Shown here: positions 1 through 64,000 of the stretch, piece after piece
How positions within the stretch are numbered: position 1 is the stretch's first letter
How the letters are laid out: each line of letters opens with the position of its first letter
DNA from: Zygnema cylindricum
Taxonomy: Eukaryota; Streptophyta; Zygnematophyceae; Zygnematales; Zygnemataceae
NCBI GenBank assembly: GCA_037447655.1
Contig: JBBHKE010001201.1
Location: 184,306-248,305 of the forward strand
Direction of reading: 5' to 3'
DNA: 64,000 nt
Made by a program: the position numbers and the translations under genes
The notes under the pieces: model-generated
What the model was told of the DNA's origin: nothing
The model's input: the letters and a program-made list of their open reading frames with translations, nothing else
The model's database searches: none

Positions 1-715
1 ACGCGATTGAGGTGAGGGTAAGAAACAGGAAAGGGGAGAACTATGTAGGGTGGCGTGAAAAGGAGGAGAGGCGCAAACGAGGGCGAGGGGGTGGGAGTGG
101 AAGGGAGGGGAGGGGAGGGGAGTGGAGTAGAGGGGAGGGGAGGGGACGGGAGAGAGGGGACGGGAGAGAGGGGAAGCAAGGGATTGGCGGAGAGGGGATG
201 GGAGGGGCGGTAAGAAGAGGGGGCAATGGCGAGGGGTTAATGGACAAGAGGGGAGATAAAGGGAGGGGAGGAGACGGGTGGAGAGGGGAAGGAGACGGCT
301 GAGGGGGAGAGAGGAAGACGGGAAATAGGGTAAAAGACATACGAGAGTGCAATAAGGGGTGGGGAGGGGGAAGGGATGAGGAATGGAGGTAGGGAAAAGA
401 AAGGTCAAGGGGGGGGGGGTGTTAGAGGGAGGGGAGTGTTTGGGGATGCGAGGTGGAGGGGTGCGAGGGGAGAGACGGTGGGTGGGAGGGGAGGTAAGGC
501 AAGTAGAGAGCATAAAAGGGGATTCAGGAGGAAAAAATGGTAGTGGATAGGATAAAAGGGTGAACGAGGGCAAGACACATGGTGGTAAAGGAGGGGCGCA
601 ATGGGAGAGGAGGCGAAAAGAGGTGAGAGGAACAGAAAGGATGACGGACTAAGAAAGAGAAAATGGGAGGGCGAAGACTAGAAGAGTGATAAGAAGGGTG
701 ACGTTTTGAATCTTT
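1..715 (+). repeat. G-rich purine tract in intron of gene 1
   Basis: The + strand is almost pure purine (runs of GGGGA). Positions 103-120 hold four G-runs with single-A loops, a canonical G-quadruplex pattern. The tract matches 54066-54780 in the same orientation, where it lies in an intron of gene 2, so here it is most likely intron of gene 1 upstream of the first visible LRR exon. Long minus-strand reading frames rich in Pro, Ser and Leu are a by-product of the composition. Confidence 0.75.
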
Positions 716-1171
716 ATAAACCAAACGAGATGTTGGTTTGGGCGACATACCTTCTGTAGGTTTCAAGACATTTAGTAAAATTCAAAATACAGAAGGAAGT
801 GTCTTTTTTATTCAATAAAGTACAAAATATAAAAGTGAAAAGGTCAAAGCACCAAATAAACAAGAATCAATCGAACAAAGGTGTTTTATTTTCCTTGTTT
901 TTAAGAACACATGCATATTTCTATGCAATGTTTCCATTTTCTAGCAAAATATGGAATTGACATTTTTTAATAGCTTTCTATATCACAAAGTGATAAATAC
1001 TCACAATGTCGTAAAAAAAGTGAATGGAATTTAAATAACACAAAAAAAACAAAAAAATTGCATTAATGCACCCAAACATAGTTCATACTCCTAATTTCAG
1101 TATATTTCGGTACGAATAAAGAAAAGGCATTCAAAAGGGTGGGCGAGTTGGTGGAGTTGATGGCGTTACAG

Positions 1172-1243
1172 AGAGATATCTCACAACCAATTGAGTGGAA
1201 GCATTCCATCGTCCATCGGTCAACTAATAGGACTCGCCCGCTT
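1172..1243 (+). CDS. Gene 1 LRR exon a (72 nt)
   Basis: It is bounded by GGCGTTACAG and GTAAGAC. In phase 2 it reads one complete plant LRR containing HNQLSGSIPSSIGQL. It is intact, unlike the matching exon of gene 2, which carries a 28-nt insertion. Confidence 0.8.
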
Positions 1244-4200
1244 GTAAGACAAAATCTAAAACAAAGCCAAATGCTATTTCAAAAATGTTTTGATTTTGTC
1301 CAACATAGTGCTTAATGGTAATATATATTTTAACTCAATTTTGATGTTTTTAAATTACTAATTGTTATTATTTTTATCATATTTGCCACCAAAACTCTAA
1401 AGACAATGTTCTACTGTCCTAAAGCTTTTATATTAATGTAATATTTAACTCCATGTTCGGGAAGAAGGATAGGGGGAGGGAAAGGTTAAGGCGGAAGTAA
1501 GACCGTCACTTCCATTACAATAGTTAATGTGGTTGGGGAGTTTAAACCCATTCCCTTTCCCCACCTCCCCCCGCCTCCCCCACATGGAAGCTTACTTTCA
1601 CCTCACTTTATGGGCTGGATGGCGTTACAGAAACGTAAATAACAACCTATTGAGTGGAAGCATTCCAACTTCAATCGGTCAAATGAGAGCCCTCTTCTCC
1701 TTGTAAGACGAAATCCTAAACAGCCACCTGTTATTTCTAAAATGACTTAGAATTTTCGCTAAAATGGTGTTTAATGGTAATAAATGTGTTAGCTCAACTT
1801 TTATGTTTTGAAGTTACTAAATTATCATTTTTATCATGTTTACAACAAAAGCTCTAAGCGCAATTTTCAATTGTCTTAAAGCTTTTAAAAATAATAAACA
1901 ATATAACTCCATGCACGAGTGAAGGGGAAGGGGAAGGGAAGGTAAAGGTGGAGGAAAGGCCGACACTCCCATTAGAATAGTTTATGTGGTTGGGGAGCTA
2001 ATTACCAGAACCCATCCCATTTTCCCACATCCCGCACCTCCCCAACATTGAAGCTTACCTTCACCCTTCTTGATGGGTTGGATGACGTCACAGATTGTTA
2101 CAAAACAACCAGTTCAGTGGAAGCATTCCATCGTCCATCGCTCAACGTGGCCTTTGGTATTTGTAAGAATTAATGAAATTTAACAACACAAAAAATTATG
2201 TATATATAGCATATTTACACAAAATTCCAAACATCCTGGGGGTGGGGTACAGTGCTCACCTGTCTCTTTTTATTTCATGTTTTATGAATTAGTTTTAGTT
2301 GCCATTTATTGATTCCATTTGACTAGGTGTTTAAAAAAAGAGCGGGTGAAAGAAAGAGATAGATAGGGAGCGTTTGTAAGAGGGGACGAAGATTCACGGA
2401 AAAGGAGGGAGAGAATGTCGTGAAGAGAGAACGATAGGGTTATAGTAAATACCGAAAGAGGGAGAGAGAGAGTCGTGGTAAGAAGGGAGGGAGGCATAGG
2501 CAATAAGAGGGGGGTGCAGGATGGTTAGAAGTGGGTCAAAAGTGTGTGGTGGTTAAGAGAGAGATGGAGTTTTAATAGGGAGAATTTTTTTGGGAAAGGA
2601 TCAAAAGAAAAGTAGCATGAAGAGAGTTTAGTCATAGGGGAAGAAAAAATTGTGGCTATAAGAGGGGGAGAGTGTGAAAGTAGCGGTAAAAAGGGAGGAA
2701 AAGACTTGCCGCGAGAGGGAATGGAGAGGGTTGGGAGTGACAATGAGATGGAGCTGAGACTGGATCCAACAAAAAAAAATGGGAGGAGAGGGTCACGGTT
2801 ATAGAGGTTTGAGGAAATGATGGCAGAAAAGGGAGTAGTTGTAGCTGTGAGGGGGAAGAGGGTGGCTGTGAGTGGGTAGCGAGAAAGAGAGAGAGTGAGA
2901 GAAGCTGGTCTTTAGAAAGGGACCCAGACAATGACAGTCATAATGGAGGGGAGAGTGTTGTTCGAAAGGGGAGGAGTGCGAATAATGAAGTCTCTGCCTC
3001 TCTTCTCCTTTCACATAAAAATTCTCTAATATTTTTTTTCGGCCTATTTTTATTTAAGGAGGAATGCGAAGAGACTGGAGTGAGTAATTGTAGGAAGAAA
3101 AAAAGAATGGAAGGAAAGGAAAATAAGGGTGGGAGAAAAGATATGAAAAGAGCAAGAGAAATAAGGAAGAAGAGAGGAGGGGAGGAAAGGGGAGGGGAAA
3201 GGGGAGGGAAGTGAATAAAAGAGATGGAAAAAGATGGAAGAGGAGGGAAGGGGAGGGGAAGGAAGTGGGGGGCAAAGGGTTTCGAAAGTGGGGATAAATT
3301 GAGGGAGGAAGAGAACGGAGGCAAAAGGGGGAAAGAGAAATAAAGGAAAAGCAAAGGAGGGGTGGGGACAGGATGCCTAATAAAGAGGGTAGAACTTTGA
3401 ATGTCTCTAAAAAAAAAAAAGAGGAGAAGGTAAAGATGAGCTTCAAGAAAAAAAAGCCAATAGAGTTCCACGCTAAGCGCAAAGATTTCAGCAATATATT
3501 GAACATGTGGTTTTGTTTTGAAAATTTCTTGTTAACAACTGAAGCAAAATTAGAATTGAGAAATTGAAGAGTCACCCTCTTTTCAATTCCTCTCACAATT
3601 CCAACTTTACTACCTATTTAATTGTTCTTTCTAAATATTTTGCATCTGTTTTTATTTGCTTTTTTGTTAAAGTTTTTGTTTTTCCTTTGTCATTCGTATT
3701 TTTAGGGTCTTCAAACTGACGAGATTGTGCAAATCAAATATAATCGTTCCAAGATAAAAAAAAAGATGATTTTGTCACGGTCAAAAAATGAAGAATCAAA
3801 AAAGGAATTTTCCTAAATGCCTTTATTCACTAAAATTCCGTAAACACTCTTTTTTGCTATGCGAAAACACGAGGACCAAAAAGATCCCCCTCTCCTTCCC
3901 ATTTTGCCCACCGTCAAAATGTTGTTAAATATAAGGGTGTAAACAAGAAAAAAAAAAAAAATCTTTCTTTCACGTACTACATTAAAAAAGAGTGTGACAC
4001 TCAGAGCTTAATAAAAATTCTAACTCCATTTCCATTGACGAATTTTGTGAACAGTTCGTTTCAAAACAACTATTTCATTGGGCCCCTTGTACTAGCCAAC
4101 GGACAACCTGACTGTGGCGGGTTTTTCGGAAATTGTCTATCTGCCTCGAGCATCCCATCTAGATGTGGCCCCAACAACCAGCGAAGTAAGAGCGATTGTG

Positions 4201-4951
4201 AAGCATTCTGCAATGCTACGCAGGTTGGAGGGCCTTGTGGGGGAAACGGCATTTGCTCCAATAGCACAGATGGGACGACACGGAAATGCGCTTGCAACCA
4301 AGGCTACACCGATGCAGCAAGCAAATACACTTGCAAATGTACGATTGCTTGCGGCTATTCTGCCAATATTGAATAGGATTGCCTTTTTGCAGCAATAGAA
4401 ATATACACATTTTCCGGTGTTGTGGTCTCATGCCTCTCACACTTTAAGTTATGTAGCAATACATCCATGAAATGACAAATCAAGTATCTGTTATTGCGTT
4501 CTAATATTTTAGAATTCTCATTACATTGCACAATTTTTTTCACTATTTTTGGAAAGCTTTTTTATTTCTGGTAACCGATGCAACTTGTCAAAAAAATTAT
4601 GTAATTCATTTATTTTTGAGCAACAATGTTTACCCAAAAATAGGAATCTAAGGATTTGACAAATATGGTTTTCTCAGCATTGAAGATTTGTTTTTTTTTC
4701 CAGTACTATATCAACCACCTCGACTAAGTTCACCACGTTTTGGACCACCTCCATTGCTACCAACCCACCCACCTACTTCACCTTTTCCTTCACCACCGTT
4801 AAGATCACCTCCCCCTCCCTCTCCACCTTCTCTTTCACCCCCCCGTTTACCTCCTCCTTTAAAATCCCCTCTCCCACGTCCTTCACCCCTTCGTTCACCT
4901 CTTCCACCACCTGCAACCAAACCAATGCCTCCAATTCCTCCACCCGTATAA
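1172..4951 (+). CDS. Gene 1: LRR-EGF-proline-rich secreted protein, 5' end outside the window
   Basis: Five exons are seen: 1172-1243, 1631-1702, 2094-2162, 4055-4338 and 4704-4951. The first three each encode one leucine-rich repeat and all start and end in phase 2. The fourth encodes a last half LRR (SFQNNYF.GPL), a Cys-rich linker and a six-Cys EGF-like module. The fifth encodes about 80 proline-rich residues and ends in TAA. Splice phases agree throughout and give about 247 residues. The part left of the window should hold the signal peptide, N-terminal cap and more LRRs, as in the paralogue at 45956-59333. The LRR consensus LxxNxLxGxIPxxI is textbook plant-type. No membrane segment or kinase follows, so a secreted cell-wall protein is inferred; the organisation recalls LRR-extensins, but the EGF module between LRRs and proline tail is different. 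Expression is unproven. Confidence 0.75.
1631..1702 (+). CDS. Gene 1 LRR exon b (72 nt)
   Basis: Bounded by GGCGTTACAG and GTAAGACG. It encodes NNNLLSGSIPTSIGQM in an uninterrupted 24-residue LRR, phase 2-2. It is the paralogue of 55992-56063. Confidence 0.8.
2094..2162 (+). CDS. Gene 1 LRR exon c (69 nt, one codon short)
   Basis: Bounded by GACGTCACAG and GTAAGAAT. It reads QNNQFSGSIPSSIAQ, then loses one codon relative to the 72-nt copy at 56454-56525. The deletion is in frame, so the splice phase is kept. Confidence 0.75.
2300..3450 (+). repeat. Purine-rich intron tract, gene 1
   Basis: A GA- and GGA-rich + strand lies between LRR exon c and the EGF exon. It is collinear with 56700-57800 in gene 2. 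Minus-strand frames across it are Ser/Pro/Phe-rich composition artefacts. Confidence 0.7.
4055..4338 (+). CDS. Gene 1 last-LRR plus EGF-like exon (284 nt)
   Basis: The acceptor is TTTTGTGAACAG and the donor GTACG at 4339. It enters in phase 2 and leaves in phase 1. It encodes QNNYFIGPL, then GNCL, then an EGF-type module with cysteine spacing C-x7-C-x5-C-x10-C-x-C-x12-C, including CGGNGIC and CAC. Length and all cysteines match the copy at 58463-58746. Confidence 0.85.
4704..4951 (+). CDS. Gene 1 proline-rich terminal exon
   Basis: A strong polypyrimidine-CAG acceptor ends at 4703. The exon begins with the two bases needed to complete the codon left by the EGF exon. It encodes a tail with repeated PPPSPP, SPPPPSPP and PRF-type motifs and ends PPIPPPV-TAA. 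Two further copies (59092, 62909) keep the frame and the stop position. Confidence 0.8.
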
Positions 4952-6425
4952 AGGTTAAGCTCAAGCAACAATGAAAGATTTTATATTATGACCTTTCTTA
5001 ATCATCTTAAACTTTATCGGCATTTAGTCACCAATTTGGAAAAACAAAGAAAAACATTTTTCCTCCAAAAACACTTCATAAAAAAAACTAGGCACAGCCT
5101 AATAATTTGGTTGCAAAATGTTACAATGTAAGTTGAGCTCGTTTTTGGGTTAATAGTTGTGAGAATTTCTCAAAATTTTCCACAACTGAAATATCGACGG
5201 TTTGGAGAATCATACTTAAAATAATTAAATTTTTTGCTTTTGCAAATTTGCTTTCACCTTTTATAATAATGTGACACATATGAGTAATGATTTTATACAA
5301 ATTTATTTCAATTGTCGTCATCCTCAAACTTCGAACCTGTTATCATAATGTTATGCATCTTATACATGCTAGAGAAGTTGTAAGGAATTTGTATAGTTAA
5401 ATAAGATACACTGTGTAAAATGATTTTACAAATTTCACAAATAACCATCAACATAATTATGATAGTTTTAAAACCACTTTAAATACCACAGCCACATTGT
5501 TTGTATTACAACAAAGTTATTGTCCTGTTTATTTTTCTTATAAAAAGTGGAATTAATGTTTTGGTGACGAAATAGAATTTTGTTAGCTTAACATAACCTT
5601 CTTTGTTGATCAACTAACAATATTAAACGTGGATATGTAAAAGTGTTATGTAGTAAATTAAAACATTATGGCTATGCGTAAAGATCCCATCATATTGAGT
5701 GGGTAACGTCTCATTTTGCCCAAACAGAAAACAAGCCTTCTCCATTTTACTTGCTATTTAGGTAGTTAAAGTACAATTTTAAACTTGTTGTTTTTCCCGA
5801 ACAAACAAAAAAACAATCGCTTCATTATATTTTGCTAGTAAATTTGCTGTCATATTGGTTGAAATTTAGCTCAGGCAATGGTTTTCTAGGCCAAAAAAAC
5901 ACCTTAGTATGAATGCCTCATATTAACATTTGATGACAATACCAAACTCTTATGTCTGGGAAAGCAAAGAAATCGCCTAATGTTTCATCTTCGATCAAAT
6001 CTTTGAAAGTGAACGATTATGATTAGCAGAAGGCTTGGACCATATTTGAGTTCAAAATCAAAAAGAGGTTGGTAGTGGATACAAAGATGTGGCAATTTAA
6101 AATCTTACGAGATTGATGTTCCTACCAAGGGAGCTAAAAAAGAAATTACTTATAAATTAAATGAAACCTTGAGAAATCCTAGTTATAAAAACTTAATTAT
6201 ATTAGGGAAAGAATGACTATTGGAGATTGCTTTTTTTTTAAATACGTAAGTTCGCAAAATGGATATGTTTAAAAGTGTGGAATATAATTTGGTAAAAAGA
6301 TTATGGTGGATGACAAATAATCTTAATAGTCAATAATATGAAAACTTTGAGATTTTTTCTTTTCGAAAACTTTTTTATGCCAAATGTTTTTTGCACTTCC
6401 TAAAGCCTTTTCTCTGTTTTGCTAA
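4952..6425 (+). other. 3' UTR or downstream flank of gene 1, no gene seen
   Basis: AT-rich sequence collinear with 31171-32695, 59334-60880 and (to 63597) 63151 onward. No exon, RNA gene or clear poly(A) cluster could be picked out. It is interrupted at 6425 by copia element 1 and resumes at 11807. Confidence 0.7.
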
Positions 6426-7055
6426 TATTGAAAAGTAAGCTTTAGTAAGTCTTAGAAATTTGAGTTTAGGTCTTATAATATTTTTGGAATACCAACTGTT
6501 CAATATTGCCCAAATCAAGTGTGGATTTTTTTGTAGTATCTACACAAATAGATATCTTTAAGTAAATAAGTTTGAAAGGCTGCCAATGAATGTGGACGTG
6601 ATAAGAATCACCCGGATTTTTAGGGTATAGATATTGTTAGTGGGCAATTTTGGTCCAAACACTTAGATTTTTGTTAGTAGGTTGTCTGGTGAAACCTTGT
6701 ACATACGTTTTAGATATTTTCAGGATCTTTATAGTATTAGATACAATTAGGAATGATTAGTTAATCATTGAATGTACATTCTAATCAAGAGTTAAGGAAA
6801 TGAGAGCAATGAGTGCAGTTTAAAGTGTTTTGTGCTCTATTATCTTTGATTTGCTTGTAGTACATGTTTGTATGGTTGAAATACCTCTTTCATTTGGAGT
6901 TACATATATTACACTATAGATCTAGTCTACTAAGCATTTCTCTTTTTATTTGCTTCTACTAAGATGTTAAATAATGGCTCTGTTTCTGTTGGTACATGCG
7001 TGACTCTTAGTGAGAGTGGATCACAACCAAGTGAGAATTCCCATGACCTACAACA
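6426..7055 (+). repeat. 5' LTR of copia element 1
   Basis: Direct repeat of 11174-11801. It starts TATTGAAAAG where the 3' LTR starts TGTTGAAAAG, and ends ACAACA. The predicted gag start (6964) lies inside it. Confidence 0.92.
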
Positions 7056-7900
7056 GGTTATGGGCCCACCGCCCAAATTGCCTATTTTTGGTAAAACTAA
7101 CTACTTACATTGGGAAGATATATTAAGCTCATATTTCGAGGAGAGGAACTTGTCACCCATTATGGAAAGAACTACAGATGAGACTGCACCGGATTGGAGC
7201 AAGAATAACCTCTGTTGCCTCAACGTCTTGAAATAGTTAATGACAAAAGACTTGGTATTGTCGTATCTTGAGATGAATAAAGCCTTTGAAGTTTGGTTCA
7301 GTGTAAATGTTATGTATGTTCAGAAGATGTTACTATCCAGACTAACATAGCCGCTCAAATTTTTTAATTTAAGTATCCAGGAGGTAGAATGTCACATTAT
7401 TGTCATGTTATGAAATGTTGTTCTTTCAAAGTACTAGTGCACGTCGCGATTTTTCACCACCTAAGCATGCTATGATATTGATAAGAACTTTACCCCATAA
7501 ATATAAGGGAGCTAGGGATAGGCTGAGGGTTCTTCCACAATCAAATATTGCGTTAGCAATTCAATTTATTTTAAACGAATAAGCTAACCAGATTTCACAA
7601 AAAAGTAGTAGTGAGTCCGTGCATTTCTAGCTAACCAGTTTTAGGACTCTAAGAATAACAGTTGCAGTGGAAGAGGAAGTGGTCCTAAAAGGTCACCATT
7701 AACGTGCTCTTATTGTGATTAAAAGGGCATATGTTCAAAATGTGTCATGCATACAAGAGAGCGAAAGCCACGAGAAATTTTCGCTCTAGTTGAGATGAAA
7801 GTCAAGATCCTTCTCAATCAGGTGGCCAACCAACCGCTCTTTTCAACGAACTTAACGAAGAGGATGTAAGCAGCTTTCGCGACAACAGTGATGAGAAATA
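6964..7900 (+). pseudogene. gag remnant, copia element 1
   Basis: The start ATG is in the LTR and the frame runs through the PBS as QVMGP into PKLPIFGKTNYLHWEDIL, the usual copia Gag N-terminus. Stops begin at 7234. A CCHC zinc knuckle (CSYC..KGHMFKMC) near 7700 can be read only across a stop and a frameshift. Confidence 0.75.
7056..7070 (+). other. PBS matching the anticodon arm of initiator tRNA-Met
   Basis: GGTTATGGGCCCACC directly follows the LTR. It is the complement of the anticodon stem-loop of plant tRNA-iMet (loop CCCATAA), not of its CCA end. This is the half-tRNA priming known for Drosophila copia. Confidence 0.85.
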
Positions 7901-7907
7901 CTTTTCA

Positions 7908-9240
7908 ATGGCAAAACCAACAGAAAGCGTGGAAGAAGACGAAGGGATAATGGAATCCGGTGTATCTACCCACATGTGCTGCAATTCCCATCTATTTGAG
8001 AGTATTCAATCTACTTCACCCATCAAAATTTATTTTAATGATGATACCTTTGTTGATTCAAAAGCAAAGGAAAGAGTGTCACTTATGTTGAAAGCAGAGG
8101 GAAAACCTGTGAAAAGGGTTTTGGAAGATGTGTTGCATGTCTAGGCCTTTAAAAGAAACTTTTTCTCTACGTCAGTGGTAGAAAAAAAAATGGTTTTAAA
8201 ACTATATGTTAGAATAGAAAGAAAACGGTGTGTAAGAATGGGAAAAATAGTTGCAAAGGGATTTTCTGGAAGAAACAAATTGTATCGGTTGAGTCTTGCA
8301 AATAATAATGACAATGATGTTATATACTCAAGTGTAATCAGTGGTTGTTTTTTATGGCATAAACGTTTATTACATGTGAATTATGATAGATTAGAAAAGA
8401 TGGTAAATCAAAAAATGGTGGAAGGTGTAAAAATTAGTCAAAAACTAGCATCAAATATATGTGATAGTTGTGCAATGGGAAAAATTCATAAGTTGCCTTT
8501 CCTTTCGCAAACGGATCATAAAACTAGCAGGGTACTAGAACTAATTTATTCAGATGTATGGGGGCCATCTAGGTATCCATCTATGCGAGGTGCTAAGTTT
8601 ATGGTTACCTTTACTGATGACTATAATAGATTTAGAACATTATATTTTTTGAAAAGTAAGGATGAAGTCTTTTCAAAATTTAAGGAGTATAATGCTTCGG
8701 TTGAAAATCTGCATGAGAGAAAGATAGCGAGATTCATATGTGATAATAGAGAAGAGTACATTTCTAATGAATTTGCAAAATTCCTAAAATTGCATGGAAT
8801 CTCACGTCAACTAACCGTTCATTATTCTCCAAACAAAACGGTATTTCAAAAAAGATGAATAAGACCATATCAGAGTGTGCTAGGAGAATGATGGCTGATA
8901 AGGACATAGATTTCAAATTTTGGGATGAGGCTATGAATTGTGAAGCTTATGTGAGAAACAGGCTAGAAACAAGGGCAATAAAAGATAAAACTCCCTACGA
9001 AATGTGGACAAGACACAAACCAAATGTAAATCACTTCAAAGTTTTTGGAAGTAAGATATTCATGCTATATAATGATCCACAAAAATAGAAATTAGAGCCA
9101 AAAGGCATACCAGGGATATTTCTAGGGCATGATGATCATGCCAAGGGTTATAAAGTATTTGACATTAAGAGAAATTGAGTCGTGGTAGCCAAAAACATCA
9201 TAGTGAAGGATGAGAGAAAAGGAATATATGTATTTAGTCT
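7908..9240 (+). pseudogene. Protease-integrase remnant, copia element 1
   Basis: The protease site reads ESGVSTHMC where the family has DSGA, so the catalytic Asp is lost. The integrase has the HxxxxH and CDSC zinc motif and the first catalytic Asp in YSDVWGP. The second lies in CDNREEY instead of DNGGEY. The region breaks into frames 7908-8144, 8175-8858 and 8855-9088. Confidence 0.85.
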
Positions 9241-9733
9241 ACGTACAGATGAAAAGAAATATTAGAAGTGTTGATTATATCTTTTTAGAGGAAAATCCTA
9301 TGTTTTTCAAGTGAAATATAGAAAATGTATCTACATCAACTCAAAGTGACTTGCAATCATCTTCTCCACCATAAACAGAAAATATTATGCCCGAAAAAGT
9401 TGCAAACTCTCTTTTACGTCAAGCCGAAACTAAATCACAGGAAGATTCACATGTATCGAGGAGGAAGACCCAACCATCTATACCAGCAACAAAATTTCCA
9501 GGTAGAGTTAGGCGAAGTGCACGATTTTGGGGAGAAAATGCAGCCTTTGCTCACTCAGCACACACAAAGAGCCTCTAACGTTGACGAAAGCTTTTTCGAG
9601 TAATGAAATGGAACACTGGGTAGAATCAATCAATGAAAAAATGAAGTCCATCATATAGACCCAAACATGAGATCTGGTGGAACTTCTTTCAGGAAGAAAG
9701 GCTATTGGAAGTAAATGGGTGTTTAAATAAATA

Positions 9734-11150
9734 TTGAACCCAAATAATACCATAGAGAGGTATAAGGCTCGTTTGGTTGCTAAGGGATATAATCAAAAAA
9801 GGGGGATAGATTATTACAAAAAAATTTCACCAGTTGTAAGGTTTCCATCTTTCCGCATCTTACTTACTTTAGTTGTCAAAAAGGATTTTGAGATCCACCA
9901 AATGGATGTCAAAATTGCATTTTTGCATGGTGATTAAGAGGAGGTCATTTATATGAAGCAGCCAGAGGGTTATGAGGAAGCACAAAAATAAAATCTTGTG
10001 TGCAGACTTTTAAATTCTTTGAATTGCCTAAAACAGGCCCCTACGCAATGGAACCGAAAGTTAGATGAGTTATTCACAAGATTAGAATTTACTAGAAGTT
10101 GTTTAGATCAATCACATATGTGATCTGTGGAGATAATCTTGATGAGGTGATATTCATTGCTCTGTACGTTAATGATCTGCTACTAATCAGTAGCAACAAA
10201 GAAAGAATTGCTAAAGTAAAACACGCTCTTAATTCACAATTTTAAATGAAAGATCTGGGTGAGGCAAAATATATCCTTCGAATACAAGTTGAAAGATATA
10301 GAGAAAAAAAAATCATTAGGCTTACTCTAAAAGAAGCGATAGGAAACATGTTGGAAAAATTTGGCTTGGCTGATGCTGAAAGTTGTGCAACTCTTATGGA
10401 ATATAGGCAAAAATTTGAAGGAATGGAGTATGAGTTTAGAGTCATAATAGGTGAGGAACTTAGTGCAAAAGAGCAAAAATTTATGTCCCAAGTACCCTAC
10501 AGACATGTAGTAAGAAGTCTGATTTACTTCATGAATTGCAATAGGCTCGATATAACTGCAGCTGTTGGTGTGTTGACTATAAGTCTACAAAATCCACGAA
10601 AGAAAGATTGGGAGGCAGCAAAGAAGGTCTTAAGATATCTTGTTGGGACCAAAAATCTTCAGCTTACTTTGGGAGGGGATGAGGTCAACATTAATACTTG
10701 GAGTGATGCTAGCTATGGTGATATGTCTAGCAGGAAGTCTACAACTGGGTATGTTATTTAGATTGGAAGTGGAAAATGTAGTTGGCGTAGTAAACTTCAA
10801 AAAGTCACGGCACAATCGACTATGGAAGCCGAATACATGGCTACGAGCGCAGCCTTAAAAGAGATGCTTTGGATTAAGGCATTTTTTCAAAAATCAGGGT
10901 TTACACAACACGGGACACAAATAATATGGTGCGACAAACAGGCAGCCATTTCTGTGGCAACAAACCCAAGTCACCATTTTAAGAGTAAACATATGGACAT
11001 TCGGCTACATTTGGTACGAGAGAAAGTATTTGGAAAAGTGGTTAAACTTTGATATTTGCCTGATGAGAAAATGGTTGCGCACATGTTGACAAAAGTCATT
11101 CATACTCCTAAGTTGGAGTTATGCAAAAAAACATGTGGTCTAAGTGAGTA
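9734..11150 (+). pseudogene. Reverse transcriptase-RNase H remnant, copia element 1
   Basis: Frames give YKARLVAKGYNQ, QMDVKIAFLHGD and LNCLKQAPTQW, then an active site reading YVND instead of YVDD. RNase H follows with WSDASYGD, STMEAEYMA, CDKQAAI and KHMDIRLHLVRE. Several stops and an altered catalytic site make it inactive. Confidence 0.88.
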
Positions 11151-11161
11151 AGTCTTCTAAA

Positions 11162-11173
11162 GCTGAAGGGGAG
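11162..11173 (+). other. Polypurine tract of copia element 1
   Basis: GCTGAAGGGGAG lies directly before the 3' LTR start TGTTGAAAAG. Confidence 0.8.
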
Positions 11174-11801
11174 TGTTGAAAAGTAAGCTTTAGTAATTCT
11201 TAGAAATTTTAGTCTAGGTCTTAGAATATTTTTGGAATACCAATTGTTCAAAACTGACCAAATTAAGTGTGGATTTTTTGCGGTATCGACACGAATAGTT
11301 ATCTTTAAGTAAATAAGTGTGTAGGGCCGCCAACGAATATGGACGTGATAAGAATCACCCGGATTTTTAGGGTATAGATATTGTTAATAGACAATTCTGG
11401 TCCAAACACTTAGATTTTTGTTAGTAGGTTGTCTGGTCAACCTTGTACATACGTTTTATATATTTTGAGGATCTTTAGAGTATTTAATTCAATTAGGAAT
11501 GATCAGTTACACACTGAATGTACATTCTGCACAAGAGTTAAGGAAATGAGAGCACTGAGTGTTGTTTAAGGTGTTTTGTGCTCTATTGTCTTTGATTTGC
11601 TTAAAGTACATGTTTGTATGGTTGAAATACCTCTTTCATTTAGAGTTACATATCTCATTCCATAGATATAGTCTACTAGGCATTTCTCTTTGGGTTTGCT
11701 TCTGCTAAGATGTTGGATAATGGCTGTGTTCTCGCTGGTGCAAGCCTGACTCCTAGTGGGAGTGGATCACAGCCAAGTGAGAATGCCCATGACCTACAAC
11801 A
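11174..11801 (+). repeat. 3' LTR of copia element 1
   Basis: Partner of 6426-7055. It keeps TG...CA ends, and the copy of the gag start region inside it confirms that the LTR includes the first Gag codons. Confidence 0.92.
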
Positions 11802-11806
11802 CCCAC

Positions 11807-12247
11807 TACATCTAAAGTAAATCTAAGAAGTGCTTTTGAAATGGTTATTGTTTTTAAGATGTTTGCTAAAATTAAAATAGTTAATGGTTAATTAAAACGA
11901 CAATAATATTCTGGTGTTCTTTAAAAAAAATCAATACGAAATGTAAACCCCTAATGGATAATCATTCATAGCTAGGTTAATGAAAAAAACTCTAATAGCT
12001 CACGAGACAAAAAATATTTCCTAGTAACATCACAAACGAGAAATACCTTTAACATATGAAGAACCCTAAGATAATATGCTTTTCCTTTTATGGGTTACAA
12101 GTTTCCTGTCTTTTCATGTTTGTATACAATAATCTAATGTTATTCACATAAACTCCAATTATTTTATTTAATTAAGTGTTTTTGAACTCATTAGAGTGTG
12201 AGTGTTTCTTAATCCAAGTGTTATCTCAATGCAACACTTCCACTTAA
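11807..12247 (+). other. Resumed gene 1 downstream flank
   Basis: Continues the sequence interrupted at 6425 and matches 32700-33170 and 60890-61250. It ends abruptly at about 12247, where inverted-arm minisatellite sequence begins: a duplication breakpoint. No gene seen. Confidence 0.7.
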
Positions 12248-13325
12248 TAAAAAAGTGAGGGTAAGCTCCTAGTCACACTAAATATCGTGTACGAGAGCGG
12301 TGATTGTAAGCTTCCCTATCACAATATAAATGGTTTAAAAGGGAAGAAAAAGGCAAATTTCCCCTTGTATTGTTTGGGGAATGGATAAGGATAAGCTCCC
12401 TTGACACCCTAAACATGGTTTGCTTGGAGTGGGGGTAAGCATCATTATCACACAAAACTGTTATGATTCAATGTTGAAAATCAAACGCGCGTTGGTACTT
12501 TTTTGTTTACGTCAACAATTCAGTTTTAAGTATGTACGTTTGGCTATTCGTGCGCGCACAGTGCACGAAAGGAATGTCCGAAGTTTCGAGTCATACGACG
12601 CACAAAAGTAAATCTATTACTTTTCGTGGCGCACGGCGCATGAAACACTATGTTTCTTCTATTCTCTCTCGAAAGAGAAAGCGCGTCACCTAACTTTTCT
12701 GTGTTTTTTCTTTCTTTTCGCGTGCCTTCATCCGGAAGGTGTCGCTTATGTGTATCTTTCCGTACACGGCAAGTCTTCTATGCACTTATTTAAGCTAGAT
12801 TGCTTAGCTGCAGATTTTATCCTGGAATTAGCTTTGGATCAATCTATGTAAAAATATAAAGTGGACCTAAGAGTGAAAAGAGGGAAGAGTGAGGGAAGGG
12901 CAAAAACCTAGGCTTCGGCCATTTTTGTTATAAAGATTTCTTTTTGGCCGATTGTGTGTTTATTTTGTGTGCTTCCGCTGCATGCCTTCCTTTTGGTGTT
13001 TCTTTCAAAAACTTGGTTTGGCGAAGAGGTGATGGTAAGCTCATGTTCACGCTAAACATGTTTAGGAGAAGTTGTGAGGGAATGCTTCTCTATCACACTA
13101 AATATGGTATGGGCACGAGACAAAAGCAATCTCCCCTGTCATACTAAAATGGTTTAAAGGAGAGTTGAAGGTAATGACCCATACAAAATATGGTGTGGGG
13201 AAGGGGTGAGGGTAAGCTCCCTTGTCACACTAGCTATGGTTTGGATGACTGAGCGTTAACTCCCTTATTACTATAATATGATTTTTGGAAAGCTCTAGTC
13301 TCACTAAAAGATAATTCTGTGAGAC
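12248..13325 (-). repeat. Minisatellite with about 45-bp unit, interrupted
   Basis: Diverged tandem units of the form GTGAGGGTAAGCTCCC plus CACACTAAATATGGTTT. It is the reverse complement of the array at 52385-52935. The array is split by about 550 bp of unrelated sequence at 12450-13010. Confidence 0.7.
12450..13010 (+). other. Inserted block inside minisatellite, possible solo LTR
   Basis: Sequence rich in CG and GCGCG, absent from the partner array at 52385-52935. It has a TATTTAAG motif near 12786 that could be a TATA box. Clear TG...CA ends and a target duplication were not identified. Confidence 0.3.
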
Positions 13326-13329
13326 AAAG

Positions 13330-15788
13330 GAACTTGAGAGGAACTTGAAGACTGTAGCATGGCCGAGAGTCTATGAGAAAATAGCAGCAGAAGAAACCCT
13401 CTTTGGTTTACCGACAAAGGAGTCTCGTCCCTCGTTTAAAGACAAAGTAGCCTCGTTGGTGGTTCAGTGACAAGGGAGTCTCCTCGCTACTCTTACCATT
13501 AATAGCGTGAGAGTGGAAAAGAAGTTTGATTAAATTACGCCTGTAGGAAAATTAGCGATGTTTGAACGAAATAAGAATCTTGGTATTCAAACATCTGGAA
13601 AGATCTATTCAAATCAAACAAAATATCAAATGGTGATCTAAGAAACCAAAACACTGGAATAGTCATGTACAAACATAAATTACTCGATGCCAGATGTGAA
13701 GATCACACGAACAAGAATCGTCTTTTACTTCTAATGGGGGCTACATTGACCGTGAAGTCTTGTCATGTACATTACTTTTTGTCAGTCTTCGAACTTGAGG
13801 AAACAAACGTTTGCTCGTTTGTTAATTAGTTTAAAAGTGTGAGATTTAGATTTCTTCGGATTTGGGATTTATTAGGTTTGTTCCGCACCATGTAGTTTAG
13901 TTTGCCTACATAGGTACCATACTCTGCATGAATCTGATTGGCTCGTAGGTAGTATACTCTCAACGAGTATATGGTTTAGGACTTAGTTTATATTTCAAGA
14001 TGTCTCAGTAATGACATCTTTTCCAACATAGGTAACTTTTGGTATTTTCGGGGTCTAATATCTTTTGTTGTGGTGGATCAATTTGCATGAAATGTTGCAA
14101 AAAAAAATTATAGTATATATTGTACACATCACTATAGTTTGAGGCGTTTCTCTCATAGTCGTTGCATTTGGTAGTATCTCAAAGAGAATCCTTGCATGAT
14201 GTCCTATCTGTTAAAAACTTTGAAAAGATATAGTTTTATACATCTTTAGCTGAAAGGAAGGGTTTTGAAGTTCTTCTCAAAAATGGAAAACAGATGGTTA
14301 ATAAGTAAAGCCACTAGTACTAGAGGTCCAAATGATATGTATATCATGGACTAGGCAAATCTTAGTGACAAAGATGTTCTTTACTTTGGGGTCACGTCTG
14401 AATGATTTGTAGTATAAAACATTTGGCCATGTACATCATGAAAGCATTGAGAAGATGGTCAAAAATAGAGTTATGAAACGTGTAGATTTATTGAAAAAGC
14501 AAGCAAAAATATGTGATGGATGTGCCCTTAGAAAAATCCATATGTTTCTTTTTCCGTCAAAAAGTAGTCATAGGTCACCAAAAATCTTAGAATTGATTCA
14601 CTCGGACGTATGGGGTTTGGCCAAAATTCCATCACCTCGAGGGTTAAAATGCATGCTAACCACTACTGATGATTTCTTTAATTATACAAAGGTTTTTTTC
14701 ATAAAGGAGAAAAGCAAAGTCTTCTCTCATTTTAAAGATTTTAGATGGTGGATTTGAGAAGATTTATGGAGATCTTATTTTGGCCCTCAGAACGAACAAT
14801 GGAGGGGAGTATTTGTCACATAAATTTATCATCTACCCAAAGACCAATGACATAACACATCATTTTTTTTGGTCCATGTTCCCCGAAGCCAAATGGTGTA
14901 ACTTAAAGATTAAAAAGGACATTAAGTGAGAGTGCAAGATCCATGTTAGTTGATAAAGGAGTTGATTTTAAATTTTGGGTTGAGGCACTAAATTTTGCAG
15001 TTTATATAAAAAATAGAGTGGAATCAAGAGTTGTAAAGAAAAAGACTCCTCATGAACAATGGACAGATATTAGTATGAACTAGCTGTGAGTCAATTTAAA
15101 TTAGGTGGGAGTTAAGTATTTATTCCACATGATACACAAGCCAAATGGAAAATAGAACCTAAAGGTCAGCAAGGAAATATTATTGGGCTATGATGATATT
15201 TCAAAAGGATATAGAGTACATGTTCCAAAAAAAAATAGGGTCACCACAACTAGGAGCATCTTTGTTAAAGATGAACAAACATTAGTAGATGTATTTCGGG
15301 TGCAGGTGATTTAAATATAGAAAATGCCACTGAGCGTGTAATACTTGATCAAAGGACTTTTGTAGAACCAACTCGAAATCAAGTGGTTAGCCAACTACAA
15401 CAGCATTCCAAACCAGCTCCATAAACGGTATTGGAGGAAGAACTCATACCCATACAACCTACTCAATTCCAACCTCCGGAATCAGGGAAAGGCAAGTTGC
15501 CAGCGGACTGCATCAAAAAGCTATCTGTCAGCTCAAAGGAGCCACTCACCATTCAAGAGGCATTTTCAAAAAGAATAATTGATTGCAGCAGCCTATGATG
15601 AAACGAAATCCATCATGGAGACACAAACATGAGAACTTGTGGAGTTGCCTCTATATTAAAATGCCATCAAAAATAAGTGGGTTTTCAACGTAAAATTAAA
15701 CCCGGATAACACAATAGAAAGATATCATTCTAGGTAAGTAAGAGAGGGATACAATAAAAAGGAAGGGAATTTTTATGAAGTCTAGGTG
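13330..15788 (+). mobile_element. Copia relic, 3'-truncated (left-arm copy)
   Basis: About 750 bp of LTR-like sequence (reverse complement of 51600-52375) followed by broken pol. The integrase frame 14455-14757 has CDGCALRKIH and HSDVWGL. Further fragments run to the start of reverse transcriptase (KWVF, NPDNTIERY) near 15780, where homology stops. The partner on the minus strand at 48990-52375 keeps both LTR-like ends, so the element predates the inverted duplication. Ends are approximate. Confidence 0.7.
14455..14757 (+). pseudogene. Integrase fragment of copia relic
   Basis: A 100-residue open stretch with the GAG-pre-integrase zinc motif and the beginning of the integrase core (LELIHSDVWGL, TTDDF). 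It continues after a stop at 14755 as broken homology. Confidence 0.75.
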
Positions 15789-15789
15789 A

Positions 15790-16241
15790 AAGGTGAAGAG
15801 AAGCACCCTTGTTACTCTGAATATGACTATGAGGGAGAGGGGAGATTGTAGGGATGGAGATAGAGTTGTAGTTTTAACACAGCCACACTAACTATGGTGT
15901 TGGGGTTGGTCCACTTCTCCCCCGCACTCTTGCCCTCCCTCTCCCTTTTTTTTTCACCGCCCCCTTCCCTTCCCTCTCTCCTTCTCTCTCCCTCTTGCCT
16001 TCCGCCGCTATCTTCGCGTTATTATCAATTGTAAAACTTTTAAGAGCATTTAACATTGTGCATATGCATTTATATTCAGAATTATCCACGTAAAGTAGTT
16101 ATTCATAATTAAACGCGCAACAAAAAATGGCTAATTCAGAAGGAAAAATTGCCAACAGATTTGTTGCCATGAAGTACATTTTTGAGAAAACTCTACCCCT
16201 GTTTAGAAAAGCAATTGGCTCAGTGAAGTAATTGGTCTTAC
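15790..16241 (-). other. Intron-like sequence left of the orphan gene head
   Basis: Reverse complement of about 48409-48850. It holds a C-rich tract at 15915-15990 and no exon that I can recognise. Confidence 0.6.
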
Positions 16242-16313
16242 AAGTATGTAACGTTTGTCAGTTGACATATGGAAGTTGGAATTTTTCCACTCAACTGGTT
16301 GTTCCACATATCT
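16242..16313 (-). CDS. Orphan head, LRR exon 4 (72 nt)
   Basis: Bounded on the minus strand by GGCGTTACAG and GTAAGACC. It encodes WNNQLSGKIPTSICQL and is the paralogue of 48337-48408. Confidence 0.8.
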
Positions 16314-18196
16314 CTGTAACGCCATCCATCCCGTCAATCCCCATTTCTACATGCCTTTCAGTTTTTTTAGATCAAAATATAATACTGAAAAAAAAAATAG
16401 TACAAATTGTCGTTGAGTGCATTTGTAGGGCTCTTATGCAAAATCACACTTATCAAATGTAATTTAAATGTAAATGTATAATTTATTATGACTTTCAACT
16501 GTATTCAAATTAAATTATGGAACACGAGCTAACGTAATGTGTCTCATCTTTGCAAACCCAAGTACATAATGAGGTCAGGTAAGGACAGCTTCCTTTTGCA
16601 AAATGTTTTAAATTGTTCAAGATTACTCCTAAAAAGAATACCCCATTTCCACCCCGCGAGAGCCTTTTAACCCCTCTTTCTCAAACACCCCGTTTGGCCC
16701 CCCTCTCCACCCTCCCTAATAACACGTCTTTACCCCATCGCAACCGCCACTCCCCTTATATGCCTTTCTATTCTTTTGTCCATCATCATAAGGAGTCATA
16801 TCATACAAAACCTCACAAAGAGTGCATTTACAACAAACAGTCACAAATGATAAGAACCTCCATTTTTTTCACCTGCCCATCTCTATTTATACGACGGGAA
16901 ACAAAAAGTTTAAGAGACAAAAGTTCAAAATGCATATCATGATGTCGTAACACATTTATTCAGTATTCATTTGCCTTCATTTTCTTTTTCCCATATGATA
17001 CACAGTACATCCCCTTTCCCAATGTCCTCTCACATTGCTAGCAGGTGTGTGAGGCTGCCGATCTCTGGCCCAATTGTCCCCTTGAGTCCCAGGTTTATAA
17101 AATTTCTGCATGCTCCAATGATCTTCAAATGAGGTCATTCTTCCCTTTCACCCTTTCATTACTTGTTAAACGACTCTTTTTATTCCTCCCACATAATCTA
17201 CACCTATGGACCACCCTGATTGGTCGTTGAATGTGTTCATTCAATCATCCCCTTTCCCTCCACCCCAACCTACCCTCCCCCCCTTTCCCCTACAGCATTT
17301 TACATTTATTTCCGCAACCAGCGAGTCCCTCAATTCCTCCCCCGTAACTTTTACCACTCCACCCTCTTCCCGTTGGTCGTTGAATTTCTCCATTCACTCC
17401 TCCCACCTCCAACCCTTTCGCAAGCCACCTAAATAGATATTTGCACCCTCCTCTTATTTTTTGTCTAGCAAGCCCTTAATCTCCCTCCTCCCACCTTCCC
17501 CCCCTCCCTCCCACCCACGTTGTCCTTTTAAGCAACCCCATTTTCCCCCTGCTACTTCCGACTTTCTCCCTGACCTCTCTCTTATATACTAAAAGGGATA
17601 TTTGCAAACCCCTCTCCTCTGTTGCCAATACAATCCTTGGTTTCCCTCTGACGCAGACACCCTTCCCTCCTCTCCCCCTTTCCCCCAAGCATCCCTCTTT
17701 TCTTTTCTCTCCCTCCTGCCCTCCCCTAAGCCTCGGCAGCGCCCAAGCATCCCCCGAAAGCTCATCGCAGCACAGAATCCACCCAGTCTGTGGTTACTAA
17801 TTTAGTGCGGTTTTCAGTGCGAAATAGAGTGCATATTTTTTACAGCATAGAGTGCACGCAGCGATGACCACTCACATATAAAGCACGCGACCGGAATCAT
17901 CGCAGTAGATACGACCGCCGCATCTGGTCGGCGGGAATCTCTCCTTGTTCACGATGGCCTTCCGCATCGCCCACAGCGCCGCCGCTGCAGCATCCGCACC
18001 GACAGGGGCCGCACGCGAGCCAATCAGAGCGAGGAATCGCACGTGTGAACGCAGACAGAGAGAACGAGCTGTGCGAAAGGGTGAGCGGGGAGGGAGGGAG
18101 CTTACCGTCTCCTGCATGAATGGATGCAACCAGGGTGGGTGCCACGTGGAGGAAGAAAAGCAGTATGATGCTCATCATGGTCATGGCGACGGCCAT
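16242..18196 (-). CDS. Orphan 5' part of an LRR-EGF-Pro gene (four exons)
   Basis: Minus-strand exons are 18196-18106 (signal peptide), 17984-17876 (N-terminal cap), 17105-17034 and 16313-16242 (one LRR each). Phases are 1, 2, 2, 2, exactly as in gene 2, and intron 1 is 121 bp in both. The protein starts MAVAMTMMSIILLFFLHVAP, a clear signal peptide. The cap ends RCGGRIYCDDSGRVLY and the LRRs read LGLKGTIGPEIGSL and NNQLSGKIPTSICQL. No further exon of the family was found to the left on this strand before sequence of opposite-strand gene 1 begins. It is therefore probably a 5' fragment made by the inverted duplication. All four exons remain open, so it is recent or still under constraint. Confidence 0.72.
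17034..17105 (-). CDS. Orphan head, LRR exon 3 (72 nt)
   Basis: The acceptor is GGAGCATGCAG and the donor GTGAGA. It encodes NLGLKGTIGPEIGSLTHL and is the paralogue of 47562-47633. It differs at many bases yet stays open. Confidence 0.8.
17876..17984 (-). CDS. Orphan head, LRR N-terminal cap exon
   Basis: 109 nt between CTGCAG and GTGAGT. It encodes AALWAMRKAIVNKERFPPT and then the paired-Cys cap RCGGRIYCDDSGRV typical of plant LRRNT domains. Confidence 0.8.
18106..18196 (-). CDS. Orphan head, signal-peptide exon
   Basis: The ATG sits in a GCCATGGCC context. Thirty codons encode a hydrophobic leader with likely cleavage near VAS-IHA, then donor GTAAGC. The exon has the same length and phase as 45956-46046. 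Confidence 0.8.
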
Positions 18197-19312
18197 GGCT
18201 GAGAACTCGCCACGTAAGAAGGTTTTCTAAAAAAAAAAATGTGGAGTCGTGGCAGTTTCTTCTACTAAAGACGGTTCAAGAAGAAAGGCTTTGACTCTAG
18301 TAATCCGTTGCAACGAATCTTCAAATGCGGTAAGAGGAAGGAATGAAGCCATCTGTACTTTGTACGATTCACATAAAACGGTCCACTTCTATTTGTCGGT
18401 TACTGCGGTCCTGTTCACCGCCTAAATGTACTTTTCAGAATAGTATGTCCAATTTCATTAGTCGGTGTGAATGACATCCGTACAAAGGATACACACCCGT
18501 GAAAACTAACTGAAATGAAGGCAGGTGCTGCCGATCATTATTGTGTCAGTGCTCGTTACGAACATTGTGATCACACGTGTGAGAATATGTTAAAATGGAT
18601 GTGTGGAGTCGCCATGTGACAATCGCCGCAATCCATTCGCGCGATTCGTGCGATGCGCATAGTACGGTACGGTACGGTCGGTGAAGCGTGCAAAAGTGGT
18701 CTTGCGTATGTGGCGGAAATGGATTTGAAAAGTTTTGACTCGTACGGTATTGCCATCGGCACTCTTGGGATGAACGCTTCGACTCGTACAACAGTCGGCA
18801 CGTGCAGGCTCAAGTCGAGAAATGAACGCCACGTGGAGGGTCTACGGCTGTAGTCCATCCCTTTTAACGAGACACAATCGGCATGCACTGAAAGAGCGGT
18901 ACGGAATGAAATAGTACAAATAGGGTACAAGTCAAAATTACCGTACAGCCGTTATTGGCGGGTGAATGGCCGCTTCATTTCTTTGGCCAATTTTTTTATT
19001 TAAAAGAGGGCCCCTCCAGGAAGCCCATTAATATTTCCCGTTTTACGTTTCAAATCTCCGGTCCAATGAAAACGCTCCGTCGTTCGCTTCAAAAGTGCGA
19101 GCGAAACTGTCACGTAGATGTCGCGCGTGTAAAATACGTTTTGGTTGATTACGTGGCATCATCTACGCCTAGTAGGAAAAAGACATCTACCGTTGTGATC
19201 CGTTGATTTACAAATATGTTCGATGTACAGCTCACGTATTTCTCATAATCATAAAGGATACGAAATAAGTATCCCAACACGTCACCGTCTACATTGTTAC
19301 AGGTAAGTACTG
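18197..19312 (-). promoter_or_regulatory. Upstream region of orphan gene head
   Basis: Inverted copy of 44790-45955. It contains a G-box core CACGTG at 18829-18834 and a conserved block near 18380-18412 also found at 45740-45769 and 19616-19648. No convincing TATA box was seen. Function is inferred only from position and conservation. Confidence 0.5.
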
Positions 19313-19314
19313 TA

Positions 19315-19529
19315 CACCGCCAATCGCTATTAGCGTAGAAGTTTTTTTAGCGTATACGAATAACTAGCGTGGTTTACGCTAATTGGGAATTTGGAAATTT
19401 TCGAAGAAATCGTCTACTCTAACTAGGAATTATGGTTTTTTTTAAATAGTATGGATAATTCTATTTGAGAATTAAAAAAAAAAAGCGGGACGGAATTAGC
19501 GTACACAACGCTAATAGCGATTGGCGGTG
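19315..19529. mobile_element. MITE, 215 bp, TA target duplication
   Basis: Ends are perfect inverted repeats beginning CACCGCCAATCGCTATTAG. The element is flanked by TA at 19313-19314 and 19530-19531, as expected for Tc1/mariner-type elements. No coding potential. It has relatives at 54773 and 20108 (same size class) and a decayed one at 34337. Confidence 0.85.
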
Positions 19530-19531
19530 TA

Positions 19532-19900
19532 GCTTCCACTTGTGCAGACGTCATTAAAACCGACAAATGTAATTGAACATATTATACGAAAAGTACATTA
19601 AGGCTGTAAGCAAGACCGCAGAAACCGACAAATAGAAGTGGAACCGTTTCATCGGAATCGTACAAAGTACAGATAGCTTCAATCTTTGTGCTTCAATCTT
19701 TGTGTACTGATCTTTGTGTCGCGTTGAAAGCGATTGGACTACAGTCGTGGACGCTCCACGTGGCGGTCATTTCTCGACATGAGCTCCAAGTGCTGACTGT
19801 CCAAGAGTGCCGATGGCTCCTGTACGGCAAGAAGTACGTTTTAGCGTGATTCGCGTGACGCCGTGAATAGCGTGAGAATTTTGTCCCTTCAAACTACACT
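19532..19900 (+). promoter_or_regulatory. Third copy of the gene-family promoter block, + orientation
   Basis: Direct homology to 45430-45780, including the G-box in CCACGTGGC at 19756-19764 and the block at 19616-19648, but in rearranged order. No signal-peptide exon follows. It forms a head-to-head arrangement with the upstream region of the orphan gene. Confidence 0.5.
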
Positions 19901-20107
19901 ATACGGAAAGAATTACGAAAATGTGTCGAAGCTTTACCGTTTCGTTCGAATTCCCTTCGTATATATCCTTGTTCGAAATTTGCATTAAAGTATGGTGTCG
20001 AAGTAACAATTAGTTACCGTACGGCTGAAAAGTACGAAACCCTAGACCGGCGATATAGTGTCGCCATTCGCACGAATGGGCGGCCGAATCTGTGTCTGTA
20101 CCGCGTA

Positions 20108-20310
20108 CCGCTATTAGTGTGGATATCATTTTATCTACTAAAAACATATTTTCTCCGAACACACTTGTCCGAATTTCACATGGAGACCGCCAATCGGAAC
20201 GTGAGATCCTTGCCTTTCGATCGCAACCTTCAAATTCATAATCCGACAGGAGTGTACAGAGAAAAAATGTTTTAAATGGAAAAAAAAAACACTAGCAGCG
20301 ATAAAAGGTG
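20108..20310. mobile_element. MITE of the CACCGC family, decayed ends
   Basis: Flanked by TA at 20106 and 20311. The right end reads inward from CACC, and the inner part (ACACACTTGTC, GAGACCGCCAAT) matches the MITE at 54773-54989. The left end lacks the first CA. Confidence 0.7.
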
Positions 20311-20370
20311 TACTTCTCGAAACTCCGCGATGGCTGGCGACTGTGGGCAGAACTGCCTTCCGAGATCTCT

Positions 20371-20398
20371 CCCTCCCCCTCCCCCTCCCCCTCCCCCT
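20371..20398. repeat. C-rich (CTCCCC) tandem tract
   Basis: Five C-runs separated by single T. It is a G-quadruplex motif on the minus strand and lies only 5 bp left of the target duplication of the next element. Confidence 0.85.
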
Positions 20399-20408
20399 AA
20401 TTGACAAC

Positions 20409-21014
20409 TATTGGTTTTTGACGATCTTCGTCAATACATCGATTCTGACAAAAGTGCTGATTTGCATATGTGCGACGTGACGTGGCGTGACGAATCGAAA
20501 TGTACCAAATTGAAGCAAACGATTACATGTTTGAGTAAATGCTTTGTGTACGGAGTTGTGTACAGACATGCGGCAATTCCCGGTGGACAATCAATGTGTA
20601 AATATGAAATGATTGGACCACACTTTAGTGACTCATTTAGAGTAGGCTTTTTGTTTGCATAGAAAAGACAGAACAGAGCAGACATAAATATAACCCTTCA
20701 TCCATCAATTTCACTGAGCAAATTATACATACAAAGAGTACGACAAAGTACAATAGATTCGGCTTTATGATAAAGTCTCTTGTAACATTTTGTCCCAAAC
20801 GGACCTTAATTGAAAGCTACGGCTACTCCTGAGATCCTATCTTGTCTATTCTATCTACTTGCTAAATATCTCTCCCTACTCTACCTCATTCTTGTCTCTA
20901 TTATTTTCGTGACTCCCTAAAGCCCCTCTGCATGTATTGATCTGTGGCCGGTGCATTTCGTTTGTGGTTACGAGAATCCTTCCCGTTAGCTCGGATGACC
21001 GACCCGGCGCATCA
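20409..21014 (+). repeat. 5' LTR, element 2
   Basis: Starts TATTGGTTTTTGACG (partner TGTTGG) and ends GCGCATCA. It contains the predicted Gag start at 20944. Confidence 0.92.
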
Positions 21015-21837
21015 AGTTATGGGCCCACTCATACAGGGCCCAAAGGAGTTCGAAACTCTGAGAGACGAAAGTAACAGCCACCACAAGAAGGCTGAGAGTA
21101 GAGGAGAAGAATCGGAGGTTTCTGCAACAACAATAACGAGAGCAGAAAGTCAGATCCGAGAATTGGATGTGACTGAAAGGGGAGCCTTGGAAAATGACTT
21201 CCAAGGGCTCAAAGGGGAAAAGTTAATGGAGAAGACAACTGAAAGATCATCCATGGCAGTACGGATCGGATTGCTCCGATCGCTAACCCACACAGTCTAC
21301 GATGATATGATGACCCTCCAAGAGAACATCTCCCTTTTTACTCAAATCCCAGTCAAAGCTGAATCAGCAGGTCTCCACCTCCCAACAGGTACAAAGATCT
21401 CATTGCTACTCCTATCCGTACCTCTTGAGTTCACATCGGTTCTCACCTTATTGGAGGGCTGCGAGGGGAAGGAGTGGAAGTGGGAGGAGGTTGTCGAAAA
21501 GCTGATCGCTACAGATGGCTCCACCGAGGTGGTGATGCCCGAGAAGGCCTCCAACTGTGAGCCTGGCATCAAGGAATCAAGAGGTCAAATTAGTGACCAA
21601 TCTGGTGACAGGGTAGAGACAAAACAAAGTTGTCAGAACCCACATCACAGAGACTCTGTTTGCAACTCCAGCATTCAGATCAAAGACGACCACAGCGTAG
21701 AGGAGACAGGGAAAGCTACAAACAATGTAGGAGAGAAAGCTGGAAAAAAAAAGTTCTCTAACAACTTCATTGCAAGCCAAACTCCAAACTGCGACACGGT
21801 CTCACACGTGTACCTCTTTCTGAAAGGAGATGCTTGA
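20944..21837 (+). CDS. Gag-like protein, element 2 (297 aa)
   Basis: The frame opens in the LTR, reads through the PBS as HQVMGP and is uninterrupted for 297 codons. Residues about 105-195 resemble the copia Gag (UBN2) region, with LRSLTHTVYDDMMTLQENI, LLLSVPLEF and EWKWEEVVEKLI. The rest is charged and probably disordered. No CCHC zinc knuckle is visible. A further open frame (21982-22359) lies downstream. It presumably packages element RNA; trans-mobilisation by a full copia element is inferred. Confidence 0.7.
   Translation: MAGAFRLWLRESFPLARMTDPAHQVMGPLIQGPKEFETLRDESNSHHKKAESRGEESEVSATTITRAESQIRELDVTERGALENDFQGLKGEKLMEKTTERSSMAVRIGLLRSLTHTVYDDMMTLQENISLFTQIPVKAESAGLHLPTGTKISLLLLSVPLEFTSVLTLLEGCEGKEWKWEEVVEKLIATDGSTEVVMPEKASNCEPGIKESRGQISDQSGDRVETKQSCQNPHHRDSVCNSSIQIKDDHSVEETGKATNNVGEKAGKKKFSNNFIASQTPNCDTVSHVYLFLKGDA
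21016..21028 (+). other. PBS, half-tRNA-iMet type, element 2
   Basis: GTTATGGGCCCAC lies one base after the LTR, complementary to the initiator tRNA-Met anticodon arm as in copia element 1. Confidence 0.85.
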
Positions 21838-22979
21838 GAAAGGGAAGGTCTGCCACGAGGGCAGATAAAAGGGGAAGAAGAACTCACCATTTCGGAAAAG
21901 CAATCTGAGGAGATCCAACATCGGCCAAGAGCATGTGGCACTATCTCCGTCCGCAATATTTCGAGGGAGCCGCCAAATCAAATGGCTGAGGGCTCCATTT
22001 TTACACCTACACATTCCAAAGTCGGAAGCATCAACGAATGGGACGCCATTCAGCCGACAACAAAGGAGTCAAGGAAGAAGGACATAAACAGAGTTCTAAC
22101 CCTGCAGAGAAATAATGTAAGCAGCGAACAGAGAAGTTGCACACTTAACCTTGCAGATGTTGCTACAGCAACGAATGCAAAGATGGAATACGGCTCAGAC
22201 AAGTCAAGGGCCATCATCGGCTCCAAGTGCAGCAGGCGAGAGAATCGAGATGGTCACCCATCTCAAGAGGAGACAAAAAGGAGATCTTACCTCAAAAAGG
22301 TCAAAGATCAGGTGTTTTTGAACAACACCAAACTCATCCGCAACGCCTCAGACGGTTAAAGTCCACACAAGGTGACGAATAAATTTGCGGAGCAGCCATA
22401 GAGAATGCACAAAGTCGACTCAGTGCGACATTTTCAATTGTCAAAATGGACCAACGAAGTGTCTTGCACAGTGAATCTTAATTCCTGTCTGCGAAGCAAA
22501 TCAATACCGATATAAAAGGAGGAAGCAAAGGTAAAAGGACAACTTCGAAATTGTGCGACAAAACAAACAGTACCGATTGGATGTCAAACATTGGAAATCC
22601 ACGGTCGAAACGAAACGAAACATTATTCTCCTCGTACAACGAGGATAAAAGACACGTCTGGTGGTCCCAGAATTAATCCATTGGCATGTGGAGAAAGCTC
22701 CAGCGACGCAGTGACCTTAGGCGCCAGACGCGCCCCAATTGGTCATACTTTGACGAAAGGTCATCTTTGTACCACTAGTGGTCCCCACAGGATCATATTT
22801 CACATGGAGCGAGTTCGACTTCAGTTTAACGGAGCGACAAAATATATCAGCTCCAAACCGCCTCAAGTGCATGGCGATTAGTTTTACATCGAGAAAAATC
22901 CCACATTTTTTTTTTATCCTGACGGAAATCATCAGTGACAATAGTGTATCAGATGTATCGAGCAAAGCTAGAGTGGGAG

Positions 22980-23585
22980 TGTTGGTTTTTGACGATCTTT
23001 GGCAATACATCGATTGTGACAAAAGTGTCGATTTGCATATGTGCGATGTCACGTGGCGTGACGAATCGAAATGTACCGATTTGAAGCAAACGATTACATG
23101 TTTGAGTAAATGCTTTGTGTACGGAGTTGTGTACATACGTGCGACAATTCCCAGTAGACAATTAATGTGTAAATATGAAATGATTAGACCACACTTTAGT
23201 GACTCATTTAGTGTAGGCTTTTTGTTTGCATAGAAAAGACGAAACAGAGCAGACATAAATATAATCCTTCATCCATAAATTTCACAGAGCAAGTTAGACA
23301 TACAGAGAGTAAGACAAAGTAGAATAGATTCGGCTTTATTATAAAGTCTATTGTACCATTTTGTCCTAAACGGACCTTATTTGAAAGTTACGGCTATCCC
23401 TGAGATCCTATCTTGTCTATTCTATCTACTTGCTAAATATCTCTCCCTACTCTACCTCATTTTTATCTCTATTATTTTCGTGACTCCCTAAAGCCCCTCT
23501 GCGTGTATTGATCAGTTGCAGGTCCATTTTGTCTGTGGTTAAGCGAATCCTTCCCGTTAGCTCGGATGACCGACCTGGCGCATCA
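22980..23585 (+). repeat. 3' LTR, element 2
   Basis: Starts TGTTGGTTTTTG right after GAGTGGGAG (22971-22979) and ends CATCA before ACAAC. Same length as its partner. Confidence 0.92.
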
Positions 23586-23925
23586 ACAACTACATGGAAG
23601 CCGTTAAGACTTTTCACATATGTGATTATTGTCGTATGGTTGAAACATAAAGTTTGTACGGTTCGAACTATACGTTGTTTTTGGATCTACGTTTGTATCC
23701 GTACTATCCATTCCTTCGAACTATAAAGAAAAGCATTCTTGCCAAAGTTTCGCATGTTCAATGATAGTGTTACGCTCTATTATTATTTTAGAACTTCAAC
23801 GCAAATAATTATTTTTATTTTCAGGACTTTTGGGCAAAAATTGCTTAATTCTGATTAAATGGCAATGTTTTGGGTAAAGCTAATTAAGACTTCAAAAAAA
23901 AAAAGCTAAAATTATGGTTAACCTT

Positions 23926-24582
23926 TATAAGTTTTAGGTGCTCAACTTAGCCCCTAGCCGAGGGCTAAAGTAGATAAGCCTAAAGTAGATATGCCTAGAA
24001 CATACACTAGAAGGTAGTGCCGATATGTGGCTCACAAAGGGTTTAGAGATGGGAGTAGAAATAGATGTAGACAATAGATTGAGGCAGATTTAGGCAGCTT
24101 TAAATGGAATTATAGAAGTAGGAATTACAATTGTCTCTTCGAAATTCTTTATCTAATTAAGTTGGATTCTCCTCCAATGACTATTCATCTAATCTTTGTG
24201 ATCTCTGTACCATGATGTTTTCTATGAGTAAAACTGTTGCACATCATTGCCTACCAAATTGCTATGAAAGCTTGTTCTAAGAGAGATAATCTCTTTTTGT
24301 GGAATGCTTGCTATTTGTACATGTGCACTCCAATCTGAATGTTGAATGTGTGCACCGTGTGGTCCAATGACTACACGGCAAAATAGGTAATGTCAGCCGT
24401 CAGTGGCGGCTCACAAATGTGCGTCAGAATTTCCGCCGAAAATGTTTGTCGTGGAATCGTCACTCGATTCCGTACGATTTGATCATGTCGTCCGTACAAT
24501 ATCGGCGATCCGATTTCCGTACACAATATTGATGCTCCGAATATCCGTAAATAATATCGTCGAAGATTGCCTAAAATCAACA
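23926..24582 (-). repeat. 3' LTR of element 3
   Basis: Direct repeat of 28876-29516. On the minus strand it starts TGTTGATTTTAGG and ends in TA; both LTR copies share the TA end. Confidence 0.9.
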
Positions 24583-24656
24583 CTCCCACTCGAGCTCGTG
24601 TCGATATTTTCCTCGCTCCTTGATTTTATTGAATCGCAAATATGCGGTTGGCGATT

Positions 24657-27600
24657 TTATGGTACTTTACTTGCCGTGCTCCTCGATGTTAGCGAATCGG
24701 TAATTTGCGATCGCCGCCTTGATGGTACTGTACCTGCGTAAAAAGTAATTTCCGTACATTCTGTACTATGTGAATTTGCAAAATCTGAATTTTCGTTAGA
24801 ACCGAGAAGATCTTGCTGTACGCAAAATTTTTGTCCGTTAGGACCACCTGTGGTCCTTAGAATCATGTTTGGTCGTATATGGATTGAAATGAGCCGTGTG
24901 CCATAGAAAGGAATAGTGCCTCTGACGACTTTGTCCTCTGTTATTGACTCCCCAATCGGATTACATGAAGTGTAATCCTTGTCGTTTGTGCGATCCTCCA
25001 AATCAATATTTCGCGTAATCCATAGTGATCCTCGACCGTCGATATCATTGTCGCGAAGTGAACATATTTCGACGTTGTAAAGTGTCGTGTGATTAATTTG
25101 TTGTCGCTTGACCAATTTACATCGTTCGATATGCAAATTTGTGATCGCAATGACGTCAATCGAAATGGGCAATCGTACTTTTTGTTCGTGAAGCGTCGCG
25201 TGATAAAATTGTCGTCGCTTGACCAATTTCAATCGTTCGATGCTCAAACTTGTGGTAGCGATTACGTCGCATGTTCTTAAAGGAATCTATACCGCCGCCT
25301 TTGTCGCATCCATATAGTGGGAGGCGCTCTAACATTTTGTAATTTCAGGTTTCCCCTTTGCTTTCTTGTATTCCTCTGCTCTAATTTCTTCTAAGTCTTT
25401 TTCTTCTCTGATATTGTGCAGGGTGTCATAGCTAAGACTCTCTTTGTCTATTAGACTATCATGACTTAAAATGTTTTTCTGACTTAGGTTTTTTCTTTCC
25501 GCTAAGCTATCTTCCCTCTTTTTCTCTCTTAATCCTTCAAAAATAAATGTCCCATGGAATTTAGGGTTTTGGATTTCCTTCCCTTTTCTCCCATCCACGC
25601 CTTCTGCTGTGCATCCTGTGTGTTGGCCTTCCGCTGGCGGAGACTTGAGGCTTCTCCCTACTTGACTCTCGAATTCTTGAGGTAAGAACGACTTTCTTGC
25701 TCTTTGATGAAGTTCCATCTTTAAGCTTTAGATCTCCGTATCTCCACTTGTTTGCTGAAATGAGATCGTGCATTCTCTATCTGCTGCTGCTCCTGCAATT
25801 TGAGTTTTCCTGTAGGGTCCAAATTTAAACACACATTTTATTTTTTCTTTGTGAACTCCTTTTATCCCATTCACGCCTTCTGTTGTGATTTTTCTTTGCA
25901 GGTTCTCTTCCATGGGCTGCATGACCGGCTAAACTTCGGCCGTTGCCCGGATCCATGAGGATGGAGATGTGGCGAGGCTACTTATCCTCCCAAATTTCGG
26001 TAAATTTCCTTTCTCCCTCATTTGAGATTCTCCACTTCCTATCGTATCGCTGTTTAGAGTTAGCAATACCTCATTGAAGGTCCTTCAAATTATCTTGGCC
26101 TGAATATCTGATATCCATTCTTCCTGTGCAGATTTTGGCCGCTTTTCTTGATGGATTGGACTCAATTCGGGAGGTCGACTTGATGTGTACTCCCACTATT
26201 TTCAGATTCTCGGCCCCATCTTGGTGAGTTTCGGTCAATCTTTCCACTTTTTGCTGGCATTTCATATCTGCAGAGACGCTTAAGAGAGATTGAAGGGTTA
26301 GTGTCATTTTCTGAAGTTTTGCTAAATTTGCTTTTGTTGAAGCTCCTTCTTTTATTTCGACTGAGTTTTTTCTTGCAGTTGTTGTAACGACAATTTCTGA
26401 CACCATTTTTGACCCCTCATTTTCTCCTCTTTTGTTTGGAGATTTTCCATCTTTTCTTTCAATGTGAGGACATGTGATGTCCTCCTTGCAGGAGGTCTCA
26501 ACGGCGAATTTGAATTCTCCGGCATCCTGTTCGCTTCTCGGCTCCTCCTCGCTTGAGTCGTTAGATGGTAAGTTCCCATCTGTCCCCTCGTTTGCCATGC
26601 TCAGTTTGTTAGTCTTTAAGCTGGCTATAATCGATTTTAATTCAGATTTTCCTTCTTCTGTGGCTGCCTTAGAACTACGTCTTTGAGTGTTAGCCTCTGA
26701 TCTGAATTGCTTTGTGTTAGTTCCAATATTGGTTAACTCTAACACTTATACCCATGGTGTGTTAGTTTCATTTTTAATGTTCTCTGACTCCTTTCTCCAT
26801 GGTTTTGCATGACCTTTTTCCTCTTCGACACTTGGGTCTTGTCCAACTATGAGGTTTATGATGGCGAGTGATAAGGTGGACTCGAAACTCTCGGTTGTTG
26901 AGGGTGGTGTTTGATCTGTGGAGCGTTTTGTCGTCATTTTCCTATTTGGCGAGGATTCGACGTCCTTACTCATGCTGCTCCTCTTTCTGCTCTCCTCGTT
27001 GTCTTTGATGATGAGCTTGGGCTTGTTAGCATCTAAATCATCTGTCATGTTTGTTGATGGTTGCACCCCAATTCCCTGTGTTCCCTCTTTGCCCCTCCAT
27101 GTGCCCCCATGTTTTACCTTCCTAGTTGGATTTTGCTTCTGACCTCTTTGTCGGTTTCCATTTTGCAGATTAACGTTTCTGCTGTGGGCGATGATGCCCC
27201 TCGTAGTCAGATGACCAGTTTTTGTAACCCCATGGCTGCAACTCTTCCCATGCTTCCGCATGCTTCCCACTCTTCCGCGGATTTCGGTGTCAACTGATTG
27301 GTGAGTATTTAGGCTAATTCCTTTGGGGATCCCTGTTGTGCTCTATTTTTGGAATCTAACTATATACCAATGACTTCCATTTTCACCTTTTGTGTCTATC
27401 TGTCGGATGTTTGTTCTAGATTTTTCTATTCCTGTATTGGACTTTTTCTTACTTCGGCTTGACTTTCCTTGTGACAAGTTGTTGAGTTCAAATCCGCTCT
27501 TGAGGCTTGATTCCTTGCCACAACCTGAATGTGGAGGTGGAGTTTGAGAGGTCGGATTGGTTTGTGACACTTGAAATCGGTTGATCTCCATGTTGCTAGT

Positions 27601-28100
27601 CGTTCGGCCATCCCGATGTAAGTGTCTTGCACTCTCTCCTCTTTTGTTCTCCCTCCAACTTTTCCGATCTCTTGCAGTGTTTTGAAATACCTGTAGTTTG
27701 TTAGTGATAAGCGTTAAATTTGTTTTTTTGCTCCATGTCTGATGGTTGACTGCTTGTTGTTTCACTTTTTATTTGAAATGCCTTGTGTCCTTGTCCATCA
27801 ATTCTTGTATAGTGTTGACTTTTTTGCCACTTTCTTGCAGATCTCCGACTGCTCCTATTTGGCTTGGTTGGAGACATCCTTCATTGTGGCTTCGCTGCCA
27901 CGGGTGTTCTCCTTTCCCTTTGCAACCTATTGCCGAATCTCTGCACCCCCTCCTCGGTAAGCAAGCACTCCTGGATCGGTCTGTTTTGAGGAGTTTGTGT
28001 TGCAGTTGCCTTTGATTAATGTAGTTTCTTGCTGAGGTTTCGATTTGCCTTGTTTGTCGCCTTCGCTGTCTCCACTCCCTTTGTGCAGGATGTTTTTTAC
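24657..28100 (-). pseudogene. Charged open frames of element 3 interior
   Basis: Minus-strand frames 27765-27343, 27270-26746, 26745-26071, 25718-25329 and 25247-24657 are Lys/Glu/Ser/Thr-rich without recognisable domains. They probably represent a broken, disordered Gag tail or filler. The + strand here shows repeated pyrimidine-TGCAG and GTAAG signals, reported separately. Confidence 0.4.
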
Positions 28101-28661
28101 CTACATTAAGTTAGACTCATCCTTGTTTTTGGTGCGAGTCTCCTCCTTGTCATTGTCACCTGAATGTGACTGACTAATCCTGTCTTCTCCTTTTGTCTCA
28201 CTTGCAGGTGAACTGTTGGAGCCATCAAAGTGTGTGTCAACTTTGGATACGTTTGCTGTGCTGGATTCGATATCCAGCAGCAACTCCACCACTTCTTTCC
28301 ACTCCCACAGTTTCGCGTTAGGCTCCTCCTGCCAGGTGAGGACATTTGCGAACTGCTTTGCTAGTGAAAGAATCAACCAACAAATTTGCATGGCCATTGA
28401 AAAGACTATGCCTACAGACTTTGCTTGGTCTAGTAGATTAGAATAGTGAGTGATGTATGATTCGATGGGTGTTCCATCTTTAAGGGATGTTTGAAGGATA
28501 TTCTTGGTTAGCTCGGTCTTCTTAGACCTAATGGGTGTGATATGCTCCTCTGTGCATGCGACTAAGTTGTGATCGTCCTTCGCACTTAGAGAACCCGTTG
28601 TTGTCCTTGATCTCTCTTGCATCCCCTTTGACCTTGTTGCATGTTTGTTGCGGTCTCTCAT
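28101..28661 (-). CDS. Gag-like fragment, element 3 (186 aa)
   Basis: Residues about 48-140 show the copia Gag pattern: NILQTSLKDGTPIESYITHY, LLDQAKSVGI and LWEWKEVVELLLDIES. The last matches EWKWEEVVEKLI of element 2. The frame begins after stops, so it is probably the surviving part of a longer gag. Confidence 0.65.
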   Translation of the reverse strand: MRDRNKHATRSKGMQERSRTTTGSLSAKDDHNLVACTEEHITPIRSKKTELTKNILQTSLKDGTPIESYITHYSNLLDQAKSVGIVFSMAMQICWLILSLAKQFANVLTWQEEPNAKLWEWKEVVELLLDIESSTANVSKVDTHFDGSNSSPASETKGEDRISQSHSGDNDKEETRTKNKDESNLM

Positions 28662-28860
28662 GATCTGTTCCCTGCCAGAATGTTTGGTCTCCTGCTTGGG
28701 ATTTGGTTTCCAACCAAACCGCTAATCAAGTGTTATGTTTGCTGTCTCGGTAGCCTTTGCAGGAATCAGAATTGACGTTGCTGTGGACTCACTGCTTGGA
28801 TTTGCCTGCCCTCGACTCCTCTACTCTAAGAACCTTAAAGACACACCGGGCACCACTTAG

Positions 28861-28874
28861 AGTGGGCCCGTAAC
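28861..28874 (-). other. PBS of element 3
   Basis: The minus strand reads GTTACGGGCCCACT directly after the 5' LTR. One base differs from the half-tRNA-iMet PBS of element 2, and it falls opposite the anticodon. Confidence 0.75.
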
Positions 28875-28875
28875 A

Positions 28876-29516
28876 TATTAGTTTTAGGTGCTCACCTTAG
28901 CCCCTAGCTGAGGGCTAAAGTAGATAAGCCTAAAACATACACAAGAAGGTAGTGCCAATATGTGGCGCACAAAGGGTTTAGAGATGGGAGTAGAAATAGA
29001 TGTAGACAATAGATTGAGGCAAGTTTAGGCAGCTTTAAATGGAATTATAGAAGTAGGAATTACAATTGTCTCTTGGACATTCTTTATCTAATTAAGTTGG
29101 ATTCTCCTCCAATGACTATTTGTCTAATCTTTGTGATCTTTGTACAATGATGTTTTCTATGAATAAAACTGTTGCACATCATTGCCTACCAAATTGCTAT
29201 GAAAGCTTGTTCTAAGAGAGATAATCTCTTTCTGTGGAATGCTTGTTATTTGTACATGTGCACTCCAATCTGAATGTTGAATGTGTGCACCGTGTGGTCC
29301 AATGACTACTCGCCAAAATAGGTAACGTTAGCCGTCAGTGGCGGCTCGCAAATGTGTGTCAGAATTTCCGCCGAAAAATGTTTGTCGTGGAATCATCACT
29401 CGATTCCGTACGATTCGATCTTGCCGTCCGTACAATATTGGCGATTTGATTTCTGTACACAATATTGGCGCTCCGATATCCATAAATAATATCGTCGAGA
29501 TTGCCTAAAATCAACA
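28876..29516 (-). repeat. 5' LTR of element 3
   Basis: 641-bp partner of 23926-24582, with few differences. A hairpin-like TTAGCCC...GGGCTAA sits near its 3' end. Confidence 0.9.
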
Positions 29517-29521
29517 ACCTT

Positions 29522-30160
29522 TGCGAAAAATTGGATAGAAATTTCGGAATTTGGGGGAAAACTTATAAAATTGTGGGCGAAATTGGTAACTATCCAAATA
29601 GTTTTTAAATTTTGGGTGAAGTTTACAAAAATTTGGATGAATTAATTATTTTGTGTAATTTCTGTGATTTAAAAAAATGGTTTCAGAAACACTTCTTCCG
29701 AGAAAGCTTCTCGATGAAAAAATATATATAAAAATAATAAATAAATAAATTTGAATTTGGGAGGCGCGCATCGTCCAAAGTTGGACTTCCTATTCTTGCG
29801 ATTGTGGGGTAGAATCCACATGACACCGTAAATAGTGTGGATTCGCACTGTTGTTGGATTCCCTTGGTAGTTATTATTCTCTGTTTTAGTGCGCTGCCAG
29901 TTTAGTAAAATGAACCATCATTAGTGTGGATTTTCACAGTTTTTCCGTTTTCCTTTTTCACGTTTTCTTACAACTTTTCGTGCACTTCAGTTTGGGCGCA
30001 TCCCACAAAAATAAGTGTGGATTGCACATTGCTTTTTTTTATTGGTACGGTAATAAGTGTTATCACTATTTGGGTTTTCTTTGAGGGAATGTTTTACTTT
30101 TCTCTTCGTAAGGGGAGTTATTCACCTCACCAAAACTAGTGTGGATGATACGTTTTCATT
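29522..30160. repeat. AT-rich stretch with four spaced TAGTGTGGATT motifs
   Basis: Copies at about 29830, 29918, 30010 and 30133, each preceded by a CACC-like element. The motif resembles the end of the MITE at 20108 (CCGCTATTAGTGTGGAT). No coding exon seen. Confidence 0.5.
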
Positions 30161-30164
30161 AAAT

Positions 30165-30545
30165 ACCATATGCCCCTCTCTCTGCCCCTCCATTTGCACC
30201 TCCCTCTACCACTCTCCTTGCCCATCTCTCCACCCATCCCTCTAACCCTCCCTCGGCCCCAATCATTGTCCCTCCATCCACCCCTCACGCTGTCAGCTCT
30301 TCCCTCCTCCATTTGCCCCTTTCTCTGCCCCTCTCTCTTCCCTTCTCATTATCCATCTCTTCCCCCCCCTTTGCCCGTCCCTCTACCCATTTCATTGGCC
30401 CCCTCTGTGCCCTTTTCCGTGCTCCTCCTATCTCTCTCTCTGTTCCTCATATGCCCCCTCACCCTCCCCTCTTTCTCCCCACTCCCCTATCTTGCTCCTC
30501 CCTCTCCCTTCCCCCACCAAATACTGAATTTTCTCCCCTGAGCAT
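30165..30545. repeat. Pyrimidine-rich CCCTCTC tract
   Basis: Low-complexity C/T sequence. The + frames here (Pro/Leu/Ser-rich) reflect composition and are not called as genes. Confidence 0.75.
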
Positions 30546-30559
30546 TAAGTTATGGCTGG

Positions 30560-30690
30560 TCAAAGATGGCCTATAAATACAAATGCTCTCTCGAAGAGAG
30601 ATGCCTCAAAAAAGTCTTAGTCCTAAACTCCCTCTCTAAACCCCCTACTACTATTCAACCTAACCAATCATAAGATCGTAAGGTACAAGA
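30560..30690 (+). promoter_or_regulatory. Possible TATA-type core promoter
   Basis: CCTATAAATAC at 30570-30580 is a good plant TATA box and is followed by a palindrome CTCTCGAAGAGAG. No gene follows that I can support; it may be a leftover LTR promoter. Confidence 0.3.
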
Positions 30691-31148
30691 AGTTACAGGT
30701 GCCGCTCTACTTCTTGTTCGACCATATTACGGCATGGTCCGGCTGATGCATGTCAATTTCTGAGTCGTAGTCGTTCTCCTCGTAGTCAATCTCCTCGTAA
30801 TATCTGTTGTCCACTCATGGCTTGCCATGTGTCATCCGCTGACATTGGCTCATAAACCGCCAAATTATCACGCAGGTGCGTTGGCTCCACCGTTAGCCGT
30901 CCGATTTGAAACCGACATTTGATTTTGTCGGTTGAAAATGAAATATCGTTTCGTGCGGTCCAATATTTTGTGCAGTTTTATTCATGTTCGTTTCGTATGT
31001 TACTGCGGCTATATACTTATCACATTCCAAGAGTACAACATTTCATCAAGACCTAAGGGATAAGGCGCACGGCTACGTCGTACGTCTTACATCCTGCAGG
31101 ACCTAAGATCGAATCTTATTGGTTCCTAAGTTTTGCAAGACCTAAGAT
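30691..31148. other. Unassigned sequence with tRNA-like box B repeats
   Basis: No coding exon. Near 31050-31150 a GGCGCACGG box-A-like string is followed by two copies of GACCTAAGATCGAATCT about 41 bp apart, reminiscent of a tRNA-derived SINE. No full cloverleaf could be drawn. Confidence 0.3.
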
Positions 31149-33935
31149 CGAATCTCATCCCAATTCCTCCACCTGTATGAAGGTGAAGCTTAAACAACAA
31201 TGGAAGCTTTTATATTATAACCCTTGTTAATCATATAACGCTATATTTGCATATAGCCATCAACTTTGGGAAGTATAAAGGAAAACAGTTTTTCTCCAAA
31301 ATAACTTCATAAACATAACTAGGTACAACCCAATCATTTGTTTCCAAAATGTTGCAATTCAAAGTTGAGCTCGTTTTCTGGCTAATAGTTTTGAGAATTT
31401 CAAAAAAAATTCCACAACTTAATATTAACAGTTTGGAGAATCTGAATTTAAATAATGAATTTTGTTGCTTTTGCAAATTTACTTTCACCTTTTATAATAA
31501 TATGATGTATTTTATACAGAACAGGGAAATAAAAGGAATCAATTTCTTAAAGTAACACAAACACATGTGCAATGATTTTAAACGAATTTATTTTAATTGT
31601 CGTCATCCTCGAATTTCGAACTTGTCATCATAATGTTATGCATCTTATCCATGCAAGAGAAGTAACAAGGAATTTTATATTTTAATAAGATACACTGTGT
31701 AAAGATTTTACAAGTTTGTTAAATAACCATCAACATAAAGTCTAATAGTTTTAAAGCCACTTTAAAAATCACAACCACAATGTTTGTATTACAGCATAGT
31801 TATTTTCTCCTCTGTTTTACATGTAAAAAGTGAAATTGATGTTATGGTGACGAAACATAATTTTGTTAGCTTGACGTAACCTTGTCGGTGGATCAATCAA
31901 TAATATTCAGCGTGGATATAGAAAAGTGTTATGTAGTTGATTAAAACACTATGGTTACACGTAAAGATCCCAACATATTGAGTGGATAACGTGACTTCCT
32001 CATTTTGCCAAATTAGGAAACATGCCTCCTTCCCCATTTACCTTGCTATTTAGGTAGCTAACATACAATTCTAAACTTGTCGTTTTTCCCAAAAAAAACA
32101 AAGCAACAATCACTTCATTTTATTTTGCTAGTAAAGTTCTTCTCACATTGGTTGAGGAAATTTAGCTCATGCTTATTTTAGGCTATAAAAACACCTTATT
32201 ATGAATGCCAATATTAATCTTTGATAGCACTACCGAAACTCCTATGTTGGGGAAAGCAGGGAAATCGCCTAATGTTTTTTCTTCGATCAAGTCTTGAAAG
32301 TGAACGACTATGATTCGCTGAAGGCTTGGACCTTAGAGGATTGTGGTGGATACAAAGATCTGGCAATATAAACGCCTAACATGATTGAGTGGTTCCCAAC
32401 AAGAGGGCTGAAAAGGAAATTTCTTATAACTCAAATGACAATTTGAGGATTCTTGGTTATGAAAACATAAACATATATCAGGGACACAATGACTGTTGAA
32501 GATTGATATTTTTTTAAATATATTAGTTTGCAAAATGGAAATGTTCAAAAGTGTGGAACATGATTTGGTAAAAGGAGTATAAAGCAATAACTCTAATCTC
32601 AATATTTTATAATATGAAACCTTCGAGATTTTGTCTCCTTGAAACCGTTTTAATGCCAAATATTTTTGGCACTTCATGATATCTTCTCTCTATGTTGCCA
32701 CTACATCTTAAATAAAATCCAAGAATTGTTTTCAATATTCTTTAATAAGTTGTCTACTTAACTTCTAACAGGAAATAACTAATTAAAACGGCAAGAATGT
32801 TCTACTGTTCTTTTAATGAAATTCAATACAAAATTTGTCAATGTAAATGCCAAATGAAAAATAATTCATAACTAGGTTGTTGAAAAGAAACTCCAATAGC
32901 TCACGAGACCAAAGTAGTTATTGGGAATTTCACAAATAAGGAAGATCTTTACCGTATCAATAACCCTAAGAAAAGTTGCCTTTCATATAATGAGTTACAC
33001 GTAACCCTAAGAAAAGTTGCCTTTCATGTAATGAGTTACACGTTTCCTGTTTTCCCATGTTAGTATAAAAGAATCAAATAAATTCCAAGTATTTTATATA
33101 AATATTATTTTTTTCCACGTATTATAATGTGTATGTTTCTCAATCCAAGTATAGTTTCAACGCAATAGTACTCTTAATCAAAAACAAGTACATGGTGAAA
33201 TACGTTGGTCATTAAGTTGGGGTGATGGGTAGAGAGAGTAGATTGAGATAGAGAGAGAGAGTGAACGAGAGAGAGAGGGGATCGCTGAAGGAGTCAATCA
33301 ATGAACAAAGTCAGACGGGCGGTTGAGGATGAGGAGAGGGTGGGAGAGACGAAGAAAGAGAGGGGGAGAGAAAGAGCGACACACACACAAAAAGGCGTTG
33401 TAGATCTAGTATGGGGGTCGAGTTTTTACCCATATCCCATATCCACAATAACTTTTTACTTTCGATAACAGTCCTCTTCTCATTTGAGGGATCATACAAA
33501 AAATTAACATCTTCCATCAAATGTAGTGACATCTTTCTTCTGTCTTTTTTGATGACTTTAAGCATTTCACCTCTAATAGCCTAGTGTGGGTTGGGTAATT
33601 GAGTCAACGAAATTTCCCAAATTACCTCGATATTTAGAGGTGCTGTATGGATCAAGAAATTGAAGGCTAGGACGTGTTAGTTAGTTCTGGTTGGAGTGAT
33701 TTTCTATATTTGTTATCTCTTGAGTTCTTGAATCTTGACATCTATATGTATGACCAATCCACAACCACTTCGCTTATAATCCCATAGTTTTCATTTTTTT
33801 TCCCTTTGATTTTAGCCTTCTAATATTTGTACTTTCAGTGTTTTACTCTCAATGTACATGTTGTTTCAAAACCAAAGTTGTGTGTGCCAATCTTCTTTAG
33901 TGCGTGTTCACAAAACAAGCCCATATAACCCATGC
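31149..33935 (+). pseudogene. 3'-end remnant of an LRR-EGF-Pro gene and its flank
   Basis: Begins inside the proline-rich exon, keeping only codons for PIPPPV and a stop at 31168-31170. It then follows the downstream flank of the other copies, collinear with 4952-6425 plus 11807-12247 and with 59334-61980. There is no upstream exon, so this is a truncated duplicate. No other gene seen in it. Confidence 0.75.
33228..33395. repeat. GA-rich microsatellite
   Basis: Runs of GAGAGA with GGGAGAGA, and an ACACACAC run at 33380. The paralogous site is near 61400-61490. Confidence 0.7.
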
Positions 33936-34336
33936 TTCTCTATTCAACGGAAGATCCAATGGTAACCTCAAATTGTGTGTGAACAACAAGTTTCAGATTT
34001 GAGCCATGTGAAAAAGTAGAATTTAAGGCATAATGCGGTTATTGCACTTATAACAAAATATGTAGAACAACAAAACGAATAAAAAAACATTTCTTATTGT
34101 TATGATTCATTGAAAAAAAAGTACACGCGTGGGATCGGTCAATTTTGCATTTAAAAATTCTAAAATACAAGATGGCGGAAGTACTTTAACGTATAATTTC
34201 GCAAAAGTACTATGTTTTTTTCGTGTCACATTTGTTGATTTGTTTCGCGCCTACAAACGTTGTAGATTTAGGCTAGAACTTCACTACTTTTGACTTGCCT
34301 ACTACAATGTCCATATTATTGTTAAAGAAAAAGTAG
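33936..34336. other. AT-rich sequence, nothing recognised
   Basis: Starts where the tail-copy homology ends. No exon, RNA gene or repeat that I can support. Confidence 0.5.
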
Positions 34337-34497
34337 TGTAAATGCGAATTTATTATTAATAACACTAATTTAGTGCAAGGTGACGTGGCGGATTTTTTCC
34401 ACTTCCTTAAATACTAATGTTAACTCTATTTTTTATTTTTGTCCAAAAAAAGTCGAGACAGAATTAGTGTCATTAACACTAATAACGATGGAGGGTG
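34337..34497. mobile_element. Decayed MITE of the 19315 family
   Basis: The right half (GACAGAATTAGTGT, then AACACTAATAACGATGG) matches the right half of 19315-19529, with CG changed to TG or CA at several sites. The left inverted end is degenerate. Confidence 0.55.
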
Positions 34498-34499
34498 TA

Positions 34500-34872
34500 C
34501 TTTCGTTAGGCTTGTCGTTTTGCAATGTATTCAATCCATATTGAAATTTAGTGCTCTATGTTTAGAATGAACACGTGGTAGATTTTTAAAGGTTTCCCAG
34601 CTATGCACACTCACATGTGCTGCCTTATGACTAGTGTAGTATGTATGGAACGGGCTTGTGTAAGACAATCAATTAGTGAATACATGGAAGAATAGAAGAA
34701 ATAAGGAGACAGAATAAAGTAAATTGTAATTTTGGTCTTTCTTAATGTAAGAATTTTCTTTTCGAATTTCTTCTCAATGTTGGTTCAGTGTAATGTAATG
34801 TTTGTGAATGTTATTGCTTATGCTACTAAAGTTTCTTGATATTTAATATTAAGTTTAATATCGATCATTTCA
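34500..34872 (+). repeat. Probable 3' part of a copia 5' LTR
   Basis: Precedes a tRNA-iMet-like PBS. The LTR start and a partner LTR were not found, so the assignment rests on position alone. Confidence 0.4.
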
Positions 34873-34874
34873 TT

Positions 34875-34886
34875 TGGCATCGAAGC
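34875..34886 (+). other. Probable PBS of gag relic
   Basis: TGGCATCGAAGC resembles the standard copia PBS TGGTATCAGAGC, with three differences. Confidence 0.5.
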
Positions 34887-36360
34887 AGGCAGAGATCCAT
34901 TGTAATGTTGTCGTGGCTAATGTTGCAACCATAGGGGGCAAAGTAAAAGATGGAGACCCCTTTCACTTCTTCCTCTTCAACTGCCCCCATATCGAATCAT
35001 TAAAACAATCTACCCACTCGCGAAGACTCTCCCTAAAAAGAAAGGGGTTTGTTCTTTTGGGAGCCGCCTTGGTGTCTTGTAACCCTAATCATTTCGATCA
35101 AAATAGGGGTGCCAGTGGCTCGATGTCTGACAATCAATTGCGATATTATTTTGAGAATTTCATACGTCAGATTGATGAGAAGTTTTCAGCCGTCGATACG
35201 AAGTTTGAGCAACTAACTCATGGTGAACCAAATCTCCATCCGGATGGAGGAGATTGTGATGATGGTTATGAGATGGCGAAGAAAGAGAAAGGTAAGAAGG
35301 GGAAACAATATCTTGATAAAGATTCCGATTTAGAGGAGGAAAGTCAAGAGGAAATAAGATGTTTCAAATGTTGGGCAAGACCGTTGTTGTCAATGGATTG
35401 AATTATCCTCCATAGAAGACTTACATTGGAGCTTAATTAGTTTTGTGGGGACTTTGGAAAGTAGTGAATAGAGAAGAGAAAATGCCGGTCAGAGATCGGA
35501 AGGCTTGTCTTTCATGGAAGCGAAAGATTCTCACGGCCAATACCATGTTGACTCAAACTTTCGCGGTAACCATGGGTCTCTTTCCTTACTCAAAACATCG
35601 AAAACGGATGAAGGAAGGCAACACTAAATACAGATGTAAGAAGGCTTTGGAATCCCAGTTGGAGAGGGGAATTGAAGACAAGGGACAATACATGATCTCT
35701 TTTCATGCAATTCAAGTCATCTAATGAATCGATCGACCATCACATAAAACGGTTCAATATCATTGTTGAGCAACTTCTTAACAATAAGAGAGTGATCATG
35801 GAGGCGGACTAAATAACTGGGTTTTTGAATGAAATCCTTGATAAGTGGATTCACCTCAAAGGGAATATACTTACGAGGGAAAATAAGAATTACGAGTTTA
35901 TTGTGAATTATTTAAAGATGGCAAAGAGCAAGCACTAGTTGTTCAAAAGGCTCTATAAGCTTGAGATTTTTAAATGTGGCAACTCTCAAATTCATGGATT
36001 TGCACTATTTCCGCGAAATACGGGGTGGAAAAATTGGAGATCCGAGAGGTCGTGGAAAATGGCATGAAAAGGGCGGAAATATGTGATTATGGCCTCTCTA
36101 GAATGATTTTAGCAGCATTTTTCGTTTTACGTTGCATTCGGCCCGGCCATGTTTTGCCCTTTTGTACAAAGAAGGACAAAGAATGCTTTAATTAAGGAAA
36201 TCAGGGCACAAGGGTAAACAATGTTATCCTAAATCTTATATATAATGGTGGAGGAGTAAGAGGCGGTTGCAGTTTTGGTGGTCGCGGTCTTGGAAATGAC
36301 AAAGGTCTTGGTCGTGGACGGTATGGCCGCTATCGCGTTGGTCGTGAATTTTATTTTTGA
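34887..36360 (+). pseudogene. Copia gag relic
   Basis: Frame 34874-35401 ends in a Lys/Glu-rich stretch. After several stops, a Gag (UBN2) section reads ESIDHHIKRFNIIVEQLL and GNILTRENKNYEF (about 35720-35900). A broken zinc knuckle follows (GHKGKQC, near 36205-36225), then a Gly/Arg-rich stretch. The order is normal for copia Gag, but at least three frame breaks make it dead. No pol follows. Confidence 0.65.
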
Positions 36361-37239
36361 CTTGGGAAATTTTGAAGGAGGTGAAGGAGGACAAATGTTC
36401 ACTTGTCTGTACGTCACTATCAATTCACTAAGTGAATCGAGGCCCGAAAAGTTAATAGGATGGGGAAAAAGGTTTTTTCTCGAGTTCGCTAGGGACTCCT
36501 TCCGAGAAGTTAACTTCATGAAACACAATGATGGGATGGGATATGCGAGGATAGCTATGATACAATATGGGTTGTCATTAAAAGATGTGAGATGGGAGGA
36601 GGGAATGCTTAGAAAGCAATTGCAATGTATCATCGACAAACACCGAGACCATTTCGACACTGGGAATGCCACCTCCCTTGGCAAGAGCACGTGAACCTCT
36701 CGATAATTAGAAAGACGATGGTACTCAAGAAGATGAGGTTACGGACAAACAATTCACGTAAAGAGACGAATATTAAACCCATTGTTAGTGCCTAAGCATA
36801 CTCCATGTATGTTTTTTTAGTAGATCGTGGAGCGTAAGAGTGACATACTTTCATAGTTTTTGTTGCCTTTGGCTCGCCTAACCTGTTTTTTAAATGTAAA
36901 GAGTGTAAGGATTTAGGAGTAGGGAGTTTTCATACAATATTAAAGGGATTATACGTTGCACTGTGTGTCTCTTACTATAATGTCATTGTTTTTGCAATTT
37001 TTTTTTCCTTCATAGAGAAGCATGTATACTGAAACGATGTATAATACAACCATTTTATGAAACATGATTTTGATTTTGCAATCTATGAGTGTGTCTAAGG
37101 GCGATGATTTGTCATGCTCCATTTGTTTCCTTGTGTTTGTCATTCACCTATAGGAAACATGATGCTGGAACGGAGGGACAAATGTTTTGTTTTTAGATTT
37201 ATTACACAAATATGTTTTTTTGTACTTCATTAATAAAGG
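36361..37239. other. Unassigned flank of gag relic
   Basis: A + frame (36275-36694) runs through here without a recognised domain. It overlaps the Gly/Arg-rich gag remnant and is probably spurious. The remainder is AT-rich with no feature. Confidence 0.4.
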
Positions 37240-37620
37240 ATACGAGCCTGCCTAATCGCTAGCTGCCTGCCTAATCGCTAGGTGCAGGCAGTGACATAGA
37301 CTATTTTATTGTACTTTGTTTAGCGATGTCAGTTTCTCGTCGTCGGTGGGTTACTGAGCGATGACACTACCTCATAGCCGAAGGATTTTCACCAATGACA
37401 CAACGTCCTTTCTATTTTTTGGTTAAACGACGATGTTACCTTATTGGTGATTTACAGTTCAGCCACAACACACTCGCGTCGCCTGTTGGTCTTCCGGTGA
37501 GAGACATTGCCGAAGCCAGTTGTTTGGTTAGGGATGACAATGAATCATAGATGGTTTATAATCCAATGACGAAGATGCCTCGTCGCTGGTGGGTCATCAT
37601 CCATGACAAAAGAAGAAATT
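37240..37620. repeat. Diverged tandem repeat, about 34-bp period
   Basis: Starts with a doubled TGCCTGCCTAATCGCTAG. About eight units follow, built on GATGACA...CTCGTCGCTGGTGGGT, best preserved at 37320-37360 and 37565-37605. Confidence 0.55.
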
Positions 37621-38914
37621 TGTAATCATTCCACATCAGAAGCAAACATGTACAAAACAAAATCAATTGGTAAAAACAAAAAACACACATGTCAATAGAA
37701 TAAAAATAAAAACATCCCCATTCGAGTATCATTGACTTAAATATGTTTAGCATAATAAAAATTTCATTATAATTATTTATTATTTATGTCAAAAAAGACA
37801 ATTATTGCTCCAATATTTCACTATTTTATACATTCTGATACTGAATATAGGCTCTTAACTTCAAAAAACTTCTCATGAATCTTTCCACTTTCCTTTCTAC
37901 TCTCTCATGCATCTTCTCTCTATTCTCTCCTTTGTATTCCATTTTTATACAAATCGTTTCACTATCCTCTTATAAGGTAGAAGAAATATACAGTCCACTT
38001 TCATTTTTTGTCGGAAAAAAATAAAATTATTTGTCCCCAACCTGAAAAAAAAACAAAAAAGAGGATTCAGGTTCATTTGTCAATCCGTTAAAAGGTCTAA
38101 ATACTATGTTTCCTAGTTTAAGCGGAAAGAAAATTTGCTCCACATTTTTTTTATTGTTATTGTTTGGCTGAAAATCGTTTTAAAATACATAAAACCGAAA
38201 ACTAAACAAAAACTCATTTCCATCTTTTTGTATCCATTGAAAATAACGAATGTGACAAGTGTACAAATTACAAAACCGACTATTCTTTTGAAAATATAAC
38301 ACAAAACGATTCCACAAGTACTATTCTAGTCAAGAAAAAGTTGTTGAAATTTATAAACTTATTTATTTACCGAAGATGTCCTGTTTTCTAAAAAAAAAAA
38401 AAGCCACGAAAACATTTACCTAAAACATCGATGGTCTGAGTTAGTATGCACTTTTTCATTAATTTGTTTCTATTTTTATTTTTGTGCAATGTACCTTGAG
38501 ACCAACACTCAAGCCACCCTTCGAAAAGTAAGTAAAATACGAAAAAGAGTTGCATCTTTTCTGTTTCGATAGAAAGACAACATTGTTTAGCCAAAACATA
38601 ACAAACGAATCTATATATCCCTTCTAAACATTCAGAATATTTCTTTCAAAAATCATAACCTGAATATTTATAAGCGTGAAAAAAAACAAGCATAAAATGA
38701 AAAAGTCAACGGGAAAGGTGAAAGGAGGGAAACAAAAGCAATACCAGAAAAGAAATAAAAATATATATAAGTTACCTCCAAATAAGCATTCATAAAACAA
38801 AAGAGAATAATAAAGAGTCGTAAGAACATAACAGGCTCAAAAAAAGAGGACAACAAAGTGAAAGGATAACAAGACAAAAGCTATCCAGGGTCTCCAAAAA
38901 TTGTATTTTTATGT
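37621..38914. other. AT-rich intergenic sequence
   Basis: Poly-A and poly-T runs; no exon, RNA gene or structured repeat that I can support. Confidence 0.55.
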
Positions 38915-39490
38915 TTGGAGGAAATTGGCGATTGCCACGTCATACTGGGCCACTCCTGTAAGAGCGTAGGCTCTTGCCACGTCATCAACGGTGGAGTTGG
39001 CGGGCAGCAAAATGTTCGCCATTTCATTACGCAATTAATAAATGTAAGGCAATGGCGTGAAAGCGATGACGTGGGCGAAGTGCAATCTATGGCGGTGAAA
39101 GGGGATGCGATAATCTCACAGATCCCTCTTGAAAAACTCTTGGAAAAATGGAGAGATTTTCAAGATGGCGGCGCAGTCGTTAGATTCCACAGGGAACAAA
39201 AAAAAAAAAAAGTGGCTGTGATTGGACAAAGAATGACTGGTTGTGATTCGTCCAAGAGGATTCTATTTTGTGAGGTCTGTCTGCATTTGGCGTTACTCTA
39301 CGCCATTTATCACCCAGGCCAAATGTTGTATATTTACTATTTTTTTGTATATTTTATTACTCTTATTCATGTCCTAGTGTCTAAAAAACCCATACTATTG
39401 TTAATAGTTACTCCTTTTAAGGGTTATTATGTTAAGTTTGGTTTTTTTAGAATTAATATTTACGATACAACAGACGCGATCCTATATTAA
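38915..39490 (+). CDS. Hypothetical ORF, 191 aa, unrecognised
   Basis: An uninterrupted frame in AT-rich sequence, just upstream of the copia LTR at 39520. The first half is polar and mixed. Residues about 125-165 are strongly hydrophobic (LLYAIYHPGQMLYIYYFFVY...) and could span a membrane twice. The DNA of the first part holds GCCACGTCAT twice and GACGTGG, more like regulatory than coding sequence. No homology recognised; it may be chance. Confidence 0.25.
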   Translation: MEEIGDCHVILGHSCKSVGSCHVINGGVGGQQNVRHFITQLINVRQWRESDDVGEVQSMAVKGDAIISQIPLEKLLEKWRDFQDGGAVVRFHREQKKKKVAVIGQRMTGCDSSKRILFCEVCLHLALLYAIYHPGQMLYIYYFFVYFITLIHVLVSKKPILLLIVTPFKGYYVKFGFFRINIYDTTDAILY

Positions 39491-39519
39491 AATATATTTT
39501 TAATGAAATTGGTGGGAAG

Positions 39520-40197
39520 TGTTGGGATATTGTCGTTTTCGCGACATTTCGCGAAGCGTCATTCCAACTTGAATTTGTTTGACGCGAACTGTCGCGTCAT
39601 CATACAAAAAAACGCCATCGTTTCGCGACGGTAATTTTGATGTCCGCGAACGAAACATTCTATTTCGTTTCGCGTCACTTGTTTATTTCGTGCGCAGGTG
39701 TTACATTTTGCGTGCAGGTGTGTTCGTGAAGCGACACGTGTCTAAGTCAACATTTTGGAGTTTGTCGTTTTGAAGGAAGAAGCCTGTGCGCCTTCCTTCG
39801 TGGAACTTTCATTTGAAGAGTGCACAGTCAGCTAGGGACAAACTTCGTCGCTACGCTAAGTTCTGCTTGTCTTATCTTGTTGTTTCTTAGTGCAGAGTAG
39901 CGAGTATATATAGGCAGCAGTGTACATGTGCAGAGTATTGATAAAATTAATTGAATCTATCAATTGTCTCTTACATGATTGAATCATAGAGGATTTGATA
40001 TTGGAGTAAGAGATTATTTAAAGAGGATATAGAAGAGAGAGAAGAGAGAAGAGAGATGATGTAAAAAGGCTTTGGCCAAGAACACTTATAATTCTTTTTG
40101 GCTGAATATTCCTCTTATCTTTTATGAGCTACTGTTGTGTAATGATTTATGTTTTATGAATTATTTTAAGAGAAACTCTTTTGCTTAAGATCCTACA
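39520..40197 (+). repeat. 5' LTR of copia element 4
   Basis: Starts TGTTGGGATATTG and ends CCTACA, two bases before the PBS. No partner LTR in the window. The U3 part is rich in TCGCG motifs. Confidence 0.8.
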
Positions 40198-40199
40198 TT

Positions 40200-40211
40200 T
40201 GGTATCAGAGC
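40200..40211 (+). other. PBS of copia element 4
   Basis: TGGTATCAGAGC, the standard complement of the 3' end of initiator tRNA-Met. Confidence 0.92.
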
Positions 40212-40239
40212 TAGTTCTTTGGAGTTAGATAGAGAGCGC

Positions 40240-41560
40240 ATGGGGAGGAAGAAGAATAGAAATACTCCTTCCCCCATGTCGACTTCGGAGAGAGCAAGAG
40301 AGTTCAGTTTTTCGGGTTCTCAATTTGAGGAGACCCTGAATACGGAGAGAAAATTTGAGGAGATGTTTGATACATAAATGAGATATGTAGATTCACGATT
40401 TCAAACTCAATCTAGTGAGAAAAGAGAATTTGCTTCATTTCAGGCTGCCGATCCATTCACTGGAGGAGCTAATTCAGATGATGAGAGTTATAAGAAGAGT
40501 AAAAAGGGCAAAATGAAAGTACCTTTTTATGATGATGATGATGAGTGGAGTTCAGATGAAGAGTCAGATTATAAGGTGTCGTCTAAGACTATCATGCTTA
40601 ATGGAAATAATTATCCTGTATGGAAGAGATATATTCAAGGAACCTTTACTCCAAAGAAATTGTGGAAAATACTTACAGGAGAAGAGAAAAGACCTTTATA
40701 TGAAAAAGGAAGGAAAAAGTGGGATACTAAAGATATGGCAGCTATGATTCCATTACTTCAGAGTAGTAGTAGTTCAGTTCATGAGCATATGTTAACTCAT
40801 GATACCGCTCATGCTTGTTGGACTCATCTTCAAAATTTGTATGAGAAAGGATTCGCAACTAAATCTAATTATGTATTTCAAGACTTTATTCAGTTTAGAA
40901 TGAAGAGAAATGAGTCGATTAATGATGCTCTAAAAAGATTTAATGTTTTGATAGAGCAGTTGAATAGCGCAAGAAAGTTTCCCCCTGAAGATGAAAAAGT
41001 ATTTGTGTTTCTGAATGGATTACCATCTAAGTTTGATGTTACAGTAGAAGTTATAAGGTCTACAGAAAAACCCACTTTTGATTTTGCTATTAACCTTCTA
41101 AAAGGAGCAGAGAAGAGTAAAGAGAAAGATGGTAGAGGATTTGGAAATAGTAATGTAAACCTCACTGACACGTCAGAGGTATATTCTCTACGTGGTCGTG
41201 GAGGTAGAGGAAGATTTAGATCAAGAGGGGGTAGAAACAATTTTCAGTATTCAGGATTTGGAAGAGATTATATCGATCAAGGTGATGTAAATCATGTTAT
41301 TTGTTATAAGTGTAATAAGGAAGGACATATGGCTACTAACTGTCCGGATAGGGAAAAGCAATGCAATATTTGTCGAAAATAGGGACATGTTAGTGCTCAG
41401 TGTTTTCAACGAAATGGAGGAGGATCATCTTATTACTCGGAAAGAGGATGACGTCGATATGGACAACGAGGACAAGGTGTTGGAAGATTTGGACAATCAC
41501 GTGGAGGAGGACATCAAACCCACTATACAGATTTTCATGACGACCAAGGCGATAAGTCTC
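40240..41560 (+). pseudogene. gag of copia element 4
   Basis: The likely original start is the ATG at 40240; an in-frame TAA (40375) now precedes the open part, 40378-41382 (334 codons). It contains LNGNNYPVWKRYIQ, the UBN2 region (NESINDALKRFNVLIEQL), an RG-rich stretch and two zinc knuckles. CYKCNKEGHMATNC is intact. CNICRK-stop-GHVSAQC is interrupted by TAG. The frame then continues, with one TGA, into protease. Confidence 0.88.
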
Positions 41561-41571
41561 TAAACTTTTCA

Positions 41572-43384
41572 ATGATGATGAAACAAGATAAAAATGTTGT
41601 TGTCAATTCTGCAAATTCTACATGTGGGAGTCAAAGTTATAAAGATTGGATAGTTGATTCAGGTGCAACTCATCATATGTGCAGTGATTTAAGTTTGTTT
41701 ACAGATTTGAGAAAGCTTACAGTCCCTAAGACTATTACGGTTGCTAGTGGACATGTTGTTCCAATAGATACGGTGGGAACTGTCAGATTAGATTTACCTG
41801 TTAAGAATATGAATGGCAAAGTTGTTCTAAAGAAAGTAAATCTGAACAATACTTTGTATTTTCCTGATGTAGTTGTAAACCTTGTTAGTGTTCCACAGAT
41901 ACAAAGGAATGGTGGTAGAGTAACCTCGTTTGAAAATGGAAGAATAGTTTTCCAAGATAGAGAAGGAAATCAATTTGGAGAAGGTTATGTAACCGATTGT
42001 ATGCAAAGTAAGTTAAAATGGATTAGACCACAAGACAATCGGAAATCAGTAATTTCAGTTAATGCTGTAAGTTCTGAAAGAGGAGATTTAAGTTTATGGC
42101 ATCATAGGCTTTGTCATACTTCTCAGTCTAACATAAAGAATATGATGAAAAGTAGAGCAATAAGAGGATTAGAGTGTGTATCAGGAGAAAAAGTTCAAGG
42201 TTGTAATGGTTGTAACAAAGGGAAACAAATTACAAAACCTCATCCAGTAAAAGATGTGAAGTATAGAGCTAGTGCTCCTCTTGAGCTTGTTCATGTAGAC
42301 TTATGTGGAGACGTCAAACCATTAAGTCTAGGAGGACATCAGTATATCTTTGTAATTGTGGATGATTATAGTCGAAAGAGTTGGGTATATTTATTGAAAC
42401 ATAAGTCACAAGCATTATTTAAGTTTCGGGAATTTGTTGTAATGGCTGAGAGGGAAATGTATAGAAAGTTAAAAGCAGTTAGATCAGATAATGGAGGAGA
42501 ATTTGTTGCTTTTAAAAGTTTTTGTCAGAAAAAGAGGTATTAAGCAGCAATTTACGGCTGCATACTCACCTGAGTCTAATGGAGTAATTGAGAGAAAGAA
42601 TAAGACTCTTCAAGAGATGGTTAGAGCTATGTTACATAGCACTAAACATAGTGTGAGGTTTTGGGGAGAAGCTGTTCTTACAGCAAATTACATTTGTAAC
42701 AGAAGACTAACTTCGGTTTCTGGAGATAAGACGCCTGAAAAACTGTGGAGTGGCAGGGTTCCATCTGTTCGACATTTGAGGATTTGGGGATGTCGAGCCA
42801 CTGTCTACATCGAGAAAAAATATCGAGCCGGAAAATTCAGTTCCAGATCATGGACGGGTATCTTTGTTGGGTATAGTCAATATTCAAGTCAATACAAGAT
42901 TTTTAATCCCGCTACTCAAACGGTTGTCGAATCGAGAAATGTGGAGTTTCACGAAGATTTAGCGAAAGCAATAGAGTTTACAAAAGATAAGGATGAAAGT
43001 TTGGATTTTGAGGAAGAGAGCAATTTGGAGGAGTTCAAAATTAATGACGAGAGTGACGAAGAGGAGGATGAAGAAATTCCATTGAAGAAAAAGAAATCTA
43101 TTAAAGTTGGTAAGAAATATGAATCTTCCCAATTTGATTCTGAAAGCTTGAAAAGTGAGAATGGAAGTCAAAATTCTAAGTCTAGTGAAAGATCCCTTAG
43201 CAGACAAAGAAGTGAATGTAGTTTGCCATCTGTAAGTGGGAAGGGTGAAAGAGATGATGATGTTGAAGAAGAAGTTGTTGTTAGGAGAAGTAATCGAGCG
43301 AACAAAGGAAAGGCTCCTGAGAGATTAACTCTTCACATGAATGTTAAGGATAAATTAGTCAATTTTATTTCAGATGCTATATAA
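41572..43384 (+). pseudogene. Protease-integrase of copia element 4
   Basis: The protease has an intact DSGATHHMC site. The integrase has the HHRLCH and CNGCNKGK zinc motif, catalytic Asp in HVDLCGD, Asp in RSDNGGEF and Glu in SNGVIERKN, all intact. One base too many in an A-run near 42530 splits it into 41572-42543 and the frame from 42491. An acidic spacer follows. Confidence 0.9.
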
Positions 43385-43389
43385 AATGA

Positions 43390-44437
43390 GTTTCTTTTAT
43401 AGCAATTACTGAGTGAGCCTCTGAATGGGGATCCTAAGTCCTATTCAGAAGTTGTTGCATCAAGTGATTGGAATGAAAAGTGGAAACCAGCTTTTGAGAA
43501 AGAACTTAAGTCTATTATTGATAATGGAACATTTGAAGAAGTAGTTTTACCTGAGGCAAAGAAAGCAATTGATTCTAAATGGGTATTTAAGAATAAGACG
43601 GGTGCATCGGGTGAAATTATTAAATATAAGGCAAGATTAGTTGGTAAAGGTTTTCAGCAGAAAGAAGGTATAGATTATACAGAAACATATGCACCTGTGG
43701 TTAAGTTTGATAGTTTAAGGATGATTATTGCAATAACTGCTGCTAAGAGAAAATATATCCACCAAATGGATGTGGAAACTGCTTTTCTAAATGGAGAATT
43801 GGAAGAACAAGTTTATATGAAGATTCCAGAAGGAGTTTCGGGCAAACTAGGACATGTTTGGAAGTTGAAGAAGTCGCTCTATGGACTTAAGCAAGCTCCA
43901 AGGACATGGTATACACGTCTTCATAAGGTACTTTTGGATTTTGGTTTTGTTCGTATTTTTCGGATTTAGGTGTTTTTGTGAAAGGAGAAGGAGTTGATCA
44001 AATTATTTTTAGTGTGTATGTTGATGATTTTATAATGATTTCAGATAGTCTTAAAAGGATTCAGGAATTGAAATGTTTTCTTAGTAAATTCTTCAAAGTT
44101 ACAGATTTAGGAGAAGCTAAGTACATTCTTGGTATTGAGGTGATTAGAGATGAGTTTGGTTCCTTGAAACTAAGTCAGGAACAATATTGTAAGGAAGTCT
44201 TAGCTAGATTCTCTATGTTGAATGCTAAGCCTTTAAGTACACCTTTGGATCCTAGAGTTCAGTTGAGTAAAGCGGAAAGTGAGCCAACAATTGATGTACC
44301 TTATAGAGAAGCAGTTGGTTGTTTGATGTATCTTAGTGTTGGAACTAGACCAGATATTTCAGCTGCTGTTAGTATTGTGAGTAAGTATTGTCAAGCACCT
44401 AAGAAGTGTCATTGGGAGAGTGTTAAAAGGATAGTAT
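43390..44437 (+). pseudogene. Reverse transcriptase of copia element 4, truncated
   Basis: Motifs are KARLVGKGFQQ, QMDVETAFLNGELEEQVYM, SLYGLKQAPRTW and the intact active site YVDDF. A single-base shift near 43960 separates two frames. It ends after RPDISAAVSIVSKY; RNase H is absent. Confidence 0.9.
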
Positions 44438-44789
44438 AATCTTTTTTTAGGTTGAAAGACGACCGTTGGGGGGGGAGGGAAGAGAAAAATAATATGTGTT
44501 GACGTTCAGTTAAAAGCGTGTCTGTTGCACGGTCCAAAAGCACAACCGAGCGCGAATGTCGAAAAAAAACAAAAAGGGGCACGTTAAAATTTTCGTGTTT
44601 AGTGTTTGACGTCCGTCAATTTTGGGTTGTGAAAACGTCCGCGCGCAGCGAGGCGTCGTAACCCGAAATTGGAGGGGGGGCGACGTGGCCGCTTCACCGG
44701 AGACCTGCACACCTCCACACGGCCTCCAAAGGCCGAAAATCGCTCGGTTCAGTACGGTACTGTAGATTGTCAACTCTATACGCTAACTA
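44438..44789. other. Junction between element 4 and inverted arm
   Basis: Unique-looking sequence with a G-run (44468) and CG-rich patches. No gene or repeat recognised. Confidence 0.5.
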
Positions 44790-45955
44790 AGACTACTGTA
44801 GTTTCACATGTAGATATTATGAGAAATACGTGAGCTGTACATCGAACATGTTTGTAAATCGATGGATCGCAACTGTACATGTGGTTTTCATATCAGGCGT
44901 GGATGATGCCACGTAATCATTCGAAATGTCTAAACACGCGTGATATCTACGTGACAGTTTCACCCGCACTTTTGAAGTTAACAATGAAGCGATTTCATTG
45001 GACGGGCGAAATGTAGTGTAAAACGGGAAATAGTAATGGACTTCCCTGAGGGGACCACTTTAAAAAAAATAAAAAATGTCTAACGAAATGAAGCGGCCTT
45101 TTACCCGCCGATAACGGCTGTACGGTTGTAGATTTTCCCACGGGTACTAAGGGTTCACACGCGTGAAAGTGATGTCGCTGACGTCAGGTGGCGGCGGCCT
45201 CGAGGTGGTCGTTGCGCGCACGCATGCTCGCAGTCGCCATGTGCCGATGACGCCAAGCGCCGATCGCGTCGACATCCATTCGCGGCACTCGCGCGATGCG
45301 GTTAGTACGGTCGGGTACGGTACGCTACGGTCGGTAAAGCGTGCAAAAGTCGTTTTACTTATGTGGCGAAAAAGGAATTGAAAAGTTTTGACTCGTACGG
45401 TATTTGTACCATTATATTCCGTACCGTCTTCCAGTACATGCCGATTGTATCGCGTTGAAAGCGATGGACTACAGTAGTGGACGCTCCACGTGGCAGTCAT
45501 TTCTCGACATGAGCCGTGCTGACTGTCAAAGCCATTAAGGCCGAAGCTTTCATCCCAAGAGTGCCGATGACTCCTGTACAGCAAGATGTACGTTTTAGCG
45601 TGACTCGCTTGACGGCGTAATTAGGGTCAGAATTCTGGAACTACACTGGACTGCAGAAACAAATATGTACGGATGTCATTCAAGCCGACAAATGAAATTA
45701 GACGTATTAAAAGTACATTTGGGCGGTGAACAAGACCGCAGAAACCGACAAATAGAAGTGGACCGTCTTATGTGAATGTGTACTCTCAAAGTACAGATGG
45801 CTTCATTCCTTCCTCGTGTGACGTTTGAAGATTCGTTGCAACGGATTACCAAAGTCAAAGCCTTTCTTCTACTAGAACCGTCCTTAGTAGAAGAAACTGC
45901 CACGTGTCCGTGTCTTTTTTTTTCGAAAACCTTCTTACGTGGCGAGTGCTCAGCC
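44790..45955 (+). promoter_or_regulatory. Upstream region of gene 2
   Basis: Conserved with the inverted copy at 18197-19310. It holds CCACGTGGC (45486-45494), CCACGTGTCC (45899-45908) and TACGTGGC (about 45937), all G-box/ACGT-core motifs bound by plant bZIP or bHLH factors. No clear TATA box. An in-frame ATG upstream (45776) exists, but the ATG at 45956 has the better context and starts the signal peptide. Confidence 0.55.
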
Positions 45956-46046
45956 ATGGCCGTCGCCATGACCATGATGAGCATCATACTGCTTTTCTTC
46001 CTCCACGTGGCACCCACCCTGGTTGCATCCATTCATGCAGGAGACG
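45956..46046 (+). CDS. Gene 2 exon 1, signal peptide
   Basis: ATG in GCCATGGCC context; 30 codons with hydrophobic core SIILLFFLHVAPTLVAS; donor GTAAGC, phase 1. Identical in length to the orphan-head exon. Confidence 0.82.
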
Positions 46047-49000
46047 GTAAGCTCCCTCCCTCCCCGCTCACCCTTTCGCACAGCTCGTTCTCTCTGTCTG
46101 CGTTCGCACGTGTGATTCCTCGCTCTGATTGGCTCGCGTGCGGCCCCTGTCGGTGCGGATGCTGCAGCGGCGGCGCTGTGGGCGATGCGGAAGGCCATCG
46201 TGAACAAGGAGAGATTCCCGCCGACCAGATGCGGAAATGGTGTCTACTGCGATCCTTCCGGTCGCGTAGTTTATCTGTGAGTGACAATCGCTGCGTGAAC
46301 TCTCTGCTGCGATAAATACGCACTCTATTTCGCACTGAAAACCGCACTAAATTTGTACTCATTGACTGGCTGGATTTCTGCCACGATCAATACGCATTAA
46401 AAACCGCACTAGATTTGTACTCACGAACTGGCTGGATTTCTGCCGCGATTATTACATTCTCTATTTCGCACTGAAAATCGCACTAAATTTGTACTCATGA
46501 CTGGCTGGATTTCAGCCACGATTAATACGCACTATATTTCGCACTAAAAACCGCACGAAATTTGTACTCATAGGCTGGTTGGATTCTCTGCTGCGATGCG
46601 ATGCGCTCTCCGGGGATGCTTGGGCGTTGCCGAGGCTTAGGGGGGCAGGGGGGAAAGGAAAGGGTGAGAGAGGCGCAAAAGGGTGAAGGGGAGGGAAGGG
46701 CGTCTGTGTAAGAGGGAAACCATGGAATGTTTTAACAAAAGACGAGAGACTTTTGCAAACATCTCTCTTAGTATACAGGAGAGTGGGCATGGAGAGAGTG
46801 GGAAGGGAGAGGGAAAAAGGGGGGAGCTTAAGGGGACAAAGTGGGAGGGAGGTGGGGGAGGTGAGCAAAGGAAAATTGAAGGCTTGCTAGAAAGAATATG
46901 GGAGGGGAGTACAAATATCTATTTAGGAGTATTGCGAGGGTGGTTGGGGTGGGAGGAGTAAATGGAGAACTTCAACAAATTATGGGAAGGGGGTTTCAGT
47001 GGTATAAGTTATGGGGGAGGAATAGAGAGACTTGTTTGTTGCGTAAATAAATGTTTAATGCGGTGGGGGGGTGGAGGGGCGAGGAGGTGAAGCGTGGGGT
47101 GGGGAGAAAAAGGGATGATTGTTAAAACTTATTCACCCACCAATCTGAGTGGTCCATAGGTGTAGGTTATGTGGGAGGAATAGAGGGAGCCGTTTAACAA
47201 CTAATGAAAGGGGTAGGGGAAGGACCACATTTGAAGATCATGAAAAGATCGATTTTTCTAATCAATGTTACTCACATAATACTTCTAACAGCAAAAGCGT
47301 TCACATTATGCAACATTGCATCACATTGAATGGACGTTGAGAGAAATAAAGGGAAATTTCTCACATAAAAAAAGTGGCTATTATAATGTCCTCTCTCCTC
47401 TCTTCTTTACTCTTTTATTTTTCCACATATTCCTTCAATAGATACTACATTCTACCTTGGGAAGTGCGTGACGTGACATGCAACCAAATTGACATTAACA
47501 TCGACACGGAGAGAGGAGAGGGCACTCATTGCAAAACCTAAGTGTTCATTGGGGCATGCAGATATTTACAAAATCGGGGACTTAAGGGGAGAATTGGGCC
47601 GGAGATCGGCAACCTCACAGCGCTAACAGGAATGTGAGTGGATATTGGGAGAGGGGATGTACCGCATATAATATGGGAAAAAGAAAATCAAGGCAAACGA
47701 ATCTTGAGTAAATATATTAAAAAACATCACAACATGCATTTTTAACTTTTGTTTTTTTTATTTTATGTTTCCGGTTGTAAAGTGAGAGAGGGACAGGTGG
47801 AAAAAAAAAGGTACTTATGATTTTTGAACGTTTGTTGTAATTGCAATCTTTGTGAGGTTTTGTATGATATGACTCCTTATTGTGATGGACAAAAGAATAG
47901 AAAGGTTTATGAGGGGGGTGGGGGTTGCGATGGGGTAAAAAAGGGTTATTGGGGGGGGTAGGGGTACACGTGGCGTTTGGGGGAGCGGGGTTAAAAGGCT
48001 CTTGCAGGGTGGAAATGGGGTGTTTTTTTGAGGAGGAATCTTGAACATTATAAACATCATTTTGCAAAAGAAGGTTGTCTTTACCAAACCTCATTATGTA
48101 CTTGGATTTGCAAAGATGAAACATATTACATTAGCTAGTGTTCTATAATTTATTTTGAATACAATTGAAAATTCACGATAACTTATAGTCATACATTTTG
48201 ACAAGTGTGATGTTGCATAATAACCCTACAAATGCACTCAACAATAGGTTGGACAATATTTTCACATTATTGTATTTTGTTCGAAAAAACTGGAAGGTAT
48301 GTAGAAGCGTGGATTAACAGATGGATGGCGTAACAGATTTCTACATAACAACCAATTGAGTGGAAGCCTTCCATCGTCCATATGTCAAATGTCGAACATT
48401 ATCTGGATGTAAGTCTAAATTCTACACTTAGCTAATTGCTTTTCTAAAATGGGGTAGATATTCCTCAAAAGTGGTGCACTGTCAACAAATCCGTTTGCAA
48501 TTTTTTCTTTCGACTTTGCTATTTATTGTTGTGCATTAAATTACGACTATCTACTATATGTTGTTAATTTTTAGTAGAAAAGCATATGCCCAATGGTAAA
48601 CTCTACCAAAAGTTTTACAATTGATAGAAATGCGAAGAAATTGGTGGAAGGCGAGAGGGAGAGTGAGGGGTAGAGGGAGGGGAAAAAGGTGGGTGGAATA
48701 GGGATGGAGGGAAAGGGCAAATGAGAGGGAGAGAAGGGGACCAACCCCAATATTTTCGTTAGTGTGGTTGTGTTAAAACCACAACTCTATCCCCATCCCT
48801 ACAATCTCTCCTCTCTCTCATAGTAATATTTCGAGTAACTAGGGTGCTTCCCCTCACCACTTCCCCAGACCATATATAGTGTGACGTGGAATAATATCGT
48901 CTATTCTCCTTTAAACCATGTTTAATGTTTTTCTGCAATGTCCGCTGCAACTGTGGAGGTTGAAGCCATTGGAGCAAAGCCACTTACGAAACATCTAAAG

Positions 49001-52000
49001 AACATTGACTTTCATGCTCTACTAAATGCAATGACTGTAACAAAAACACCTCAAAGTACACAGATGTGCAGAGTATATTCTATGCTATTACACTCCAATG
49101 TTTAATGCAAATTGATCCACCACAACAAATGATGTTAGAGGTTGAAGATACTAAAAATCACCTATGTTGGAAAATATGTCATAACCAAGACATCTTAAAA
49201 AATACGCTTATTTCTAAACTGTACTCATTCAGAGTAAAGCTACCTATGAACCAATCATATTCACGTAGAGCCCGATACCTTTGTATGTGAAATTTAACTA
49301 TGTAGTGCGTAACCTACTACATGGTACAGACAAACTTAATTATTACCAAATTCTAAGAAATCTAAATTTCACATTTATCAACTGATAAACAAGCGGACAA
49401 ACGCTTTTTTCATCAAGTTCATCGACCGACATAAAGTTATGTACACTACAAGAATTTATAGTCAATGTGGTCACCATTAGAATTCAAAGGCAGTTCTTGT
49501 TCTTTCAATCTCCGTATCTGACAGCGAGTAGTTTATGTCTGAATACGACCATTCCGTTGTTTGGTTGTTTCGATCGCCATTTGATCTTCCATTTAACTTG
49601 AATAGATCTTTCCACGCCCTGTCGCGTATTTGACTTTAGACGTACTTTCTTCAAATTGTTTTTCCACCCTCACTCTATTAATGAGAGACGTAACAAGGAG
49701 ACTCCCTCGTCGCTAAACTAAAAACGAGACTATCTTATTTTTAAACCAAAAGGAGATTCTTCTATTGCCATTTGCTTCTAAATGCTTATTGTTACACCCT
49801 AATAGTTCCTTTCTCACAAGATTGGCTATTAGGGAGAATAAAGTTTTCTTAAAGCAATAATCCTGTAAAGCTTAAGGATCTATTTGTCACTTAACCCACA
49901 AGCTTTTATGCAGTAGTTCAATTTTTAGGTGGTAGTGCTTGGTCAGTATATCGCCACCATCTTTTCAACAAGCAAACATCACAATTTGACAGCTCTTTCC
50001 ATCACTTCCTCTTTAACAAAGGTTAACTGAATGTTCATATATTTAATTTTTAACTTGGCGACTTAGGTCAAAATGAAGTGCACTTCCAACTTCATTATCA
50101 CACCACACTTTTTAAATACCAGACTGTAAAAACTCTCCTCCAAGACCGTGTATGGAGTTGGTCTGGAATACTGTTGTAGTTGGATAATTGGTTGATTTCA
50201 GCTGTTTCTACAAAAGTCCTTTGATCTAGTATTACACGTGGCATTTTCTATCTTTTGGTCAACTGTCACCCGAAAAACATCCACTTATGTTAGTTCATCT
50301 TTAACTAAGATGTTTCTAGCTATAGTCACCTTATTCTTTTTGGAACATACACACTATCATTCTGAAATGTCATCATAGCCTAGTACTATTCCTTGCAAAC
50401 CTTTACGTTTCATTTTCCATTTGGTTTTTGTATCATGTAGAATAAATACTTAACTCCCACATAATTTAAATTGACTGACAAATGGTTTAATACCAGTCAG
50501 TTGTTCTTAAGATGTCTTATCCTTTACAACTCTAGATTCCACTCTATTTTCTATATAAACTGCAGAGTTTCATTCAACCCCCTTTTTGAGCTAACAGTGA
50601 TCTTTCAGTCTCACTTAATATCCTTTTTAATCATTCAGCTGCACCATTTGCCTTCAAGTTACCATTTTTGAGAAGAACTTGAAACCCTTCCTTTCAGCTA
50701 AAGTTGTATGAAACAAATGCTTATTAAAGTTTGGAATATACAGGACATCGTGCAAAGTTCTCTCTTGTGGTTTACTATTTATGCCTACCATGAAAGTGAC
50801 TTGCCTTTTAACATTGGACGCCACGCACTATTCACATGCGTAGATGTGCATTGGTGGAGTGGTCGTAAGGTTTTCAAAGTAGAAAGGATTCTAGCACACA
50901 TGTGCAGAAGCCTTTGTGTTTATGATCCAACAGTAGCCTTTTTCTCCTTCCATTGCACTAAAAAGTGCGAAAAAATCCAATTTGAACCACCATAGCAGTC
51001 ACATCTTTGTTTTCTGTTGTAAGCATAAGTGTCTTTTGGAGGTCGATTGCTTGGGCTTCCACAGTGCCATCTTGGATGAAATGACTATGCCTCAAACGCC
51101 TTTCTATATTCTGGACAACACCTATATCTGTCCTTTTTTGTCACAATAGTAGCAGATGTTAGTCCATGGATAAAAATTAGTATTCTAACTGTTTTGGCTA
51201 GTCTGCTATTTTATTTTAAACTAGCTATTAAAAGTGTTAGTTGAAACTAGATATTAAAAGCGTTAGTTGGTTTGTTAGTCTTCATCGCCTGACAACTTTC
51301 CTTATCTAGATTAAGCTAGGTTCCAATCAGCCTTTGATTGAGTTAATTGTTTCACTTTCTTTGAGACACTTTTATACTCATCAGGTAAGCCTCTCATTAC
51401 TAATAGTGAGGCACCTTTATACACATCAAGTAAGCCTCTCACTACTAATATCGCCAGATCTTTATGAAAATTGCCTCTTGGGCAAGCGTTTTCAAATATC
51501 TAACTTCCTCTTGCCATTACTCAACTATGGTACCTCCAAAGCACTGGCATCTCAAATTTTGCCAACTATTGTCATTTGATGTTGCATGTCTTCACAAACA
51601 TGTCTTTCAATGGGAGAAACACCTCAAACTATAGTGATGTGTAAAATACATCTTATGAAATAAATCTGAAACGTTTTATGCAACTTGATCCACCACATCA
51701 AAAAATATTAGTGGCCGAAAATACCAAAAATCACCCATGTTAGAAAAGATGTCAAGATTGGGACATCTCAAGAAATACACTAAGTCCTAAACTATATACT
51801 TGGTGAGAGTATACCACCTACGAGACAATGTGACTCGCGTAAAGTAGGGTACCTACGTACACAATCTAAAATATATGGTGCATAACACACGGACAAACCT
51901 AATAAACCCCAAGTCCCAATAAATCTAAATCTTACGCTTTTTAAATAAATCATAAGCGGACAAACGCTTGTTTCTTCAAGTTCGCAAACTGACATAAGGC

Positions 52001-55000
52001 AATACACATGACAAAAATTTACGGTTAATGTAGCCCCCATTAGAAGTCAAAGGCGGTTCTTGTTTGTGTGATCTTCGTACTTTTTTGGTTCGTACAATCC
52101 GACTTCAGACATAGTTTAATCAAACTTTTTTCCCGCTCTCATGCTGTTAATGGTAAGAGTAGTGAGGAGACTACCTTTTCGTTGAACAAACAAGGAGACT
52201 ACTTTGTCTTTAAACGAGAGACGAGCATCCCTTGTTGGTAAATCAAAGAGAGAGCCTTCCGCTGCCATTTCCTTATAGACCCTTAGCTAGGTTATAATCT
52301 TAAAGTTACAGTCTTTATATTCCTCTGAAGTTCCTCTATCTCACATAATTATCTATTAGTGAGACTAGTGTTTTCCAAAAATAAAATTTGTAGTAACAAG
52401 GGAGCTAACGCTCACTCCTCCAAACCATAGCTAGTGTGACATGAGAGCTTACCCTCACCCCTCTCGTATATCCTATTTCGTATGATAGAGGAGGTTACCC
52501 TGACCCTTTCGTCAAAAACATTTTTAGCGTGACAAAGGAGTTTCCCCTCATCTTTAGCCAAAACTTGTTTAGTGTGATAGAAAACGTACCGTTATTTCTC
52601 CCCCAAACCATATATTGCGTGATAAAAGGAGTTTACCCGCATCCCTCCCCCAAACCATATTTTGTGCAATTGGGAGTTTACCTTAACCCCTCCCCTAAAC
52701 CCTAATTAGCGTAATACTTAAAAATTATCTTAAATCTTAACCCCACTCCCCAGTAAAACATATTTAGGGTGGCAAGGGAGCTTACCTTTATTCCTTATCT
52801 AAACAATACCAGGGGGAATTTCCTCTCCATTTTAGTGTGATAGGGAAGCTTATCCTAACCCCTCTCCTACACAATATTTAGTGTGAATAGGAGCTTACCC
52901 TCATTCTTCCACCATACCATATTTAGCCTGATACTTAAAAATTCTCAAAACATGACCAACAAAGCAAGCAAGAGGCTAGGGGAGTGGAGGGTAAGGGACG
53001 GGAGGGGAGGAGAGGGGAGGGGAAAGGAAACGAAAAGACGACGGTCTAGGAGGAAGTAATGAGGAGAGGGGAGACTAGAAAGGTGATAAGCAAAATGAAA
53101 CTTTGGATGTCTTGAAAACAAGATGAGATGAGGGTTTGGGTCATCATAGAGCTCCACAGTTGATGTGTATTTTCAAAACATTAGCAATTTTTAGGAAACA
53201 AATGGTAGAAGGTTTTAAGTTATTAATGAAAATTTAAAAAAATCATCGCTAAAAAGTTGAAGCACTAAACATAAATTATCCATAAAAGGTGCTTTGTTTT
53301 CCAAAATTTTAAGATCACATCGCATAATTTCACGTTATAATTTTCCCCTAAAAAATAATTTGAAAAATGTATTTGAGGGGTTGTGTTGGATATTTTTTCA
53401 AAAAGAATTTCAACCACAGTGATATAACCTCAAAATGTTGGAAAAAATAAATGAAATTTTTACAAAACAAAATCCAAAATACAAATATGAAATAAGCAGT
53501 GTTGACACGCGTACACATTAAACATTTGGAAACAAATCATCAAAAATTGTATCCTACAGTTCAATTCGTTAAAAAAAAAGAGTGGCGCATGTGAAATCCA
53601 TCATTTACAATAAAAAATTCATCATAAATTGTAGCTGTTCATTTTCACAAGTGTGAGTTTAGATTAGAGCCCTTCCTATGTTCATCATAGGATTTCATGT
53701 CCATTTTTCCTTAGATGTATTTTATTATGGTCCAAATAAACACGCATTAAGTGGGGTAGGGGCGTTGATGGGGTGGATATAGAAACAGAGATCTTGGAAC
53801 AACAAGATATGTGAGTGGAATGCAGATCTAAACAATAATTTTAGGTTCATTTTTTCTTAAGTTTATTATTATGGTCCATTCAAGTATTTGTTAATATAGG
53901 AAGGGTTGATGACGGGGTGGATGGTGGACAGGGAACTATCGAACAACCAGTTGAATGGAAGCATTCCATCGTGCATCGGTCAAATGAAGGAACTCTATCT
54001 ATTGTAAGATTTAATTCTACACAAAGTGGAGTAGAGGGGAGCGTATAAGGGAGGTTGGGGGGGGGGAGGACGAGATTGAGCGGAGGGTAAGAAAACTGGA
54101 AAGCTGGGAACTATGTGGGGTGGAGTGAATAGGAGGAGATGCGCAAGCAAGGGCGCTGGGGTGGGAGGGAGTGGGAATGCAAGCGAGGGGAGGGGAGGGG
54201 ACGGGAGAGAGGGGAAGCATGGGATGGGCGGAGAGGGGAGGGGACGGGAGAGAGGGGAAGCATGGGATAGGCGGAGAGGGGGAGGGGAGGGGAGTGAAGA
54301 AAAGGGGGCATTGGCGAGGGGTTAACGGATAGGAGGGGAGATAAAAAGAGGGGAAGAGACGGGTGGAGGGGGGGAGGAGACTGGTGACGGGGAGAGAGGA
54401 GGACGTGACGTAGGGTATAGGGCATGGGAGAGTGCAATAGGGGTCGGGGAAAGGGAAGGAATGGGGAGTGGAGGGAGGGGAAAATAAAGGTAGGGCGAGG
54501 GTTGCTGTAGGGATGGGAGTGTTTGGAGATTCGAGGTGGAGGGGAGAATGTAGAGGGGGGCGATGGGGGAGACGGTGGGTGGGAGGGAGGGAAGGGGAAG
54601 TAGCGAGCAGAGGAGGGGAGTCTAGAGGAAAAAAATAAAGTGGATGGGATAAAAGTGTAAACGAGGGCACAACACACGGTGGTAGGGAGAGGATGGGAGG
54701 GGAGGCGAGGTGAGGTGAGAGTAAAAGAATGGATGGCGGACTAAGGGAGAGAAAAGTGGAGGGGGAAGACTACACCGCGAATTGTTATTAGCGTCAAGGT
54801 TTTTTTCGCCACTTAAAACATCTTTTCTTCGTACACACTTGTCGGATTTTCAATTTGAGACCGCCAATTGGAAGCTGCGAATGTTACCTTTCAATCGCAA
54901 CTGTCAGATACACGAGCCGACAAGTGTGTCAGGAGAAAAGATGTTTTAAGTGGCGAAAAAAACCTTGACGCTTATATCGATTTGCGGCGTAGAGGAGTGA

Positions 55001-58000
55001 TAAGAAGGGTGACATTTTGAATCCTTGTAAACAAAACGAGATGTTGGTTTGGGTTACCATACCTTGTGTAGTTTTTAATACATTAGCAAAATTCAAAATA
55101 TAGAAGGAAGATTTTTTCTTTATTCAATAAAGTAACAAAATATAATGGTGAAAAGGTCAAAGCACCAAATAAACAAGAATTGATTGAACAACGTGTTTTG
55201 TTTCCATATTTATAAGAACACATGCATATATCTATTCAATATTTATATTTTTTAACAAAATATGGAATTGACATTTTCTAATAGCTTTTTTATCACAAAG
55301 TGGAAAATGCCGAAAATGTCGTACAAAAAGTGAATGGAATTTCAATAACACAAGAAAAAAATAAAAGAATTGCGTAAACTCACCGAAGATAGTTCATACT
55401 CATTTCTTCTTAATTTTATTATATTCCGGTACAAATAAGCAAAAGTATTTTAGAAGGTGGCGAGTTGATGAAGTTGATGGCGTTTCAGCCATTTATCTTG
55501 CAACCGATTGTCACACAACTTTAAAACAAAACCAGTTGAGTGGAAGCATTCCATCCTCCATCGGTCAACTAAAATCCCTCATGAGATTGTAAGACAAAAT
55601 CCAACACAAAGCGAAATGCTATTTTTTAAATGAGATAGAATTTTTTCCAAAATATTACTTAATGGGAACAAATGTGTTAGCTCATTTTTGATGTATACTA
55701 ATTTCTTATTTTTGAAATTACTAATTGCTACGATTTTTGTCATGTTTACCACAAAAACTGTTAGCAAAATGCTCAACTGTCCTAAGGCTTTTTAGGTTAT
55801 TACATTATTTAACTCCATGTACGGGAAGAAGGCAGAAGGAGGGGAAGGTAAAGGCGGAAGGGAGACCGTCACTTCCATTACAATCATTAATGTGGTTGGG
55901 GAGGTTAAACTCATTCCCTTTCCCACCTTCCCCCCCTCCCCCACATGGTAGCTAACTTTCACCCTTCTTTATGGGTTGGACGGCGTTGCAGATACGTAAA
56001 TAACAACCAATTGAGTGGAAACATTCCAGATTCCATCGGTCAACTGAGAAATCTCGAATCCTTGTGAGATAAAATCCTACACAAAGCCAAATTCTATTTA
56101 AAAAATGAGATAAAAATTTCTCTAAAATGGTGCTTAATGATAATAAATGTGTCAGCTCAACTTTGATTTTGAAGTTAAAAATTGGTATGATTTTTATTAT
56201 GTTTACAACAAAGTCTCTTAGCAAAATGTTCAACTGTCCTTAAGCTGTTAAAATTAATAAACAACAATATAACTCCATGCAAGAGGAGAAAGGGAAGGGG
56301 AAGGGAAGGTGGAAGAAAGACCAACGCTCCCGTTATAATCCTATGTGGTTTGGAAGCTTAATACCAAAACCCATCCCGTTTCCCCACATAACCCACCTCC
56401 CTTAAATAGAAGCTTACCCTCACTCCTCATTGATGGGTTGGATAACGTCACAGAAGGTTAGGGAACAACCAGTTCAGTGGAAGCATTCCATCGTCCATCG
56501 CTAAACTTCCGCGCCTTTGGTATTTGTAAGAAACGAAATTTAACAACAAAAAAGTATATATATATATACATATATAACAAACGAAGCTAAATAACACAAA
56601 GTTCCAAACATTTTGGGGGTGGGGGGCGGTGCTCACCTCTTCACATTTGATTACTTAACTCTCCTTTTAGTTTCCGTTTATTGATTCCATTTGAGTAGGT
56701 GTTTGTCAAAAGAGCGGGTGAAAATAAAAAATAGATAGAGAGCGTTTGTAAGAGGGGATGAATATTCACGGAAAAGGAGGGAAAGAATGCCGTGAAGAGA
56801 GGACGATAGGGTGATGGAAAAATGGAAAGAGAGAGAGAGTCGTGGTAAGAAGGGAAGGAGGCATAGGCGATAAGTGGTGGGCGCAGCATGGTTAAAAGTG
56901 GGTCGAGAGAGTGTGGTGGTTAAGATAGAGACGGAGTTGTAAAAGGGAGGGGAAAGTTTGGAAAAGGATGAAAGGAAAAGTAGAATGGATTGTTAGTAAA
57001 AAGGGAAGAAATAATTGTGGCTATAAGAGGGGGATATTGTGAAAGTAACGGTATAAAGGGAGGGAAAGAATTGCCGCGAGAGATAATGGGAAGGGTAGAG
57101 AGTGACAATGAGATAGAGATGAGACGGGATGCAAAAAAAAAAAAAGATAGTAGGAGAGGGTCGCAGTTAGCGGGCTTTGAGGAAATGATGGCAGAAAAGG
57201 AAATAGTTGTAGCTGTTAGGAGGGTGGAGAGGGTGGTTGTGAGAGGGTAGAGAGGAAGAGTGAGAGAAGCTGGTCTTTATAAAGGAATTACGACAATTAC
57301 GGTCAAAATGGATGGGAAAGTGTTGTTTGAAAGGGGAGGTGGGCGAACAATGAAAGATGTAGTGGCCAAAAAAAGGTTGAAAGTTCGTCTCTGCCTCTCT
57401 TCTCCTCTCACCTCTACATAAAAAGTCTCTAATCTTTTCTTTTGGCCTTTTTTTAATCAAGGCGGAATGCGAAGGGACTGGAGTGAGTAATTGTAGGAAA
57501 AAGAAAAGAAGGGAAGGAAAGGAAAGGAAGGGGAGGAGAAAAGAGATGAGAGGAGCGGGAGAAAGAGGGGAGAAGAGAGGAGGGGAGAGAAGCGGAGTGG
57601 AAAAGTGAGGGAAGTGAGTGGAGAGGATGGAAAGGATGGAAGAAGAGGGAAGGGGTGTGGAAGGAAGTGGACGCCAATGGGTTTTGAAAGTGGGGATAAA
57701 TTGAGGGAGGAAGAGAACAGGGGCATGGGGGGAAAAGAGAAATAAAGGAAAAGCAAAAGAGGGGTGGGGACAGGATGCCTAATGAAGAGGGTAGAACTTT
57801 GAATGTCTCTAAAACAAAAAGAGAGAAGAAAGTAAAGATAAACTTCAAGAAAAAAAAATCAATAGAGCTCCACGTTGAGCGCAAAGGTTTCAACAATATA
57901 TTGAACATCTAGTTTTTTTTTTTAAATTCTTTTTAACAACTGAAGCAAAATTAGAGTTGAGAAATTGAAGGGTCACCCCCTTTTCAATTCCTCTCACAAT

Positions 58001-59333
58001 TCCAACTTTACTACCTATTTAATTGTTCTTTCTAAATCTTTTACATCTGTTTTTATTTGTTTTTTGTTTAAGTTTTTATTTTTCCTTTGTCATTCGTATT
58101 TTTTAGGGTCTTCAAAATGACGAAGTTGTGCAAATGAAATATAATCGTTTCAAGATAAGAAAAGGGATGATTTTGTCACGTTCAAAAAAGGAAAAATCAA
58201 AACGGAATTTTCCCAAATTCCTTTATTCACTAAAATTCCGTAAACACTCGTTTTCTCTATGCAAAAAAATGAGGACCAAAAATATCCCCCTCTCCTTCCC
58301 CTTTTGCCCACCGTCAAAAAGTTGTTAAAAATAAGAGTGTAAACAAAAAACAAAGAAATGTTTTCTTTCTTTCACGTGCTACATTCAAAATAAGGCGTGT
58401 GACACTCAGAGCTAAATAAAAATTCTAACTCCTCCATTTCCATTGACGATTTTTTTGAACAGTTTGTTTCAGAACAACTATTTCACTGGGCACCTTGTAG
58501 TAGGTGTCTTCAGGCCTGACTGTTACGGGTTTTCCGAAAATTGTTTGTCTGCCTCGAGCATCCCATCTCGATGCGGATCCAACAACCAGCGAAGTACGAG
58601 CGATTGCGAAGCATTCTGCAATGCCACGCAGGTTGGAGGGCCATGTGGGGGAAACGGCATTTGCTCTAATAGCACTGATGGGACGAGACGGAAATGCGCT
58701 TGCAACCAAGGCTACACCGATGGAGCAAGCAAATACACTTGCAAATGTACGATTTCTCGTAGCTATTTTGCTTATATAAATAGATTCCCTTTTCACAGCA
58801 ATATAAATATGCACATTTTCCGTTGTTGTGGTCTCATGCCTCTCACACTCTCAGATTTGTAATGATATATCCATGGTTTTCAAATCGAATATTATATATT
58901 TTGTTCTTATATTTAGGAATTCTCATTAAATTGCGCAATGTTTTTCACTATTTATGGAAACCGATGCAAGCTGTAAAAAAATACCTATAATTGATTTATT
59001 TCTGAGGAACAGTGTTCACCCAAAAAACAAGGGATCTAAGGCTTTGAAAAATATGGTTTTTCCATTATTAAAGATTTGTTTTGTTTTCCAGTACTAAATC
59101 AACCACCTCCACTAAGTTCACCACGTTTTGGACCACCTCCATTGCTACCAACCCGCCCACCTCCTTCACCTCCCCCTTCACCACCGCTTAGATCACCTCC
59201 CCCTCCATCTCCACCTCATTCACCCCCCCGTTTACCTCCTTCAAAATCTCCTTTCCCACCTCCTTCACCCCTTCGTTCACCTCCTCCAGCACGTGCACTT
59301 AACCCAACGCCTCCAATTCCTCCACCCGTATAA
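45956..59333 (+). CDS. Gene 2: secreted LRR-EGF-proline-rich protein
   Basis: Exons: 45956-46046 signal peptide; 46168-46276 N-terminal cap; 47562-47633, 48337-48408, 53932-54003, (55517-55588 damaged), 55992-56063 and 56454-56525 single LRRs; 58463-58746 last LRR plus EGF; 59092-59333 proline tail ending TAA. Every junction agrees in phase. Without the damaged exon the product is 361 aa. All LRR exons are phase 2-2, so losing one keeps the frame. The cap motif CGNGVYCDPSGRVVYL and repeats such as LQNRGLKGRIGPEIGNL are plant LRR receptor-like features. There is no membrane segment or kinase, so a wall-associated or apoplastic protein is inferred. The proline tail suggests wall binding as in LRR-extensins, though the EGF module is different. 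The 5.5-kb intron 4 carries a copia relic. Confidence 0.75.
46168..46276 (+). CDS. Gene 2 exon 2, LRR N-terminal cap
   Basis: Acceptor GATGCTGCAG and donor GTGAGT. It encodes AALWAMRKAI and then TRCGNGVYCDPSGRVVYL, the C-x5-C cap and first beta-strand of plant LRR proteins. Confidence 0.82.
46316..46598 (+). repeat. Four-copy tandem repeat, about 73 bp, in intron 2
   Basis: Units share CGCACT...AACCGCACTAAATTTGTACTCA...GGCTGGATTTCTGCC. The inverted arm has a single unit (about 17782-17860), so the array grew after the duplication. Confidence 0.85.
46600..47110 (+). repeat. Purine-rich intron tract, gene 2
   Basis: GGGAGGG-type sequence on the sense strand. The mirrored arm at 16660-17760 is pyrimidine-rich, so it too is purine-rich on its sense strand. 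Confidence 0.7.
47562..47633 (+). CDS. Gene 2 exon 3, LRR (72 nt)
   Basis: Acceptor GGGGCATGCAG and donor GTGAGTGG. It encodes YLQNRGLKGRIGPEIGNL, phase 2-2. Confidence 0.82.
48337..48408 (+). CDS. Gene 2 exon 4, LRR (72 nt)
   Basis: Acceptor GATGGCGTAACAG and donor GTAAGTC. It encodes HNNQLSGSLPSSICQM. Confidence 0.82.
48409..48989 (+). other. Start of intron 4 of gene 2
   Basis: Begins GTAAGTCTAAATTC, conserved with the other LRR introns. It holds a purine-rich tract at 48640-48740 and minisatellite-like pieces at 48770-48920. No exon seen. Confidence 0.6.
48990..52375 (-). mobile_element. Copia relic in intron 4, minus strand
   Basis: LTR-like direct repeats at about 48990-49870 and 51600-52375 (both with GATCCACCACA and AAAATCACC blocks) flank broken pol on the minus strand. 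Part of it (about 50330-50510) mirrors the integrase region at 15070-15230 in the left arm. No frame of useful length remains. Ends are approximate. Confidence 0.65.
51340..51450. repeat. Short tandem duplications inside copia relic
   Basis: Two units of about 47 bp with TATACTCATCAGGTAAGCC or a close variant. A smaller 26-bp doubling lies at about 51225-51275. The + frame here repeats FYTHQVSLSLL and is not a gene. Confidence 0.6.
52385..52935 (+). repeat. Minisatellite with about 45-bp unit, gene 2 intron 4
   Basis: About eleven diverged units of GTGATAGGGGAGCTTACC, CTCACCCCTCCCC and AAACCATATTTA. It is inverted relative to 12248-13325. A similar AAGCTTACCCTCAC piece precedes several LRR exons (for example 56411). 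Confidence 0.75.
52940..53931 (+). other. End of intron 4 of gene 2 with a relic LRR exon
   Basis: A purine-rich patch at 52975-53070, then AT-rich sequence. At 53789-53825 a broken LRR exon can be seen (AACAAC...TGAGTGGAA after AAACAG), cut short and out of frame. Confidence 0.55.
53932..54003 (+). CDS. Gene 2 exon 5, LRR (72 nt)
   Basis: Acceptor GGATGGTGGACAG and donor GTAAGATT. It encodes SNNQLNGSIPSCIGQMKEL. The matching exon of gene 1 would lie just left of the window. Confidence 0.8.
54004..54770 (+). repeat. G-rich purine tract in gene 2 intron
   Basis: Paralogue of 1-715, with repeated GGGGAGGGGACGGGAGAG units, including a near-perfect doubling at about 54195-54275. Minus-strand frames (54017-54677) are composition artefacts. 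Confidence 0.75.
54773..54989. mobile_element. MITE, 217 bp, long inverted repeats
   Basis: Inverted repeats of about 70 bp (CACCGCGAATTGTTATTAGC at the left). Flanking TA at 54771-54772 and 54990-54991. The collinear site in gene 1 (679-680) is an empty single TA, proving insertion after the duplication. Confidence 0.92.
54992..55516 (+). other. Gene 2 intron sequence
   Basis: AT-rich; collinear with 690-1171 of gene 1. No feature seen. Confidence 0.6.
55517..55588 (+). pseudogene. Gene 2 exon 6, LRR exon with disrupted 5' side
   Basis: The downstream part encodes QNQLSGSIPSSIGQL and keeps donor GTAAGAC. The normal acceptor (GGCGTTTCAG, ends 55488) is now 100 nt from the donor because of a 28-nt insertion, which shifts the frame. 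The base pair before 55517 is AC, not AG. Exact skipping of this exon would keep the frame. Confidence 0.7.
55992..56063 (+). CDS. Gene 2 exon 7, LRR (72 nt)
   Basis: Acceptor GGCGTTGCAG and donor GTGAGAT. It encodes NNNQLSGNIPDSIGQLRNL. Confidence 0.82.
56454..56525 (+). CDS. Gene 2 exon 8, LRR (72 nt)
   Basis: Acceptor AACGTCACAG and donor GTAAGAAA. It encodes GNNQFSGSIPSSIAKL, the full-length version of gene 1 exon c. Confidence 0.82.
56526..58462 (+). other. Gene 2 intron 8 with purine-rich tract
   Basis: Collinear with 2163-4054. Purine-rich from about 56700 to 57800, then AT-rich. No exon recognised in either copy. Confidence 0.65.
58463..58746 (+). CDS. Gene 2 exon 9, last LRR plus EGF-like module
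   Basis: 284 nt, acceptor TTTTTTGAACAG, donor GTACG. It encodes FQNNYFTGHL, ENCLSASSIPSRCGS and the EGF module with six cysteines (CGGNGIC, KCACNQGY, YTC). It differs from gene 1 mostly by substitutions and stays open. Confidence 0.85.
59092..59333 (+). CDS. Gene 2 exon 10, proline-rich tail
   Basis: Acceptor TTGTTTTCCAG. Eighty codons including stop, with PPSPPPSPPLRSPPPPSPP-type sequence, ending PPIPPPV and TAA at 59331-59333. Confidence 0.82.
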
Positions 59334-61985
59334 AGGTGAAGCTCAAACAACTATGGAATGTTTTGTATCATAACCCTTGTTAATCGTCTTACACTATATT
59401 TGCATGAAGCCACCAACTTTGGGAAGTAAAAATAAAAATAGTTTTCTTCCAAAAATACTTCATAAACATAACTAGGTACAGCCCAATCATTTGTTTCCAA
59501 AATGTTGCACTTCAAAGTTGAGATCGTTTTTTGACCAATAGTTTTGAGAATTTCACAAAATTTTCCACAAATAAAAAATGACGGTTTGGAGAATCTGAAT
59601 TAAAATTATTAAATTTGCTTTTTTCTCAAATTTGATTTCATCTTTTATGATATTGTGATGCATCATATATAGGACAGAGAAATGAAAATAGTTAATTTTT
59701 TAAAGTAGCACGAATACATTTGTGCAATGATTTTATACAAATTTATTTTAATTTTCGTCATCCTCAAACTTCAAACGTGTGATCATCATGTTATGTATCT
59801 CATACATGCAAGAGAAGTAACAAGGAATTTGTATAGTTTAATAAGATACACTGTGTAACGATTTTACAAATTTGATAAATAACCATCACCATAAGTTTTA
59901 ATAGTTTTAAAACCACTTTAAAAATCACAACCACAATGTTTGTATTACAACATAGTTATTTTCTCATTTATTTTAAATTTAAAAAGTGAAATTGATGTTA
60001 TGGTGAAGAAACAATTTTTTTTATCTTGACGTAACCTTGTCTGTTTATCAATTAACAATATCAACCGCAGATATATAAAGATTTCATGTAGTCAATTATA
60101 ACTATGGTTATGCGAAAAGATCCCATCATATTGAGTGGATGACATGACTTCCTCATTTTGCCCAGACAGAAATCAAGCCTCCTCCATTTACCTTGCTATT
60201 TAGGTAGCTAGCGGACAATTCTAAACTTGTTGTTTTACTCAAAAAAAAAAGCAACAATCACTTAATTTTATTTTGCTAGTAAATTTGTTGTCACATTTGT
60301 TGAGCAAGTTTAGCTCAGGCTTTTTTTAGGCCATAAAAACACCTTATTATGAATGCCCCATATTAACCTTTGATAACGTTAGCAAAACTCTTACGTTTGG
60401 GAAAGCAGGGAAATCGCCTAATGTTTCATCTTCAATCAAGTCTTTGAAAGTGAACGACTATGATTAGCTCAAGGCTTAAACCATGTTTGAGTTCAAAATC
60501 GGAAAGAGGACAGTAGTGGATACAAAGATGTGGCAATACAAACATCTTACAAGATTGAGTCGTTCCCAACAAGTGGGCTGTAAAGGAAATTTCTTATAAC
60601 TCAAATAACAACATAAGAATTCTTGGTTATGTCATAAATTAGAGAAAACATAATCATATCAGGGACACAATGACTGCTGGAGATTGCACTTAAAATTACA
60701 TTAGTTGGCAAAATGGAAATGTTCAAAAGTATGGAACGTGGTTTGGTAAAAGGAGTATGATGAAATAACTCTAATTTTAATATTTGATAATATGAAGCCT
60801 TTGAGATTTTGTCTCCTTGAAACCGTTTTCATGCCAAACATTTTTTGCAATTCATGATGCCATCTCTCTATGTTGCCACTACATCTTAAATAAAATCCAA
60901 GAACTATTTTCGAAATGGTTATTATTTAATAAGTTGTCACAGTAAATAACTAATGAAAACGGCAAGAATATTCTAGTGTTCTTTAATGAAATTCAATACA
61001 TTTTTTTGTCACTGTAAACGCCTAACGAAGAATCATTCGTAACTAGGTTGTTGAAAAGAAACTCCAATAGCTCACGAGACAAAAATGTTTCTTGAGAATG
61101 CCACAAATCATAGAGACTTTTACCGTATCAATAACCCTAAGAAAAGCTGCCTTTCTTATCATGAGTTACACGTTTCCTGTTTTCTCATGTTAGTATTCAC
61201 GTATCTAATATTATTAAAATAAGCTCCAATTATTTTACATAATTTTATTTTTTTTGCACGCCTTAAATCCGTAAGCTTCAACCAAAGTCGGTCAAAACAT
61301 CAGATCGGATCCGCTCAAACTTTTTTTCACGCTTTCCGGATCAAATTTTCGCTGCAGGCAGATGGAAGGCCGGGCGGCGCATCCCGTGCGTCAAAATGAG
61401 AAAGGAAGGAGGAGGAGGAAGAAGGTGGGAGAAGAGTGAAAATGAAGCGGAGATAGGGAGGAGGAAAGAGAGAGCGCGACACACACACAGAAAGGAATAG
61501 TAGATTTTGTATGGGGGTCGAGTGTCTGCCGATATCCCTGCAGTAACTTTTTACTTTGTATAACGGTGCTCTCCTCATTCGAGGAGTCATCCCAAAAATT
61601 AACATCTTTCATCAAATGTTGTGACATCTTTCTCGTGTCTTTTTTATGACTTCAAGCATTCACCTCTAACAGCCTGGTGTGTGTTAGGTAATTGATTCAT
61701 CGAAATTACCCTGATATGTAGAGGTGTTGTATGGATCAAAAAATTGAAGGCTATGACATGTCGGTTAGTTCTGGTTGGAGTGATATTCCATATTTCTTAC
61801 CTTTTGGGTTCTTGAATCCTTACATCTACATGTATGACCAATCCACAACCACTTCGCTTATAATCCCATGGTTTTCATTTTTCTTTTACCTTATAATATT
61901 TATACTTTCACCGTCTTATTCCCAATGTACATTTTGTTTCAAAACCAAAGTTGCGTGTTCCTATCTTCTTAAGCGCGTGTGAACA
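59334..61985 (+). other. Downstream flank of gene 2, no gene
   Basis: Uninterrupted equivalent of 4952-6425 plus 11807-12247, and of 31171-33935. At 61250-61640 a GA/GGA-rich patch matches 33300-33560. An 83-codon + frame (61731) is stopped early in the 33648 copy, so it is not called. Confidence 0.65.
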
Positions 61986-62243
61986 AAACAAGCCCATACC
62001 CAAATGTCATTTACTAAAATTTTGTAAACACTCTTTTTTTTGTAAGAGAATAGACGAGGACCAAATAGATCCCCCTTTCATTCCCCTACTGTCACAGTCC
62101 AACATTAATTAAATATAAGGGTGTAAACAAAGAACGAAAATATATTTTCTTCCTTTCACATTCTGCATTCATATTAAAGCGTGTGACAATCAAAACATAA
62201 TCAAAAGTCTCACTCCATTTCCTTTGACGAATTTTGTGAACAG

Positions 62244-63150
62244 TTCTTTTTTCAACAACTATTTCACTGGGCCTCTTGTTCTAGCCAACGAACTATCTGA
62301 CTGTTGGGGGTTTCTCGGAAATTGTCTGTCTGCCTCGAGCATCCCATCTCAAAGAGGCCCTAACAACCAGCGAAGCAAAAGCGATTGCAAAGCATTCTGC
62401 AATGCCACGCAGGTTGGAGGGCCTTGCGGGTGAAACGACATTTGCTCCAACAGCACAGGTGGGACAGCACGAAAATGCGCGTGCAACCAAGGCTACACCG
62501 ATGCAGCAAGCAAATACATTTGCAAATGTACAATTTCTTGTGCTAATTTGCCTACGTAAAATTAAATTGCCTTTTCGAAGCAATAGAAATGCACACAATT
62601 GTTGGTGTTGTGGTCTCATGCCTCTGTGGTCTCATGCCTCTCTCAAATTCAGTTTTGTAGTGATGTATCCATGAAACTTTGAATCAAATATTGTTTGTTG
62701 TGTTCAAATATTTAAGAATTCTCATTAGATTGCACAAATGTTTACACTATTTCTGGAAAGCTTTTAGATTTACGGAAACCGATGGAAGCTCTAACATAAA
62801 ACCTAAAATTCATTTATTTTTGGGCAACAGTGCTTACCCAAAAAAAAGAGATCTAAGGCTTTAACAAATATGGCTTTTCCAACATTTAAGATTTGTTTTT
62901 TTTTCCAGTACTACCGCAACCACCTCCACTAAGTTCACCACGTTTTGGACCACCTCCATTGTTACCAACCCGCTCACCTCTTTCACCTCCTCCTTCACCA
63001 CCGCTTAGATCACCTCCCCCTCCCCTTCCCACTCTTTCACCCCCGCGTTTACCTCCTTCAAAATCCCCTCTCCCACCTCCTTCACCCTTTCGTTCACATC
63101 TTCCACCAAGTGTACTCAACCCAATGCCTCCAATTCCTCCAACCTTATAA
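62244..63150 (+). pseudogene. Broken 3' end of a third LRR-EGF-Pro gene
   Basis: Exons 62244-62527 (EGF, 284 nt) and 62909-63150 (proline tail, 242 nt) have intact splice sites and lengths. The EGF exon carries TGA at 62431-62433, right after GGPCG, where the others have GGA. The Cys of PSRCG is replaced (PSQRG). No LRR exons are found upstream; homology begins at about 61990. It is a truncated duplicate lying directly behind gene 2. Confidence 0.8.
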
Positions 63151-63597
63151 TGGTGAAGCTCAAACAACAATGAAATATTTTATAGTACAACCTTTCTTAA
63201 TCATCTTACACTTTAAATGCATGTTGCCACCAAATTCGGAAAAAAAAAAAACATTTTTACTCCAAAATCACTTTGTTAAAATAACCGAGTACACCCTAAT
63301 TGTCTGTTTTCAAAATGTTGTAATCAAAAGTTGAGCTAATTTTTTGCCTAATAGTTCTAAGAATTTAACAAAATTTTCCACATCTAAAAAATTGATGGCT
63401 TGGAGAATCTGAATGAAAATTTTTAAATTTGTTGCTTTTGCAAGTTTGCTTTCACCTTTTATAATAATGTGATGTATTTTATACAAAACGGAGAAATGAA
63501 TAGAATCAATTTCTTAAAGTAGCAAAGATACATGTGTGCAATTATTTTATACAATACTATTTCAATTGTCGTCATCCTCAAACTTCAATCGTGTTAT
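63151..63597 (+). other. Downstream flank of the third tail copy
   Basis: Collinear with 4952-5350; broken at about 63597 by unrelated sequence. No gene. Confidence 0.6.
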
Positions 63598-63886
63598 CAT
63601 ATCGAAGCGTCGCCAATATTCCCAAGAATAGCGATTCGTCGCCAAACGATACTTGGCAACTATACTCCAAAATCGCGTGTGTCTGCACGAAATGAAATAT
63701 ACCGCACAAAATACTCCGAAAAACGCGATGCTTCGCCCAAACGATATTCGCGTCCATACTTCGAAATAATCTACCTACGCACAAAACATAAAAAGTCGCA
63801 CAAAATTAGTACCAATTCAATTAGACAAGTGCGTGAATCGCGCACACGCCCAAACTAAGTGACCAAACAATATATCACCAAGCAAA
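63598..63886. other. CG-rich unassigned sequence
   Basis: Contains two diverged copies of a CGCC(C)AAACGATA...CG block. It begins at the breakpoint of the tail copy and probably belongs to an inserted element cut by the window edge. Confidence 0.45.
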
Positions 63887-64000
63887 ATAAGCGTGCGTGC
63901 ACAAAATTATGCGTGCATGCAAAAACCGTGCGCGCCAGTCGTAAATCGCGCGTGCATGCCAAAAATCACGCGTGCATCCATAATATTGGGCGTGCGTGGA
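63887..64000. repeat. GCGTGCATGC tandem array, about 20-bp period
   Basis: Five to six diverged units of GCGTGCATGC plus AAAAATC. Alternating purine-pyrimidine stretches could adopt Z-DNA. It runs off the window. Confidence 0.65.

Follow-up and report, generated by a model that had tools for sequence, protein, structure and literature searches.

What kind of protein is encoded by the split gene at positions 45956..59333 of the window (the whole 64-kb stretch of DNA that was analyzed), and what might such a protein be for? The question concerns more than one gene. A blastn self-comparison of the window finds five copies, referred to here as A, B, C, D and E, so the gene at 45956..59333, copy D, belongs to a family rather than standing alone. 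The reading we prefer is that of a family of secreted, wall- or matrix-anchored recognition proteins in which the LRR face diversifies between copies and the stem stays constant. We give this reading about an even chance of being right.

Gene structure of copy D

Copy D consists of nine exons on the plus strand, with a spliced length of 1086 nt (361 aa plus a stop codon):

45956..46046, plus strand: exon 1, start codon and signal peptide; 91 nt, 91/91 identical in B
46168..46276, plus strand: exon 2, LRR N-cap with C-x5-C; 109 nt, AG/GT ends, 99/109 identical in B
47562..47633, plus strand: LRR exon D3; 72 nt, counterpart B3 at 17105-17034
48337..48408, plus strand: LRR exon D4; 72 nt, counterpart B4 at 16313-16242
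53932..54003, plus strand: LRR exon D5; 72 nt, 3' of a 5.5-kb intron, no counterpart within the window (copy A begins immediately 3' of this point)
55517..55588, plus strand: LRR-like stretch D6, outside the 361-aa model; AC replaces the AG acceptor, counterpart A1 at 1172-1243 has a normal AG
55992..56063, plus strand: LRR exon D7; 72 nt, counterpart A2 at 1631-1702
56454..56525, plus strand: LRR exon D8; 72 nt, counterpart A3 at 2094-2162 has a 3-nt deletion
58463..58746, plus strand: exon for a half LRR, cap part and ten-cysteine EGF-like module; 284 nt
59092..59333, plus strand: proline/serine tail exon with TAA stop; 242 nt, kept in A and E

There are GT donors and AG acceptors at all exon borders of copy D, and the last exon closes with TAA. 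As calculated from exon lengths, the junctions into and between LRR exons are in phase 2, and those between exons 1 and 2 and between the EGF-like and proline exons are in phase 1. Within every LRR, the first hydrophobic codon of the LxLxxN strand is divided by an intron. The paralogous exons of A and B preserve both the splice sites and the reading frame. The first-pass annotation had proposed a split gene with GT-AG sites, consistent phases and a 361-aa product, and as a predicted gene this is borne out. It had also counted ten exons, where nine suffice. D6 has no AG acceptor, and splicing it as 55518-55588 (71 nt) would shift the frame. The D6 sequence itself codes for a good LRR repeat. 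Because the LRR exons are symmetrical, skipping D6 costs one repeat and leaves the frame unharmed. An alternative start at 45776, in the same frame, is not favored; its reading meets a stop in copy B.

A scan of the window for open LRR-like exons of the form AG-72 nt-GT finds seven, all of them inside copies of this gene. By chance, the same scan yields seven such exons when the counts of 40 dinucleotide shuffles are added up. A profile based on all 11 LRR exons of the copies, which is informative only on further exons since it was made from the ones it recovers, finds no additional LRR exon in the window; its next-best match (E 0.89) is the half repeat that opens the EGF-like exon of copy A. 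A tRNA search and an Rfam search at gathering level gave no match in this DNA.

The introns of copy D also contain repeats. Tandem-like repeats lie at 46303-46591 in intron 2 (79-89% between units), and the 5.5-kb intron holds two related stretches, 49044-49501 and 51617-52064 (71%), both of which also match copy B. An inverted repeat at 54770-54992, 77% identical to its own reverse complement over 223 bp, resembles a small hairpin element and is related to 20137-20288.

The predicted protein

From its N terminus, the 361-aa product has a signal peptide, an N-cap, five 24-residue plant-type LRRs, a half repeat and cap, a ten-cysteine EGF-like module and a Ser-Pro tail. The signal peptide has a 19-residue Kyte-Doolittle mean of 2.25 at residue 1. 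No transmembrane stretch is found in the product, the maximum 19-residue hydropathy after residue 40 being 0.72. Secretion of the predicted product is supported by this signal peptide and by the lack of a later hydrophobic stretch.

The LRR part is matched by Pfam LRR_1 in four stretches at 51 bits (cut-off 20.6), and its repeats, of 24 residues each, fit the plant LxLxxNxLxGxIPxxI pattern. Its top matches in the PDB are plant LRR receptor kinase ectodomains; LRX2 and LRX1 are also among the matches. For the cysteine module, an EGF identity is plausible. EGF cysteines follow the spacing C-x(n)-C-x5-C-x10-C-x-C-x12-C, and the six cysteines at 239, 248, 254, 265, 267 and 280 have this spacing. 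All ten module cysteines are retained in copy A. The Pfam EGF families all score below their cut-offs, the best being EGF_Teneurin with 20.3 bits against 24.3. A profile of the EGF-like exon has a single match in the PDB (E 0.59), taken as chance, and the exon has no relatives in viral contigs (11 pattern matches) or prokaryote contigs (62 pattern matches). Its AlphaFold model is weak, with a pLDDT of 48.5 overall and of 64-72 over residues 51-80, where there are two strands.

The last 80 residues include 40 Pro, 11 Ser and 0 Tyr. There are six SP2-4 motifs in this tail, which is separated from the LRRs by the EGF-like module. No Pfam kinase is found in the product, nor in any of the 23 plus-strand stop-to-stop segments of at least 45 aa downstream of it up to the window end, and the proline exon is kept with its stop in D, A and E.

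How do these features compare with what had been proposed for the protein? The domain order and the secretion find support in the sequence, and the absence of a kinase from the downstream segments, together with the conserved proline exon and stop, agrees with a kinase-free gene. A search of the product for LRRNT, LRR and EGF domains had been suggested. The LRRs are recovered, the EGF domain is not recovered at Pfam cut-offs and stays at the level of plausible, and none of the 14 Pfam families listed for this protein is an LRRNT. Binding to the wall has its sole support in the Ser-Pro tail, which lacks tyrosine.

Copies of the gene in the window

The remaining copies are partial or cut by the window edge:

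1..6422, plus strand: copy A, 3' part (blastn and exon alignment); open, 5' part outside the window edge; LRR exons 1172-1243, 1631-1702 and 2094-2162, EGF-like exon 4055-4338, proline exon 4704-4951
12256..19249, minus strand: copy B, 5' part, inverted (blastn and exon alignment), with signal, N-cap and two LRR exons only; exon 1 18196-18106, exon 2 17984-17876, LRR exons 17105-17034 and 16313-16242
31160..33925, plus strand: copy C, of which only the 3' flank and the 3' end of the proline exon are present (blastn to 59313-61998)
62009..63601, plus strand: copy E; EGF-like exon 62244-62527, proline exon 62909-63150

Copies A and B are adjacent, lie in opposite orientations and cover different parts of the gene. 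This arrangement suggests either an inversion or two partial copies. In both A and D, the three most 3' LRR exons lie in head-to-tail modules of 459-475 bp. The EGF-like exon of copy E has an in-frame TGA and has lost one cysteine, and its frame otherwise holds. Decay is ongoing at the locus, as seen from the incomplete copies B, C and E, from the stop in E and from the lost acceptor of D6.

Retroelements are also found in the window. A copia-type LTR element at 6428-11801, in the 3' flank of copy A, has LTRs that are 88.6% identical, with gag-pre-integrase and integrase matches. Two more LTR pairs with copia-type gag matches between them lie at 20411-29516 (20411-21015/22982-23586, 92.2%; 23980-24582/28915-29516, 94.0%). 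A copia coding region with gag, integrase and reverse transcriptase matches (40378-44439) ends ~1.5 kb 5' of exon 1 of copy D.

One stretch of copy D is far closer to copy B than its surroundings are:

45949..46234, plus strand: tract nearly identical to inverted copy B, covering exon 1, intron 1 and the first 67 nt of exon 2

Within this tract there are 2 differences in 286 nt, both in intron 1. The rest of 45666-46380 has 69 differences in 429 nt (gap columns counted), and D and B are 77-93% identical outside the tract (150-bp windows). The simplest cause is a recent event of gene conversion, linking two inverted copies that lie ~28 kb apart; strong constraint, as the alternative, would have to extend over an intron.

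Variable ends of the LRR exons

Where in the LRR exons do the copies differ? Five pairs of exons at the same position can be compared (D3-B3, D4-B4, D6-A1, D7-A2 and D8-A3). When exon ends are defined as nt 1-8 and 55-72, limits that were chosen after the pattern was seen and are applied to few pairs (n=5), the ends differ at 43/119 sites (36%) and the cores at 29/228 (13%). The flanking introns differ at 385/2743 sites between D and A and at 200/1127 between D and B, i.e., at 14-18%. The divergence of the exon ends is matched by 0/20000 random intron placements of the same footprint. With D6 left out, the counts are 34/101 for ends and 26/184 for cores, again with 0/20000 intron placements. 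Between different repeats (32 pairs), cores differ by 0.18 and ends by 0.58.

Classing the residues of the repeats gives a similar picture. Changes affect 30/69 exposed and 9/45 framework positions (p=0.015), or 24/55 and 8/36 without D6 (p=0.045), with framework positions presumed to be those of the plant LRR consensus. This test is independent of the end limits, yet weaker than the exon-end test. Most changes fall at repeat positions 2, 4, 21 and 23. At exposed positions pN is 0.30, against 0.151 for introns (p=1.8e-6; without D6, p=1.2e-4).

Plain positive selection on the LRR exons does not account for these observations. Their dN/dS is 0.89 over the five pairs (0.99 over four pairs without D6), and exposed codons also show an elevated rate of synonymous change (15.7/41, pS 0.38). 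Because synonymous changes are raised there and few in the LRR exon cores, and because dN/dS is 0.89, selection on residues is unproved. The pattern is one of hypervariability or block replacement and not of a clean excess of dN over dS; selection acting on individual residues explains it no better than block replacement or clustered mutation would.

Could the family be an LRX-like wall protein whose copies drift, with an LRR face whose ligand is fixed, either an endogenous peptide or a wall polymer, and a proline tail that holds the protein in the wall? LRX proteins have a secreted LRR domain followed by a Ser-Pro-rich tail, and they bind RALF peptides (excerpts of PMC8004791). The predicted product of copy D likewise combines a secreted LRR part with a Ser-Pro-rich tail in the same order, and the SP2-4 motifs of the tail and the LRX2 and LRX1 matches in the PDB point the same way. 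However, the exon ends exceed the intron rate, which drift cannot bring about. Moreover, the tail of copy D lacks the tyrosine of the LRX tail, an additional EGF-like module lies in between, and the LRR part is spread over several single-repeat exons. LRX genes are not known to have single-repeat LRR exons. We consider an LRX-like wall protein unlikely. The first-pass annotation had suggested a ligand partner as one possibility. Set against a fixed partner of this kind, a diversifying recognition protein is favored by three features absent from that annotation: the presence of several copies, the hypervariable ends of the exons and the tract that indicates conversion.

Constraint on the EGF-like exon

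The EGF-like part is under purifying selection. For the EGF-like exon, dN/dS is 0.33 (D-A), 0.41 (D-E) and 0.28 (A-E), with Fisher p < 0.005 in each case; the comparisons with E may carry older constraint. The signal comes with a marked division inside the exon. In the Cys/EGF part, D and A differ at 4/69 residues (pN 0.02, pS 0.22), with 10/69 changed in D-E and 7/69 in A-E. In the first 25 codons of the same exon, which are the end of the LRR domain, 11/25 residues have changed between D and A (pN 0.25). The other non-LRR exons give no purifying signal: dN/dS is 1.44, 1.09 and 2.02 for the proline exon and 1.12 for the signal and N-cap part, although the signal exon is identical in B and D. 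Indels in the coding exons of D and A keep the frame (six gaps: 3, 3, 3 and 6/2/4, which cancel), while 39 of the 53 intron indels are not multiples of 3.

These values also bear on whether the family still works at all. It could be a decaying repeat family, functional once, whose broken copies, D included, were spread by duplication among retroelements, the open frame of D being a leftover. In favor of this, only D among the five copies is neither partial nor truncated by the window edge; E carries a stop, D6 no longer has its acceptor, and copia elements surround the locus. Against this stand the nine intact exons of D, the dN/dS of 0.28-0.41 for the EGF-like exon (again with the possibility of older constraint where E is involved), and the coding indels that keep the frame where most intron indels would not. 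A family in decay seems unlikely.

Comparison with known systems

What does the family resemble? Its plant-type LRRs, the layout of its exons and the Ser-Pro tail hint at a plant or alga as the probable source. One match in exon structure is found among receptors. In rice LRR kinases, 72-nt phase-2 exons each encode one LRR, with an intron interrupting the first Leu codon of xxLxLxx (excerpts of PMC3050792). Copy D has the same single-LRR 72-nt phase-2 exons and plant-type LRR sequence as rice LRR receptor kinases. Unlike LRR receptor kinases, its product has an EGF-like module and a proline tail, with no kinase or membrane segment found; LRR receptor-like proteins have a membrane segment, and none is found here. 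It is highly improbable that the product belongs to a receptor kinase or receptor-like protein, as an ectodomain whose membrane part was missed: receptor kinase ectodomains are the top PDB matches and the exon pattern equals that of the rice kinases (PMC3050792, in excerpt), but 0/23 downstream plus-strand segments of at least 45 aa inside the window match a kinase, three copies retain the proline exon together with its stop, and hydrophobicity later in the product reaches only 0.72.

Three further systems with LRRs can be compared. Brown algal LRR-ROCO genes have 72-bp phase-2 LRR exons, exon duplication and variable residues on the concave side (excerpts of PMC11378527). LRR exon length and phase, exon duplication and variable concave-side residues are all shared with the present family, with the limit that the excess change at exposed positions comes here with raised synonymous sites. 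The first paper on ROCO exon shuffling is reportedly that of Zambounis in 2012. Unlike LRR-ROCO proteins, the copy D product is predicted to be secreted and has an EGF-like module and a proline tail, and ROC-COR is not among the 14 Pfam families listed for it. Lamprey VLRs have a signal peptide, an N-cap, 24-residue variable LRRs, a cap and a constant Pro-rich stalk, with partial copies nearby in both orientations (excerpts of PMC3308329). Copy D has the same order of parts, with variable LRRs and a constant Pro-rich stalk, and there are partial copies near it in both orientations. The VLR germline gene is incomplete, whereas copy D has nine open exons; its LRRs lie in separate exons, the 64 kb contain four partial copies, and the one sequence read gives no sign of somatic assembly. 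Tetrahymena LRR genes have 90-bp phase-2 exons with one repeat unit each, expanded by exon shuffling and unequal exchange (excerpts of PMC6564038). They resemble copy D in having one repeat unit per phase-2 exon, and differ from it in unit length (90 bp) and gene architecture. A literature search, thin on subscription journals, listed no secreted LRR-EGF-proline family.

Proposed role and implications

How might a diversifying, secreted recognition protein of this kind work? First, the nine-exon gene, as its sequence reads and with expression predicted, would give a secreted protein without a membrane anchor or kinase. Second, its five LRRs would form a short, curved binding face, each repeat coming from one 72-nt phase-2 exon with a junction at the start of a beta strand, as the likely fold suggests. 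The exon ends would code for exposed residues around that strand, and their variation, which goes beyond the intron level, may make binding specific to each copy. Third, the cysteine-rich EGF-like module may serve as a conserved stem that spaces the LRR face, and the Ser-Pro tail, probably hydroxylated and glycosylated, may retain the protein in the wall or matrix. Fourth, the set of copies would be renewed by duplication and inversion, both seen in the window, and by gene conversion, for which the one tract speaks. A face that varies while its stem stays the same, in copies renewed by duplication and conversion, suggests recognition of something that is itself variable. The most likely use would be the binding of variable non-self molecules from a microbe or a mating partner, and the bound molecules might then be presented to a membrane receptor or blocked.

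A bolder version of this scheme is a cassette system, in which the intact gene would take LRR exon ends by gene conversion from partial copies of either orientation, namely A, the inverted B and others in the genome. A non-animal eukaryote would then have fast-changing, perhaps somatically changing, secreted LRR binders on a constant EGF-proline stem. We regard this as a long shot. If the main reading is right, this secreted family with its variable face and constant stem would be an extracellular counterpart of the exon-by-exon diversification of LRRs in brown algal ROCO genes. The clean exon borders, the fixed stem and the nearby partial copies make the origin of the diversity, and whether it is confined to the germline, directly testable.
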